NCBI GenBank assembly: GCA_029582265.1
Contig: CM055821.1
Span: forward strand, 40,123,004 to 40,187,003
Direction of reading: 5' to 3'
DNA from: Zoroaster sp. YZ-2022
Taxonomy: Eukaryota; Echinodermata; Asteroidea; Forcipulatida; Zoroasteridae
Length of the DNA stretch: 64,000 nt
In this document: in pieces, positions 1-64,000 of the stretch
Numbering within the stretch: the first letter of the stretch is position 1
How the letters are laid out: each line of letters begins with the position of its first letter
Made by a program: the position numbers and the translations under genes
The notes under the pieces: generated by a model
Told to the model about the DNA's origin: nothing
Databases searched by the model: none
Seen by the model: only the letters and a program-made list of their open reading frames with translations

Positions 1-535
1 TACATATTTAGACAAATATCGGTGCTTCTGGAAAGTTTTATTAAAATGGGAAGTCTATTCTGAAGTAAAGTGAAGATTGAGTGTACTGTTTAAATTTGAA
101 CAAGAATTGCATGCTTATAATTGACACAAGAGGGCACTGTTTTGTGAAAGTACAACAGGAACTCGGTGGCACAGCAGCACTGAGAGTGCACAAAACCTCA
201 AACCTTGCCCAAGAAAACGGTGGTTATTTCCAATTGGAAACTAAACACCGAATGAACCAGACAACACAAACAATTAAGAGAATTGTCTTTTGAAAAGATG
301 AAGAATTCAGTCAAATTTATGCACAAATCAACCATGATGTTGCATCTGATGCCACTGTGACATCACTTTTCCTGATGAATATGCAAATTTTATTAGCATA
401 TAGACCAAAAAGTTACTTAAAAAGGTATCAAACACTCAAGAATTGGAAATTAAAAGGTAGAAAAGTGATGCCAACATGGAAAAAGAGTTGTTCATAATGT
501 TTTCAAAGTAAAATAATTCCTATTTCATAGGCCCC
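1..535. other. Intergenic, no gene seen
   Basis: AT-rich sequence with only short open frames lacking recognisable domains or convincing splice sites. Nothing supportable was found. Confidence 0.5.
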
Positions 536-759
536 TTAAAGGGACAATATTGTCACGATCAACAGGGCATGGAATCGGAGTGCTAGTTTTACATTAACTC
601 AGTGAGTGAAAATAATACCCCACATGATAAGGTCATATTACTGTTTCCGCTGCATAAATGAGCCTGTAATTTTCAGTCACTGCGTTCATCTTAAACTAGA
701 ACACCAATTCCATGCCATTTTGAAAGTCTGCCCCGATTGTAACGATATTGCTCCTTTAA
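536..759. mobile_element. Foldback MITE with TTAA ends, copy 1 (piggyBac-type)
   Basis: A 224-bp element begins TTAAAGGGACAATATTGT and ends in CTCCTTTAA, so both ends carry TTAA. Its right arm, reverse-complemented, matches its left arm over about 60 bp apart from a 15-bp insertion. The match continues inward (cagtgagtgaaaat against attttcagtcactg), so nearly the whole element can fold as one hairpin. A second copy lies at 17856-18078 and a truncated one at 23380-23452. TTAA target duplication is typical of piggyBac-type elements and is supported here by an empty site at 42873. No coding capacity. Confidence 0.85.
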
Positions 760-1949
760 GTGGAGTTAAAATTATAATGAATCTTGCTGAAACTGTTTTG
801 GGATCCTTTGAAAGTTTAGAAGGAAAACAATCAATAAACCAATCATGAACTGCATTTCAACCTTGATTGTAAAAAAAAAATTATTATAAAATCCCTAATA
901 TCAGTGTTAATACAGTATACAAATATGAAGGGGTACTTGGCTAATCTTGGGGCAAGCCTTTTTACCAGAATACTCAAACTAGAAGCAATATTGATTCACA
1001 AATTTGCACATTCACAGAAGTAAAATCAAAGATCCTTACAACTACTATTTCATTTGAGGTAACCATACATGTTATTGAACGCAATTATGATATGCATGTA
1101 TTGAATATGCATGAATTTGAAGGGTACATTGGTATTTGGTCGAGTATGTTAATTTGAACAGTCTAGTTTTCAAGAAATATTTCATATTTACCAGTGAAAA
1201 ACTGTTACATTTCTCTGTTTTTTATGTATTATAAAAAAAGTTGCCGGCCAGCAAAATTATCAATTCAACATAATTATTGTTTTCTCCAAGATGAAAGCAC
1301 TTCATCAATTTCCCAGGATGATAGAAATGTGTACCAACTGTTGTACCTTCCCTATAAAAATGGAATATTAAACTTCATAACCTGTACAGATTTTTTTGAA
1401 TTTGTAACTCCATTATCATGGGGTGTGTTGATCATATTACATAATAAAATGGTCAGTTAACCAATGATTGTTGAAAAGCTTGATATTTTGTGTGTGTGAA
1501 TTTATGAGATGTCTTTAAACAAATAGTGTAGTTAAAAGGGTTGTTTGGTTTGCATCAAGGAGCTGAATTTCCAAAAATGATGTGGGTTTGTTAATATACA
1601 ATTTTCTTTTTTATTTGTTGTATTTTATTTTGCAAAATAGTAGTTATTGGCCTTACGTTTCCAACCTAGCAGGTTATTTCTCAAAGGCAAAATGTAGGAC
1701 ATAAACATACATATACACAAGAGGTAGCAAACGTTTTAGGCGTTTTCTTTTCTTTTTTGGGGGGGGGGCTGCAGACCACACAATGAATAAAATATTTTAC
1801 TCGAATTCAACAGACGGAAAGATATGTTCCCTTCTGAAGGCATTAGACATCTAATCTAAGGTTTTAAACATTTTGAATATTTTTCTATTAATTACATGTA
1901 GCAGTGTTTTGGAGAAGAATACATTTTCCAAAGTGTTAATGCCACTTAT
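760..1949. other. Intergenic, no gene seen
   Basis: AT-rich sequence with no recognisable product. A G-run follows a T-rich tract near 1755-1770. The longest frame (1194-1460) has no recognisable domain. Confidence 0.4.
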
Positions 1950-1957
1950 ATAATAAA

Positions 1958-2328
1958 TAGGGCTGTGCGTTTTCGGATATTTTTGGAACCGGATACCCAA
2001 AATCAGGAAACTAAGGATACCCGGATACCCGTTTTCATTTTTCTTGAAAACATGCCTCCGGTTGTGTACAAATACATGTACTGTAAATGGTAACAAATTC
2101 ACTTGTATAATACAGAGAATACCATACTTAAATCGATCTTTTCTTTATTGGAGTGCAATATCTTGAATTTCAAGATAATTGTCTGTAAAAGTGTAAACAT
2201 TACATTGGTCAAGAGTCACAGATTTTTGTTCGCACCGCTCAAATGTTAAGTCTGAATTTTAAAAAGTCGGTTACGGGTAATTGGAACCGGGTAATGACTG
2301 TTTCGGTTGGATACCCGGCACAGCCCTA
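1958..2328. mobile_element. hAT-type MITE with perfect 8-bp target duplication
   Basis: A 371-bp element begins TAGGGCTGTGC and ends GCACAGCCCTA, a perfect 11-bp terminal inverted repeat. It is flanked on both sides by ataataaa (1950-1957 and 2329-2336), the 8-bp target duplication expected of hAT transposition. The subterminal zones carry repeated, inverted copies of a GGATACCCGG-like motif, presumably transposase-binding sites. There is no coding capacity. The termini resemble those of the element at 13740-15442. Confidence 0.9.
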
Positions 2329-2868
2329 ATAATAAATAATTTTCAACCTATACTGACCAGTGTGTGGAATCATACATTATCTCAAATAAGCCCAAACATT
2401 TACAGAGAAATATATTTCTTGATCCTCATTAAGTATGAATACACATAATGCTGTATACCCTCCCCCAAATAACATATTTATAATAAAATGAACAAATATA
2501 AATATGAGCTAGGCTTTGATACAAAGAAATTAGGAAGACAGGACAACAGGCTGGCAGCGCAAGACCTGAAGAATATATTAATTGTTTCATATTAAAGGAA
2601 GGTACAACAATGGGGATTAAAAGCTTACATTCATGTCAAACCTGAAGTTTTCAAGAATTTTTTTATTAAACTAACCTGTGCAAATCTCATCACAGTTATG
2701 AGTTCATGTTTTTGAGAAAACAACAAAAACTGTCACAAGTTTTTTATGTTGTTTTTAAAAGTTTGCCAGATATAACAATTCCTGAAGGTTGAAAGCACTT
2801 AAGACAGAATAAGTTATCAGTGTTAATTGTACCAACCTTTCACCAAGTAAGCTTTGAGATGTCAAATT
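2329..2868. other. Intergenic, no gene seen
   Basis: AT-rich sequence between two mobile elements. No gene or repeat recognised. Confidence 0.4.
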
Positions 2869-3418
2869 CCTTAATAATAATAATAATGTGGACTTATATG
2901 GCGCCCGTATCCACCAAACAACTGCTCAAGGCGCATGACATTATTACCCCTGCTCAGCGGCAGCACCAGACCTGTTAAACTGGAGGGGCAAGAGGGGGGG
3001 AGAGCAAGCTTAACTTTAAGGGGGAAAACATTAATCTTTAATGTAATTTTGTACTGCTGAAAAAGCATTGACTTACCATCGGGGAAAAAATTGGGGGGGG
3101 CAAAAAAAATAACTTTCCCCCACTTGCCCCCCCCCCCATAGCGCCGCCATTGCCCCTGCTCATCAGGCTCATAAATCATTCCTGAAACCATCTCAGCTCC
3201 CTCGGGAGTATACAGCTCAATTGCTGCCATTTCAGCACATATGGGCTAATCAAATACAACAACCAACTCTGCCCTCACAGGTACCCATTTACCCCCTGGG
3301 TGGAGAGAAGCAATTATGGTACCCCAGTCGCGGTTGGGATTCGAACCCACATTCTGACGACTCGGCCATCAGATCACAAATCCGATGCACTAAACCGCTC
3401 GACCATGGCACTCCATAA
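2869..3418 (-). mobile_element. tRNA-derived SINE (class II tRNA head), interrupted
   Basis: Read on the minus strand, the head (about 3416-3333) is a tRNA-like sequence with an A box TGGTCGAGCGGTT, an extended variable region as in Ser/Leu tRNAs, and a consensus B box GGTTCGAATCC. These form an internal Pol III promoter. A body follows and ends with a 'ggcgccatataagtccac' segment and an ATT-repeat tail at about 2871-2886, as in LINE-mobilised SINEs. The body is split by a 198-bp hAT MITE at 2955-3152. Exact family not identified. Confidence 0.8.
2955..3152. mobile_element. hAT-type MITE nested in the SINE
   Basis: The ends are CAGCGGCAGCACC and GGCGCCGCCATTG, imperfect inverted termini starting CA and ending TG. 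They are flanked by the perfect 8-bp duplication cccctgct (2947-2954 and 3153-3160). The interior has G- and C-runs. A related copy in opposite orientation lies at about 32045-32267. Removing the element restores the SINE body, so this insertion is younger than the SINE. Confidence 0.88.
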
Positions 3419-3588
3419 GTTAATCAGGTAAAAACTGATGTTGTAAGACAATAAATAACCTTGAATTTTAAATTACATTGGCCTAGTAGATCTGTGTAAA
3501 CCGGATCTGTGTTTTGTATAAAAAGGCTTTTCAGAAAATCCCAAGTCAAATTGTTCTACATAATATGCAGTCAACTCATACACATCAA

Positions 3589-3957
3589 TCATGTGCTTTG
3601 TCCTGTCCGTCTAGCATGCACCTGGGCATTGAAATCTTCCATAAACTCAGAAGAAAGCTCTGTAAGTTTCTGTGAAAAAATAGTTCTCTCTTCATCGGAC
3701 CACTCTTGGAACCAGTCTGTGAACAGTTGGAGCTGACACTGGAATATGCTAGGTGCCTTGTCCTTGACTTCCAGTGTCTGCATCGCATCAAAGAGGGTCG
3801 TGACATCTGGGGGGACGGCCTTGTTCACAAGGTCCATTAGGAAGTCCTTTCTTTGGTAGTGGCTCCATGTCATGAACCAGTGAAGGACGGTCCTCAGCTC
3901 TTGCTGGAAGACACTGTCAGCCATTTCCTCCCTACTAGGCGGATTGGCAACTGCCAT
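3589..3957 (-). CDS. C14orf119-like protein
   Basis: A single-exon frame of 122 residues, close to the length of vertebrate C14orf119. It has the tryptophan-rich family pattern: LHWFMTW near residue 26, a KDFLMDLVNKAVP segment near 37, PSIFQCQL near 70, then a second Trp-rich stretch (FTDWFQEWSDEER). Residues around these motifs agree with the human protein as I recall it. The family is small, probably cytosolic and of poorly defined function. The ATG at 3957 gives a normal N-terminus without a signal peptide. It is divergent to the GON7-like gene, 1.3 kb away. The frame is intact, which suggests a functional gene. Confidence 0.82.
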   Translation of the reverse strand: MAVANPPSREEMADSVFQQELRTVLHWFMTWSHYQRKDFLMDLVNKAVPPDVTTLFDAMQTLEVKDKAPSIFQCQLQLFTDWFQEWSDEERTIFSQKLTELSSEFMEDFNAQVHARRTGQST

Positions 3958-4518
3958 GCTGACATCATGTCATGATGATAATTCTATCTGATGAAAAGCA
4001 ACAATATATTAAATGTTAAGTTGATCTGTAAGATGATAGGCCGAGTCCACCATACTGATACAGGTGCATTAACTGCTAGCTTATAATGTCTTGACTTCCC
4101 ACAATGACAACATGAGTATAATAACAGTGAAAAAAAAATGTTGTATCCAACCACCACTTTTTAAGGGTTTTTGGGGAATTTTTTTTCAACCACTAACCAG
4201 TTATAAAAGGGTTCTATCGATTTTTGGGGGTACAGAAAGCAAAAACTGTCTTTAAAATCCACTTTTATGATGGTTTTCAGATATTATTTCCCTTCTAAAA
4301 AATCCTCCCCTTCAGAAAATAGAACAATCCTATTATAGTTGCCACTGCACATGTACAATGTACACTAGTGTTGGCCACTAATGGGGAGGTGACAAGATCA
4401 GACTGACATGACTGAGGAAGTCATCACATACAAAAAATGCCTGATTTTTCATTAAACAAATATTCTGGAGTAATTTGAAGTATTATGTCCATCATCATCC
4501 ATATGTTCTCCACCTTAC

Positions 4519-4757
4519 TGGGTAGGTAAGATTATTGGTTATTGGTTATAATGAACGAGAAAAAGTGGTGGTTGGGTTTGAAATTCAACAGTTACTGCAG
4601 CTTTGGACATGTTGGTAAAGCCAAAGGTACAAATCATAATGACACATGAATGAGAAATACCATTTTAAGACTTTATTTTTTTTTTCAATGTAGAGAAATC
4701 ACATAAGCTGGGTAGGTAAGATTATTGGTTATTGGTTATAATGAACGAGAAAAAGTG
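4519..4757. repeat. 49-bp direct duplication
   Basis: A 48-50 bp stretch starting ctgggtaggtaagattattg is present essentially identically at about 4519-4567 and again at about 4709-4757, 190 bp apart. The intervening sequence is unrelated. This is a local duplication of unknown origin. Confidence 0.8.
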
Positions 4758-4769
4758 CCCAAATTTGTA

Positions 4770-4995
4770 TGTTAAGATTTCACACAGCTTATAATTGTTG
4801 ATCTTAATCTATGTACAATTTTAATTACTTCTGTGATGTTGTATCTAATTGTTATTTTTTACGTGGATTGTCGTATTTTCTGTATGTTTTAATTTTTAAA
4901 GTTGACATATGCAGGGCCCCAATGGAAACCAGTTTTTAACTGTTTGGGCATACCCTGGGTAAATAAATGTAATAAATAAATAAATAAATAAATAA
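4770..4995 (+). mobile_element. LINE-like 3' end with ATAA tail
   Basis: The segment cagggccccaatggaaac, a short hairpin-like stretch (accagtttttaactg), a 'ctgggtaaataaatg' segment and then a run of (aaat)n resemble the 3' ends of many invertebrate non-LTR retrotransposons. Only the terminal portion is present and no reverse transcriptase sequence is visible upstream. Family assignment is not possible from this fragment. Confidence 0.45.
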
Positions 4996-5282
4996 GCAAA
5001 ATGTATGTTTCAATCAATTGCCACTATTTACTGAACATTAGGCCTTTTTCTGTCATACTGATATAACTTCAGATTCATAATATAAAGAAAATATATTTGA
5101 AATGTAACAGTTATTCATTTTTCAAAGATGGCCTAGTAAAAACTGAATGACGGTTGGCATGGCAGGTTAGCATCTCGATCAAGCTCGTTTCCAAATAATC
5201 AGTTCGTGTTCGATGGCCTGCATGCCTGCTATGCTTGCGCGCGTACATTGCTCTGAGAACGTCAATAAATTTTAGACGCAAG

Positions 5283-6320
5283 ATGGCGGCCCCCATGGTA
5301 ACTTCGACAGTGAGTCTTCGATCCGGTGAAAGGCACGAATTTAGCCATCGCATTGAAGTCAAAAATGGACTTATCACCCATGAGAAGTTGAGGGAGTCTT
5401 TACAGAATATACAGAAGGAAGTGAATGATTTTCTTACCAAACAGGTTGAACTTGAGAAGGGCTCAACAACACAGCAAAATAACATCACGGACGACTCCCA
5501 GGTGGATGATAAGTTAGGTATGTTCTCATTGAAAGAGGGCGCTGTGACATTTCTTTACGTGCCTCCTCGACCCTTCTTAACCCCTTGTGATATATGCTGA
5601 AGTCCAATACATTACAGGTTTTTTTGTAAGAAAATCATTTGCCAAAAATTTGATGGAAAGATTGTAGAATACAACCGCCACTTTTATATCACAGATTTTC
5701 CTTTAATAAAAGATGATTGATAGAGGACACACTTAAGGAGAGAAAAGTGTCATCAGATGAGGATTGGAAATATTTTAGGATATTTTGAGCAATTAATGTA
5801 TGTACATCCAGTGAGATGGCTATTTTGCCGTCTGCTAAAAACACATGCCTTGACTTTGAGCACAAGTGGCGGTTGGTTTCGACATTCTTTCCAATCTGAT
5901 CACATTCAGTGTGCTCTAGGGCCACCAGAACATGAGTCTGCGTTTTATACATTTTCTTTTGTTTTGTGTTCATTTCACACTTGACTAGTTTTTGCCTACT
6001 CTTTTACTTATGTATGTGTGCATGTGTGTATTTTCCATTTCGACTTTAAAAAAGAAACTGCTGGGTTCGAAACGTAATGCCAGTAACTATTATTTTGAAA
6101 ACAACATGTCAATCATTTAAACGGAGCAGGTAACATTAGCTTGTGTAAGTTGTGTTTACTTTGCAGCACTACAATGTGACCAGTTATTTTGTTTTAATTC
6201 TCAGAAGAAGACAAAGATGAAGATGAGACAAATGGACTCAAGGAGAAAGGTCAAGGAGACACTGATAGTAATAAGGAGCAAAGAACTGAAGGTCCACCTG
6301 CAAAGAAACCAAAGAAATAA
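5283..6320 (+). CDS. GON7: GON7-like KEOPS subunit, two exons
   Basis: Exons are 5283-5517 and 6205-6320, with intron 5518-6204 (GTATGT donor, TTCTCAG acceptor). The phases join exactly to give 116 residues. The N-terminal part has a short predicted helical region (about residues 30-58). The C-terminal half is acidic and low-complexity and ends in a GPPAKKPKK-like tail. A small helix followed by an acidic tail ending near a GPxAKxPK motif matches vertebrate GON7, the disordered subunit of the KEOPS tRNA t6A-modifying complex. Similarity is modest, so the name is probable rather than certain. The start at 5283 is the first ATG of a Kozak-like aagATGg in a CpG-richer region. An AATAAA overlaps the stop codon. 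Confidence 0.55.
5518..6204. other. Intron of the GON7-like gene
   Basis: The 687-bp intron holds no convincing gene. The stretch 6055-6085 (ctgctgggttcgaaacg) resembles the 3'-terminal motif of Penelope-like elements but is too short to assign. Confidence 0.5.
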
Positions 6321-6874
6321 AAATTTATCCAAGACTTTTGTAAAATTGCATCACACATTAAAGCTGTCATTGGATCTTAAGTGAGGCATGGACTCACGCA
6401 TGGAATTTTTAAATTAAAAAATCGAGCTAGCTCCACTGTGCAGAAGAAAGCTATTTTGAGGCCACTGAAATCTACAGACTAGAGAAATCTACCCATGATG
6501 TATCTAACCTGATGGTTTTTTGGGGAAAGAGAAGATATGTGCATATTATCTGGATGAACATTTTGGCCACATTCGAATTAGTATTAGCAGCACAAGATAG
6601 ACAGATGTACATGAGTGCTACAGTTGGCCATTCCAAAATGACCGCATTGCAGTGGAATACGTCAACATGGCTGTTTTTCGCACTGATAAGCCTGAGAAAT
6701 TGGGTACTTGACTCTTTTGTGCTCACAGTCTGAAACATTGTACGTTTTCATTTAGTTTTATGCTTCATTGAAGTATCGTTCTAACTACGGACTTGTAGGG
6801 CAGGATTTGAAAGGTTGGGGGTGTAAATACTGTATTGAGTGGCACAAAACGTTTGGCATGTTGTAATGTGCCCT
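6321..6874. other. 3' flank of the GON7-like gene
   Basis: Probable 3' UTR or flank with short open frames and no recognisable domain. Confidence 0.35.
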
Positions 6875-7083
6875 CCTCCCTCACCCTCCCTCACCCTCCC
6901 TCACCCTCCCTCACCCTCCCTCACCCTCCATCACCCTCCCTCCCTCACCCTCCCTCACCCTCCCTCACCCTCCCTCACCCTCCCTCACCCACCCTCCCTC
7001 ACCCACCCTCACCCTCCCTCACCCACCCTCACCCTCCCTCACCCACCCTCCCTCACCCACCCTCACCCTCCCTCACCCTCCCT
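6875..7083. repeat. CT-rich minisatellite (TCACCCTCCC)n
   Basis: About 210 bp of tandem ccctccctca units, with variants cacc and ccctccctc. One strand is pure C/T with A only in the 'cac' positions. Overlapping proline/serine-rich frames here are products of the repeat, not genes. Confidence 0.95.
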
Positions 7084-7876
7084 GCAAATGCAATATGTTC
7101 ATTTTGTTTGTCTCTGGCTTTTTGTATTTAAGTGAACAGTTAGAAGGTAGTCTGAATTTGCAATTATGCATTGTTTGCTAGCTAATAATCTAGCATAATA
7201 AGCAAATACTTGGTTAAATGTATTGCCTAAAACTCCTTGCTTGTAAAATAGTGTCAAATTTTCGGACCAAAATGTTACAATGTGTTTGCAAAGTAACTTT
7301 CAGTTTTTGTGTGGTTTTGTAGTTCGGACAGCCTATTGGCTGTGGAACAAAGAGCTCGCTGAATGGGCTGTCAGATTAATGACACAAAATTTCAGCATCG
7401 TCAGACTAATGGGCTGTTGGATAGCCTACTTTGAATGTATAGAGTATATAGTCTATGTCCCAGTTTAGGGTTATTGTTTCCATTAGGGATAGCCTTTGGT
7501 ATCCAGTCTTTGAATAAAAACATTTATGATAATTAATACAAATACAATTATTGGAAACTAAAAGAAAATCTTGTCTTTACTTGATGGGAACCCGGTCTGT
7601 GAAGATGTTTTGAAAATCCACATCTTGATAGTTATGGAAAGTGTTCTTAAAAATTTCAGTATAAAATTTTTCATTAAACATATCCTTAATTCAGTATACT
7701 GCAGGCCCTGTGGGCTTGTTTAAAAATGAGTTTGCTGCTGTTTTTGTTTGGGAAGGGGAGGGGGATAGTGGGACTCGAGATCGGCAAAAAGAAATGAACA
7801 TACCAAAAGCAATAGGTTTTTCGTATATGGCGTAAATTGTACTTTTGCCATGTCCAACAAGGGGGAATTTGTTCTC
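7084..7876. other. Intergenic, no gene seen
   Basis: No supportable gene. The sequence is mixed AT-rich single-copy-looking DNA. Confidence 0.35.
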
Positions 7877-7985
7877 CTGAAGACGATCAGAGCATACTGA
7901 TTGAAACGTCGAGTTGTGACCACCAGTTCTTTTCAGACCTAATTACTACTCAAAAGAGATTTTTTTCACATTGTGTCACCACAAA
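7860..7985 (+). mobile_element. Possible Penelope-like element 3' terminus with hammerhead-like core
   Basis: CTGAAGA (7877-7883) is followed by a stem (GATCAG 7885-7890, loop agcata, CTGATT 7897-7902) and GAAACGTC (7903-7910). The arrangement CUGANGA, stem II, GAAA is the core of a hammerhead ribozyme. Penelope-like elements carry such cores in their terminal repeats, often ending in GAAACGTC. Helices I and III were not established, and no reverse transcriptase or GIY-YIG sequence is nearby. This is a candidate only. Confidence 0.35.
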
Positions 7986-8635
7986 CAGTCTTTGCTCGTG
8001 TCCAACAAAGAGGGACCCCCAACCATACCTCCAGCCAACGGGCCTGGATGGGGTTTCGAACCAATATGGAACCCCGCATTTGAGAAATCTCGTGGAGCAG
8101 CAGAACAAATTCCCCTGTTTGTATCCTGGTATTCAATTAAAAATGAATAAATTATTACGAAATTAACCTTTCAGCAAGTATACAGTTTTAACTAGTCGCT
8201 TGCGCCGATTTCGCGACTCGTCGTTGACTGCGCGGTGGCACAAACGTGAAAGAAATAAGTGCGTTGCACTTAATTTTGAAGAAAAAAAATAATAATTTCC
8301 CAATATACACTATTGGTAACCTTGAAAAACATAAATGATCACCGTTTTACATAAAACTATTGGTGTAAATGAGATGATAATAGTATCAAATATCCCTTGA
8401 CATATTTCTGCCTTTGTAAGTAAAATGAGTATAAAGATAATTTCCAAATTTAATTGCAGTCTTCACGGAAACAGAAATTCCACATTAGAATGAATACAAA
8501 CAGTCTAAATGCGTTCTAACTCAGCAGCACAATGAAATAAACTGAACCTTTCACAGGTTGGTTTGTATACATAAACGAGTATCTTGATTTTTCTAAATTA
8601 TGGAGACACTTTCACAACAGGTTTATATGCTGGCT
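7986..8635. other. Intergenic, no gene seen
   Basis: No gene recognised. A short 'ggtttcgaacc' stretch near 8050 resembles a tRNA B box but has no matching tRNA body. Confidence 0.35.
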
Positions 8636-8738
8636 TGAAAGGCTGGCTCCACCAGCCAAACCCCCGTCCGTCCAGGCAGTATAGTATGAAAGGCTGGCTC
8701 CACCAGCCAAACCCCCGTCCGTCCAGGCAGTAGTATGA
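8636..8738. repeat. Two tandem 51-bp units
   Basis: Units beginning tgaaaggctggctccacc at 8636 and 8687 are almost identical over about 50 bp. Each contains an inverted ggctgg...ccagcc able to form a small hairpin. Confidence 0.9.
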
Positions 8739-8893
8739 ACTACATTTGTAGAAAGTACACTGGTGAGTGTTACTTTAGGGGTTGGGTTAGGGTTTGGATA
8801 TGGTTTGGGTTGGGCCAAAAAAATTCACCGGTTTCTGGTTATCGGTCGGCTTCAAAATCGGTGTGGTGACGCGCTCTTTTCAGTCATCTTGTT

Positions 8894-8930
8894 TTTGTTT
8901 GTTTGTTTGTTTGTTTGTTTGTTTGTTTTT
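8894..8930. repeat. (TTTG)n microsatellite
   Basis: About nine tandem tttg/gttt units. Confidence 0.95.
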
Positions 8931-8935
8931 GGCCA

Positions 8936-11299
8936 ACAGGGAAATACGTGTTACATTGTATACGCTGGGACCAAATTTCCCATACACAAAGTATGGTGGC
9001 TAAGAGAGGCCTCACAAATCGGGCAAACGTTCATAACCCCTATGTGAAAAAGTCGTTTAATACACGGCAAGGCAATTCCAGCAATTTTTGCTGCAATTGG
9101 ACATCGTTTCATAGCCAAAAAAAAAAAAAATTAAAAATGCCAACGCCGCAGGTCTGAGGCGACGCGCACGGAGACCAGAAACCAGAGAAATTTTTTTCCT
9201 TGGCTGTACTTTCTGTGGGAATTTTAAGAAAAGGAAACACAATATGGTTTAGATTTGTCACCCGCGTTTAGGCCGATTTGACGGTAAAAAATAGCTTTAA
9301 ATGTTGAATTGCTATATTTCTGGGGTTAAGGAAATTAACATTTTTTTAGTTGAGGCATTGAACGAAAAAATCCGTCAAGGATTAGTACCAGTAAATTAAA
9401 AACTGATGTTAATAAAATGATGGGTCACTGTTTTAATCCTCAGCTTGCATGAGGGCGTGTGCAGTCTTCCGATTGGCCAGCGCGGCTGTCAATCAGAATC
9501 AAGCGCGTTTTAAATATCGTTTTTGTACAGTTTCCGACATCCGAATTTCAATTTTGTTAATTCGTTTAATAAGGATGTTATCTTTCAAAATTCGTTCGCT
9601 TTTTAAGTTCTATTTTTGGGTCTCTTGAGACAAACACGAGCGATATATCTTTAATTCTGAGGTACCCATGGGGCATTGGTTTCAGGAAGGTGGGGGAAGG
9701 ACCCCTGGCCTCACATGCTATTACGCCGGTTTAGTGGCTTACATTCACGAGGCGATGATACACTTTGCAGATGAGACACTGTGTGGTCTATTTGTGTTGT
9801 TTTTGGTACGGCTGATATAACATTGTCACAATGTAATCATATTTTATAATGGCATCCACGTCTCTAGCTAGAGTGATGTTTAATTAAAGAATCCTCCAAT
9901 ATTCCAGGATAAACAAACTCCCTCTCTCTCTCCATGACACGAACCCTTAACAGCATACACCTGCGTCCCTGCTTAATAAGCTAATGCACATCACTTTCAT
10001 TCAGATTTGGGTGATGCTCCTTACACTGAATCGTTATTTAGAGATTATATACAAGTCAAATGCTAACGCGTTTTTTTTTATTTTTTTTTTTTTTATTATT
10101 ATTATTATTTTTTTTTTAAATATTATTTTTACTTTTACTTTCCCGCTGTGACTCGGATCTATACAATAACCCCACGGGAACGACTGCAGATGTTCCGTTC
10201 ATATGGACTGAACCTCACAATTCAAAGGTTAATATTTTTTATCATTGTTGTAGTACAGCTTCAATCATGCCTATAGTGTATACTCCACCTAGACACATTG
10301 GGATGTTATTAATTATTAAATACCCACCGTTGATTTTTAACACTTAATTCGCCAACAAATTGTACGGATGCCAACCATTTTGGATAAGGCTTTACACATC
10401 ATCAACCAAACCGACAAAAAACGTATATCGAAACAGGACATCATGCAAGCATTTTAAAAATAGTATTTTTATCTCTTGACGTCGGTGCCTGTTTCCGGCA
10501 ACATTCGTCTGTAGGCTAACATAATTTGTCTAGATGGATGTAGAGTTTCATTTAGGCCTACAAATACAACATGTCTGCAAGTTGGAAAACCAACACAGAG
10601 TGACTTCGCAATTTCTGCATCTTATTTTCTCGTCGAAGGAGTTCCACAAATGGACTTTAAATTCAGCAGTATGGTGAGTTCTTTATTGTCAACAGCATGC
10701 AGTGGTTAGACAGAATTAGGGGCCACTGGCCAAATTCGTTACCGCCAAAAAAAACAAATACCGAAAGCTTCAGTGGGCCACGTTTTGATGTTAAAGTATT
10801 TGGCCAGTGAGGAGGGCGTGCGAATTCTGTACCTTAAAAAACACAATTTCTTTTACCGATATGGCCAACTGATATTAATCGTTACATTTGGTGTTACCAT
10901 TATCCGAGTGGCCTATGTGCCAGAATACCACCAATCCATGATGTGAGGCCACTGTCCCCGCCCACCCTTAGAAATACTGAGCACTCGGTCACACCACCTG
11001 CATAAAAGCCACGCGCTTGAACGGCATAGTAACAGTTGTCATGGAAAGGGGTTTACCATATTGGTTAATCCGTGCTTTGGTTGACAGGCATGGTCACAAA
11101 CACTTTTAATAAAAAATATTTAAAAAACGTTGAGCAGAATCCGAGGATTTAAAAGCAGGTAGACTATTATGAATTATTTATTGAGTTTTCTTGTTCTTTT
11201 TTTTTATTTTAAGAGTTTTATGCAAAACATTTGGAAGTTAGTGAAATCACTTAAAGACGTTTGTGAACGTAAAATTACCTCCAGGGGTGTAATAGACCT
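8936..11299. other. Intergenic, no gene established
   Basis: Contains a poly-A run at 9118-9130 and a T/AT-rich tract at 10070-10135. A short ATG-initiated frame at about 10651-10674 ends at a GTGAGT donor and could be a first exon, but no continuation was found before the gap. Nothing else can be supported. Confidence 0.35.
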
Positions 11300-11313
11300 C
11301 CAACCAGGGGATG

Positions 11314-11315
<2 letters not shown>

Positions 11316-11381
<66 letters not shown>
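11316..11381. repeat. (TA)n microsatellite between 16-bp direct repeats
   Basis: About 33 tandem TA units, flanked on both sides by the identical 16-mer ccaaccaggggatgta (11300-11315 and 11383-11398). Open frames here encode only alternating Tyr-Ile and are artefacts of the repeat. Confidence 0.95.
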
Positions 11382-11384
<3 letters not shown>

Positions 11385-11399
11385 AACCAGGGGATGTAC

Positions 11400-12800
11400 G
11401 CCCATGACCTATTCCGTTTCCCTCCTGATGGCATACAGATAATTTTCACTGCGGCCAAGCGTGTTTTCAATTTTGATGAACAATCGATTTCTTGCATTCA
11501 AATCGGAGTTGAGAAGTTGGTACACGTGAATGTTAGGCATAAACAGGTGTACATGAAATGACTAATTTATTAGTATCCCACTTGTCACAGAAATCACATC
11601 AAACCTGCTGAGGTATTAAAGATTTTCCCAGAAAATCTCAAAAGGTAATTGTGGCAAAACCGTGAGGCTTATTCAACCACACATTACCAATCTTCCTCCA
11701 GTAGTATTACACTGGAGCTGAAAGCCTGTAAACTATATAAAAAAAAGTTCAGTGAATTTTGTTTTTGTTATATCCTAAAAATAATGATGGTTACGGCAAT
11801 ATCTTAGACATTACACAATAAACACCTAAAAACTTTGCCCTACCATGTTTTCTGTTCGATTTTTCGAGATGGAAAAACATGTCATACTTTAATTATTTAA
11901 TGAACAATTAGACTTGTGATCAAGGTCAAAGAATTTACACATAGCCTGTCAAGCATTGTCTTAATGAAGTAATTTGAGGTCACACTATCATATGGCTTTC
12001 TGGCAAGAAATACATGCAAACAGGTAATTATTCATATTGGTGAAGGACGTTTACGTTTTATTCATCATTGACTATTATTATTAAAACAATAGGGACTATA
12101 GGGCCGCAAGCCTGGTTTGATTACCCTATCCCGATCATGTATATCATATTGTACAGTGCCACTGTATATGTAATTATGTAATAGGCAATGCATTGATCTG
12201 GTCTGGTATTGTAATAATCACCTGTCGATGTTGTTGGAAATGGGCTCCCAACTAGACAGGATCACTGTTGTCTTAGTCTCGAAGAGTTGTGTGTTTGAAA
12301 AGTGATAGATTAAACCGGGTGAGGTGAGGAGGAAGTATATTGTCAACAAGTGATGTCTGATTCTGTTTCAAGGTGATAGAAATTGGCTTCGGGCATCTCA
12401 ATCCGCCAGGTGCAGTTGCTAAGAATCGGACAACAAAATCAATCTAAAATGTGAAAGGTCTTGCGCCATGATATTAGATTTCCAGAATGATCGATGTATG
12501 AGACAAAGCTCCCAAGCTTCTTGACATTTACACCGTGTAAGGTGGGAGTCATTACAATGCGTCATAATGTGCTTATCACCTTACCCCCAAAATGACCATG
12601 ACATGCATGGCGCCATATTGAAATTCGGACAAAGTTACAGTTCGCAATTGCATCGATGCATTATCGCGGTCGACAACAAAATGTTCGTCCAAAAACTTTG
12701 GTGGCACGTACATTATTTATTAATATCACTAGTGTCATGGTGATTTTTTAATACGGTACTAGCAATCAGTGATATTACACAACATCATAGGTCCTAGTTA
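11400..12800. other. Intergenic, no gene seen
   Basis: AT-rich sequence up to the assembly gap. No gene, RNA or repeat recognised. Confidence 0.35.
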
Positions 12801-13300
12801 NNNNNNNNNNNNNNNNNNNNNNNNNNNNNNNNNNNNNNNNNNNNNNNNNNNNNNNNNNNNNNNNNNNNNNNNNNNNNNNNNNNNNNNNNNNNNNNNNNNN
12901 NNNNNNNNNNNNNNNNNNNNNNNNNNNNNNNNNNNNNNNNNNNNNNNNNNNNNNNNNNNNNNNNNNNNNNNNNNNNNNNNNNNNNNNNNNNNNNNNNNNN
13001 NNNNNNNNNNNNNNNNNNNNNNNNNNNNNNNNNNNNNNNNNNNNNNNNNNNNNNNNNNNNNNNNNNNNNNNNNNNNNNNNNNNNNNNNNNNNNNNNNNNN
13101 NNNNNNNNNNNNNNNNNNNNNNNNNNNNNNNNNNNNNNNNNNNNNNNNNNNNNNNNNNNNNNNNNNNNNNNNNNNNNNNNNNNNNNNNNNNNNNNNNNNN
13201 NNNNNNNNNNNNNNNNNNNNNNNNNNNNNNNNNNNNNNNNNNNNNNNNNNNNNNNNNNNNNNNNNNNNNNNNNNNNNNNNNNNNNNNNNNNNNNNNNNNN
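12801..13300. other. Assembly gap (500 N)
   Basis: Exactly 500 unresolved bases, a size typical of a placeholder scaffold gap. The real distance is unknown. Confidence 0.99.
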
Positions 13301-13739
13301 CATCAAAGTTTTGATAAAAAACAACATTTTTATTACACTGAAGCGTCAGTTCGTTGTCAGGCTGTCAGAAATTTGTAAAGATCAGAAATTTAGTATGATG
13401 CATGTTACATTTTGGAAGTACGTACTGGATTACCCATATGAGCAGTCTGGGTACAAGACATACTGGCGCTGTTCTTTTTCCAGGAGAAACTTACTTTGTA
13501 GAATACACTTTTAGCCGCCTAGGCTAATTATTTACTAATTTATTGAGCCTGAGAGAAGAATTTGTTCGTTTATCAGCGAATGAATGCGGAGGGGGAAGTG
13601 ATGAGGATTAAATGAACCATGTTGTATTTGGGTTAATTTTCCTCATAAATAATTAATTTTGCCAAATAATTTATTTATTCACAGACTTTTCATAAATATG
13701 ATTTTGCAAGAGGTGGTATTTTGTAAAGAAACTATAGGG
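13301..13739. repeat. Segment duplicated at 31239-31676
   Basis: The 439 bp immediately after the gap match 31239-31676 almost base for base. The differences seen are a one-base indel (catgttaca against catgtaca) and a C/G change (ccaggag against ccagcag). The match starts at the very first base after the gap and stops at 13739 where a hAT-like element begins. It may be a dispersed repeat, a segmental duplication or a misplaced haplotype contig. Confidence 0.9.
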
Positions 13740-15442
13740 TAGGCCTGGGCGAATAGTAAAAATTTACTATTCGATTAATCGCGCGCAACTTTTCGCGAAT
13801 AATCGACTATTCGCGAATAGTTGGCCATTTTTTCCCGCGGTTTATAAAAGTACTAAAAACATTAAAAACAATTGCTTTGACAGTAATTTCTGGCCTATTT
13901 GTAACATTCAGACAATAAACAAACACATACATTAAGCTCTTTCATGCCTGTTGTTGTTTTTTCTTTATTTCTTGCAAAATTGTACTCGAAATAATACATT
14001 TTCGTAAGTGAAAATCCAATCGCCGTCGAGTTATTACTCTTGCAGCAGCAGCGTGGGAAACTTCCAGCACAAATTAGCATTAACAGTGCACATTGAGCAC
14101 ATGCTAAGTCACGCGCAGTTACGTTCATCCCATGTCAACAGAGGGAAGTCCACCTAAACCCCATAAAATGAACGCGTTGAATAGATCTTGTTTATATTTA
14201 AGTCGCCGTTAAGAAATACCAATAAGTTGACGGTCACCCCTGTTATTTCAAATCGATTAGCTTAGTCCTATACACAAAATAAATAACCATGCATGCAAGC
14301 AGTACGTGTTTATGCTCATGCAGGGGCCACTTTTTAGACGTGTTCGTTGTTTACGTCCAAAGCTAGCTTCCGCAGTGTGCCCCGCACTATGCTTAAAAAC
14401 CTTTGGTTCAGGCACGGACGTGGTGAGTGTACCCTGAACTGATTTTGTACGACGGCCTATGCGTTTTGTGATTGACTTGTGCTCACCGCAAATTACGTTA
14501 TCATTATTGGACAAACTTTTCTTGGGAACCAAATGGGGCGTGGCAAACAATTATGTCATGCAATAAGTGGATCGGTGGGATTTATCATTACTCATCAGTA
14601 GACCTACGTTACCTGCAAGTGCAAAGGCAATTACACCAGCAATGCGAAAGACAGTGACCAAAGACCATGCTTTTCGTAGTTAATATTTATGAAAATAAAT
14701 TGACATTTTCAAACAAATCGATGTGTAATAAATAAACAACATGAAACATTAATCGCAATTGTTTAATCATTAATTCATCATCTCCAGCTTTTCTTCAAAA
14801 ACAAAAACGTTACATGATTTTGTAGTGTTCAAATTTAATTAGTAATTACCTTCAGTTTATGCTACTTTTAAGTTTATGCTACTGTTACAGTCGATGCAGT
14901 CACAGCCATCCAGGCTGCCCTGTCGGCTCCCTCAAAGGCACTACTCGTGAATACTATTCGCGAATACTACAATGCGTACAACTACCAGCAGTGCCTGGAC
15001 AGAACAGTACAATTGGCAGCATTGCTCGCGAATAGTATTCGCGAATAGTTCACGAACAGTTCACGACCGCAATTTTTATGTTGTGTAAAGGCAATGCATT
15101 ATTGCAGGTAACAGTCGCTGCAGTCACAGCCAGCCAGCCTGACTTGTCGGCTTCCTCAAAGGCATTACTAGTTACAAACGCTACAATGCTTACTGCCATG
15201 ACTAGACAAAACTGTAATTGCCAGCTTAATAGGATTACTCACAAATAGTGGTTGCGAATAGTTAGCAAACACTTCACGACCATTATGGATGGTTTGGAAG
15301 GCAATTGGTCATTACTCGCGAATAGTTGCCAGGTATTCGCGCCTGCGCGATTAATCGAATAATTCAAATACCGCGAATACGAGTACGATTAGCAACAACT
15401 ATTCGCGAATATTCGAATAATCGAATTATTCGCACAGGCCTA
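13740..15442. mobile_element. Long non-autonomous hAT-like element rich in TTCGCGAATAG
   Basis: The left end TAGGCCTGGGCGAATA and right end (reversed) TAGGCCTGTGCGAATA match at 15 of 16 positions. Both terminal zones and an inner zone around 14940-15060 are packed with inverted TTCGCGAATA motifs. Inside, a segment near 14885 is repeated in diverged form near 15110 (cagtcgatgcagtcacagcc type). No transposase frame is visible. The flanking 8-mers, ctataggg on the left and atctttat on the right, do not match, so a normal target duplication is missing. Confidence 0.75.
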
Positions 15443-16275
15443 ATCTTTATTGACAAAAGGAATTCAATTACCTAAAGACACCTGAGGCACTTCTGAAAGT
15501 TTGTAACTTTCTAAACTTAACTTCGATAGACTATGTTAATAAAATAAAAATAATTTCCTTTATTGATAAATGCTCTTGATCCACTTAGGCTGAAGTAAAT
15601 AATTTAAAACATGTTAAACTGGCAAGGAAAGGAATAAAAATGGCATGTTTTAAGCTTTTTGGCAAGTACTTGATGGATGGCCTTTGGTGGTGCTTCTGCT
15701 TTAAGGTAAACACATGACTAAATTAATCTTGCAGCACAACTTGAACTGTAAAACTTTTCTTCTGTTTTACGTTCAGCTGCCTCAGCCCGTAAACTTCAAG
15801 TAAACAATAAAACTGGCAATTTCCGGCAATTTTTTGAAAGTGCTTGACGATGACCTTGTTGGTTACTCTTAAAGCTAAAGTACGTCTGCTTAAAGCACCA
15901 CTAAATTATCTCCTACATGGAGATCAAGGTTGTATCTTTATTGACAAAAGGAATTCAATTACCTAAAGACACATTAGGCACTTTTGAAAGTTTTTAACTT
16001 TCTAAACTTAACTTCGATAGACTATTTTATAAAATAAAGATAAGTTCCTTTATTGATAAATACCCTTGATCCACTAATCTGACGTAAGTCATTTAAAAAC
16101 ATGTTAAACTGGCAAGGAAAACAATAAAAATGGCATGTTTTAAGCTTTTTGGCAAGTACTTGATGGATGGCCTTGATGGATGTGCTTCTGCTTTAAGTTT
16201 AATAAATTAATCCTGCAGCACAACTCTAATTGTAAAACTTTTCTGTTTTACATTCAGCTGCCTCAGCTCGCCTAA
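15443..16275. repeat. Tandem duplication at the 3' flank of the DUF6729 gene
   Basis: Sequence 15443-15796 (starting atctttattgacaaaagg) recurs in diverged form at about 15934-16275. The second copy includes the last ~50 bp of the gene's final coding exon, so the first copy carries a relic of that exon end. The period is about 490 bp. Many scattered substitutions and short indels show that it is not recent. Confidence 0.85.
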
Positions 16276-16703
16276 GATTTAACCACTCCTCTTTGGGGAT
16301 CTGTCCTGGAGCAAAAGGGCAATAGCGCTTTCCACGAAACTGTGTATGCCCACCTTCAGACATTGGTTTTGAGCACTGGCTACATGAATATGATTTTCTT
16401 GTCTCTTTTGAATCCTTAGATTCAGGGTTAGCCTTTCTCTTCCTCCATTTAGTTGTACGTGATACAGCAACTTGTGAGGTTGATTGTGGCTCCTGTGTTA
16501 CGCAGACTTTAACAGCGGCTCTTCCAAGGGTGTCTTCTGGTGCAGGTATGTTTATAACTGGATGGTTATGGTGTGGTGGGCAGGGATACTTTTCATGGGC
16601 AGCAGGAAATGTCGCATCTGGGCTTGATACCAAGTGTTCAGGAGCCAGATCCCGTCCCTGCATGAGAGTCTGGACTTCCCGAACACGTACAAGATTTTTG
16701 TAC
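16226..16703 (-). CDS. DUF6729 gene, exon 10 and stop
   Basis: From a TGCAG acceptor: YKNLVRVREVQTLMQGRDL, a Pro/His-rich linker, a basic KWRKRK patch, then CSQCSKPMSEGGHTQFRGKR and YCPFAPGQIP, a Cys/His arrangement suggesting a zinc-ribbon-like end. The stop is at 16226-16228. Confidence 0.75.
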
Positions 16704-16954
16704 CTGCAATTAAATCAAATGTTATTAAAAACATACTGTCCGTTAAAACCAACACTAGACATAAGTCAAATCTGCAGACAAATCTGCCTGAATACTGTGA
16801 TGTTTCAAGTGAAAGCTCATATTTGGTGGCCTTACCAAAAATACTTACCAGAATCAAATGTTAAAATTAATATTTCGTAAACATGCTAAACAGCTTGAGC
16901 AAGTTGGTAAAATTCTGGTAATTTGAGTACATCATTTTAAGTTGGAATATTTAC

Positions 16955-17200
16955 CACTTCACCAAGGTAGTCTCATTGATGGGATACAGTACAATTCCAG
17001 TGTTGTCCAAGAGGGCCTGGCTGTTGTGCAGGCGCCCTCTTATTTTGTTGTAGGAGGCTATGATGAGCTTCCATCTCGAGGAGTAGCCTTGTGCAGATGT
17101 TTTTGCAGCTGTTATGGTATTGCACAATTTCATACAGATTGCCTGTACGAGGCGGCTTTTGGATGGTGAGTGGGATGGTGTCCCTGCAGATAAGAAACAC
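16955..17200 (-). CDS. DUF6729 gene, exon 9, ancestor of the satellite monomer
   Basis: 246 bp from GTTTCAG to AAGTG|GTAAATATTC. In the family-like frame it reads RLVQAICMKLCNTIT, SRWKLIIASYNKIRGRL, then HNSQALLDNTGIVLYP and NETTLVKW. Joining to exon 10 completes KW-YKN in phase. The final ~75 bp plus the donor are the sequence amplified in the 43.6-55.9 kb satellite, whose monomer encodes HNSQALLDNTEFKALFP and NETTSLKW. Confidence 0.85.
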
Positions 17201-17448
17201 CTGAAACAAAAAAATGGTAAATATGAGTCTTGAGATTCGTGCAATTTGTTGGAAATTGGATGTATTGATTCTGTCTACTTGATGTGGACTAACTTCCTGT
17301 GATTGGCAATATATTTGGTGGAATTTATCAATTTTTAAAAAAATATCACACCAAAAATAATTTTTTAAATAGGGGAGGGACTGCTTCCCGGTAGCTGCAC
17401 CAGTAACAACAATTTTCAATGAACTTGATAAAGAAAATGTTATTGTAC

Positions 17449-17714
17449 CTCTTCATAGCTTCAACACCTACATGGCCATTTTTGTATTTGCGACCGAATC
17501 GACCACGTTTTGTCTCACGATGTTGGGGTTTGTACAAGAGTGGCTGCTTGTCATAGTCCAGCAGGTTGTCATATAGCTTTGATATTAATGCAGCCTGGGC
17601 ATTGCTGACTGACAACCCCTTCAGCTGAATGAGTGCCTCTGCCAGGAGATCTACTTTTCCCCAACCAGGGATCCCCTGGGCATCAACAGCCTCGTTGTCA
17701 CTGGGATCACTCTC
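17449..17714 (-). CDS. DUF6729 gene, exon 8
   Basis: Starts ESDPSDNEAVDAQGIPGWGK and ends RGRFGRKYKNGHVGVEAMKR, between CTTACAG and GTACAA. The basic end could be DNA-binding or nuclear localising. A degraded plus-strand copy lies at 42985-43199. Confidence 0.75.
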
Positions 17715-17855
17715 CTGTAAGTATAATTATATACATCAAACTTATTATTAAAGTGGGATTCCACCTTTGAGAAAATCTAAAGTCTTCTAAATATGTACAT
17801 AAAATAACTAAGCATTTTATTGGCCTTCACGTGAACCATGTGAAGTCAAAGGTCA

Positions 17856-18078
17856 TTAAAGGGGCGATATTGTTACGATCAACAGGGCATGGAATCGGAG
17901 TACTAGTTTTAGATTAACTCAGTGACTGAAAATAATACCCACATGATAAGGTCATATTAGCATTGCTGTGGCATAAACATGCCAGTAAATTTCATTCACT
18001 GAGTTCATATTAAACTTGTACACCGATTCCATGCCCTGTTGAAAGTCTGCTTTGACTGTGACGATACTGGCCCTTTAA
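17856..18078. mobile_element. Foldback MITE with TTAA ends, copy 2
   Basis: A 223-bp copy of the element at 536-759, ending TTAAAGGGG and CCCTTTAA. It sits in intron 7 of the DUF6729 gene. The homologous intron in the plus-strand copy has an uninterrupted tgcatatTTAATgacc at 42866-42880, an empty site proving insertion into TTAA with duplication of that tetranucleotide. Confidence 0.93.
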
Positions 18079-18343
18079 ATATGCAAGGAGGGTGGGGGCC
18101 AATACCTCATCTTTTTTTTAAAGGTGGCTGCTCTAAAGATGATATTTTAAAATCAATTGAGGATCTTTCGACTGGTTTGCTGCAACAAGGAAATCTGCTC
18201 AGTATTTTATTTAAAATATTATTTCTGAACATTGATAAATAGATTCTATTATCGCATTATGACATAACTGTAAATATACAGCAAATATGTTGTCAACAAC
18301 TCATTTTAAGTCAGTGAAGAAAGCTTTGACATTAATTGTTTAC

Positions 18344-18561
18344 TTCATCGATGTCCATGGGCTCTTCACTGTCGTCCTCGACATAGTTGTAAGATGGCAG
18401 AGTAATAGGCTCGCTCGTGTGGACTGGTGCTTCAGCGGCATCCTCTACAGCCCAGAGGTCCTCCTCTATGCCCTCATCTATGTCGCTATTTATTTCTTGG
18501 TCACTTTGGGGTAGGGAAATTCCTGACTGCTGGTGGAGGTATTCAACACCTATTAGCTCGC
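18344..18561 (-). CDS. DUF6729 gene, exon 7
   Basis: Reads GELIGVEYLHQQSGISLPQS, then an acidic stretch (EINSDIDEGIEEDLW ... YVEDDSEEPMDIDE), between TATAAG and GTAAAC. A diverged copy with its intron lies on the plus strand from 42236. Confidence 0.75.
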
Positions 18562-19000
18562 CTTATAAATAAGAAAAATAGCAACGATGTTAAAATTAAA
18601 TTAGTTCAACTTCACAGGAATGCTCAGTATATAAATTTAAAAATATTTTTAATTTGGTATACATTTAAAGTCTATGTTTGAGAAAGTTCTGAAAAATTTG
18701 TAGTAATGTTTTGGTTAATTAATAGTTTTATTTTTGTTTTTGCATATATTTCAGATTCTTATTTTTGTTTAAAGAAGTGTAAGATTAATAGCTGAAATTA
18801 CTGTATATTCTTTGTGACTTGAAAACTTTACAAAATGTTATTTTTATAATGCATGTAGTTTCATTTAGTCTTGTTTAGATCAAAGGTTTTTCTAGAGCCT
18901 ATTTTAATTTTTGAAATCGTAGGCCCCATACAATGAAATAGTAAATGGATTTTCATTATCAAGACATAATGTAAAGTAATGAATAACTTAATTGTCATAC

Positions 19001-19203
19001 CTGTATATTCCCCAGGTGGTCGAATCATACGGAATACCTCTGGCTGTCCAAGATTCTGGCAAAGAGAATTCAGGCGTACCTGAAGCAGCACATCAAAGGT
19101 GCGTAAAGACTCTTTCTCGTCTTTAACACTGCTTGCAGCACGTGCCACATTCCACCTTGTTATGCCATCTAGGCTTGAAAATGAACAGCATTAGCTGCCG
19201 TTC
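19001..19203 (-). CDS. DUF6729 gene, exon 6, with deletion
   Basis: Joins exon 5 in phase (PG|TAANAVHFQA). It then hits TAG at about 19170, where roughly seven bases appear lost. After the lesion the frame resumes as DGITRWNVARAASSV and runs to RPPGEYTG at a CAG|GTATGA donor. The deletion alone would truncate the protein. Confidence 0.7.
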
Positions 19204-19335
19204 CTACGGGGTTAAAAAACATTTAAAAATATACATGTTAAACTTTTGAAAAAAAGAATGTAGGCTTAATTTTAATTGGAAATTTTTTCTTGAGTGTGAT
19301 TGAAATACATCAGACATATTATTTGCGTAATATAC

Positions 19336-20125
19336 CTGGAATAAATCTCGCCAAGTGGAGGTGAAAGCTTTCCAGTGAGGTAGTTCCTCTGGCGCATCTA
19401 TAAATAGGAAGCTGTACACCACCGTTCATGCTTTGTCCAGTAAGACAATATAGGGATAATCCTGGAGGGTCCTGAATGCACTTGATGTGCTTCTTTTGCT
19501 CGCTCCAAATTTCCTGCACCTCGGCCTTCAGGAGAGGGACACCCAATGAATCTGTTGCTGTGGACAAGTCCAGCAGCAACGATTCAATGAGCTCTGCTGT
19601 CTCTTCGGTTCCTCTTGTGCGACGTCGGCAGTGACGTGCCATTTCACCCTTTGTAATGGCCTTAGCAACTGCTGCCTCAGTAGGGTTGATGATACCAGCA
19701 GTCACCATCTCTGCCCGTTTGGCCTGATGCAGCTGCTGTACATCTGCTGCCTCCCATTCAAAGACACAGCTTGATAGGCGGCTCATGAAGGTGCCATACA
19801 GGGGGTGGGACTCACTGGTCACACCAAGAGCATACCTTCGCAGGTAGTGGTATATGTCCAGGCGCACAGCAAGGTCTGGCCACCCTGAGAAGATGACCTG
19901 GAGTTTTGATTTGTCTCCGTCATTGGTGCAACAGCAGTCCCTGTCAGTGTAGATAATTTTGGGGGGCTCTTCACCTGCATTGGCATACCGTTTGGTGAGG
20001 CCATCAGCCAAAGGCTGCAGTGCTGCTGTGCTCTCTGATGTCAGTACACTCTGCAGTACCTCACCCCTCTCATTAACAACATTCGTGGCCCAGTTGGCTG
20101 ATAAACCCTGGAGTTTTTTGGTCAC
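19336..20125 (-). CDS. DUF6729 gene, exon 5 (catalytic-like core)
   Basis: A 263-codon open exon from an AAAG acceptor to a CCAG|GTATAT donor. Residues in this exon: TDRDCC at 60-65, RLDIYHYLRRYA at 88-99, SHPLYGTFMSRLSS near 106, HCRRRTRG near 165, IWSEQKKHIKCIQDPPG near 206, and TTSLESFHLHLARFIPG near 248. D61, the D90-x-x-H93 pair and E252 are candidates for an RNase H-like (DDE) active site, analogous to MULE and hAT layouts. This assignment is inferred from spacing and conservation, not proven. Confidence 0.8.
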
Positions 20126-20368
20126 CTTTATAGAAATATATGAAATATTGAAATGAGTAAAAAATGTGTCTGATGGGATTGTTATTAAAGGGCGGATACA
20201 CTAAGAGAAAGCAGATCATACATGATCACACTGAGTCATTTAATACATTGGACTTGTGTTCTGATAAAAGAGTCTTGGGACATGATTTTAAATGTAATTA
20301 TATACAAATTTATTAAAATAATTTAAATTTTGTTTTTATAATGTAGAAAATGAGTATTGCTTGTATAC

Positions 20369-20812
20369 CTTCTTGGTCAAGTCAATTTTGAGGACGGTAC
20401 CATACACTGAAGCTGCTTTGAGGAGTGGAAGCCTGGTAGTTGGGCACGCATCAGGAACCTCTGACGTCCCAGCCGGTCGCGTTCACAGTCAGACAGGTAC
20501 CAAAGCAGCCTACGGCACCACTCCTCACTGTGAACCTCCTTGATGTTATTTGACAAGGCTGATGCACTGTTGCCATTTGTTCTGGCTCGAAGGAGTGTGA
20601 CGACAGCAGTGTCGCAGGCGAACTTGTGAGTCAGCACTGCAGGGAATCTGGATCGCAGGCCAAGGGGAAGCTGTGCAAGGACACGACTATCCCAAGAAAT
20701 GTAGGTGCCCTTGCACTCGTTACAATCCATATATTCCGCCACTATGTAGTACATTTCCTTTGTGTCCAGAACAAGCCTTACACGATTGTATAATCCTTTG
20801 GATCTCAGTGAC
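20369..20812 (-). CDS. DUF6729 gene, exon 4
   Basis: Begins LRSKGLYNRVRLVLDTKEMY and continues with a YMDCNECKGTYISWDS Cys pair and EVHSEEWCRRLLWYLSDCER, as in the family. Near 20410-20430 the frame shifts: the exon end reads sensibly (AASVYGTVLKIDLTKK) only in another frame. The Asp in that LKID segment is a candidate first catalytic acid. The exon 3 phase is off by one base, a further sign of decay or an unrecognised splice site. Confidence 0.7.
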
Positions 20813-21366
20813 CTATATGTACAAATTGAAATGAAATTCAAAATTAAGAAAACTAATGTGGGATAACTGAAGGGGGCCACATTTTTACTCCAAGTATAGA
20901 TGTTCAAAACCCAATGTTAAACATTGGATAATAAATTATTTTTTACTTTTCTTATTTGATATTTGTTTGCTGCTTATTAAGCAAACTGTACTTTGAACAT
21001 TATTTAAACGTGGAATTGCTGTTTAGCAGTTAAAACTTTTAAAGGAAAAAACAACAATGAAACAACATTTTTAAGTTTGAAATTACCTGGAATGTTTACA
21101 TTTATTAATTATTTTTTATTAAGGTGGGAATATTCTCTGAGCCTTTGAAATTACCAGGGCTTCATTGATAGAAGATGGAGAAGGTAAGCATTTTATTTAT
21201 CTTGAAATATTTACCTCAATTTTTGCCATACCCAGTTATAGTTTTATATTGCTTTGTATTACTGTATTATTGTATCTCTTTTTTAAATATTGTGTATTAC
21301 TTTTTATTTTAAATTTGGATGTTCCAGTCTGCCTTTGCCATGGCCTTTTAATTGTATAACTGTTAC

Positions 21367-22014
21367 CTTGAAGGACTGGCACTGAGGACACTTAAAATCA
21401 AACTGCCACATCTTCCTTGGCATCCAAAGGAAGAGTCGCCGATGGGAGTAGGTGGCTGTAGCAGGAATGGTCTGAGGTGTTGCCACATCGGAGGGAGGGG
21501 GGTACCACCAAGCCTGCAACTTGGTCACAAGCTGGCCCTTTTTGGCGAATAGGGATTTTCCAATCCACACCCTATCCCCAGGGGCAATCGTGTCTTTCCA
21601 TCCCTGTGGGAGGCGAAGGCTATAATCAGCTGTTGACTTCGTTGGTAGTGGTTGTTGAGGATCAGCTGGGGCTGAGGGTGAAGACAGGGTTGATGGTGTT
21701 GGAGGTGCTGCTGCGGCTACCAATGGTTCTGGCTGGGAAGACATCATTGGTGCAGCTGGTGTCCAAGTGGGTGAAGGTGGGGGAGGTTGTTGTTCCACTG
21801 GGCGTTCTGATGTTGGTGGCTGTGCAGACATCAGCGCTGCAGTCGGTGTCCAAGTCGATGAAGGCCGGGGAGGTCGTTTTGGCACTGGGGGTACCAATGG
21901 TGCAGCTGGAGGTGCCGACGGAGAAGATGTTGTTTTGCATGGACGTGAGGGCAGATTGGGGCATAATTTTTGTGTCTTTGAGCTTCCAAAGCGTGAATGC
22001 TCACCAAAATACAT
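21367..22014 (-). CDS. DUF6729 gene, exon 3 (Pro-rich linker and DUF6729 start)
   Basis: 648 bp. The first two thirds are proline/serine/threonine-rich with internal duplication (SSTWTPTAALMSAQP and SPTWTPAAPMMSSQP), suggesting a flexible linker. The last third begins the DUF6729 domain with DYSLRLPQGWKDTIAPGD and RLFLWMPRKMW and ends in a CPQC pair. The donor is AAG|GTAACA. Confidence 0.75.
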
Positions 22015-22417
22015 CTGAGAAATAACAAATAAAAACCTAAGTTTGTTGACATCCTATTGCCCTCTGCAGTTTCAGGTATGTTCCTGTTTATAGTAATATC
22101 AGTCTTAGCGTTATTAGCACCAAGTTTTACCTCCAATTTCCAATTTTCTATGGAACAATGATAATATCCAATTAGAAAGGAATACAAATACTTTGAAATG
22201 AGATATGTCACAAACTAATTCTCAGAAGCTTGGTTTAACATTAAAAAAAAGTGCAAAAAATAAATTTATGGAAGGACCCACCATAAATTCATTTTGGGAC
22301 ACACATTTACTGTAAAACCATATTTCTTACAAATATTTCAAGAAATGTGTCATTTTGTATGTCAGCATTTGTATTAACTTCTTTGATAGCTATAATCTTG
22401 TACATTAAATTTCTCAC

Positions 22418-22492
22418 CAACTGCTTTGGAATAGGGGTCATTGTGTTTTCTGCATACTTTCTGCAAACTTCGGGGTGGGAGGCAGTTGCAGC
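22418..22492 (-). CDS. DUF6729 gene, exon 2
   Basis: A 75-bp, phase-0 exon between TTTTCAG and GTGAGA. It reads AATASHPEVCRKYAENTMTP and on to KQL. Its boundaries agree with both neighbours. Confidence 0.65.
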
Positions 22493-22935
22493 CTGAAAAT
22501 AACAATAACAGTTTTAAGTCTATATTTTAATAAGTTTTAAGCACTATATTTTTTACAAAATTTTTACATTAATAATTGTTTGTGTGATTTTGATATATTT
22601 TGCATTTTTATTTGTAAAAACTTTTAGCTATTTTTATATATTTTATGAAAGTATCTATTATTTTATAAAAAAAAAAATATATAATACCCTTTTTAAGTTT
22701 TCTTATTTTCAAAAAATATAGCAGTTCAGTAATCTGAAGAGACCTCCGTCGCAGTAAAATTGCAAATAAGGAAATTAATAAACAAACATATGAATTTCAG
22801 AATTTCAGGCCTATGTGTTTTTAGTTTTTCATGTATTTGTTTTAATTCCATTTTTAAAGGGAAGGTATCATCCCTTTAAAGTAAAACTTCATTGAATTGT
22901 ATAGTGGTGAAATGATATAAAGTTTAAAAACTCAC

Positions 22936-23151
22936 CTTTACATGGTACCCACATTTGCAAGTGAGCGGCCTGCCGAATGGGTCATTGCTTGCACTTTTTT
23001 TATGTTTAGGGCACATTTCAATCTTGGCAATTTCCTGAATCCATTTTGAGTCCTTATTGGGCCTTTGCCCATGCCCAAAAACAAATCTCCCGGAGGCGAA
23101 ATCACTAATGCGTTGCCGCCACTGTTCCCTTGATAGGCCTGTCTTTGGCAT
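22936..23151 (-). CDS. DUF6729 gene, exon 1
   Basis: Starts at ATG 23151 and ends at an AAAG|GTGAGT donor, 72 codons in phase. It contains SDFASGRFVFGHGQ and a Cys-rich end (CPKHKK, then CKCG). This may be a small zinc-binding module. Upstream start positions were not evident. Confidence 0.7.
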
Positions 23152-23162
23152 TGTACATTCAA

Positions 23163-23379
23163 CTGTGAAATTAATTTAAAAAATAATATAGTGGTGTTAG
23201 GTTATTAAACTGTACTGTTTAGATGCACATTTATGAGCAATGTCTATAGTCCTGAAAAAGTTTGACCAAAGAATACAGACAAACTGTGTAAGTGGGTTTG
23301 GTGTACAGGGAATTTTGTAATGTCCTTAATAAAGTGTATGGTATTTGGATTTCTGTGTATGCAGCAGCAATGGTATTTG
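23163..23379. other. Upstream flank of the DUF6729 gene
   Basis: AT-rich sequence. No promoter motif or element terminus could be fixed. Confidence 0.3.
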
Positions 23380-23452
23380 GACCTTTTAATGTGGGGTGTA
23401 TTATGTCCAGTCACTGAGTTTTAATCTAAAACGAGAATGATATTGTCCCATT
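23380..23452 (-). mobile_element. Fragment of the TTAA foldback MITE
   Basis: Reverse-complemented, this stretch reads gggacaatat...ttagattaaaactcagtgac...acataatacaccccacat. It matches the left half of the copies at 536 and 17856 with an internal deletion of the 'aacagggcatgg' region. Confidence 0.7.
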
Positions 23453-23792
23453 AATTAAGTTGCCTAGTTTGGAGCCTGCTCAGTGTGTTCCAAAGTCTGA
23501 ACAGTTGAGATGGTTTGTTGGAGTTTGGGATGACACTGAGGGTGGAGCCAAGGAGGTATTTAACAGATTGCTGTAGAATTAAGTTTGTTATCCCCATCAA
23601 TCCCCTCCCATAATATTAATAAATTACCCCAAAATTGTATATTTCAATTAATTCTCATAGTCATAGATAACCGCCAGAAACGCTTTTAAAGGGCCACATA
23701 TAAAAATATAAGTGAAAAAAATATATAAATTTAAGTTTAATTTAAAAATATTTACTGCTTTTTTAAAAGTAAATAAAATGTAAATCATGATG

Positions 23793-23873
23793 AAAAAAAA
23801 AACCTGTTCGTGATTCGAACCCTTAACGTTTGTATCTGCAACTGTCTGCCTTACCGGTAGACCATACGGTCTA
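23793..23873 (-). mobile_element. tRNA-like Pol III unit (tRNA-Cys-like SINE head or tRNA pseudogene)
   Basis: On the minus strand, GACCGTA is followed by an A-box-like TGGTCTACCGGT, an anticodon-loop-like TTGCAGAT (GCA, as in tRNA-Cys) and a B box GGTTCGAATC at normal tRNA spacing, then a run of ten T residues (Pol III stop). The acceptor stem and T stem do not pair properly, so it is not a functional tRNA. It is either a degenerate pseudogene or the head of a short SINE. Confidence 0.55.
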
Positions 23874-24368
23874 GTCAATAGATGGCGATAATTTAGATAT
23901 ATTTATTATACACACTTAAAAGTCACGGACGGCGAGAATAAACATTAGTTTAAACCATAGGCATAGCACGCCGTAAATGCACCTTTATAATGTCCCAGGA
24001 AAACATAATTAAGATTTGCTTTTTGTTGTCGGTTTGTTGCCTCCATTAATCCCATTTTGTAATTATAATTGCAAAAATTACAAAATTACAAATTAACATT
24101 AACGTTAATGTTAAGTTAACCCCCAGGCCCAGAAATGCCGTAGGAAAACATCGATTAGCTTTGCTTAAATTGCTATTTTTCTTAAACCCCAACATTAAAA
24201 TTATTTAAACGGTCTTCTTTTAAATATTCATACTATTTTACCGAAATAAAATCATACCTTGCAAAGATTGAGGTGATGCGGAAAATTACAGCACGTAATT
24301 AACGTTATGCCCCTTCAGTTTTTGCCCCTCTCTTCTGGACACGTTTTGCCCCTTTACCCATAATCCCT

Positions 24369-24470
24369 TTCAATTTGTTTCAATTTGTTTCAATTTGTTC
24401 CAATTTGTTTCAATTTGTTCCATTTTGTTCCAATTTGTTTCAATTTGTTTCAATTGTTTCATTTGTTTCA
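24369..24470. repeat. (CAATTTGTTT)n minisatellite
   Basis: About ten tandem caatttgttt/caatttgttcc units. A similar run at 37203-37270 is, like this one, preceded by a 'tacccataatcc' stretch, so the two may share an origin. Confidence 0.9.
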
Positions 24471-25385
24471 AATCGTCGCGATTTAGCCCTAAACATATCT
24501 CACGATATGCAAGAACGTTAATTCTATCACCGCGGACAAATGGATTAAAACTATTCCAAGAAGTGCGTAGAATGAGAGTGACGACTGATTATAAAGATTC
24601 AGACTTTGTCAAACTCGGCACGAAAGGAAGAAAATTTATACTAAAAAATATATATAGAGGGTTGTATGATTTATTATGAGTTTTAAAAAAAATTTTTTTT
24701 TTTTTTTATCCGATTAAGGTAAAAAAAAAAAAAAAATTGGAAAATGATAATATAATACATTATTTTTTAAGTTGCAGGTATTTATTTCTGAAAAACATAA
24801 AAAATATATGGCATGGGGTCAAGAAAAAATAAAATTGATGTTTATATTGATTAAAAGAGTTACGAAACAAAATTGATACAATTGTATCATTAGTAAACGT
24901 TCATATAGAAAATAAAACAGTGTAAGAGTGGGTACCAGTTAATGTTGGTAAATGAAACCTCAACAAGAATTAAATGAAAGTTAATAGAAGAATGGTGTGA
25001 TTGCTAGTTGGTATAGTGACGATGAACAGCGTACAGAGGGCGCGCACGCAGTAACCATGATGCTGTATTGACTGTACGTGTACACATAACCACTTGACAT
25101 GCATGATGCATAGTATACTAGTACAAGCGCCGCGCGCGGTCAATAAACTATATGACACGCCAAACAATGGATAAGATGCACCAGCACGAAGTACCACAAA
25201 AATGGCTAAAAGTACAAAACAAAAACTACCAAGACGAGCAATTAAAATGGCGATAGTCTAAAGAAAAGGACAATATAAGAAAATCTAAAAAATCTGAGTG
25301 AAATCAATGTTAACCGACGACGATGAAAGAGAAAAAAATGAAATGTAGAGACGAACTAGCCTAGTAGTAGTAGTAGTACAACAAG
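24471..25385. other. Intergenic, no gene established
   Basis: Contains A- and T-runs (24684-24735) and a CpG-richer stretch at 25020-25150. An open frame ending at 24679 has no recognisable domain. Confidence 0.3.
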
Positions 25386-25484
25386 ATGGAAGCAACAAGG
25401 GCAGTGGTGGACAGCGAACCAATAAACACCGAAATAACGGGACATGAGGAAGCCGTGTACGCCAGCAATATGGAGGGTGAAAGG
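25386..25484 (+). other. Possible first coding exon
   Basis: ATG at 25386 opens 33 codons (MEATRAVVDSEPINTEITGH and on) ending at an AAGG|GTAAGC donor, downstream of a CpG-richer region. No matching next exon was identified and the frame runs only 15 further codons if unspliced. Weak support. Confidence 0.2.
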
Positions 25485-26958
25485 GTAAGCGAAAGAAAAC
25501 AAGATGTATTAAAGGGAAAAAGTCGACAATAAATTTAAACTAAAAACACTAGAGGTCATTACTAAGTTATTAAAGTACCTTAAAAGATAATTAAAAAGAG
25601 GAGACGTTGAAGTGTATTGATAATGTGAAACAGTTTAATTAAGCCAAGTGATTAATCACAATTTTTAGGGATTAAAGTAAAATTATGAAAAACTTAGAAT
25701 ATTACGTTGGACTAAGAACCATTAAATTTATTAAGACTAAAGCTAATAATAAGTACAAAATAATTGTTTGAAAATAAAATAAAATAAGAGAAATTATAAG
25801 AAAAAGACTACTAAATTATTTATAAATTTATTCACAGATGGAGTAGCGATGGACAAGTGTAATGTCACGGACGACATGTGTGATATATGAAAAGAATTGA
25901 GCTGTAGTGAACTTATGGAGAACAGTATACAAGACAAATATAGCGGTAATAAAAGGCAAAACGGTCATGTGTAAAATGCGAGGAGGAAAAATAACAGTCA
26001 GGCCCAGTGATTGAAAATATTATAAAGAATTGAATGATGATGGAAAACATGGAAAATTACATGTGGATTGTGATACAACAATTAGGCCCTAATTATTCAG
26101 GAAGTACAGGCTGTAACAAAAATTGTGACGAGAAAAAATGAAAAGTAATACAAAAAAACGCCTAAGGAAATAATGCATGGATGGAAATATATGTGATACT
26201 GGACAGATAAAGGAAACAATACATGGATGATGCAAAAAGTAAGTCTAATAATTTAAGGTTTGAAAGAGCAGATTTTCTTGTGAAGTTTGCTACTAGTACA
26301 AAACAGTTGTTTAAGTTTGACATCATTAGATGAAACTATAAACATAGAGAAACGGTTCTTGATAAGATGTTTGTATTTGTTAATAACCTTACGAGCATAG
26401 AAACTATTATTACTGGTTTTGTTAAACTTAACAGTACAAAATATTGGTTTAACGTTACAATTAGACAAAAAAGGTTTGCGGGAAAAAGTATGATGATATT
26501 TAAGCTTAAATCTGTTTATAAAAGACTTATGAAAACCGCATTTGAGGAGTCTAATTGATGTGTGCAATTTGAATACAGATCAGTGACTGTCGGAAGTATG
26601 CAGGGAGAAATGTAATGTAAGCACAATTTTCACTTAATAATGAAAAATGCCCTATCCGGAAGACATGGATACTTTTCAGTGTTAGAGGGCTATGATGTGC
26701 ATGGAATGGATTGTCAAGCATGACCATCTGCTGGACTTCTGCAGATACTACAGTATATATATATATATTTTGTTGTCTATTTTTTTCACATTACAATTAT
26801 ATACAAAATTATTTATAAAAAGTACATTTGACTTTGTATTTGGCTGCTGACATTGGACCTCAACAAACACTGTAAAAAAATTAGCTCCCTCTTTTTATCT
26901 CACATGACAGACCGACAGACATATAGACTGACAAACAGACAGGCTGCCATGCACATAC
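25485..26958. other. A-rich region, no gene seen
   Basis: A-rich on the plus strand. Open frames at 26253-26567 on both strands have no recognisable domain. A short (TA)n lies near 26755-26770. Confidence 0.3.
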
Positions 26959-27096
26959 CTGACCACCGATGAGGAATGAAGCTCTCATAGCCGCAGGTAC
27001 TTCTCGCTGGGTTGCAATAACACCAAGACTTGATGGAGCGATACTGCGGGGCGAGACATCTGGAGAGAAGTTCTCTGTAGATTTTCTCACTTCAAC
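26959..27096 (-). CDS. Coding exon of an unidentified protein
   Basis: 138 bp, exactly 46 codons, phase 0 on both sides, between CTTGTCTAG and CAG|GTATGT. It reads VEVRKSTENFSPDVSPRSIA, then PSSLGVIATQREVPAAMRAS and FLIGGQ. The composition (Ser/Pro-rich, no low complexity) and the strong splice sites suggest a real host exon. I do not recognise the protein. The exon at 27512-27559 splices to it in phase. Confidence 0.55.
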
Positions 27097-27511
27097 CTAG
27101 ACAAGAATGTCAAAATACACATAGTAAAATACTGGAAGGAGAAATAATGGCTGGATGATACATCAAATGAATGCAAAGTGAAATTTGACGTTATAACTTC
27201 GCGGCGAATGATTTGCGCCAGTTGACATGTGTTCAACTTTATGCGTATTATTCATGCAAAACTTAGCTTTTGAAGTCACATTTTGCTTTGCATTCTCTTT
27301 TGCATGAAGTTTGAACCTGGCTTATGACTTGAACCGTTGCACAGTAGAAGAACAATTATAAATTAAATGTTTTCTGTACACCTTGTAAATGAATGAGTGA
27401 TCTCTTCAGAGTTGTGAGGCTCTGCAGGGATGCAAGTGGCATTAAAACCAAAAAACCTACATATAGGTGTATTGTATACAAAAAAGTTCCATATAATTAT
27501 TTATGTTCAAC

Positions 27512-27559
27512 CTGATCCCACAGTTTGATACCATCGTGTACAACCGAACTGTTCTCCAG
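27512..27559 (-). CDS. Small coding exon upstream of 26959-27096
   Basis: 48 bp, exactly 16 codons, phase 0, between TTTCAAAG and CAG|GTTGAA. It reads LENSSVVHDGIKLWDQ and joins the next exon without a frame change. The 415-bp intron between them is unremarkable. Other exons of the gene could not be placed. Confidence 0.45.
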
Positions 27560-27979
27560 CTTTGAAAAAACCAAAGTACCATGTTATAACCAAAGTATCC
27601 ATGTTATGGGCCAATTTATAAACGGGGTTTGGAGCAATTAAGCAATTGCACCACCCCCTACAAGGTACCGTACTACCGTCCAAGCCGTACTGAAAGTACA
27701 TAAAGAACACTAGCAATATGACTGTTAACTTCGTCACAAGTTTATCCATATTTCGGGGCCACCTTGATCACTCCACTTCTCAAGACACCTGCTGTCAACA
27801 TTTTTAACAACATCTCCATAACTAAAGTATCCATGTTATGGGGCCAATTTATAAACAACTCAGTGACGCACAATGATACTACTATTGCACAGACATTGCA
27901 GTTTGCATCAGTTGCATGTGTGGTGCCACAAGTTTGCTGCAGTCTAGAGTTACATTTTGTCGGTCACTCATCAAAGAGA
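27560..27979. other. Presumed intron or intergenic sequence
   Basis: A ~35-bp stretch (aaagtatccatgttatgggc type) occurs at 27590 and again at 27822. Nothing else recognised. Confidence 0.3.
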
Positions 27980-28249
27980 ATCGGGTATTTTGACTGGAGC
28001 CGGTTCTCGGCTCTAGAGTTGGAGCTCAGACAACTAACTGCGTATTTCAATTGAAGCCGGATTGGATTTGGAGTCGGGTTTTTTGCTGGAGCCGGCTATG
28101 ACTGGGACTCGGCTCCCAGCCGGCTCTGGGAACCGGGTATTTAAAGGACTCGGTTCCGGAACCGACACTTGCGAGTACCCAGTTCTTTAAAAAAGTGGAA
28201 CCGCGGTTCCAATTCTCAATTTGGAATCGGGTAGAACCGCCCAAGCCTA
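27980..28249. mobile_element. Truncated hAT-like MITE with GGAACCGG motifs
   Basis: The right end reads, reversed, TAGGCTTGGGCGGTTC, matching the TAGG-YTG-GCG termini of the elements at 1958 and 13740. The body is a run of inverted gagccggctc and ggttccggaacc motifs. No left terminus was found, so the copy is probably truncated. Confidence 0.5.
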
Positions 28250-28275
28250 CCCCTGTGCGGTTTTCTTTTTTGGTT

Positions 28276-28731
28276 ACGTCAATGAAACTAAGACAGGACA
28301 CCCCCGTTTAGCTTATTAGCATATAAATTGGTGAGTTTCCCTTGGGAATTATAGCCAGGAGGGCGTCTTTTGTGTTGCGTCTTTAGAAGTCCACCGAGCC
28401 CTCTACAGAATTCTTCATCGTATTTACACGTCATCCGAGCGTGGAGGAAGGATTCCTTCCTCCATGATCCGAGTGGTACCGAGTAACAATGGGACAATGG
28501 TGCACGTCAATGAAACTAAGACAGGACACCCCCGTTTAGCTTATTAGCATATAAATTGGCGAGTTTCCCTTGGGAATTATAGCCAGGAGGGCGTCTTTTG
28601 TGTTGCGTCTTTAGAAGTCCACCGAGCCCTCTAAAGAATTCTTCATCGTATTTACACGTCATCCGAGCGTGGAGGAAGGATTCCTTCCTCCATGATCCGA
28701 GTGGTACCGAGTAACAATGGGACAATGGTGC
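28276..28731. repeat. Tandem duplication, 228-bp unit
   Basis: Units 28276-28503 and 28504-28731 differ at only about two positions, so the duplication is recent or homogenised. Each unit contains the palindrome tggaggaaggattccttcct (continuing cca). Confidence 0.95.
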
Positions 28732-28889
28732 ACGGAAATTGGTCTATAGAAATCTTGATTCGCCAGTGGTCTGCCAGGTAATTGGTCTATAGTAATCTTA
28801 GTATACCACAGCTTTACAGATTTCAATGGAGACAAAGGTGTGGAACAGGTTTACAAGTGCCCCCAACGTCAAGAAATAGCTCTGCTCTA

Positions 28890-29250
28890 TTCTTCGTTTT
28901 GTTTATACTGGAACTAAGGATTTCTTACTCATAAAAAGATAATAAAATGTACAAACAAATGTTCAAAGAAAGAGAATTACTTGTGGTTTATTACATGATA
29001 AAAACTAATACAAGATACTTTATTTGAACAATTTACTTGCAAGTACTTCAACTTTATGGACTTGTTACTGGAAATAATGTACTTGTTTATACTGGAACTA
29101 AGGATTTCTTGCTCATAACATGAAAATAAAATGTACAAATAAATTTTCAATGAAAAGTTATTACAAGAGTCTTTCATTACATCAAATCATGGCATTGCAA
29201 CAATTTACTTCCAAGTACTTCACCTTGAAGTACTTATTATTGGAAATATC
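28890..29250. repeat. Diverged tandem duplication, ~185-bp unit
   Basis: gtttatactggaactaagga occurs at 28900 and 29086, with similar but diverged sequence following each (caatttactt, aagtacttca, ggaaata). Confidence 0.7.
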
Positions 29251-29500
29251 AATGATGAAAATACAGTGTAAAGTTTACATCATATTTTCATTTTATGACA
29301 ACAAATACTTTCGGTCAAATATAAACAAAAAGAACAGTAACTGTTTTTGTGCGTTTTCGCATGGTAGGAGGACTTGGGTTGTCGCTCTCACTTGAATCAG
29401 AACTTGCAGATAAATCAGAGTCCGAAGATTGCTCTTCGGACCCACTTGAAATAACGTCATTTGGTCTACTTACAGACGCCATGATTTGATGTAATGAAAG
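29171..29500. repeat. 23-bp perfect inverted repeats, 330 bp apart
   Basis: A 23-bp arm beginning ctttcattacatcaaatcat (29171-29193) is repeated exactly in inverted orientation at 29478-29500. The right arm contains the ATG of the small acidic frame at 29315-29482. No target duplication was identified. Confidence 0.85.
29315..29482 (-). CDS. Small acidic Ser-rich frame, hypothetical
   Basis: 55 residues from ATG at 29482: MASVSRPNDVISSGSEEQSS followed by a DSD/SSDSSESD stretch and a basic MRKRTK end. Acidic serine-rich starts of this kind are seen on piggyBac-type transposases and many nuclear proteins, so it could be a truncated N-terminus. No other exon was found. It lies inside a 330-bp inverted-repeat unit. 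Confidence 0.25.
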   Translation of the reverse strand: MASVSRPNDVISSGSEEQSSDSDLSASSDSSESDNPSPPTMRKRTKTVTVLFVYI

Positions 29501-31238
29501 TCCAAAACACCTTTATACCTTTACCAGTACATGCTGTTGCTTTGATGGAAATTTCCACCACGACAAGAAAACAAAACAATCCCAAGAGTTAATGAAAAGA
29601 AAAAACTCCCCGAGCGTGTTTACATGGCCCCCGCTATTGTGCCGAACAATTGCTGCGCAATAACACGTCAACCGAAGCACGAGCACTGCCAAAATGGCGT
29701 GGTTTTACGTCACCCGAAAGGACAATGGTAGCTTCCACAACGTGTGGCCACGTCTTCCGAGCATGTCACTTTACACGTGTGGCTCGTTGTCACGTCAACC
29801 GAGCATGCATACAAATATTCCCGAGTTTCCTATGGCGTATTTAGACGCTCTCCGATCCGCGGTGCAAAAAACAATTGCGTGTATACACGGCCTCCGACGC
29901 GAACTGGTTAACAAAATCCTCAATTGAAAATGTTACCTTTAAAAAGGAGAATCCCAAGTTGGCCAGACTTCGATTTGGCAGCAAACTTTATTCCTTCACT
30001 ATGGAGTAAAATGTGGAAATTGTGAAAATTTTCATTGTTATAATGGTAGTGAATTAGAGATTACAGCTTTTATGCTGCAATACATGTTCGACAATGAAAG
30101 TACAAAGTATCAGATCTGGGAATAAAGAAAATAGAGGAACTGGGTAACAGTTACCCATAGGAGTGAGTTATTGCTAGGGTTAGAATGTTTACACGTGTAT
30201 AGCTGTGGTGACCGCAGCCCAACTACCTGACTTTTACAACTTCTGTCATTAACAGACGGTAGTAGCGCTGCGGTGAATGCCCATGGTAGTCCTGTGTGGA
30301 CAAGTATCGATATCGAGCAGGCAATGTTCTGTACCCCAAAAAGGTGTCCCAAACATGAGAAATGCTCTTCAAACTCACCTCCAAGATTCTATGCCACCTA
30401 CAGATGCCTCTTCTGAAGTTTAAAACCATGCAACTTGCATTGGCGAAATTTTATGGACATTTTAAGTTTGGAAAAATGCAAGATTGAACTAGTAAACATG
30501 GAAACTGCTGGATTTCCCAACAATGCATTGCGCGCATACACAATGACCCTCCTGCTACCGGTAAAAAATGAAAAACAGGCAGTATAGCGCCACCTAGCGA
30601 TTTTTAGCGTACTAACTACAGGATACATTGCAGGCAAATTCGGTCACAACCTTTTCAAATGAAACTGGATCTTAAAAATGACCAAATATTTAAATCAACA
30701 AAAATTCGTAACTTTGCATAGGGTTAACCTATCATGACCATTGACCCCTCATTTTCTTTCAAATTTTTTGCTCTATCCAGTGATATGACATTTAAAAGCA
30801 TTGAAGCAACTTCAAATTTTCATGAATCTGCCTAATTTTGGCATGAGTTTGTGTGGCCGTCAGGTGCTGACTTTCGATTAACCGGTCATGAAATATTCGG
30901 TTTAAAAACGGTTAGTGAACTAACTAGTCAAACAGTGTGAAAGAGGGTAGGAGAAAACTGATAAGAAACACAAATACTTACGTTAGGCCTAACAAGGTTG
31001 GTAACAACAAATTTACAACAGGGTGATTGTACTGGAGTACCTAGGCCTACGTGCGAGTTGCAGTGCACTGCAAGTGATAAGCACTGGCCAATGCCACTGG
31101 AAATGTGGAATAAAGTGCATGACACGTTTTGCCCTGATTGTTTAGATATTTCTGGTAAAAATTATAACTTTTTTATAAGAACTGGTAACTCACCCACTGT
31201 TCATATTTCTGAAGTACACACTACGCTGTAAGTGTAAC
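29501..31238. other. Intergenic, no gene established
   Basis: Relatively CpG-rich between 29590 and 29890, without a convincing gene. At 30385-30418 on the minus strand a 34-bp stretch with good AG and GTGAGT borders reads EASVGGIESW and could be a micro-exon, but support is minimal. Confidence 0.3.
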
Positions 31239-31676
31239 CATCAAAGTTTTGATAAAAAACAACATTTTTATTACACTGAAGCGTCAGTTCGTTGTCAGGC
31301 TGTCAGAAATTTGTAAAGATCAGAAATTTAGTATGATGCATGTACATTTTGGAAGTACGTACTGGATTACCCATATGAGCAGTCTGGGTACAAGACATAC
31401 TGGCGCTGTTCTTTTTCCAGCAGAAACTTACTTTGTAGAATACACTTTTAGCCGCCTAGGCTAATTATTTACTAATTTATTGAGCCTGAGAGAAGAATTT
31501 GTTCGTTTATCAGCGAATGAATGCGGAGGGGGAAGTGATGAGGATTAAATGAACCATGTTGTATTTGGGTTAATTTTCCTCATAAATAATTAATTTTGCC
31601 AAATAATTTATTTATTCACAGACTTTTCATAAATATGATTTTGCAAGAGGTGGTATTTTGTAAAGAAACTATAGGG
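31239..31676. repeat. Second copy of the gap-flanking segment
   Basis: Near-identical to 13301-13739. Here the sequence continues past 31676 into unrelated DNA with no hAT-like element, showing that the two loci diverge exactly at that element's left end. Confidence 0.9.
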
Positions 31677-32044
31677 ACTACATTTAGACCTATATTGGGT
31701 AGGAAAATCATCACGAGTTCACAGTTTTCCAAGGTATTTCAGAATGACTTTTGATAAGATAACTTAGTCCAATGAAAGATAATAAAGTATTTTTTTGGAA
31801 AAAATTGGTTATTGGGCGTAAATTTTTGAAATACTTTAATTTAAGGTGCTATCTTTTTTATATAATAGTAATTGTCCCCTAGAAATCTACCTTTTTGTAC
31901 AGTTCTGTATAAAAATGTCCACTTTAGAATGAAAAAGTAAGAAATACGTTTTAAAACTTGATTCATCAACATTTACATGGGGAGTCCGTTTAATTTCGGA
32001 GCTCTTCACAGTGAAATTGGCTTTCTATGTTTTTATCATCCAGG

Positions 32045-32267
32045 CCAGTGGCTTTGACCGCTTGCGGCGGCGCTACGGGGGGGGGGGAGGAATGCCCCCG
32101 GTAACTTTCTTTGACCCCCCCAATTCCCCCCCCCCCCCAATTTTTCCCCCGATGGTAAGTCAATGCTTTTTCAGCAGTACAAAATTACATTAAAGATTAA
32201 TGTTTGTTCCCCTTAAGCTTGCCCCCCCCCCTCTTCCCCCAGTTTAACAGGTCTGGTGCCGCCGCTG
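32045..32267. mobile_element. hAT-type MITE, second copy (opposite orientation)
   Basis: Homologous to 2955-3152 in inverse orientation (gatggtaagtcaatgctttt and the flanking G/C runs are shared). The right end is GCCGCCGCTG followed by actccagg. The left end is preceded by catccagg, a similar but imperfect 8-mer, so the target duplication has decayed or the left boundary is rearranged. Confidence 0.75.
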
Positions 32268-34983
32268 ACTCCAGGAAACTTATCACACTGGACCCCAGAC
32301 CAACGACGGTGCTTCACCCCTGGGGGCCCATGCCGGGAAGTCATCAATCACACCATGGAGGAAGGAAGAGAAGTTCTGACGCAGTTCGGCACCAGATTTG
32401 GACCCTTCCTTCCATAATTCCTGAATGTAATAAACCCACCAAATTGTCTCCGGTATTTTACATCTAAATGTGGTGGCAAAATTAATGGTATGTCCAGTGT
32501 TGCTGTTTCCAATTATTGGTTCGGTGGGTAATCCCATTTCATACCTTTATTGTCAGAATCAATTTTGGTGAATAAAATTAATTGAACTGCTCCAGTAATC
32601 TGAAACTGGCCCACCCCTCCCATGAGAACTTCTGAGTATGGACCCTCTACTCGAGCATTATGGTCAATGTTCCAAAGTAACCGATTGAATAGTTATGACC
32701 GCAGACTTTCTACACTCAATCCACACAGGCCGGCTGTTCAGAGTGTTCAGATTCGTTCTACTGGCCACAAGACGGCGCCATATAAAAAATAGGCAACGTG
32801 CCCAGGGATCTACTGTCAACGTTGGCATTAGCATGGCCTGGATGGAGGAAGTAATGTTGATATAAGCTGTCACATAGGCCTTCGAAGCCTTTCACGTGTT
32901 GTCACATTACATAATAAATTTGCGAAGTTGATCAAGATTCTTGCACACTAACCTGCTTGGACCATGGAGGAAGGAACGTGTGTTCCTTCCTCCATGCTTG
33001 GACATGGAACGATCGCCAACAGTACGTAAGTTATAAGCCGATTTCGAACCATTTTCACCGAACAATTATTAGCATCTTTCGAAGAAGTTGCCGGAAACAC
33101 GGGGGGCATGGACTGAGTTGACTCACAGGCTCAGCAGGTCTCCGTCCCGGCCGAGTTCTTCTTGAGAGCATGAACAATGACTTCTATTCTCATTGGGGGT
33201 GGGCTATTAACTTCGAGTTTGGATGGGGAACAGTTTATTGATGTAATTGGGAGGGGGACTAAAGTGGCGTAAATTTGTTGTTAAAAGTTAATGATTCAAC
33301 ACTGTTAGATTTCAATGACAAGACTGCCCCTGAACTTCGCCTACGTCCTAACATACGTTTGTCCTAACATAGTTGTCCTAACATACATGTACGTGTATAC
33401 ATAAAGACAACAATTTGGGAAGTTTTGATAAATTGTTAATGATACTGTTTCCTTTCTTTTTGAAGATTTTGGGCACATTTTTTTGTTAATTGTGAAAACA
33501 ATTTCATTGTTTATTGGTAGCCCACAGTCAATTGTTCTAACATGATTTAATCTGCTACTGAGGAATTACTGGGCCTCAAAGGTGACCGGTGGTCGCGGGG
33601 GATGGTCCTATGGACCACGCACACCTCCTGGTAAAAAAGTCGGGGTGGGAGAGATTTTCTGGTATTGGACAGGTATTGGGAGAATATGGTTTATATCAGG
33701 ACAAACGTATCTCCCATCAGGATAGTATGGGTAGCTCACTGCGGTCTACACATGCATGCGTAAAAAGCTAATAACAAGAGTTTGTTTCGCTCATCATTTA
33801 TTTCCCCCAATAATACCTTAGTGTAACAATTAAAGAATGCAACTAACTATATTTTGACTGGATTAATGAAAACATTTCTAAACAGTTAGCCCATTGTATA
33901 TCACTCATGTTTTGAGCATTGATCGATGGGGGTGGACGTTTTGAGTTGGGGTCCTACTGAACATATTTTGTTTTACGTTAGGCATAGATTAATCATTCAA
34001 TACTGTACGTTCTCCCCAACGTATAAGACTGTCTGGAAGCTCATTCATAGCGCATTATAGCAGAGCCGCTGTTTGTTTATGGTTTAAGCCTGTTGTGTTC
34101 TATCAAATTGATTCAAATTTAACTATAAGAAGGGATTAAGTTTCACAGCTAATCAAAACATGAAGGCATCAACAACCTATCTTGCGGTACTTTATGATAA
34201 CATTACAAGTGTTGTTGTTGAATTCATATGCAGTTGAATCATATTGTTGAATTTAGTTGAATTTTTGATTCTGCAGTTCGCCTCTGTGTTTTGGAGATTG
34301 TTGGCAGATTGTTTTTTGGTGAATGGACCAACAACCCTTTTACTCGTAAATGTGCATCATGGTATGGTAGCGATTTCCTTGTTGAAGATTGAGAAAGGAG
34401 AGGTAATATTGTTTTAGACAATGCAATGCAATGTTTTAGGCCCACTTAAAAATATATTTAAAACAATTTTCAGCAGTTTTGATTGTTGCTCTTTCAATTA
34501 AAGGGAAATTACAACATTAGTAATTAAAAGATTATCAAAATGACGAATTATTAACATTTTGCTTGGTGTAAAGTTGGGACAGGTATCAATCATCCTGATA
34601 AACTATTCCCTCTAAAGTGCTGGTCCTTGCTCTGTGTTGAAACTAAAGAGAAACAGGAATTGTTATGTCGATTTACAAGTTGCTCTGGCCAGTTTTTGTA
34701 ATACATAAACACATTTTTTATTTTCTTTATTTTTTTAAAATCAAAAACGTGAACACCTGTCTTGATGAAATTTTCACAGGTTAGTTTTGTGTGTACTATA
34801 CAATGTAGGGTTACTCCATTTCTTGAAAACTAGAGAATTGAATTGAATATACATTACCAAATACCAATGTTGTACCTCCCCTTTAATACATTTTCCCAAC
34901 ATTCTTTTTCAGGGGTGGATCTAGAGAGGGACTGCCCTTCATTTAATTATGAGGCTTCCTGGAGAGACCATTAGACATGTTTA
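32268..34983. other. Intergenic with small foldback sequences, no gene established
   Basis: Holds ATGGAGGAAGG-type inverted sequences at 32354-32419 and 32956-33003. A tgtcctaacata motif is repeated around 33350-33385. No gene recognised. Confidence 0.35.
32956..33003. repeat. 34-bp palindrome between 7-bp direct repeats
   Basis: catggaggaaggaac (32963-32977) and gttccttcctccatg (32982-32996) are perfect 15-bp arms around a gtgt loop. The direct repeat cttggac (32956-32962 and 32997-33003) flanks the palindrome like a target duplication. The same arm sequence occurs in the palindromes at ~28440 and ~28669 and at 32354. Confidence 0.85.
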
Positions 34984-35136
34984 CAGGGGCAGATGCAGGG
35001 TCTCGAAAAAGGTGGGAGGGATACACGGCGAAAAAGGGGTGAAGACTAACAAATGTATGGTAAGTTTAAGTGCATGTCGATAAAAACAGGGGGGGAAGGG
35101 CGCATGCCCCTCTTTGCTCCCCTGGATCTGTCAATG
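34984..35136. mobile_element. Small hAT-type MITE
   Basis: 153 bp, beginning CAGGGGCAGATGCAGG and ending CCTGGATCTGTCAATG, imperfect inverted termini of a common hAT type. It is flanked by catgttta and agtgttta (6 of 8 identical). Upstream, caggggtggatctaga at 34912 looks like the left end of another, incomplete member. Confidence 0.65.
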
Positions 35137-37202
35137 AGTGTTTATCAAAGTGACAATTATCTTTTCTCTAAAAAATACCAATAAGATATATAGACCTTTT
35201 TAAAAAATTACTGAATCTGTCCCTGATTACATTTAGTAGAAAAACAAAAGAGGGTGTGGCAATGTTATTGTACTGAGAACAAAAAAGGGTGGTTGCTGCA
35301 GTGCAGCTGTTATACATGCAACCTATATTAATTTTGAAATTTGTCGATAACCATGCTCTCAATTTTGTTTTTCTTTTTCCATGAAAAGCCGGGTAGCCTT
35401 AGGAACATCTCGCTGCAATGACACCACCAACAAAAAGAATATCGGTAGGTCATAAGACCTTTATCAAGGTAAAGCTATCTTGTTTATTTAATTATTATTA
35501 TACATGTCTAGTAATGAAACCAAGGATGCCTCAAAAGTACACTAAAGCACTGTAGCTTGGAAGCCCGAGGAATACTGTAAACAAGGGCACTTACAATGTG
35601 AACCAGAAACACCAGGGTAAACCCCGACTCTTCCACGATAAGTGTTCTTCGACAGGGCCAAACAAAGGCTGGAAGGAAAAATAGTCTGGTCCATTAAATA
35701 TATGCTTTGTGATTCATCACTAAAATCATACTTGAGCACAGGCGTGTAGCCAAGGAGCCCTCTTTGTACTTTTCTACATTTGTTTTACAGGATAAGAACT
35801 ATGAAGGAACTGAAACAAGTACATATATACCAAAAGACCAGAGGTAGACCTTAAGAGCTTAGAGGTAATGATAAGTTAAAAGTTAAAAGTTAAAACTGGG
35901 TGTATAGCTGATTGGGGGGGGGGGGGGCGCTCGGATGTTATAATCAGAATTGTCAGTACCAAGTTTGTGAAGTATTATGGCTCATGATACAGATGTGAGT
36001 TTTTCTCTTCAACTTTCTTTTTTTAATTTGTTTGTTTGTTTTTTTTGTTTTTGGGGGGAGATAGGGAACCTTTGGACAAATGTTACCCCCCCCCCCCGAA
36101 TCTGCCCTTGGGTTTTATGCCGATTGTGATATAAATCTACCATTGAAATAGTTTACACTAAAAAGAGTAAAATAATTTCCATTCTTGAATTTAAGAAAGA
36201 GTACTCTTTCCTCAATTTCACATTAGAATGAATACACAATTTGGGAATTGCATTTTCTCTGTGTTCTCGTTAATGACATAACAAATAAGCTCAAACTTTC
36301 CTTTTTTATTTTTTTATAGGGAATGTACAGCAATGTTGCTAATTCTAGAAATCTGCTACTATGAGTATGCTTACTCTCTTTAAGTAAAGATAGCCATTAA
36401 AACCCTCCTACACATGGAGGCCCTCCCAACCACTAAATTCTGTTCTTTAGCAACCTTCAGTACATACATGTACATGTACAAGCCTGCTGTCCTTTCCAAG
36501 TAATCTTACAAAATCAACTGTGTGCCACCCAAGGGCACTGTAAATGTTTGAACATATTAGTATGGCCTACAGTGTATCAATGGGAGACCACTTTACCCTG
36601 TAATCTCAGTGGTGTGACAGTGCACAGAAGGGTAACCATATGAGGCCACTGGCAACAGCTAATGGCTTGGAGTGGCCTGAATGGGTTGTTTCAAAAATTG
36701 CACTGATTGTAGGAGGGTTAAACAACCAACCTGTGAGAGTTTCACCTTATTATGTTATGTCGCAAATAAGAACATATTCGGATTTGTTGTTTACCATCCT
36801 AACCTAGAATTTTGGAAAGAGTACACTTTTGAACAGGCAATAATTTTTCTTTTCCTCAAACATGACAGCACCTCAAAACAAAAAGAATGATACCACCATC
36901 AGCTTCAGTCACTTTTAGTTATCAATTCTATTCCTTATCTTTAACCAAGACATTAACCAACCAATGTCTTTGTTAAATTAACTTATCTTGTTTGACCATA
37001 AACATTAGTTGGACACACATTATCTACAAATGATTGTTTATGTACTAATCTGTTTTGGTAGTTTTTTCCTTCTGAAAAGGACACAATGATGTGAATATCT
37101 ATCATGCAGCACATTGGTAAAAATGATTTGCTACAGTGAAAGGACATTTCACTGCCACCCATGGGCGCTGCCATGTTTACCCATAATCCTTTCTGTGCTA
37201 GT
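35137..37202. other. Intergenic, no gene established
   Basis: Contains G-runs (35910) and a C-run followed by gaatctgccctt (36090), likely remnants of other MITEs. A short ATG frame at 35436 ends at a GTAGGT site but has no partner exon. Confidence 0.3.
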
Positions 37203-37300
37203 ACAATTTGTTTCATTTTGTTTCAATTTGTTTCAAATTGTTTCAAATTGTTTCATACTGTTACAGCTTGGTTCAGTTTGTTGTAACTATTCTTAACTTG
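37203..37300. repeat. Imperfect (CAATTTGTTT)n run
   Basis: Degenerate tandem caatttgtttcaaattgttt units similar to 24369-24470. Confidence 0.8.
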
Positions 37301-37409
37301 TTCCAAATTAATCAAAAATGGTCAAAAGGCCAAGTTATTCTAAAAGTTCCAGAATGGTCAAAAATGAGAAATAGCTTGAAGACAAATAGATTTCACCATG
37401 AATGTTTTT

Positions 37410-38870
37410 GTTAATATCGTGTTTCCTTTTTCCTTTGTTTCACTGTGTTTTAGATGAACAACCTGAAGTGTTCCAGAATGGAAGAAATGCTACATCCTTA
37501 TCAGAAAGCCATGAAAGAAAAGTCTACGAAGCAGAAGGTATGAAACAAGAATACCAAGACCCTAAGATCAAGCTAGTTAATTAAAATATGTTATTGGTTT
37601 GTGATAACACCATGCAGTTTTAATCACAACTATCATGAAATGAGATTGTGGCTCTGATAGAACCATATAGGCCTAGGTCTTCTCTACGTTTCTACGAGCA
37701 TGCTCTAGTCATCGTCATGAGAGTTGCGATTCAAACCACATGGTGTTATACCTACCACAAATTGAACAATAACTATACTCCACCATATGCAAAGCCTCAA
37801 AATGTTCACGTTTAATTGTCTTTAAAGTATTATCTTTGAACAAGATAAAGATGGGGACAACAGGAAAAAGAGATAAAAGTGCTTGGCTTATAATGAGCAA
37901 TTTGTCTAACCTTCAAACTGAGATATGACTGCGAACTGAAGTTTTTAAAAGCGTCGTTTGAAGGTGAGTTGAATGCATGCTTTCCTTAGCTCATCAAAAA
38001 GCTTTCACCATATAGTTGTTTTTGTTCATATCGTGTTTTGTTATTATTTTGTTTCACTTTCTTTTAAATGAGCAACTTGAAGTTTTTCTAGGAAAAGATT
38101 GGAATTAAAGCTATTTATCTTCATCAGAAACCCATGTCACAGAAAGTTGAACCAGAAAAAGGTAGGAAACAAGAAGATATTAAGACAGTTTAAGTATGTT
38201 TAATGTTGTTCTTAAAGTGTTATCTTTGAACAGGATAAAGATGGGGACAACAGGTAGACAAGATAAAAGTGCTTGGCCTACAGTAAACTTTGAAAGAGCT
38301 GCTAAGACTGAAGTTAAACAGTTAAGCTGTGCTATATAATGTGGCATAATGCTTATTATTTATCTTCAAACTGATGACTGCAAACTGAAGTTTTAAAAGA
38401 ACCTTTATTAAAGGTGAGTTTGCATGCTTTCCTGAGCTCATCAACATTACCTTCCCCTGTAATTGTTTTTATATTGTGTTTCCTTTTCCATTTGGTTCAC
38501 TTATGATTTAGAACAACAACTTGAAGTTTCTCCAGAAAAGGATTGGATGAAATGCTTTATCCTGATTTGAAAACCATGATAGAAAAACCTATGAACCAGA
38601 ACTTGGTAGAAACAAGAAGATATGAAGACTTTAAAGTTAAGCCAATGAATTACGTTTAATGTTGGTAGTAAAGGTTTATCTTTGAACAGGATAAATATGG
38701 TGAAGACAGGTAGATGAGACACAAGTACTTGGCCTACGATGAGCTTTGAAAGTGCTGATAACATTGAAGTTTAACAATTAAAGCTGGGCTTTAGTTTGGC
38801 CTTGTCTGAATTGTTTACCTTCAAACTGAGGTATGACTGCAAACTGAAGTTTTAAAAACCTTAGGTGAGT
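37410..38870 (+). repeat. Tandemly repeated exon-like unit, period ~454 bp
   Basis: ttcaaactgagatatgactg-type segments recur at about 37910, 38364 and 38818, a constant 454-bp step. A ttgaacaggataaagatggg segment recurs at about 37837, 38227 and 38690. Each unit holds an exon-like piece: 37454-37537 has a TTTTAG acceptor, reads EQPEVFQNGRNATSLSESHE, and has a GAAG|GTATGA donor. The equivalents at 38068-38161 (acceptor lost) and 38512-38605 keep donor-like GTAG sites but have frame disruptions. The protein is not recognised. Confidence 0.6.
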
Positions 38871-39376
38871 TGAATGCATGCTTTCCTTCCTATTTGAATC
38901 AAGGAATAGTTGCTTATCAAGCTGGATATTAATCAGTTCGATCACATCAATCAACACTTTGCTACAAGTGTGGGACAAACATCTACCGCATTGCTGCATT
39001 GCAGCATTGTGTTGTTGATGATGCAACATCCTATATGTACATGAAAGAGTCTCTGAGTCATGCATGAAGGTCATCCAACCATTATAAGCTCCTCCCACTC
39101 GCCGCATGAATAATTACATCCTGGAATGTAAATAATGCATAACAAAGAAGCAGTGCAGCCGGCCGTGCACGGCACCGCACACATAGGGTTTTCACAAAAA
39201 GTGGACGTAATTCGAATATATTTGGAGAGAAATTTAAGTATTTGAGGCTTTTAAAAGATCACTATAACATTTTTTTAAACGTATTTTAGACTATATACAT
39301 TCCTGGTCAGTTGACCAAAAATTTTGTGACTTTAAAGCATTCAGACTGTGCAGGAAGGTCCTTCACAATTTCCAGA
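38871..39376. other. 5' flank of the U6 gene
   Basis: No gene seen. A distal enhancer for U6 would be expected within this interval, but no octamer was recognised. Confidence 0.4.
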
Positions 39377-39392
39377 ACCGTAACTATGATTG
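39377..39392 (+). promoter_or_regulatory. U6 proximal sequence element (PSE)
   Basis: ACCGTAACTATGATTG at -70 to -55 closely resembles the vertebrate U6 PSE core (ACCGTAACT), the SNAPc binding site, at about the expected distance. Confidence 0.75.
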
Positions 39393-39417
39393 GGGAGCCC
39401 TCAAAATGTGAATTACA

Positions 39418-39424
39418 TATATTT
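39418..39424 (+). promoter_or_regulatory. U6 TATA box
   Basis: TATATTT at -29 to -23. A TATA box combined with a PSE specifies RNA polymerase III at type 3 promoters. Confidence 0.8.
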
Positions 39425-39446
39425 GGGAGGTGTGACTTAGTTAGTC

Positions 39447-39461
39447 GTGCTAGCTTCGGCT

Positions 39462-39503
<42 letters not shown>

Positions 39504-39553
39504 GGCCCCTGCGCAAGGATGACACGCAAAATCGTGAAGCGTTCCATATTTTT
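39447..39553 (+). ncRNA. RNU6: U6 spliceosomal snRNA
   Basis: A 107-nt gene starting GTGCTAGCTTCGGC, with the 5' stem-loop, the ATACAGAGAAGATTAGC region containing the invariant ACAGAGA box and AGC triad, the internal stem-loop region and the GTTCCATATT end, followed by a T6 Pol III terminator. It differs from human U6 at only about three positions. With PSE, TATA, intact core and terminator all present it is very likely functional. It acts in the nucleus in the catalytic core of the spliceosome. Confidence 0.97.
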
Positions 39554-39554
39554 T
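39549..39554 (+). terminator. U6 Pol III terminator
   Basis: A run of six T residues right after ...GTTCCATA. Confidence 0.9.
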
Positions 39555-39654
39555 CACATATTTTGACGTCCCAAATCTTCAGGGAACCTTGTTGCCCCAT
39601 TTGGAGACATTTTGACCTTGTTGTAACTCAGAAAATGAATCTTCTTTAAGAAAG

Positions 39655-41962
39655 AAACTTTTTTTTTTTTTTTCAAACATAACTAGGGGTCTTGAAGTTT
39701 CCTGGTGACTTCTCAGAGGCATGGCCAGGGGTTCAGAGAGAGGTCAGGGTCAACAGGACCCCCCCTCTTGGACGTCAACCAGGAGCAGATTGAGGATTTT
39801 GTGTTAGTGGTCGTATGTGTTGAAGTAACATTTTGACAGATTTGATCAGAATTACCTCATGCAATAATGTTGTGCAAAACCATTAAGGAAGGGAGTTCAG
39901 GGCCCACTTAAGGGCCCTGGAAGGTCTGGGTGGGGTCGGGATGCCCTGTGGTGCATTCTGTTTATGTCTTCTTACCACTTTTGATGGTGTTTTAGGGTGA
40001 ATTATTTGAAAGTACACATGATGTGTTGAAGTAACATTTTGACTTATTTGATAGGAATTACTTAATGCAATCATGTTGTGAAAAGCCATTAAGGCAGGTA
40101 GTTCATGGCCCACTTAAGGGCCCTGGAAGCTCCGGGTGGGGTCTGGATTACCTTCTGTTTACTATATTCTAAGCACTTTTGGTGGTGTTTTGGGGTGCAA
40201 CATTTGGAAGTTCATATACTTGAAACTATATACTTTTTTTCTTTTTTTCAAACATAACTAGGGGTCTTGAAGTTTCCTGGTGACTTCTCAGAGGCATGGC
40301 CAGGGGTTCAGAGAGAGGTCAGGGTCAACAGGACCCCCCTCTTGGACGTCAACCAGGAGCAGATTGAGGATTTTGTGTTAGTGGTCGTATGTGTTGAAGT
40401 AACATTTTGACAGATTTGATCAGAATTACCTCATGCAATAATGTTGTGCAAAACCATTAAGGAAGGGAGTTCAGGGCCCACTTAAGGGCCCTGGAAGGTC
40501 TGGGTGGGGTCGGGATGCCCTGTGGTGTATTCTGTTTATGTCTTCTTACCACTTTTGATGGTGTTTTAGGGTGAATTATTTGAAAGTACACATGATGTGT
40601 TGAAGTAACATTTTGACTTATTTGATAGGAATTACTTAATGCAATCATGTTGTGAAAAGCCATTAAGGCAGGTAGTTCATGGCCCACTTAAGGGCCCTGG
40701 AAGCTCCGGGTGGGGTCTGGATTACCTTCTGTTTACTATATTCTAAGCACTTTTGGTGGTGTTTTGGGGTGCAACATTTGGAAGTTCATATACTTGAAAC
40801 TATATACTTTTTTTTTTTTTTTTCAAACATAACTAGGGGTCTTGAAGTTTCCTGGTGACTTCTCAGAGGCATGGCCAGGGGTTCAGAGAGAGGTCAGGGT
40901 CAACAGGACCCCCCCTCTTGGACGTCAACCAGGAGCAGATTGAGGATTTTGTGTTAGTGGTCGTATGTGTTGAAGTAACATTTTGACAGATTTGATCAGA
41001 ATTACCTCATGCAATAATGTTGTGCAAAACCATTAAGGAAGGGAGTTCAGGGCCCACTTAAGGGCCCTGGAAGCTCTGGGGTGGGATCTGGATGCCCTGT
41101 GGTGCATTCTGTTTACTAACTTCTTACAACTTTTGATGGTGTTTTTGGGTGAAATATTTGAAAGTTATATAATGTGTTGAAGTAACATTTTGAGTGATTT
41201 GATGGGAATTTCTTAATGCAATCATGTTGTGCAAAACCATTAAGGAAGGGAGTTCAGGGCCCACTTAAGTGCCCTGGAAGCTCCGGGTGGGGTCTGGATT
41301 ACCTTCTGTTTACTATATTCTAAGCACTTTTGGTGGTGTTTTGGGGTGCAACATTTGGAAGTTCATATACTTGAAACTATATACTTTTTTTTTCTTTCTC
41401 AAACATAACTAGGGGTCTTGAAGTTTCCTGGTGACTTCTCAGAGGCATGGCCAGGGGTTCAGAGAGAGGTCAGGGTCAACAGGACCCCCCTCTTGGACGT
41501 CAACCAGGAGCAGATTGAGGATTTTGTGTTAGTGGTCGTATGTGTTGAAGTAACATTTTGACAGATTTGATCAGAATTACCTCATGCAATAATGTTGTGC
41601 AAAACCATTAAGGAAGGGAGTTCAGGGCCCACTTAAGGGCCCTGGAAGCTCTGGGGTGGGATGTGGATGCCCTGTGGTGCATTCTGTTTACTAACTTCTT
41701 ACAACTTTTGATGGTGTTTTTGGGTGAAATATTTGAAAGTTATATAATGTGTTGAAGTAACATTTTGAGTGATTTGATGGGAATTTCTTAATGCAATCAT
41801 GTTGTGCAAAACCATTAAGGAAGGGAGTTCAGGGCCCACTTAAGGGCCCTGGAAGCTCCGGGTGGGGTCTGGATTACCTTCTGTTTACTATATTCTAAGC
41901 ACTTTTGGTGGTGTTTTGGGGTGCAACATTTGGAAGTTCATATACTTGAAACTATATACTTC
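39655..41962. repeat. Four tandem ~575-bp units
   Basis: aactaggggtcttgaagttt begins at 39681, 40256, 40831 and 41407 (steps 575, 575, 576). Each unit contains two diverged ~200-bp half-units beginning gttgaagtaacattttga, each with the inverted gggcccacttaagggccc. Units 1 and 2 share 'ggtcgggatgccc', while units 3 and 4 share 'gtgggat(c/g)tgg' and an altered second half, giving an AABB pattern. A T-run precedes every unit. Confidence 0.95.
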
Positions 41963-42235
41963 AGTTGGCTTCAATTATTTTTAATCTTCCTTCCCCTTGA
42001 CATCAGGGGTCAGTTGATCTGCTCATTGAGTGTAACCACGTGGTCAAAATCTTTAAGTAGGGGTGCAAGTATTGGGCTTAAATATTTTAGGGGCTGCTCA
42101 GTTTAACTGAAAACAGTGAAATAACCGCATGGAATCACTCCTATTAGAAAAAGAAATATTTTGAAATAAAAATATTGATCATAAGTGTGAAGTTGATTTA
42201 GTTGAATTGGTTGGTATTTTTCTCATTTATTAGGC
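41963..42235. other. Junction between 575-bp array and DUF6729 copy
   Basis: Single-copy-looking AT-rich sequence. The part nearest 42235 may be residual intron 6 of the degenerate element. Confidence 0.4.
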
Positions 42236-42314
42236 GAGCTCATAGGTGTTGAATACTTCCGCACTAGCAACCAGGAGTTTCCCTACCTCAAACTTCCCCA
42301 CTAGCAATCAGGAG

Positions 42315-42492
42315 TAGTGGCGTGACTAGGGTCCAATTTTCAGGGGGCACTAGGGATTGCACCACCTTTTCTAGGGGGCATGTCAATACTTGAATCCTGC
42401 AGTCTCAAATAGGGACTTTTTTTCCTTCAAAATTCTGAATGGGGGACACCCAGGGGCGCGGAACCCCCCGTGCCCCCATAGTTACGCAACTG
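42315..42492. mobile_element. hAT-type MITE inside the exon-7 relic
   Basis: 178 bp, beginning TAGTGGCGTGACTAGGG and ending CCCCATAGTTACGCAACTG (imperfect inverted termini), flanked by perfect 8-bp atcaggag duplications (42307-42314 and 42493-42500). Confidence 0.9.
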
Positions 42493-42872
42493 ATCAGGAG
42501 TTTCCCTACCTCAAACTTCCCCACTAGCAATCAGGAGTTTCCCTACCTCAAACTGACCAGGAAGTCAATACCGACATTGATTAGGGCATTGAAGAAGACG
42601 TCTGGTTTGTAGAGGAAATGGCAGCCACTCCAATTTGACTATTCCCCTGCCATCTCAAGACTATGTCGAGGATGACAGTGAAGATGAGGTATACAATTAA
42701 TGTCAAAGCTTTCTTCATTGACTTAAAATGAGTGGTTGACCAAAGAGTTGCTTTTATTTACAGTTTTGTAATAATGCGACAATAAAATCTATTTATAGAT
42801 TTCATCATTGTACCATCCTGATTTAATTTAAAACTGCCAAGAGGTACTGACCCCAACCCTCTCCTTGCATAT

Positions 42873-42876
42873 TTAA
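42873..42876. other. Empty TTAA target site
   Basis: This TTAA in the intron-7 relic corresponds exactly to the point where the foldback MITE is inserted in the homologous intron at 17856-18078. Confidence 0.9.
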
Positions 42877-43618
42877 TGACCTTTGACTTCACATGGTTCA
42901 CGTAAAGGCACAAAATGGTTTGTTTTACTGCTAGGTGGAATCCCACTTTAATAATGAGTTTGATGTATATAATTATACTTACAGGAGAGTGATCACAGTG
43001 ACGATGAGGCTGTTGGTGGCAAAGTAGATCTGCTGGCAGAAGCTCTCATTCAACTTAAGGGTTTGTCAGTACAGTCAGCAATGTTCAGGCAGCAACAATA
43101 ACGATAAATAGCCACTGGTCCACAAGCCCCAACATTATGTGTCTAAACGTGGGCGCTTCAGTCACAAATACAAAAATATCCATGTAGACTATGAAGAGGT
43201 ACAATTACATTTTCTTTCTCAAGTTCATTGAAATTTGTAATTACATGGTTTAACTACGGGGAGGCAGTCCCTCACTCATTTCAAAGATTGTTTGTGGTGT
43301 GCTATTCAATTAAAAAAAAATTAATTCAACCAAATAATGCCAATTACAGGAAGATAGTCCACATCAAGGAGACAGAATTAATACACCAATTTCCGACCAA
43401 TTGAATGAATCTCAAGGCTCAATTTTTACTTTCATTTTGTTTCAGGTGTTTCTTATCTGAAGGGACACCATCCCACTCACCTTCGAAAAGCTGACTTGTA
43501 CAGGAAATCTGTATAAAATTGTGCAACACAATATACAGCACTGAAAACATCCGCACAAGGCTATTGACTCCTCCACATGGAAGCTTATAATAGCATCCTA
43601 GAATAAAATAAGAGGACA

Positions 43619-46600
43619 CCTACACAATAGCCAGGCCCTCTTCGACAACAGAGTTCAAAGCTCTATTTCCCATCAATGAGACTACCTTACTAAAGTGGTA
43701 ACTATTTCACACAATAGTCAGGTCCTCTTGGACAACACAGAGTTCAAAGCTCTATTTACCACCAACGAGACTACCTCACTCAAGTGGTAAATATTTCAGT
43801 ACACTATACACAATAGCCAGGCCCTCTTGGACAATCAACACAGAGTTCAAAGCTATATTTTCCACCAACGAGACTACCTCACTCAAGTGGTAAATATTTC
43901 AGTACACAGAACACAATAGCCGGCCCGGCCCTCTTGGACAACACAGAGTTCAAAGCTATATTTCCCACCAACGAGACTGCTTCACTCAAGTGGTAAATAT
44001 TTCAGTACACAGCACAATAGCCGGCCAGGCCCTCTTGGAAAACACAGAGTTCAAAGCTCTATTTCCCACCAACGAGACTACCTCACTCAAGTGGTAAATA
44101 TTTCACTACACAATACACAATAGCCAGGCCCTCTTGGACAATCAACACAGAGTTCAAAGCTCTATTTCCCACCAATGAGACTACCTCACTGAAGTGGTAA
44201 ATATTTCAATACACAATACACAACAGCCAGGCCCTCTTGGACAACACCCACCAATGAGACTACCTTATTTAAGTGGTAAATATTTCAGTACACAATACAC
44301 ATTAGCCAGGCCCTCTTGGACAATCAACACAGAGTTCAAAGCTCTATTTCCCACCAACGAAACTACCTCACTGAAGTGGTAAATATTTCAGTACACAATA
44401 CACATTAGCCAGGCCCTCTTGGACAATCAACACAGAGTTCAAAGCTCTATTTCCCACCAACGAAACTACCTCACTGATGTTGTAAATATTTCAGTACACA
44501 ATACAGAATAGCCAGGCCCTCTTGGACAATCAACACCAACGAGACTACCTCACTCAAGTGGTAAATATTTCAGTACACAGAACACAATAGCCGGCCAGGC
44601 CCTCTTGGACAACACAGACTTCAAAGCTCTATTTCCCACCAACGAGACTACCTCACTCAAGTGGTAAATATTTCAGTACACAATACACAATAGCCAGGCC
44701 GTCTTGGACAACACCCACCAACGAGACTACCTCACTCAAGTGGTAAATATTTCAATACACAGAACACAATAGCCGGCCCGGCCCTCTTGGACAACACAGA
44801 GTTCAAAGCTCTATTTCCCACCAACGAGACTACCTCACTCAAGTGGTAAATATTTCAGTACACAGAACACAATAGCCGGACACGCCCTCTTGGACAACAC
44901 AGAGTTCAAAGCTCTATTTCCCACCAACGAGACTACCTCACTCAAGTGGTAAATATTTCAGTACACAGAACACAATAGCCGGACAGGCCCTCTTGGACAA
45001 CACAGAGTTCAAAGCTCTATTTCCCACCAATGAGACTACCTCACTCAAGTGGTAAATAATTCAATACACAATACACAATAGCCAGGCCCTCTTGGACAAC
45101 ATAGAGTTCAAGACTCTATTTCCCACCAATGAGACTACCTCACTCAAGTGGTAAATATTTCAATACACAATACACAATAGCCAGGCACTCTTGGACGACA
45201 CAGAGTTCAAAGCTCTATTTCCCACCAATGAGACTAATTCACTGAAGTGGTAAATATTTCAATACACAATACACAATAGCCAGGCCCTCTTGGACAACAC
45301 AGAGTTCAAAGCTCTATTTACCATCAATGAGACTACCTTACTAAAGTGGTAAATATTTCAATACACAATACACAATAGCCAGGCCCTCTTGGACAACACA
45401 GAGTTCAAAGCTCTGTTTCCCACCAATGAGACTACCTCACTGAAGTGGTAAATATTTCAGTACACAATACACAGTAGCCAGGCCCTCTTGGACAACACAG
45501 AGTTCAAAGCTCTATTTCACATCAATGAGACTACCTTACTAAAGTGGTAAATATTTCAATACACAATACACAATAGCCAGGCCCTCTTGGACAACACAGA
45601 GTTCAAAGCTCTATTTCCCACCAACGAGACTACCTCACTCAAGTGGTAAATATTTCAGTACACAGAACACAATAGCCGGCCCGGCCCTCTTGGACAACAC
45701 AGAGTTCAAAGCTCTATTTCCCACCAACGAGACTACCTCACTCAAGTGGTAAATATTTCAGTACACAGAACACAATAGCCGGACAGGCCCTCTTGGACAA
45801 CACAGAGTTCAAAGCTCTATTTCCCACCAACGAGACTACCTCACTCAAGTGGTAAATATTTCAGTACACAGAACACAATAGCCGGACAGGCCCTCTTGGA
45901 CAACACAGAGTTCAAAGCTCTATTTCCCACCAACGAGACTACCTCACTCATAAGTGGTAAATATTTCAGTACACAGAACACAATAGCCGGACATGCCCTC
46001 TTGGACAACACAGAGTTCAAAGCTCTATTTCCCACCAACGAGACTACCTCACTCAAGTGGTAAATATTTCAGTACACAGAACACAATAGCCGGCCAGGCC
46101 TTCTTGGACAACACAGAGTTCAAAGCTCTATTTCCCACCAATGAGACTACCTCACTCAAGTGGTAAATAATTCAATACACAATACACAATAGCCAGGCCC
46201 TCTTGGACAACACAGAGTTCAAAGCTCTATTTCCCATCAATGAGACTACCTTACTAAAGTGGTAAATATTTCAATACACAATACACAATACACAATAGCC
46301 AGGCCCTCTTGGACAACACAGAGTTTAAATCTCTATTTCCCACCAATGAGACTACCTCACTGAAGTGGTAAATATTTCAGTACACAATACACAATAGCCA
46401 GGCCCTCTTGGACAACACAGAGTTCAATGCTCTATTTCCCACCAACGAGACTACCTCACTCAAGTGGTAAATATTTCAGTACCCAGAACACAATAGCCGG
46501 CCAGGCCCTCTTGGACAACACAGAGTTCAAAGCTGTATTTCCCATCAACGAGACTAACTCATTCAAGTGGTAAATATTTCAGTACCCAGAACACAATAGC

Positions 46601-49600
46601 CGGCCAGGCCCTCTTGGACAACACAGAGTTCAAAGCTGTATTTCCCATCAACGAGACTAACTCACTCAAGTGGTAAATATTTCAGTACACAGAACACAAT
46701 AGCCGGCCAGGCCCTCTTGGACAACACAGAGTTCAAAGCTCTATTTCCCACCAATGAGACTACTTCACTGAAGTGGTAAATATTTCAGTACACAATACAC
46801 AATAGCCAGGCCCACTTGGACAACACAGAGTTCAATGCTCTATTTCCCACCAATGAGACTACCTCACTGAAGTGGTAAATATTTCAGTACACAATACACA
46901 GTAGCCAGGCCCTTTTGGACAATCAATACAGAGTTCAAATTTCTATTTCCCACCAACGAGACTACCTCACTCAAGTGGTAAATATTTCAGTATACAGAAC
47001 ACAATAGCCGGCCAGGCCCTCTTGGACAACACAGAGTTCAAAGCTGTATTTCCCATCAACGAGACTAACTCACTCAAATGGTAAAGTACAGTACACAGAA
47101 CAGAACAACACAGAGTTCACAGCCAGGCCCTGGTGACAACACAGGTTCAAGCTCTATTTCCATACCAACAGTACACAGACTAGCCGGCCAGGCCCTCTTG
47201 GACCTTCCTCAAGTGGTAAATATTTCATACACAGAACACAATAGCCGCCAGGCCCTCTTGGACAACACAGAGTTCAAAGCTATATTTCCACCAACGAGAC
47301 TACCTCACTCAAGTGGTAACCAGTACACAGAACACAATAGCCGTGAGCCCTCTTGGACAACACAGAGTTCAAAGCTCTATTTCAGACTACCTTCACTCAA
47401 GTGGTAAATATTTCAGTACACAGAACACAATAGCCAGCCAGGCCTCTTGGACAACACAGAGTTCAAAGCTCTATTTCCTGAGACTACCTCACTCAAGTGG
47501 TAAATATTTCAGTACACAGAACACAATAGCCGGCCAGGCCCTCTTGGACAACACAGAGTTCAAAGCTCTATTTCCCACCATCGAGACTACCTCACTCAAG
47601 TGGTAAATATTTCAGTACACAGAACACAATAGCCGGCCAGGCCCTCTTGGACAACACAGAGTTCAAAGCTCTATTTCCCACCAACGAGACTACCTCACTC
47701 AAGTGGTAAATATTTCAGTACACAGAACACAATACGCTGCCAGGCCCTCTTGGACAACACAGAGTTCAAAGCTCTATTTCCCAACGAGACTACCTCACTC
47801 AAGTGGTAAATATTTCAGTACACAGAACACAATAGCCCAGGCCCTCTTGGACAACACAGAGTTCAAAGCTCTATTTCCACCAACGAGACTACCTCACTCA
47901 AGTGGTAAATATTTCAGTACACAGAACACAATAGCAGGCCAGGCCCTCTTGGACAACACAGGTTCAAAGCTCTATTTCCCACCAACGAGACTACCTCACT
48001 CAAGTGGTAAATATTTCCAGTACACATACACAATAGCCAGGCCCTCTTGGACAACACAGGTTCAAAGCTCTATTTCCCACCAACGAGACTACCTCACTCA
48101 AGTGGTAATATTTCAGTACACAGAACACAATAGCCGGCCAGGCCCTCTTGGACAACACAGAGTTCAAAGCTCTATTTCCCACCAACGAGACTACCTCACT
48201 CAAGTGGTAAATATTTCAGTACACAGAACACAATAGCCGGCCAGGCCCTCTTGGACAACACAGAGTTCAAAGCTCTTTCACCAACGAGACTACCTCACTC
48301 AAGTGGTAAATATTTCAGTACACAGAACACAATAGCCAGGACAACACAGAGTTCAAAGCTCTGAGACTACCTCACTCAAGTGGTGTTTCAGTACACACAC
48401 AATATCTTGGACAACACAGAGTTCAAGCTCTATTTCCCACCAACGAGACTACCTCACTCAAGTGGTAAATATTTCAGTACACAGAACACAATAGCCAGGC
48501 CCTCTTGGACAACACAGAGTTCAAAGCTCTATTTCCCACCAACGAGACCACCTCACTCAAGTGGTAAATATTTCAGTACACAGAACACAATAGCCAGGCC
48601 CTCTTGGACAACACAGAGTTCAAAGCTCTATTTCCCACCAACGAGACTACCTCACTCAAGTGGTAAATATTTCAGTACACAGAACACAATAGCCGGCCAG
48701 GCCCTCTTGGACAACACAGAGTTCAAAGCTCTATTTCCCACCAACGAGACTACCTCACTCAAGTGGTAAATATTTCAGTACACAGAACACAATAGCCGGC
48801 CAGGCCCTCTTGGACAACACAGAGTTCAAGCTCTATTTCCACCAACGAGACTACCTCACTCAAGTGGTAAATATTTCAGTACACAGAACACAATAGCCAG
48901 CCAGGCCTCTTGGACAACACAGAGTTCAAAGCTCTGTTTCCATCAACGAGACTACCTCAGTGGTAAATATTTCAATACAGAACACAATAGCCAGGCCCTC
49001 TTGGACAACACAGAGTTCAAAGCTCTATTTCCCACAACGGACTACCTGTAAAGTGGTAAATATTTCAATACACAATACACAATAGCCAGGCCTCTTGGAC
49101 AACACAGAGTTCAAGCTCTATTTTCCACCAACGAGACTACCTCACTCAAGTGGTAAATTTCAGTACACAGAACACAATAGCCAGGCCTCTTGACAACACA
49201 GAGTTCAAAGCTCTATTTCCCAAACGAGACTACCTCACTCAGTGGTAAATATTTTACAGAACACAATAGTCGGCCAGGCCTCTTGGACAACACAGAGTTC
49301 AAAGCTCTATTTCCACAGAGACTACCTCACTCAAGTGGTAAATATTTCAGTACACAGAACACAATAGCCGGCCAGGCCCTCTTGGACAACACAGAGTTCA
49401 AAGCTCTATTTCCCACCTTGAGGACTACCTCACTCACTGAAGTGGTAAATATTTCAGTACACAGAACACATAGCCAGGCCTCTCTTGGACAACACAGAGT
49501 TCAAAGCTCTATTTCACGGAGACTACCTCACTCAAGTGGTAAACATTTCAGTGCACACAGAACACAATAGCCAGCTAGGCCCTCTTGGACAACACAGAGT

Positions 49601-52600
49601 TCAAAGCATTTCCAGACACTCACTCAGTGGTAAATATTTCAGCACAGAACAAGTAGCCAGGCCTCTTGGACAACACAGAGTTCAAGCTCTATTTCCAACG
49701 AGACTACCTCACTCAAGTGTAAATATTTCAGTACACAGAACACAATAGCCGGCCAGGCCTCTCTTGGACAACACAGAGTTCAAGCTCTATTCCATCAATG
49801 AGGACTACTCTTACTCAAGTGGTAATATTTCAGTACACAGAACACAATAGCCAGGCCTTGGACAACTTACAGGTTCAAAGCTCTATTTCCCACCAACAGA
49901 TTACTTTACTAAAGTGGTAAATATTTCAGTACACAGAACACAATAGCTGGCCAGGCCTCTTGGACAACACAGGTTCAAAGCTCTATTTCATCAATGAGAC
50001 TACCTTACTAAAGTGGTAAATATTTCAATACAGTACACGTACACAGAATATCCAGGCCCTCTTGGACAATCAAACCTCACCAAGTGGTGAATATTTCAGC
50101 ACACAATTTCAATATGACAATACACAATAGCCAGCAGGCCGTCTTCACCAAGTTGTAAATAGTTCACGTACACAATAATAAGTAGCTTCGGACAATCAAC
50201 ACAGAGTTCAAAGCTCTATTTTCCCAATGAGACTACCCTCACTAAAGTGGTAAATATTTCCACAACAGAACACATGCATACAAACAATAAGCCAGGCCTC
50301 TTATGGGACAACACAGAGTTCAAAGCTCTATTTCCCAGGCTCTGGACAACACAGAGTTCAAAGCTCACCAACGAGACTACCTCACTCAAGTGGTAAATAT
50401 TTCAGTACACAATACACAATAGCCAGGCCCTCTTGGACAATCAACACAGGTTCAAAGCTCTATTTCCCAACCCAATGAGACACCTTACTTCACTCATGGT
50501 AAATATTTTCAGTCGCCCTACACTTGAACACAATAGATCGGCCAGGCCCCTGACAACAACACAGAGTTCAAAGCCTCTATTGTCCACCAACGAGACTAAA
50601 CCCTCTTACTAAGTGGTAAATATTTATTAGCACACCATGAGTACTACAATAGTCGGCTCCAGGCCCTCTTGGACAACCATCGAGAGTTCACACCCACTCA
50701 GTGGTAAAATATGTTCAGTACACAGAACACATATGGCAGCCGCCAGGCTCCTCTTGGACAACACAGAGTCTAAAGCCTCTATTTTCCACCAACGAGGACT
50801 ACTACATCACTCAAGTGGTAAAATATGTTCCACAGAACACAATAGCCGACCTTGGGCCCTCTTGACAACACAGAGTTCAAAGCTCTATTTCCCACCATCG
50901 ACTACCACCATGGTAAATATTTCACACACAACACAATAGCCGGCCAGGCCTCTCTTGGACAACTATTCACTCAAGTGGTAAAATATTTCAGCAAATAAAT
51001 ACACAATGACAACTGACCACAGGGCCCTCTTGGATAACCTGACAGGCCTATAGTTCACCTCTATTTCCCACCAACAGCAGGTTATCTCCTCTCACCAAGT
51101 GGTAAATGATTTCAGTACACATAACACAATAGGCCGAGCCCTCCTTGGACAATCAACACAGAGTCTCAAAGCTCTATTTCCCACCAACGAGACTACCTCC
51201 TCAAGTGGTAATTTAATATGTTCAGTACACACAATAATGAGCCACAATGGCAACACAGGTTCAAAAGCTCTCTGATTTCCCACCAAGAGACTACCTCACT
51301 CCAAGTGGTAAAACATTTCAAAGCTCCAATACACAGCTGCCCTCTGGTAAATATTAGTCATTACAATCAGGTTTCCCAACCAGGCCCTCTTGGACTACCA
51401 ACACAGGGTTTCAGTACACAGAAGTCACATTTCCAGTACACAGAACACAATAATCGGCCAACCCTCTTTGGACAACACAGGTTCAGCTCTATTTCCCACC
51501 AACGAGACTACCTTCACTCAAGTGGTAAATATTTCAGTACACAGATACACAATAGCCGCCAGGCCCTCTTGGACAACACAGGTTCAAAGCTCTATTTCCC
51601 ACCAACGAGACTACCTCACTCAAGTGGTAAATATTTCAGTACACAGAACACAATAGCCGGCCAGGCCCTCTTGGACAACACAGAGTTCAAAGCTCTATTT
51701 CCCACCAACGAGACTACCTCACTCAAGTGGTAAATATTTCAGTACACAGAACACAATAGCCGGCCAGGCCCTCTTGGACAACACAGAGTTCAAAGCTCTA
51801 TTTCCCACCAACGAGACTACTTCACTCAAGTGGTAAATATTTCAGTACACAGAACACAATAGCCGGCCAGGCCCTCTTGGACAACACAGAGTTCAAAGCT
51901 CTATTTCCCACCAACGAGACTACTTCACTCAAGTGGTAAATATTTCAGTACACAGAACACAATAGCCGGCCAGGCCCTCTTGGACAACACAGAGTTCAAA
52001 GCTCTATTTCCCACCAACGAGACTACCTCACTCAAGTGGTAAATATTTCAGTACACAGAACACAATAGCCGGCCAGGCCCTCTTGGACAACACAGAGTTC
52101 AAAGCTCTATTTCCCACCATCGAGACTACCTCACTCAAGTGGTAAATATTTCAGTACACAGAACACAATAGCCAGGCCCTCTTGGACAACACAGAGTTCA
52201 AGCTCTATTTCCCACCAACGAGACTACCTCACTCAAGTGGTAAATATTTCAGACACAGAACACAATAGCCGGCCAGGCCCTCTTGGACAACACAGAGTTC
52301 AAAGCTCTGTTTCCCACCAAGACTACCTCACTCAAGTGGTAAATATTTCAGTACACAATAGCCAGGCCAGGCCTCTTGGACAATCAACACAGAGTTCAAA
52401 GCTCTATTTCCCACCAACGAGACTACCTCACTCAAGTGGTAAAAATTTCAGTACGCAGTAGACTATAGGCGGCCAGGCCGTCATGGACAACACAGAGTAC
52501 TCTATTTCCCACCAGGATGCCTCACTCATAGTACACAGAACACAATAGCCGGCCAGGCCCTCTTGGACAACACAGAGTTCAAAGCTCTGTTTTCCACCAA

Positions 52601-55600
52601 CGAGACTACCTCACTCAAGTGGTAAATATTTCAGTACACAGAACACAATAGCCGGCCAGGCCCTCTTGGACAACACAGAGTTCAAAGCTCTCTTTCCCAC
52701 CAACGAGACTACCTCACTCAAGTGGTAAATATTTCAGTACACAATACACAATAGCCAGGCCCTCTTGGACAACACCCACCAACGAGACTACCTCACTCAA
52801 GTGGTGAATATTTCAGTACACAGAACACAATAGCCGGCCAGGTCCACTTGGACAACACAGAGTTCAAAGCTCTATTTCCCATCAATGAGACTACTTCAGT
52901 AAAGTGGTAAATATTTCAATACACAATACACAATATCCAGGCCCTCTTGGACAATCAACACAGAGTTGAAAGCTCTATTTCCCACCAACGAGACTACCTC
53001 ACTCAAGTGGTAAATATTTCAGTACACAGAACACAATAGCCGGCCAGGCCCTCTTGGACAACACAGAGTTCAAAGCTGTATTTCCCATCAACGAGACTAA
53101 CTCACTCAAGTGGTAAATATTTAAGTACACAGAACACAATAGCCGGCGAGGCCCTCTTGGACAACACAGAGTTCAAGGCTCTATTTCCCACCAACGAGAC
53201 TACCTCACTCAAGTGGTAAATATTTCAGTACACAGAACACAATAGCCGGCCAGGCCCTCTTGGACAACACAGAGTTCAAAGCTGTATTTCCCACCAACGA
53301 GACTACCTCACTCAAGTGGTAAATATTTCAGTACAGAGAACACAATAGCCGGCCAGGCCCTCTTGGACAACACAGAGTTCAAAGCTCTATTTCCCACCAA
53401 CGAGACTACCTCACTCAAGTGGTAAACATTTCAGTGCACAGAACACAATAGCCAGCTAGGCCCTCTTGGACAACACAGAGTTCAAAGCTCTGTTTTCCAC
53501 CAACGAGTCTACCTCACTCAAGTGGTAAATATTTCAGTACACAATACACAATAGCCAGGCCCTCTTGGACAATCAACACAGAGTTCAAAGCTCTATTTTT
53601 CCCACCAACGAGACTACCTCACTCAAGTGGTGAATATTTCAGTACACAGAACACAATAGCCGGCCAGGCCCTCTTGGACAACACAGAGTTCAAAGCTCTA
53701 TTTCCCACCAACGAGACTACCTCACTCAAGTGGTAAACATTTCAGTACACAGAACACAATAGCCGGCCAGGCCCTCTTGGACAACACAGAGTTCAAAGCT
53801 CTGTTTTCCACCAACGAGACTACCTCACTCAAGTGGTAAATATTTCAGTACACAATACACAATAGCCAGGCCCTCTTGGACAACACCCACCAACGAGACT
53901 ACCTCACTCAAGTGGTGAATATTTCAGTACACAGAACACAATAGCCGGCCAGGTCCTCTTGGACAACACAGAGTTCAAAGCTCTATTTCCCACCAACAAG
54001 ACTATCTCACGCAAGTGGTAAATATTTCAGTACACAGAACACAATAGCCGGCCAGGTCCTCTTGGACAACACAGAGTTCAAAGCTCTGTTTCCCATCAAT
54101 GAGACTACCTTACTAAAGTGGTAAATATTTCAATACACAATACACAATAGCCAGGCCCTCTTGGACAACACAGAGTTCAAAGCTCTATTTCCCAACAATG
54201 AGACTACCTTACTAAAGTAGTAAATATATCAATACACAATACGCCCTCTTGGACAACACAGTGTTCAAAGCTCTATTTCACATCAATGAGACTACCTTAC
54301 TAAAGTGGTAAATATTTCAATATACAATACACAATAGCCAGGCCGTCTTGGACAACACAAAGTTCAAAGCTCTATTTCCCATCAATGAGACTACCTTACT
54401 AAAGTGGTAAATATTTCAATACACAGTACACAATATCCAGGCCCTCTTGGACAATCAACACAGAGTTGAAAGCTCTATTTCCCACCAATGAGACTACCTC
54501 ACTAAAGTGGTAAATATTTCAATGCACAATACACAATAGCCAGGCCCTCTTGGACAACACAGAGTTCAAAGCTCTATTTCCCACCAACGAGACTACCTCA
54601 CTCAAGTGGTAAATATTTCAGTACACAATACACAATAGCCAGGCCCTCTTGGACAATCAACACAGAGTTCAAAGCTCTATTTCCCACCAACGAGACTACC
54701 TCACTGAAGTTGTAAATATTTCAGTACACAATACAGAATAGCCAGGCCCTCTTGGACAATCAACACCAACGAGACTACCTCACTCAAGTGGTAAATATTT
54801 CAGTACACAGAACACAATAGCCGGCCAGGCCCTCTTGGACAACACAGAGTTCAAACCTCTATTTCCCACCAACGAGACTATCTCACTCAAGTGGTAAATA
54901 TTTCAGTACACAGAACACAATAGCCGGCCAGGCCCTCTTGGACAACACAGAGTTCAAAGCTCTATTTCCCACCAACGAGACTACCTCACTCAAGTGGTAA
55001 ATAGTTCAGTACACAATACACAATAGCCAGGCCCTCTTGGACAATCAACACAGAGTTCAAAGCTCTATTTTTCCCACGAACGAGACTACCTCACTCAAGT
55101 GGTAAATATTTCAGTACACAGAACACAATAGCCGGCCAGGCCCTCTTGGACAACACAGAGTTCAAAGCTCTATTTCCCACCAACGAGACTACCTCACTCA
55201 AGTGGTAAATATTTCAGTACACAGAACACAATAGCCGGCCCGGCCCTCTTGGACAATACAGAGTTCAAAGCTCTATTTCCCACCAACGAGACTACCTCAC
55301 TCAAGTGGTAAATATTTCAGTACACAGAACACAATAGCCGGACAGGCCCTCTTGGACAACACAGAGTTCAAAGCTCTATTTCCCACCAACGAGACTACCT
55401 CACTCAAGTGGTAAATATTTCAGTACACAGAACACAATAGCCGGACAGGCCCACTTGGACAACACAGAGTTCAAAGCTCTATTTCCCACCAATGAGACTA
55501 CCTCACTCAAGAGGTAAATAATTCAATACACAATACACAATAGCCAGGCCCTCTTGGACAACATAGAGTTCAAGGCTCTATTTCCCACCAATGAGACTAC

Positions 55601-55879
55601 CTCACTCAAGTGGTAAATATTTCAATACACAATACACAATAGCCAGGCACTCTTGGACAACACAGAATTCAAAGCTCTATTTCCCACCAATGAGACTACT
55701 TCACTGAAGTGGTAAATATTTAAATACACAATACACAATAGTCAGGCCCTCTTGGACAACACAGAGTTCAAAGCTCTATTTCCCACCAATGAGACTACCT
55801 CACTGAAGTGGTAAATATTTCAGTACACAATACACAGTAGCCAGGCCATCTTGGACAACACAGAGTTCAAAGCTCTATT
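43619..55879 (+). repeat. Satellite array of ~100-bp monomers derived from a transposase exon
   Basis: About 12.3 kb, roughly 120 head-to-tail monomers. A typical monomer is cacaatagccaggccctctt + ggacaacacagagttcaaag + ctctatttcccaccaatgag + actacctcactgaagtggta + aatatttcagtacaca. Regular stretches (for example 51770-52080) have a 103-bp period with a 'gaacacaatagccggccagg' linker. Others with an 'atacacaatagccagg' linker are a few bases shorter, and some lack the ~20-bp agagttcaaagctctatttc block. Except for the linker the monomer aligns to the 3' end of exon 9 of the DUF6729 gene (revcomp 16953-17035), including the splice donor. Monomers from about 47080 to 51500 have many short indels. 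Apparent frames across the array are by-products of repetition. Confidence 0.97.
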
Positions 55880-56816
55880 TGTAGCGGACGCTCTAGAAAT
55901 CCTCTTGGTTTATTTTGAGTCATTTTTCCCCAACTTAACTTACCTGCATTTTCTAAGAGGCTTTAGGATGGTAACTAAATATTCCAGATATCATACCTTC
56001 AATGTGGCGTAGTTTAGAAAGGATACGGTTGCCTATAAACAGTGTATTTCCTGATGCATGAACAATGCATGCTAGAGCCATCCTTTGTTTACATGTGGAG
56101 GCCGCCATGTTTGTTATGGTCACATGATCAAAGTTTTAGAATTAGCTAAAATATTCTTATGTCCTAGATATTGATTCTTTTTTGAAGGTAACATTTTTGC
56201 CGGATTGCAATTAAGTTTCTGTAAATTTCTATGGTATTTCTGAGGAAATTTGTGTAACTTATAATTTTCCCATAATGCATTGCTTCTTCAAAATGGCCTA
56301 CTTTTCCGACAATGTGACAATTCCAGTGCTGTTGTTGATGATTCTTAATCCATAATTTCTGTGATCATCCCAAGATTTAAGCTCACCCTCTACAGGCCCA
56401 CGAGGTAATGACTGTCTCTTTTTAGTAATGGTTATAATTTTGGTCTTGCATTCATATGATTATTGTGAGAAAATAAGGGTTTTTAGAACGAATTTTAGTG
56501 TCATTTATACATACTGCATATCACACTGCCCACGTAAATGTATGTGTTTATTGCTCTAGGTTAAATGAAGTTTTGGAACTTTTCATTGTGAAATTATCAG
56601 TTGTTTCCCATATTGTTGAGATCTATACTCATTACTATTGTTGGTATTTTCCTGTTTGATAGATCTTACGATGTCTATATAGAGATTTCATGAAGTCAAG
56701 ATTTATGGTCAAAGATGTGCATCTTGAAACAAGAATAAAGACTCAAAGTCAAGGCATCTGTAAGAACGTGTCCGCCAAATCGTTTAATTGAGTATTGGTA
56801 GTCGGGTGCAGCTACA
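55880..56816 (+). repeat. 5' LTR of the BEL/Pao element
   Basis: 937 bp, TGTAGC...GCTACA, with 6-bp inverted ends starting TG and ending CA. An AATAAA lies near 56732, 85 bp before the end. The first 377 bp match the visible 3' LTR with a single-base indel difference (ttttcccc against tttccc). A primer-binding site after 56816 was not recognised. Confidence 0.88.
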
Positions 56817-57676
56817 GTAAGATCTCACTGCCCTCTGAATGCAGAGTTACCTTGAGTTAAGCGTGGAAACTAAACCAAAGTTGTCGTCATCCCTGGCCCA
56901 TGATGAAGAAAACGAGGCTAGGCAAACTTCGAGCAGCACCGTAGCCATGCAGCAATCCAGGTTCATGTAGCACCAAAGATTCAGGCACAACAGCATCGTG
57001 TGGAACATCTGAAGCACGGATCAGCACAGTGACAGAGAAAGACCAGGAGACGAGAGAGCTGATCAACATCGGGAGAATAAAACTTCAGGAGGACCACAAA
57101 TGGTGCAAAACTGCACACAGAACTAGACAACAAACAGTCGGTCGTTGACGGTCAAATAACAAACGTTGTTCCATGTACTGTACTTTATTGAGAGCAACAA
57201 CGTGTAGAGTGTTCTGTCAAACTGTTCAGAAAACCAGAGTGTAAAAACCATCCCCTGGATACATTTGCAAGGTTGTTGTGTGATAATTAAGATCAATTTT
57301 TACACTTTACTACATGGTGAAAACATCAATTTCTGTTCACTATGCAGTATCGTTGATTAATTGATTTTAACTCATTGCTTGATGTGTATTGCTTGATGAT
57401 TAATTTAGCTCATTGAATATGGTACATGTGTATTTTCTTTGATTAATTATTTACCATACATATTTTGCTGATTCTTTGCCCATTGCATACTGTACATTTA
57501 CGGTTCAATTTTTGTGTAATTTACAGCACAGTGCACCTTCATTTGAGGTTATTACAATAAATTTAAAGGTGCACTCGTGTGTCATTCAACACAAATATTT
57601 GTAATTGTTGATGAAGGTAATTTTAAGAAAGTGGTGTGAAATTATTTTGCATTGATATTGTTCCTAAATTAATGCG
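56817..57676. other. Retrotransposon leader
   Basis: Untranslated leader between the LTR and gag. A minus-strand frame at 56887-57069 is not supported by any domain. Confidence 0.6.
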
Positions 57677-59412
57677 ATGGCTAGTAAGGAAATAAATGAA
57701 CAGGTGAATCAGCTCGAAGAAGAGATGGAAAAATACACGACAACCCTCGAGACAGTAGATGATCCTACAGAAAGAGAAAGGATTTTAGAAGCTATTTTTC
57801 AGAATCAAGAAAAAATCCTTCAACTGAGTAAAGCAGCCGAGAGCGAATCTGAAACCCGAAAGAGCAGCAGGACGCGGCAACTAACAGCCAAGATGACAGA
57901 ATTGCAAGCCTCAGAGAAGGCTAAAAGGGAAAGGAGATTGAAGAAAGACTTTGATCACAAATACGAATCTTGGAAGGATTGCTGCAAGAATGTAAGGAAA
58001 GTGCTGAAGGGCTTCTGTACAGAGCATACTTTGAACCAAATATATTCGTCATTGCACAGTGCCGAGATGAACTGATTGAAGTATATGAAGCCTGCCGAAC
58101 TTAGCCCACCTGAACAAGAAATGCGGCGACGGGTTGACACTTGTGCAGCAATAGCCAAACAACTATTGAGGGTGGTTGCAGACAAGGAAGATACAGATGC
58201 AGATGTTTCAAGTCAATTGAGAAAAGTACTACACGCAGACAACAATGCATCAATCTTCTCTTCGGCACCATCCAGCCGAGCATCGTCCCACCTTTCAGAC
58301 AGTCTATCGGTGAGGCGAGTAAAGGCTGCTGCCGAATTAGCAGCTCAAGAGGCTGAAATAAAGATTCTGGAGGTCAAAGAGAAAAAGCAAGCAGAGCTCG
58401 ATGAACTGCAACGACAACAGGAGAAGAAAAGGAGAGAAATAGAGCGACTAGAAATAGAGAAAGAGGTGGACAAGGCCCGTGCACAATTCGAAGTGTATGA
58501 CCGGGAGTGCAGGGGCTTTAATGACAGTAGTGATATAGGTCACTCTCTTGACGGAGCACAGAAGACACTACCAAAGTCAGCCCAAGTATCCGAGGATGGT
58601 CAAATAGCAGTCCTGGTCCGCAGTCTCCAGGACTGCATGTCACTACACAAATTGCCTCCACCAGAACCAAGTGTGTTTACGGGTGAGGCCATCCGCTATG
58701 TGGAATGGAAAGCCAGCTTTAAGACGCTCATCGAGTCGAAGGCCATCTCAACAGCGGAGAGAGTGTATTATCTCAAGAGATACTTGGGCGGTGAAGCACT
58801 GAAAGCAGTACAAGGCTTCTTTTATAATACATCAATTGAGTCATACGAGGGAGCATGGCAGCTGCTTGAGGAGCGCTACGGCCATCCCTTCAAAATACAA
58901 AAGGCCTTCAGAGATAAGTTATCAAGCTGGCAGAAGATAAGCCCCAAAGATGCGACCGGCCTACAACAGTTTGCAGATTTCCTGAAGGCGTGTAATGATG
59001 CCATACCTCATGTTCCTGCGCTAAAAATACTGGATGACTGCGAGGAAAACCGACGTCTACTGTCGAAGTTACCAGATTGGGCGGTAGCTCGCTGGAATCG
59101 GCAAGTCTCATATAGGCTGGACGACACAGGCAACTATCCTGGTTTTGAAGAGTTTGTGAAGTTTGTGCGGAAAGAAGCCCGTGTTGCATGTAATCCTATT
59201 TCATCGTTGTATGCACTAAAAGGAACAGAGACCTCGGGGACAGAAGAGACTAAAACAGGCGAAAGAAGAAAAGCCAATCGCAGCAGAGGTACGGCTCACA
59301 ACTGCATCAAGCGAAGTTGAGAAGTCCAACGAAAGCCAGTTGCCCTCAAACCAGCATTCCAGCCAAAACCTTGTCTGTATTGCAAGTCAACGGATCACCA
59401 CATAAGTAGATG
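57677..59412 (+). pseudogene. gag: BEL/Pao gag region (DUF1759), with in-frame stops
   Basis: One frame carries an N-terminal coiled-coil segment (57677-58072), then EKKRREIERLEIEKE-type helices, a DUF1759 domain (FTGEAIRYVEWKASFKTLIE near 58675, YLKRYLGGEAL) and a CCHC knuckle (CLYCKSTDHHISRC, 59372-59413). TGA codons at 58073 and 59318 interrupt it. Around the first stop the ~45 intervening bases give a better family-like reading (DELIEVYEAC) in another frame, which points to a pair of compensating indels. A one-base loss near 59412 shifts the frame into the next segment. Confidence 0.85.
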
Positions 59413-60759
59413 CCCGGCTTCGCAAGCAAGTCACTGGATGATAGAAAGAAGTTTGTCCAGGAAAACAGACTGTGCTTTGGTTGCCTCAAGAAGGGACATC
59501 TCTCAAAGGATTGTCGACGAAGACATACCTGTGACAAATGTAAAGGAAGACACCCTACGATGCTCCATTATGATACAACAGAGAGTAAGTCCTCCAACCA
59601 AAGGGAAGTGAAGTCACCAAAGAGAGAGGAAATAGTAACGGCGGTGTCTTGTGGTGTCCATCTGGAAAATGCCAGGGGGACCTCAATGATAGTCCCAGTA
59701 TGGGTGTCGTCAGCAGAAACACCTTCGAAGGAAGTTCTCACTTATGCTCTGTTAGACACTCAAAGCGACAGCACGTTTATATTGGACAACACCGCCAGGT
59801 CTATTTCAGCCCACTGTGAGCCAGTGCGATTGAAGCTCTCCACTATGACTTCTGCATCTTCCATGATAGATTGTAGCGCAGTCACAAACATACTAGTCAG
59901 AGGGATGTCTTCGTCTAACAGAATACAAATTCCACGATCGTACACAAGGGATTTCATCCCGGTGGACAAGTCCCACATCCCCACTGCAGACACTGCTAGA
60001 AGATGGTCCCACCTCTACAGCATAATCCATGAGATTGCACCTCTACAGAACTGTGGGGTGGGAATGCTGATCGGATACAATTGCTCACAAGCCTTGGCAC
60101 CACGACAAACCATAGTTGGATCAGATGAAGAACCATATGCTGTCAAGACCGACCTTGGTTGGACCATCGTTGGATATGATGAGCAAAGTACCAACAGTCG
60201 CACTCCCAGTTTCTGCCACCGTGTCTCGGTAAAGGAGGCCCCATGCATATCGCCGTGGAACGTAATCAGCATACTAGAAGCTGATTTCTCAGAGAAACAT
60301 CATGCCGAGAAGACCATATCCCAAGAGGATATTAAGTTTATCAACCACCTAGAGACCAGCATTCATCAGACGAGCGGTGGTCACTTCAGCATGTCACTTC
60401 CCTTCAAGGATGGCAAACCCACGTTGCCGAACAACAAGAGAACAGCCGCAGTTCGTCTTAACCACCTCAACAGGAAGTTCGACACCAACCCAAAGTACCA
60501 TTCTGACTACAAGAAGTTTATGGAAGATATCATAGAGAGTGGTCATGCAGAGAAGGTTGAGAGCCAAGGAGAGGAAGGAAGGGTTTGGTACATTCCACAC
60601 CATGGAGTGTATCACCCTCAAAAACCAGGAAAAATCAGAGTGGTTTTCGATTGTTCTGCACGCCATGCTGGGACTTCGCTGAATGGTCATCTACTTACCG
60701 GACCGGACTTGATAAACAAGTTGTTTGGAGTGCTGTGTCGGTTCAGAGAACATCCATAG
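59410..60759 (+). pseudogene. pol: BEL/Pao zinc knuckle, protease and N-terminal reverse transcriptase
   Basis: Opens just after the frameshift and carries a CCHC knuckle at residues 22-35 (CFGCLKKGHLSKDC) and a further CDKCKGRHPTMLH motif. The aspartic protease motif LLDTQSDSTFI is near residue 115 (DTQ in place of DTG, as often seen in BEL elements). It then enters the reverse transcriptase (KIRVVFDCSARH, nt ~60630). It ends at 60757-60759 where the frame slips; the next frame continues with the RT palm. Confidence 0.88.
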
Positions 60760-61061
60760 CCGTCATGTGTGACATAGAGAAGATGTTCCACCAGTTTCTC
60801 GTAAATGAAGAAGACCGTGACTACTTACGGTTCCTATGGTGGGAGAATGGCAACGCAAGTAATAAGCCTCAGGAATACCGCATGAAGGTCCACCTATTTG
60901 GTGCAGCTTCATCCCCAGGGTGTGCCAACTACGGCTTGAAACACCTGGCAAATCAGCATGAGAATGAATTCCCACTGGCAGCATCGTTTATCAAGAGGAA
61001 CTTCTACGTCGATGATGGTTTGAAAAGCACCGAACCGAAGATGAAGCGAAAAGGTTGGTGA
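60745..61061 (+). pseudogene. pol: BEL/Pao reverse transcriptase palm segment
   Basis: In the shifted frame it reads MCDIEKMFHQF, then HLFGAASSPGCANYGLK, then FYVDDGL. The YVDD catalytic motif is at 61005-61016. The frame slips again near 61045. Confidence 0.88.
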
Positions 61062-61777
61062 AAGAGGCGCAAGAGGTATGTGCCAGAGGAGGGCTGCGCC
61101 TCCACAAATTCATCTCAAACAGCAGAGAAGTCATGGAGACCATTCCGGCAGCTGACCGTGCCGCTGGAGTGAAGGATGTGGATCTTGGAAGTGATGCTCT
61201 TCCAACAGAGAGGGCTCTTGGCATCCAATGGTGTGTAGAGACAGACATGTTTAACTTCCACATCCAATCCAAGGATCACTCATTGACACGTAGGGGAATC
61301 TTGTCTTCAGTTGCCTCTATATATGACCCTCTTGGGTTCCTTGCCCTTTGTTCTTATTGGCAAGGAATCCTCCAGGAAATGTGCCAAAATGGAGTGGACT
61401 GGGATGATCCACTTCCTGACAAACTACGCCCAAGGTGGGAGAAGTGGAATGATGACCTCAGTAACCTGAAAGAGATTCACATACCTCGGTGCTACGTGCC
61501 AAATGGTTTTGGAAAGGTCGTCAGCGTGGAACTTCATCATTTCTCTGACGCCAGTACACATGGGTATGGACAGTGTTCGTATCTGCGATTTATTGCAGAA
61601 GATGAGGTTCATTGCACACTAGTAGCCGGAAAAGCTAGAGTTGCTCGGTCAAGATAGTTACTATTCCTCGACTAGAGTTGACGGCTGCTGTAGTGTCAGT
61701 GCTGATGGGTCACATGATAAAAGAGGAACTGGAAAGTCACCATCGACCAGGAATTCTTCTGGACAGACTCCCAGGTC
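61055..61777 (+). pseudogene. pol: BEL/Pao RT thumb and RNase H segment
   Basis: From 61055 to 61657 one frame covers the connection region (ASIYDPLGFL) and RNase H (HHFSDASTHGYGQC). After a stop at 61655 the sequence continues in another frame (IPRLELTAAVVSVLMGH) to about 61775, where it slips again. Each slip is a one- or two-base change. Confidence 0.85.
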
Positions 61778-62534
61778 GTGCTTGGCTACATAAGCAATAA
61801 GGCTAGACGTTTTCATATATTCGTCGCCAACAGAATCCAAAAAATCTGCCAGTTCTCTGAGCCCAGTCAGTGGCACTATGTGTCAACAGAGGTGAACCCA
61901 GCTGACCATGCCTCACGAGGAGTCTTTGCCAAAGAGTTGCTTGCCTCAAACTGGTTCAGAGGTCCAGAATTCCTATGGAACAAAGATTTGGCAATAGCAG
62001 AGGAACCAGTCCGCCAACTTAATGTTGGCGATCCTGAAGTAAAGAATGTGACATCGCTCCAGACTACTGTTGTACCAAGATTACTCGAATGGGAGGATCG
62101 TCTGTCGCGATTCTCTGACTGGTCAAAGCTTTTGGGAGCTGTCGCACGCATAAGACGATTGGATCAGAAAGAGAAGGCTACTCTTACCCTCTCTACACCA
62201 CAAGAAAGACAGGAGGCAGAAACACAAATTGTGAAGTTAGTTCAAAAACAAGCCTTCCTAGAGGAAATCCAGTCATTGACAAGTTCAGGTAGAGTGATGG
62301 CAACTGCCAAAATCTTCAACTTGAATCCATTCCTGGACCGTGAGGGTGTTCTTAGAGTTGGGGGACGCCTGAGAAATGCAGAGGTTGCAGACATCATAAA
62401 GTACCCAGCCATTCTACCGAAGGGTAGCAATCTAACTAGGTTGCTCATTTCGCACTTCCACAGCAAAGTGCAACACCAAGGTCGGGGAATGACCTTTAAT
62501 GAAGTCAGAGCTAATGGGTACTGGATAATTGGAG
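61778..62534 (+). pseudogene. pol: BEL/Pao RNase H end and integrase N-terminal part
   Basis: Starts within the last RNase H motif (LGYISNKARRF), passes TEVNPADHASRG, and reaches the integrase zinc-binding region with HFHSKVQHQGRG and GYWIIGG. It stops abruptly at 62540, where the rest of the zinc-binding module should follow. Confidence 0.85.
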
Positions 62535-63419
62535 GAGCTTAAGAAGTACGGGCTGCTGATCACGTGCATGTGCTCACGTGCAGTACACATTGAGATGCTG
62601 GATGATATGACTACGGATAGCTTCATCAATGCTCTTCGGTGCTTCATTGCCATGAGAGGTCCCGTACAACTGTTGCGCTCTGACCAGGGTTCCAATTTTG
62701 TTGGAGCAAAAAATGAATTACGAGAAGCATTGAAGGAATTGGATGTGGAGAGAGCTCAAGTCTTCCTGGCAAAGCGTCAATGTCAGTTTGTAATGAATGC
62801 GCCACCGCAAGTCATGTCGGGCGTGTGGGAGCGCCAAATCAAAACAGTCAGAAGTGTTTTGTCATCCATCATTCAGCAGACCCCAGGTAGACTTGACGCT
62901 GCAACCTTGCGCACCTTCCTCTATGAGGCCATGGCCATTGTGAACAGTCGTCCACTGACGACAACCAATCTTTATGACCCTTTGAGTCCTGAGCCACTCA
63001 CACCAAACCATATTCTCACTATGAAGACAGCAGTGGCCTTACCGCCTCCTGGAAAGTTCGTCAAGGAAGATCTGTATGTAAGAAAACGCTGGAGACGGGT
63101 TCAATATCTGGCCGAACAGTTTTGGGGAAGATGGAGGAAGGAATATCTCTCTTCTCTGTCTTCAAGAGCAAAATGGAGCACTACACGAAGAAACATCAAG
63201 GTGGGAGACGTGGTGTTGGTGAAAGATGAAGATACACCACGCATGGAGTGGCCAATGGCTATTGTGACTGAAACCACTGAAGGTGAAGACCATCTGGTTA
63301 GAAGATGCAAAGTCCAGATTGGCTCCAAAAACCTAGACAAGCAGGGTAAAAGAGTCAACAAGATGTCGGTCCTGGAGCGGCCTATTCAGAAGCTTGTCCT
63401 CTTGTTGGAATCTGAGTAG
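62529..63419 (+). pseudogene. pol: BEL/Pao integrase core (lacking its first part) and DUF5641
   Basis: Reads LKKYGLLITCMCSRAVHIEM, then LLRSDQGSNFVGA (second catalytic Asp), an RPLTTTNLYDPLSPEPLTPN segment and a C-terminal DUF5641-type domain (KVGDVVLVKDEDTPRMEWPM). Compared with complete BEL integrases, the remainder of the zinc-binding module and the first catalytic Asp are absent. I estimate a deletion of roughly 60 codons at the ggagcttaag junction near 62533. Confidence 0.85.
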
Positions 63420-63623
63420 AGGACTCACCTTCCCGTGCCTGAGCACTCCAAGTGACCATCCCAGAAGACTGTCAGAGTGTTTACTGCTCAGTATTGGATC
63501 GTTAAGTTGTTAGACTGTTTCTAAAGTTAAAACGGTTTATGCTTGTTGAATTTAAGTAGAGTGTAGTTGCTTGAAATTACTCATGATTTATTATTTACCT
63601 GATCATTCGTAATTTGGTGGGAG
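63420..63623. other. Retrotransposon 3' untranslated region with purine tract
   Basis: No frame. The sequence just before the 3' LTR (tggtgggag, 63615-63623) is the likely polypurine tract. Confidence 0.7.
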
Positions 63624-64000
63624 TGTAGCGGACGCTCTAGAAATCCTCTTGGTTTATTTTGAGTCATTTTTCCCAACTTAACTTACCTGCATTTTCTAAG
63701 AGGCTTTAGGATGGTAACTAAATATTCCAGATATCATACCTTCAATGTGGCGTAGTTTAGAAAGGATACGGTTGCCTATAAACAGTGTATTTCCTGATGC
63801 ATGAACAATGCATGCTAGAGCCATCCTTTGTTTACATGTGGAGGCCGCCATGTTTGTTATGGTCACATGATCAAAGTTTTAGAATTAGCTAAAATATTCT
63901 TATGTCCTAGATATTGATTCTTTTTTGAAGGTAACATTTTTGCCGGATTGCAATTAAGTTTCTGTAAATTTCTATGGTATTTCTGAGGAAATTTGTGTAA
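63624..64000 (+). repeat. 3' LTR, truncated by the window end
   Basis: The first 377 bp of the LTR, beginning TGTAGCGGACGC, nearly identical to 55880-56257. About 560 bp are expected beyond the window. Confidence 0.93.

Follow-up and report, generated by a model that had tools for sequence, protein, structure and literature searches.

The locus raises the question of how a tandem array whose unit resembles part of a gene came into being, and which of the two is older. We addressed this in a window of 64,000 nt (contig C6, positions 40,123,004-40,187,003), the whole stretch of DNA analysed, to whose first letter all coordinates below refer, taken from a 1.0-Gb assembly in 616 contigs. The ~99/103-bp unit of the array shows homology to a DUF6729 gene, namely to the 3′ end of one of its internal coding exons together with the first ~12 bases of the intron that follows; ~90 bases of exon end have been multiplied into ~220 tandem copies at one chromosomal place. 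The evidence assembled below makes it very probable that this single-locus array formed where it now lies, within a degenerate DUF6729 transposase-like gene copy, and later received a BEL/Pao insertion.

The window contains a DUF6729 gene copy of several exons on the minus strand (15443-24461), recognised by similarity to other copies, its limits being where that similarity stops and not element ends. The located gene pieces span 16226-22053 (minus strand), and the frames at 20377-20916 and 21304-22053 match the PF20499 profile. The exon that corresponds to the array unit, with the coding piece CFLSAG...NETTLVKW, occupies 16955-17200 and is placed by splice sites and homologues: the acceptor TTTCAG/G lies at 17200, the donor TG/GTAAAT at 16955/16954 (GT at 16954-16953), and the following exon, the last one found, starts at 16703, making the parent exon next-to-last among the coding pieces located. 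A search with the C-terminal part identified eight protein homologues. The four that were fetched (P0121, P0122, P0123 and P0126, from the hagfish Myxine, the sea cucumber Apostichopus, the lancelet Branchiostoma and one JGI protein) are all continuous across the splice join, with the residues KW-Y, RW-Y, RW-F and AW-Y at that point. With acceptor, donor and next exon placed and every fetched homologue reading through the join, the exon-intron border proposed in the original prediction is supported.

The DUF6729 protein has an RNase H-like catalytic core, and D165, D234 and E422 (numbering of P0022) are nearly invariant among 36 aligned sequences; from their position, these residues would form a DDE catalytic triad. 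The gene is likely a mobile element. Two of its copies show internal deletions. A search for terminal inverted repeats gave no convincing pair, and the end of the element is obscured by ~490-bp repeats in its 3′ region. These form a near-tandem duplication at 15443-16270, the arrangement of which varies in the copies on C1 and C2. Arrays of a 10-base word (TTTCAATTTG/CAATTTGTTT) lie at 24368-24471, flanking the gene copy on its 5′ side, and at a second place in the window, 37172-37282, and also occur at the C1, C2 and C19 loci. The open-access literature searched contains no mention of DUF6729.

The tandem array begins at 43622 and runs on the plus strand to 55879, with 124 units (partial ones included), mostly of 103 or 99 bp; Tandem Repeats Finder reports periods of 99-103, with shorter variants of 79 bp, over 43622-55880. 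A 12-kb array had been proposed for 43619-55879; the array is real, although this is only its left half, as it continues at 64561 and stops only at 74082, outside the window. The right half has 96 units and a two-unit periodicity. By wrap-around alignment the whole comprises ~220 units (124 + 96); its length, in a single assembly that contains gaps and noisy stretches, is ~21.8 kb. Mean pairwise unit identity is 92.3%, calculated from the 251 units with at least 90 of 99 columns covered among 280, a number that includes the 60 units of a second, inverted copy. Indels and mismatches relative to the consensus are raised at 49603-51602 (plus strand), possibly through uncorrected read or assembly error, and mismatches are also raised, to 10.8 per unit, in the first kilobase of the right half, which lies outside the window (64560-65559).

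The two halves are separated by an LTR retrotransposon on the plus strand, which fills the window from 55880 to 64000 and runs on to 64560. Its LTRs (55880-56816 and 63624-64560) are 99.6-99.7% identical, and it is flanked by the target-site duplication CTATT (55875-55879 and 64561-64565, the second outside the window). The element carries Peptidase_A17, DUF1759, rve and DUF5641 domains, and LTRs, 5-bp target duplication, Pao peptidase and integrase core together place it in BEL/Pao. The element that splits the array is young.

The search for further arrays that the original prediction had called for was made on the assembly. A diagnostic 21-mer has 176 and 53 matches on the two strands of the genome with at most two mismatches, of which 174 and 52 (226/229) fall within this locus; the remainder are two matches on C3 and one reverse-strand match without a located place. 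Once retrieved, the two C3 matches proved unrelated to the exon. No other array of the unit was seen in the whole-genome 21-mer counts or among the seven of eight candidates scored. A classical satellite is found in high copy on several chromosomes or in centromeric or heterochromatic blocks; this array occupies one locus in the assembly, and the term "satellite" therefore fits its structure but not its abundance. Judged from its sequence, with non-coding head-to-tail units and single-copy homologues elsewhere, it is best described as a satellite-like tandem array derived from a likely transposable element.

Beyond the window, the contig at 81081-107959 (window numbering), which lies between two 500-N gaps, contains an inverted version of the locus: both flanks are the same as in the main copy, and the array between them (97653-103465) measures 5.8 kb and has 60 units. 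Aligned with the main copy, one flank shows 6 mismatches and 40 gap positions in 1,491 columns, the other 41 mismatches and 27 gap positions in 4,432. Single alignments of the inverted copy with the joined main array contained no long stretch of at least 97% identity, but 500-bp windows did show co-linearity over ~2.3 kb, at 98.4-100% per window. Three such windows over the BEL insertion point are 98.8-100% identical, and there the inverted copy lacks the element, presenting an empty site. Outside the co-linear part, unit order differs between the two arrays. The 500-N gaps flanking this contig (80581-81080 and 107960-108459) have the same size as one within the window (12801-13300), a recurrence that suggests scaffolding joins.

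The inverted copy is most simply read as the other haplotype, left unpurged and with a shorter array, which we consider rather likely; a true recent inverted duplication would be the alternative to it. This belongs to a wider reading, in which the array is real but its stated length, its noisy stretches and the inverted copy are in part artefacts, reflecting read error and the unpurged haplotype. It draws on the gap-bounded contig, the few flank differences and the partial co-linearity, and also on the stretch at 49.6-51.6 kb, where mismatches and indels are raised, and on the raised mismatches at the start of the right half. The differing unit order speaks against it, and tandem arrays commonly differ in length between alleles. 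Furthermore, the junction between exon and array is present on the main as well as on the inverted copy, and the array itself is therefore not an assembly artefact. The wider reading, too, is compatible with an origin of the array in place.

We then consider whether the array could have a role of its own. It appears to have been founded by an exon with its own splice donor, the parent still attached; with the donor and acceptor-like words that they keep, its units might, if transcribed, act as exon-like modules that trap or divert splicing, a scenario that we regard as improbable. A broader proposal is that the array is functional, either as a transcript whose splice donors act on RNA processing or as the gene of a repeat protein. 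Of the 280 units, 247 preserve GTAAAT and 170 preserve TTTCAG, and a 209-codon open frame, from stop to stop, lies within the array, all of which would favour such a role. However, the donor is not conserved beyond the rest of the unit, its window ranking 36th of 91, and TGGTAA, a stop of the exon frame if unspliced, occurs in 230/280 units. Reading frames also break because unit length varies (99, 103, 106 and 79 bp). Given the frequency of TGGTAA and the rank of the donor, the array appears to be under no coding or splicing constraint, and a functional array is very improbable.

The immediate parent of the array is a degenerate copy of the DUF6729 gene that adjoins its left edge, contiguous with it and in the same orientation (42154-43621, plus strand). 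The matching pieces are 42154-42292, 42521-42796 and 42872-43621, the last 75% identical to 17860-17030, and the upstream exon and intron sequence continues directly into unit 1. Intron sequence breaks off at TATTTCA, where the array locus goes back into the exon at CACAATAG; the first unit (43622-43708, plus strand), joined to the upstream exon, lacks the GTACACAATA-type linker of later units. The copy at 17 kb on the opposite strand, initially taken as the source, is thus a relative, which accounts for the contrast in orientation that had been remarked on. A 3′ remainder of the parent copy was not found beside the array; across a 154-kb region, such sequence occurs only in the 17-kb copy. 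The degenerate copy is interrupted at 42316-42493 by an insert, probably a SINE-like repeat, which is 83-93% identical to many places on many chromosomes (40 scored out of 1,891 initial candidates for the query as a whole). To its left, the parent copy is adjoined by a ~574-bp direct repeat block (39657-41961) with ~208-bp subrepeats, and immediately left of that block lies a U6 snRNA gene (39447-39553; Rfam, 115 bits).

The contiguity of parent and array bears on which of the two is older. Outside the array, the exon occurs at eight loci (C1 94.369; C2 49.127, 49.295, 49.306 and 49.319; C19 4.2169 and 4.2255; and C6 at 17 kb in the window), which fall into three sequence groups; in the C2 49.295 copy, the upstream stretch reads as N. 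At all eight, the exon is present once and is followed by the same intron after GTAAATATTCCAA, and the exon is kept as coding sequence in proteins of Myxine, Apostichopus and Branchiostoma. These two observations resolve the polarity. By these comparisons the exon predates the array, which appears to have grown in a ninth, degenerate gene copy. The reverse order, in which a repeat came first and was later captured into the gene as an exon, could appeal to the presence of gene and array in one window and to the fact that exons can originate from repeats. It is contradicted by the single exon with its conserved intron, by the coding conservation in other animals and by the left border of the array, where upstream exon sequence and its intron are found, and we hold it to be very improbable.

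The homology on which this argument stands is well separated from background. The unit consensus aligns over 90-93 columns both to the minus-strand exon end (17028-16943) and to exon copies at four more genomic places, and the shared words quoted in the original prediction are found in the units, with AATGAG/AACGAG variation. The chance that the similarity is accidental or due to low complexity is negligible, as the five alignments score 86, 95, 96, 86 and 91, far above the best of 1,000 dinucleotide-preserving shuffles of the unit scored against the window exon copy (35; mean 19, SD 2.5), and as the gene copy upstream is contiguous with the array. The middle of the unit (EFKALF) is common to the unit and the adjoining parent copy and absent from all eight other exon copies (0/8), and the two may therefore have exchanged sequence after the array had started.

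Together, these observations are consistent with the following course of events. The array would have started with a local duplication that joined the first intron bases back to the interior of the exon. The two sites involved would be a CACAA-type word close to where the exon ends and a similar intronic word, linked by illegitimate recombination or by a slip at this short homology. The frequent unit types carry a linker of ~10 bases, such as GTACACAATA or GTACACAGAA, which the first unit lacks. The linker resembles GTACTCAAAT in the intron, although the intron sequence does not fully explain it, and this likeness of a few bases would fit a slip between short similar intron and exon words. Growth to ~220 copies may then have proceeded by replication slippage and unequal exchange. 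The BEL/Pao retrotransposon entered the array later.

Many satellites retain no trace of their birth. Here, one locus preserves the parent exon and its junction with the array, along with a second copy of different length and a retrotransposon that can be dated, and single-copy relatives are also present, which together make it a useful small model of how a tandem array starts and grows, the general process being already accepted. The original prediction had held a satellite built from an internal coding exon with its exon-intron border to be unusual. This stands in part. In the available text of a review, satellites are described as arising from gag or pol domains and from the central parts of DNA transposons (PMC12628747), and a centromeric repeat of 250 bp from wheat and rye is reported, in extracts of a second source, to be similar to a gag gene (PMC3648361), so that units from internal, even coding, sequence of transposable elements are known, as here. 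A unit of exon plus donor did not appear in the extracts of the papers cited here, and in these descriptions, as far as they extend, the exon-intron border is absent, whereas this locus displays it explicitly, with the parent copy still joined to the array. Among the open-access papers listed, reviews and cases derived from transposable elements were found, and no earlier exon-derived satellite identical to this one was met. Close parallels are CRM1TR and CRM4TR of maize, according to the same extracts tandem arrays from a single element, dated by inserted retrotransposons (PMC3648361). Like the present array, they occupy one or two loci, derive from one segment of a transposable element and contain heterologous retrotransposons that date them, and illegitimate recombination was proposed for their initiation. 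They stem from LTR-UTR segments, are pericentromeric and, for CRM4TR, have units of ~1.4 kb (PMC3648361, in part); here the unit is ~100 bp and comprises an internal coding exon with its splice donor from a DNA-transposon-like gene. The CapA satellite of Platyrrhini, for which an origin in an intron of NOS1AP has been suggested (cited in PMC8210747, in the portion available), likewise represents single-copy genic sequence amplified to an array in one lineage, from the intron of a host gene rather than, as here, from a coding exon of a transposase-like gene. Tandem arrays derived from transposable elements are thus already known, and this locus is a well-resolved and unusually legible further case.
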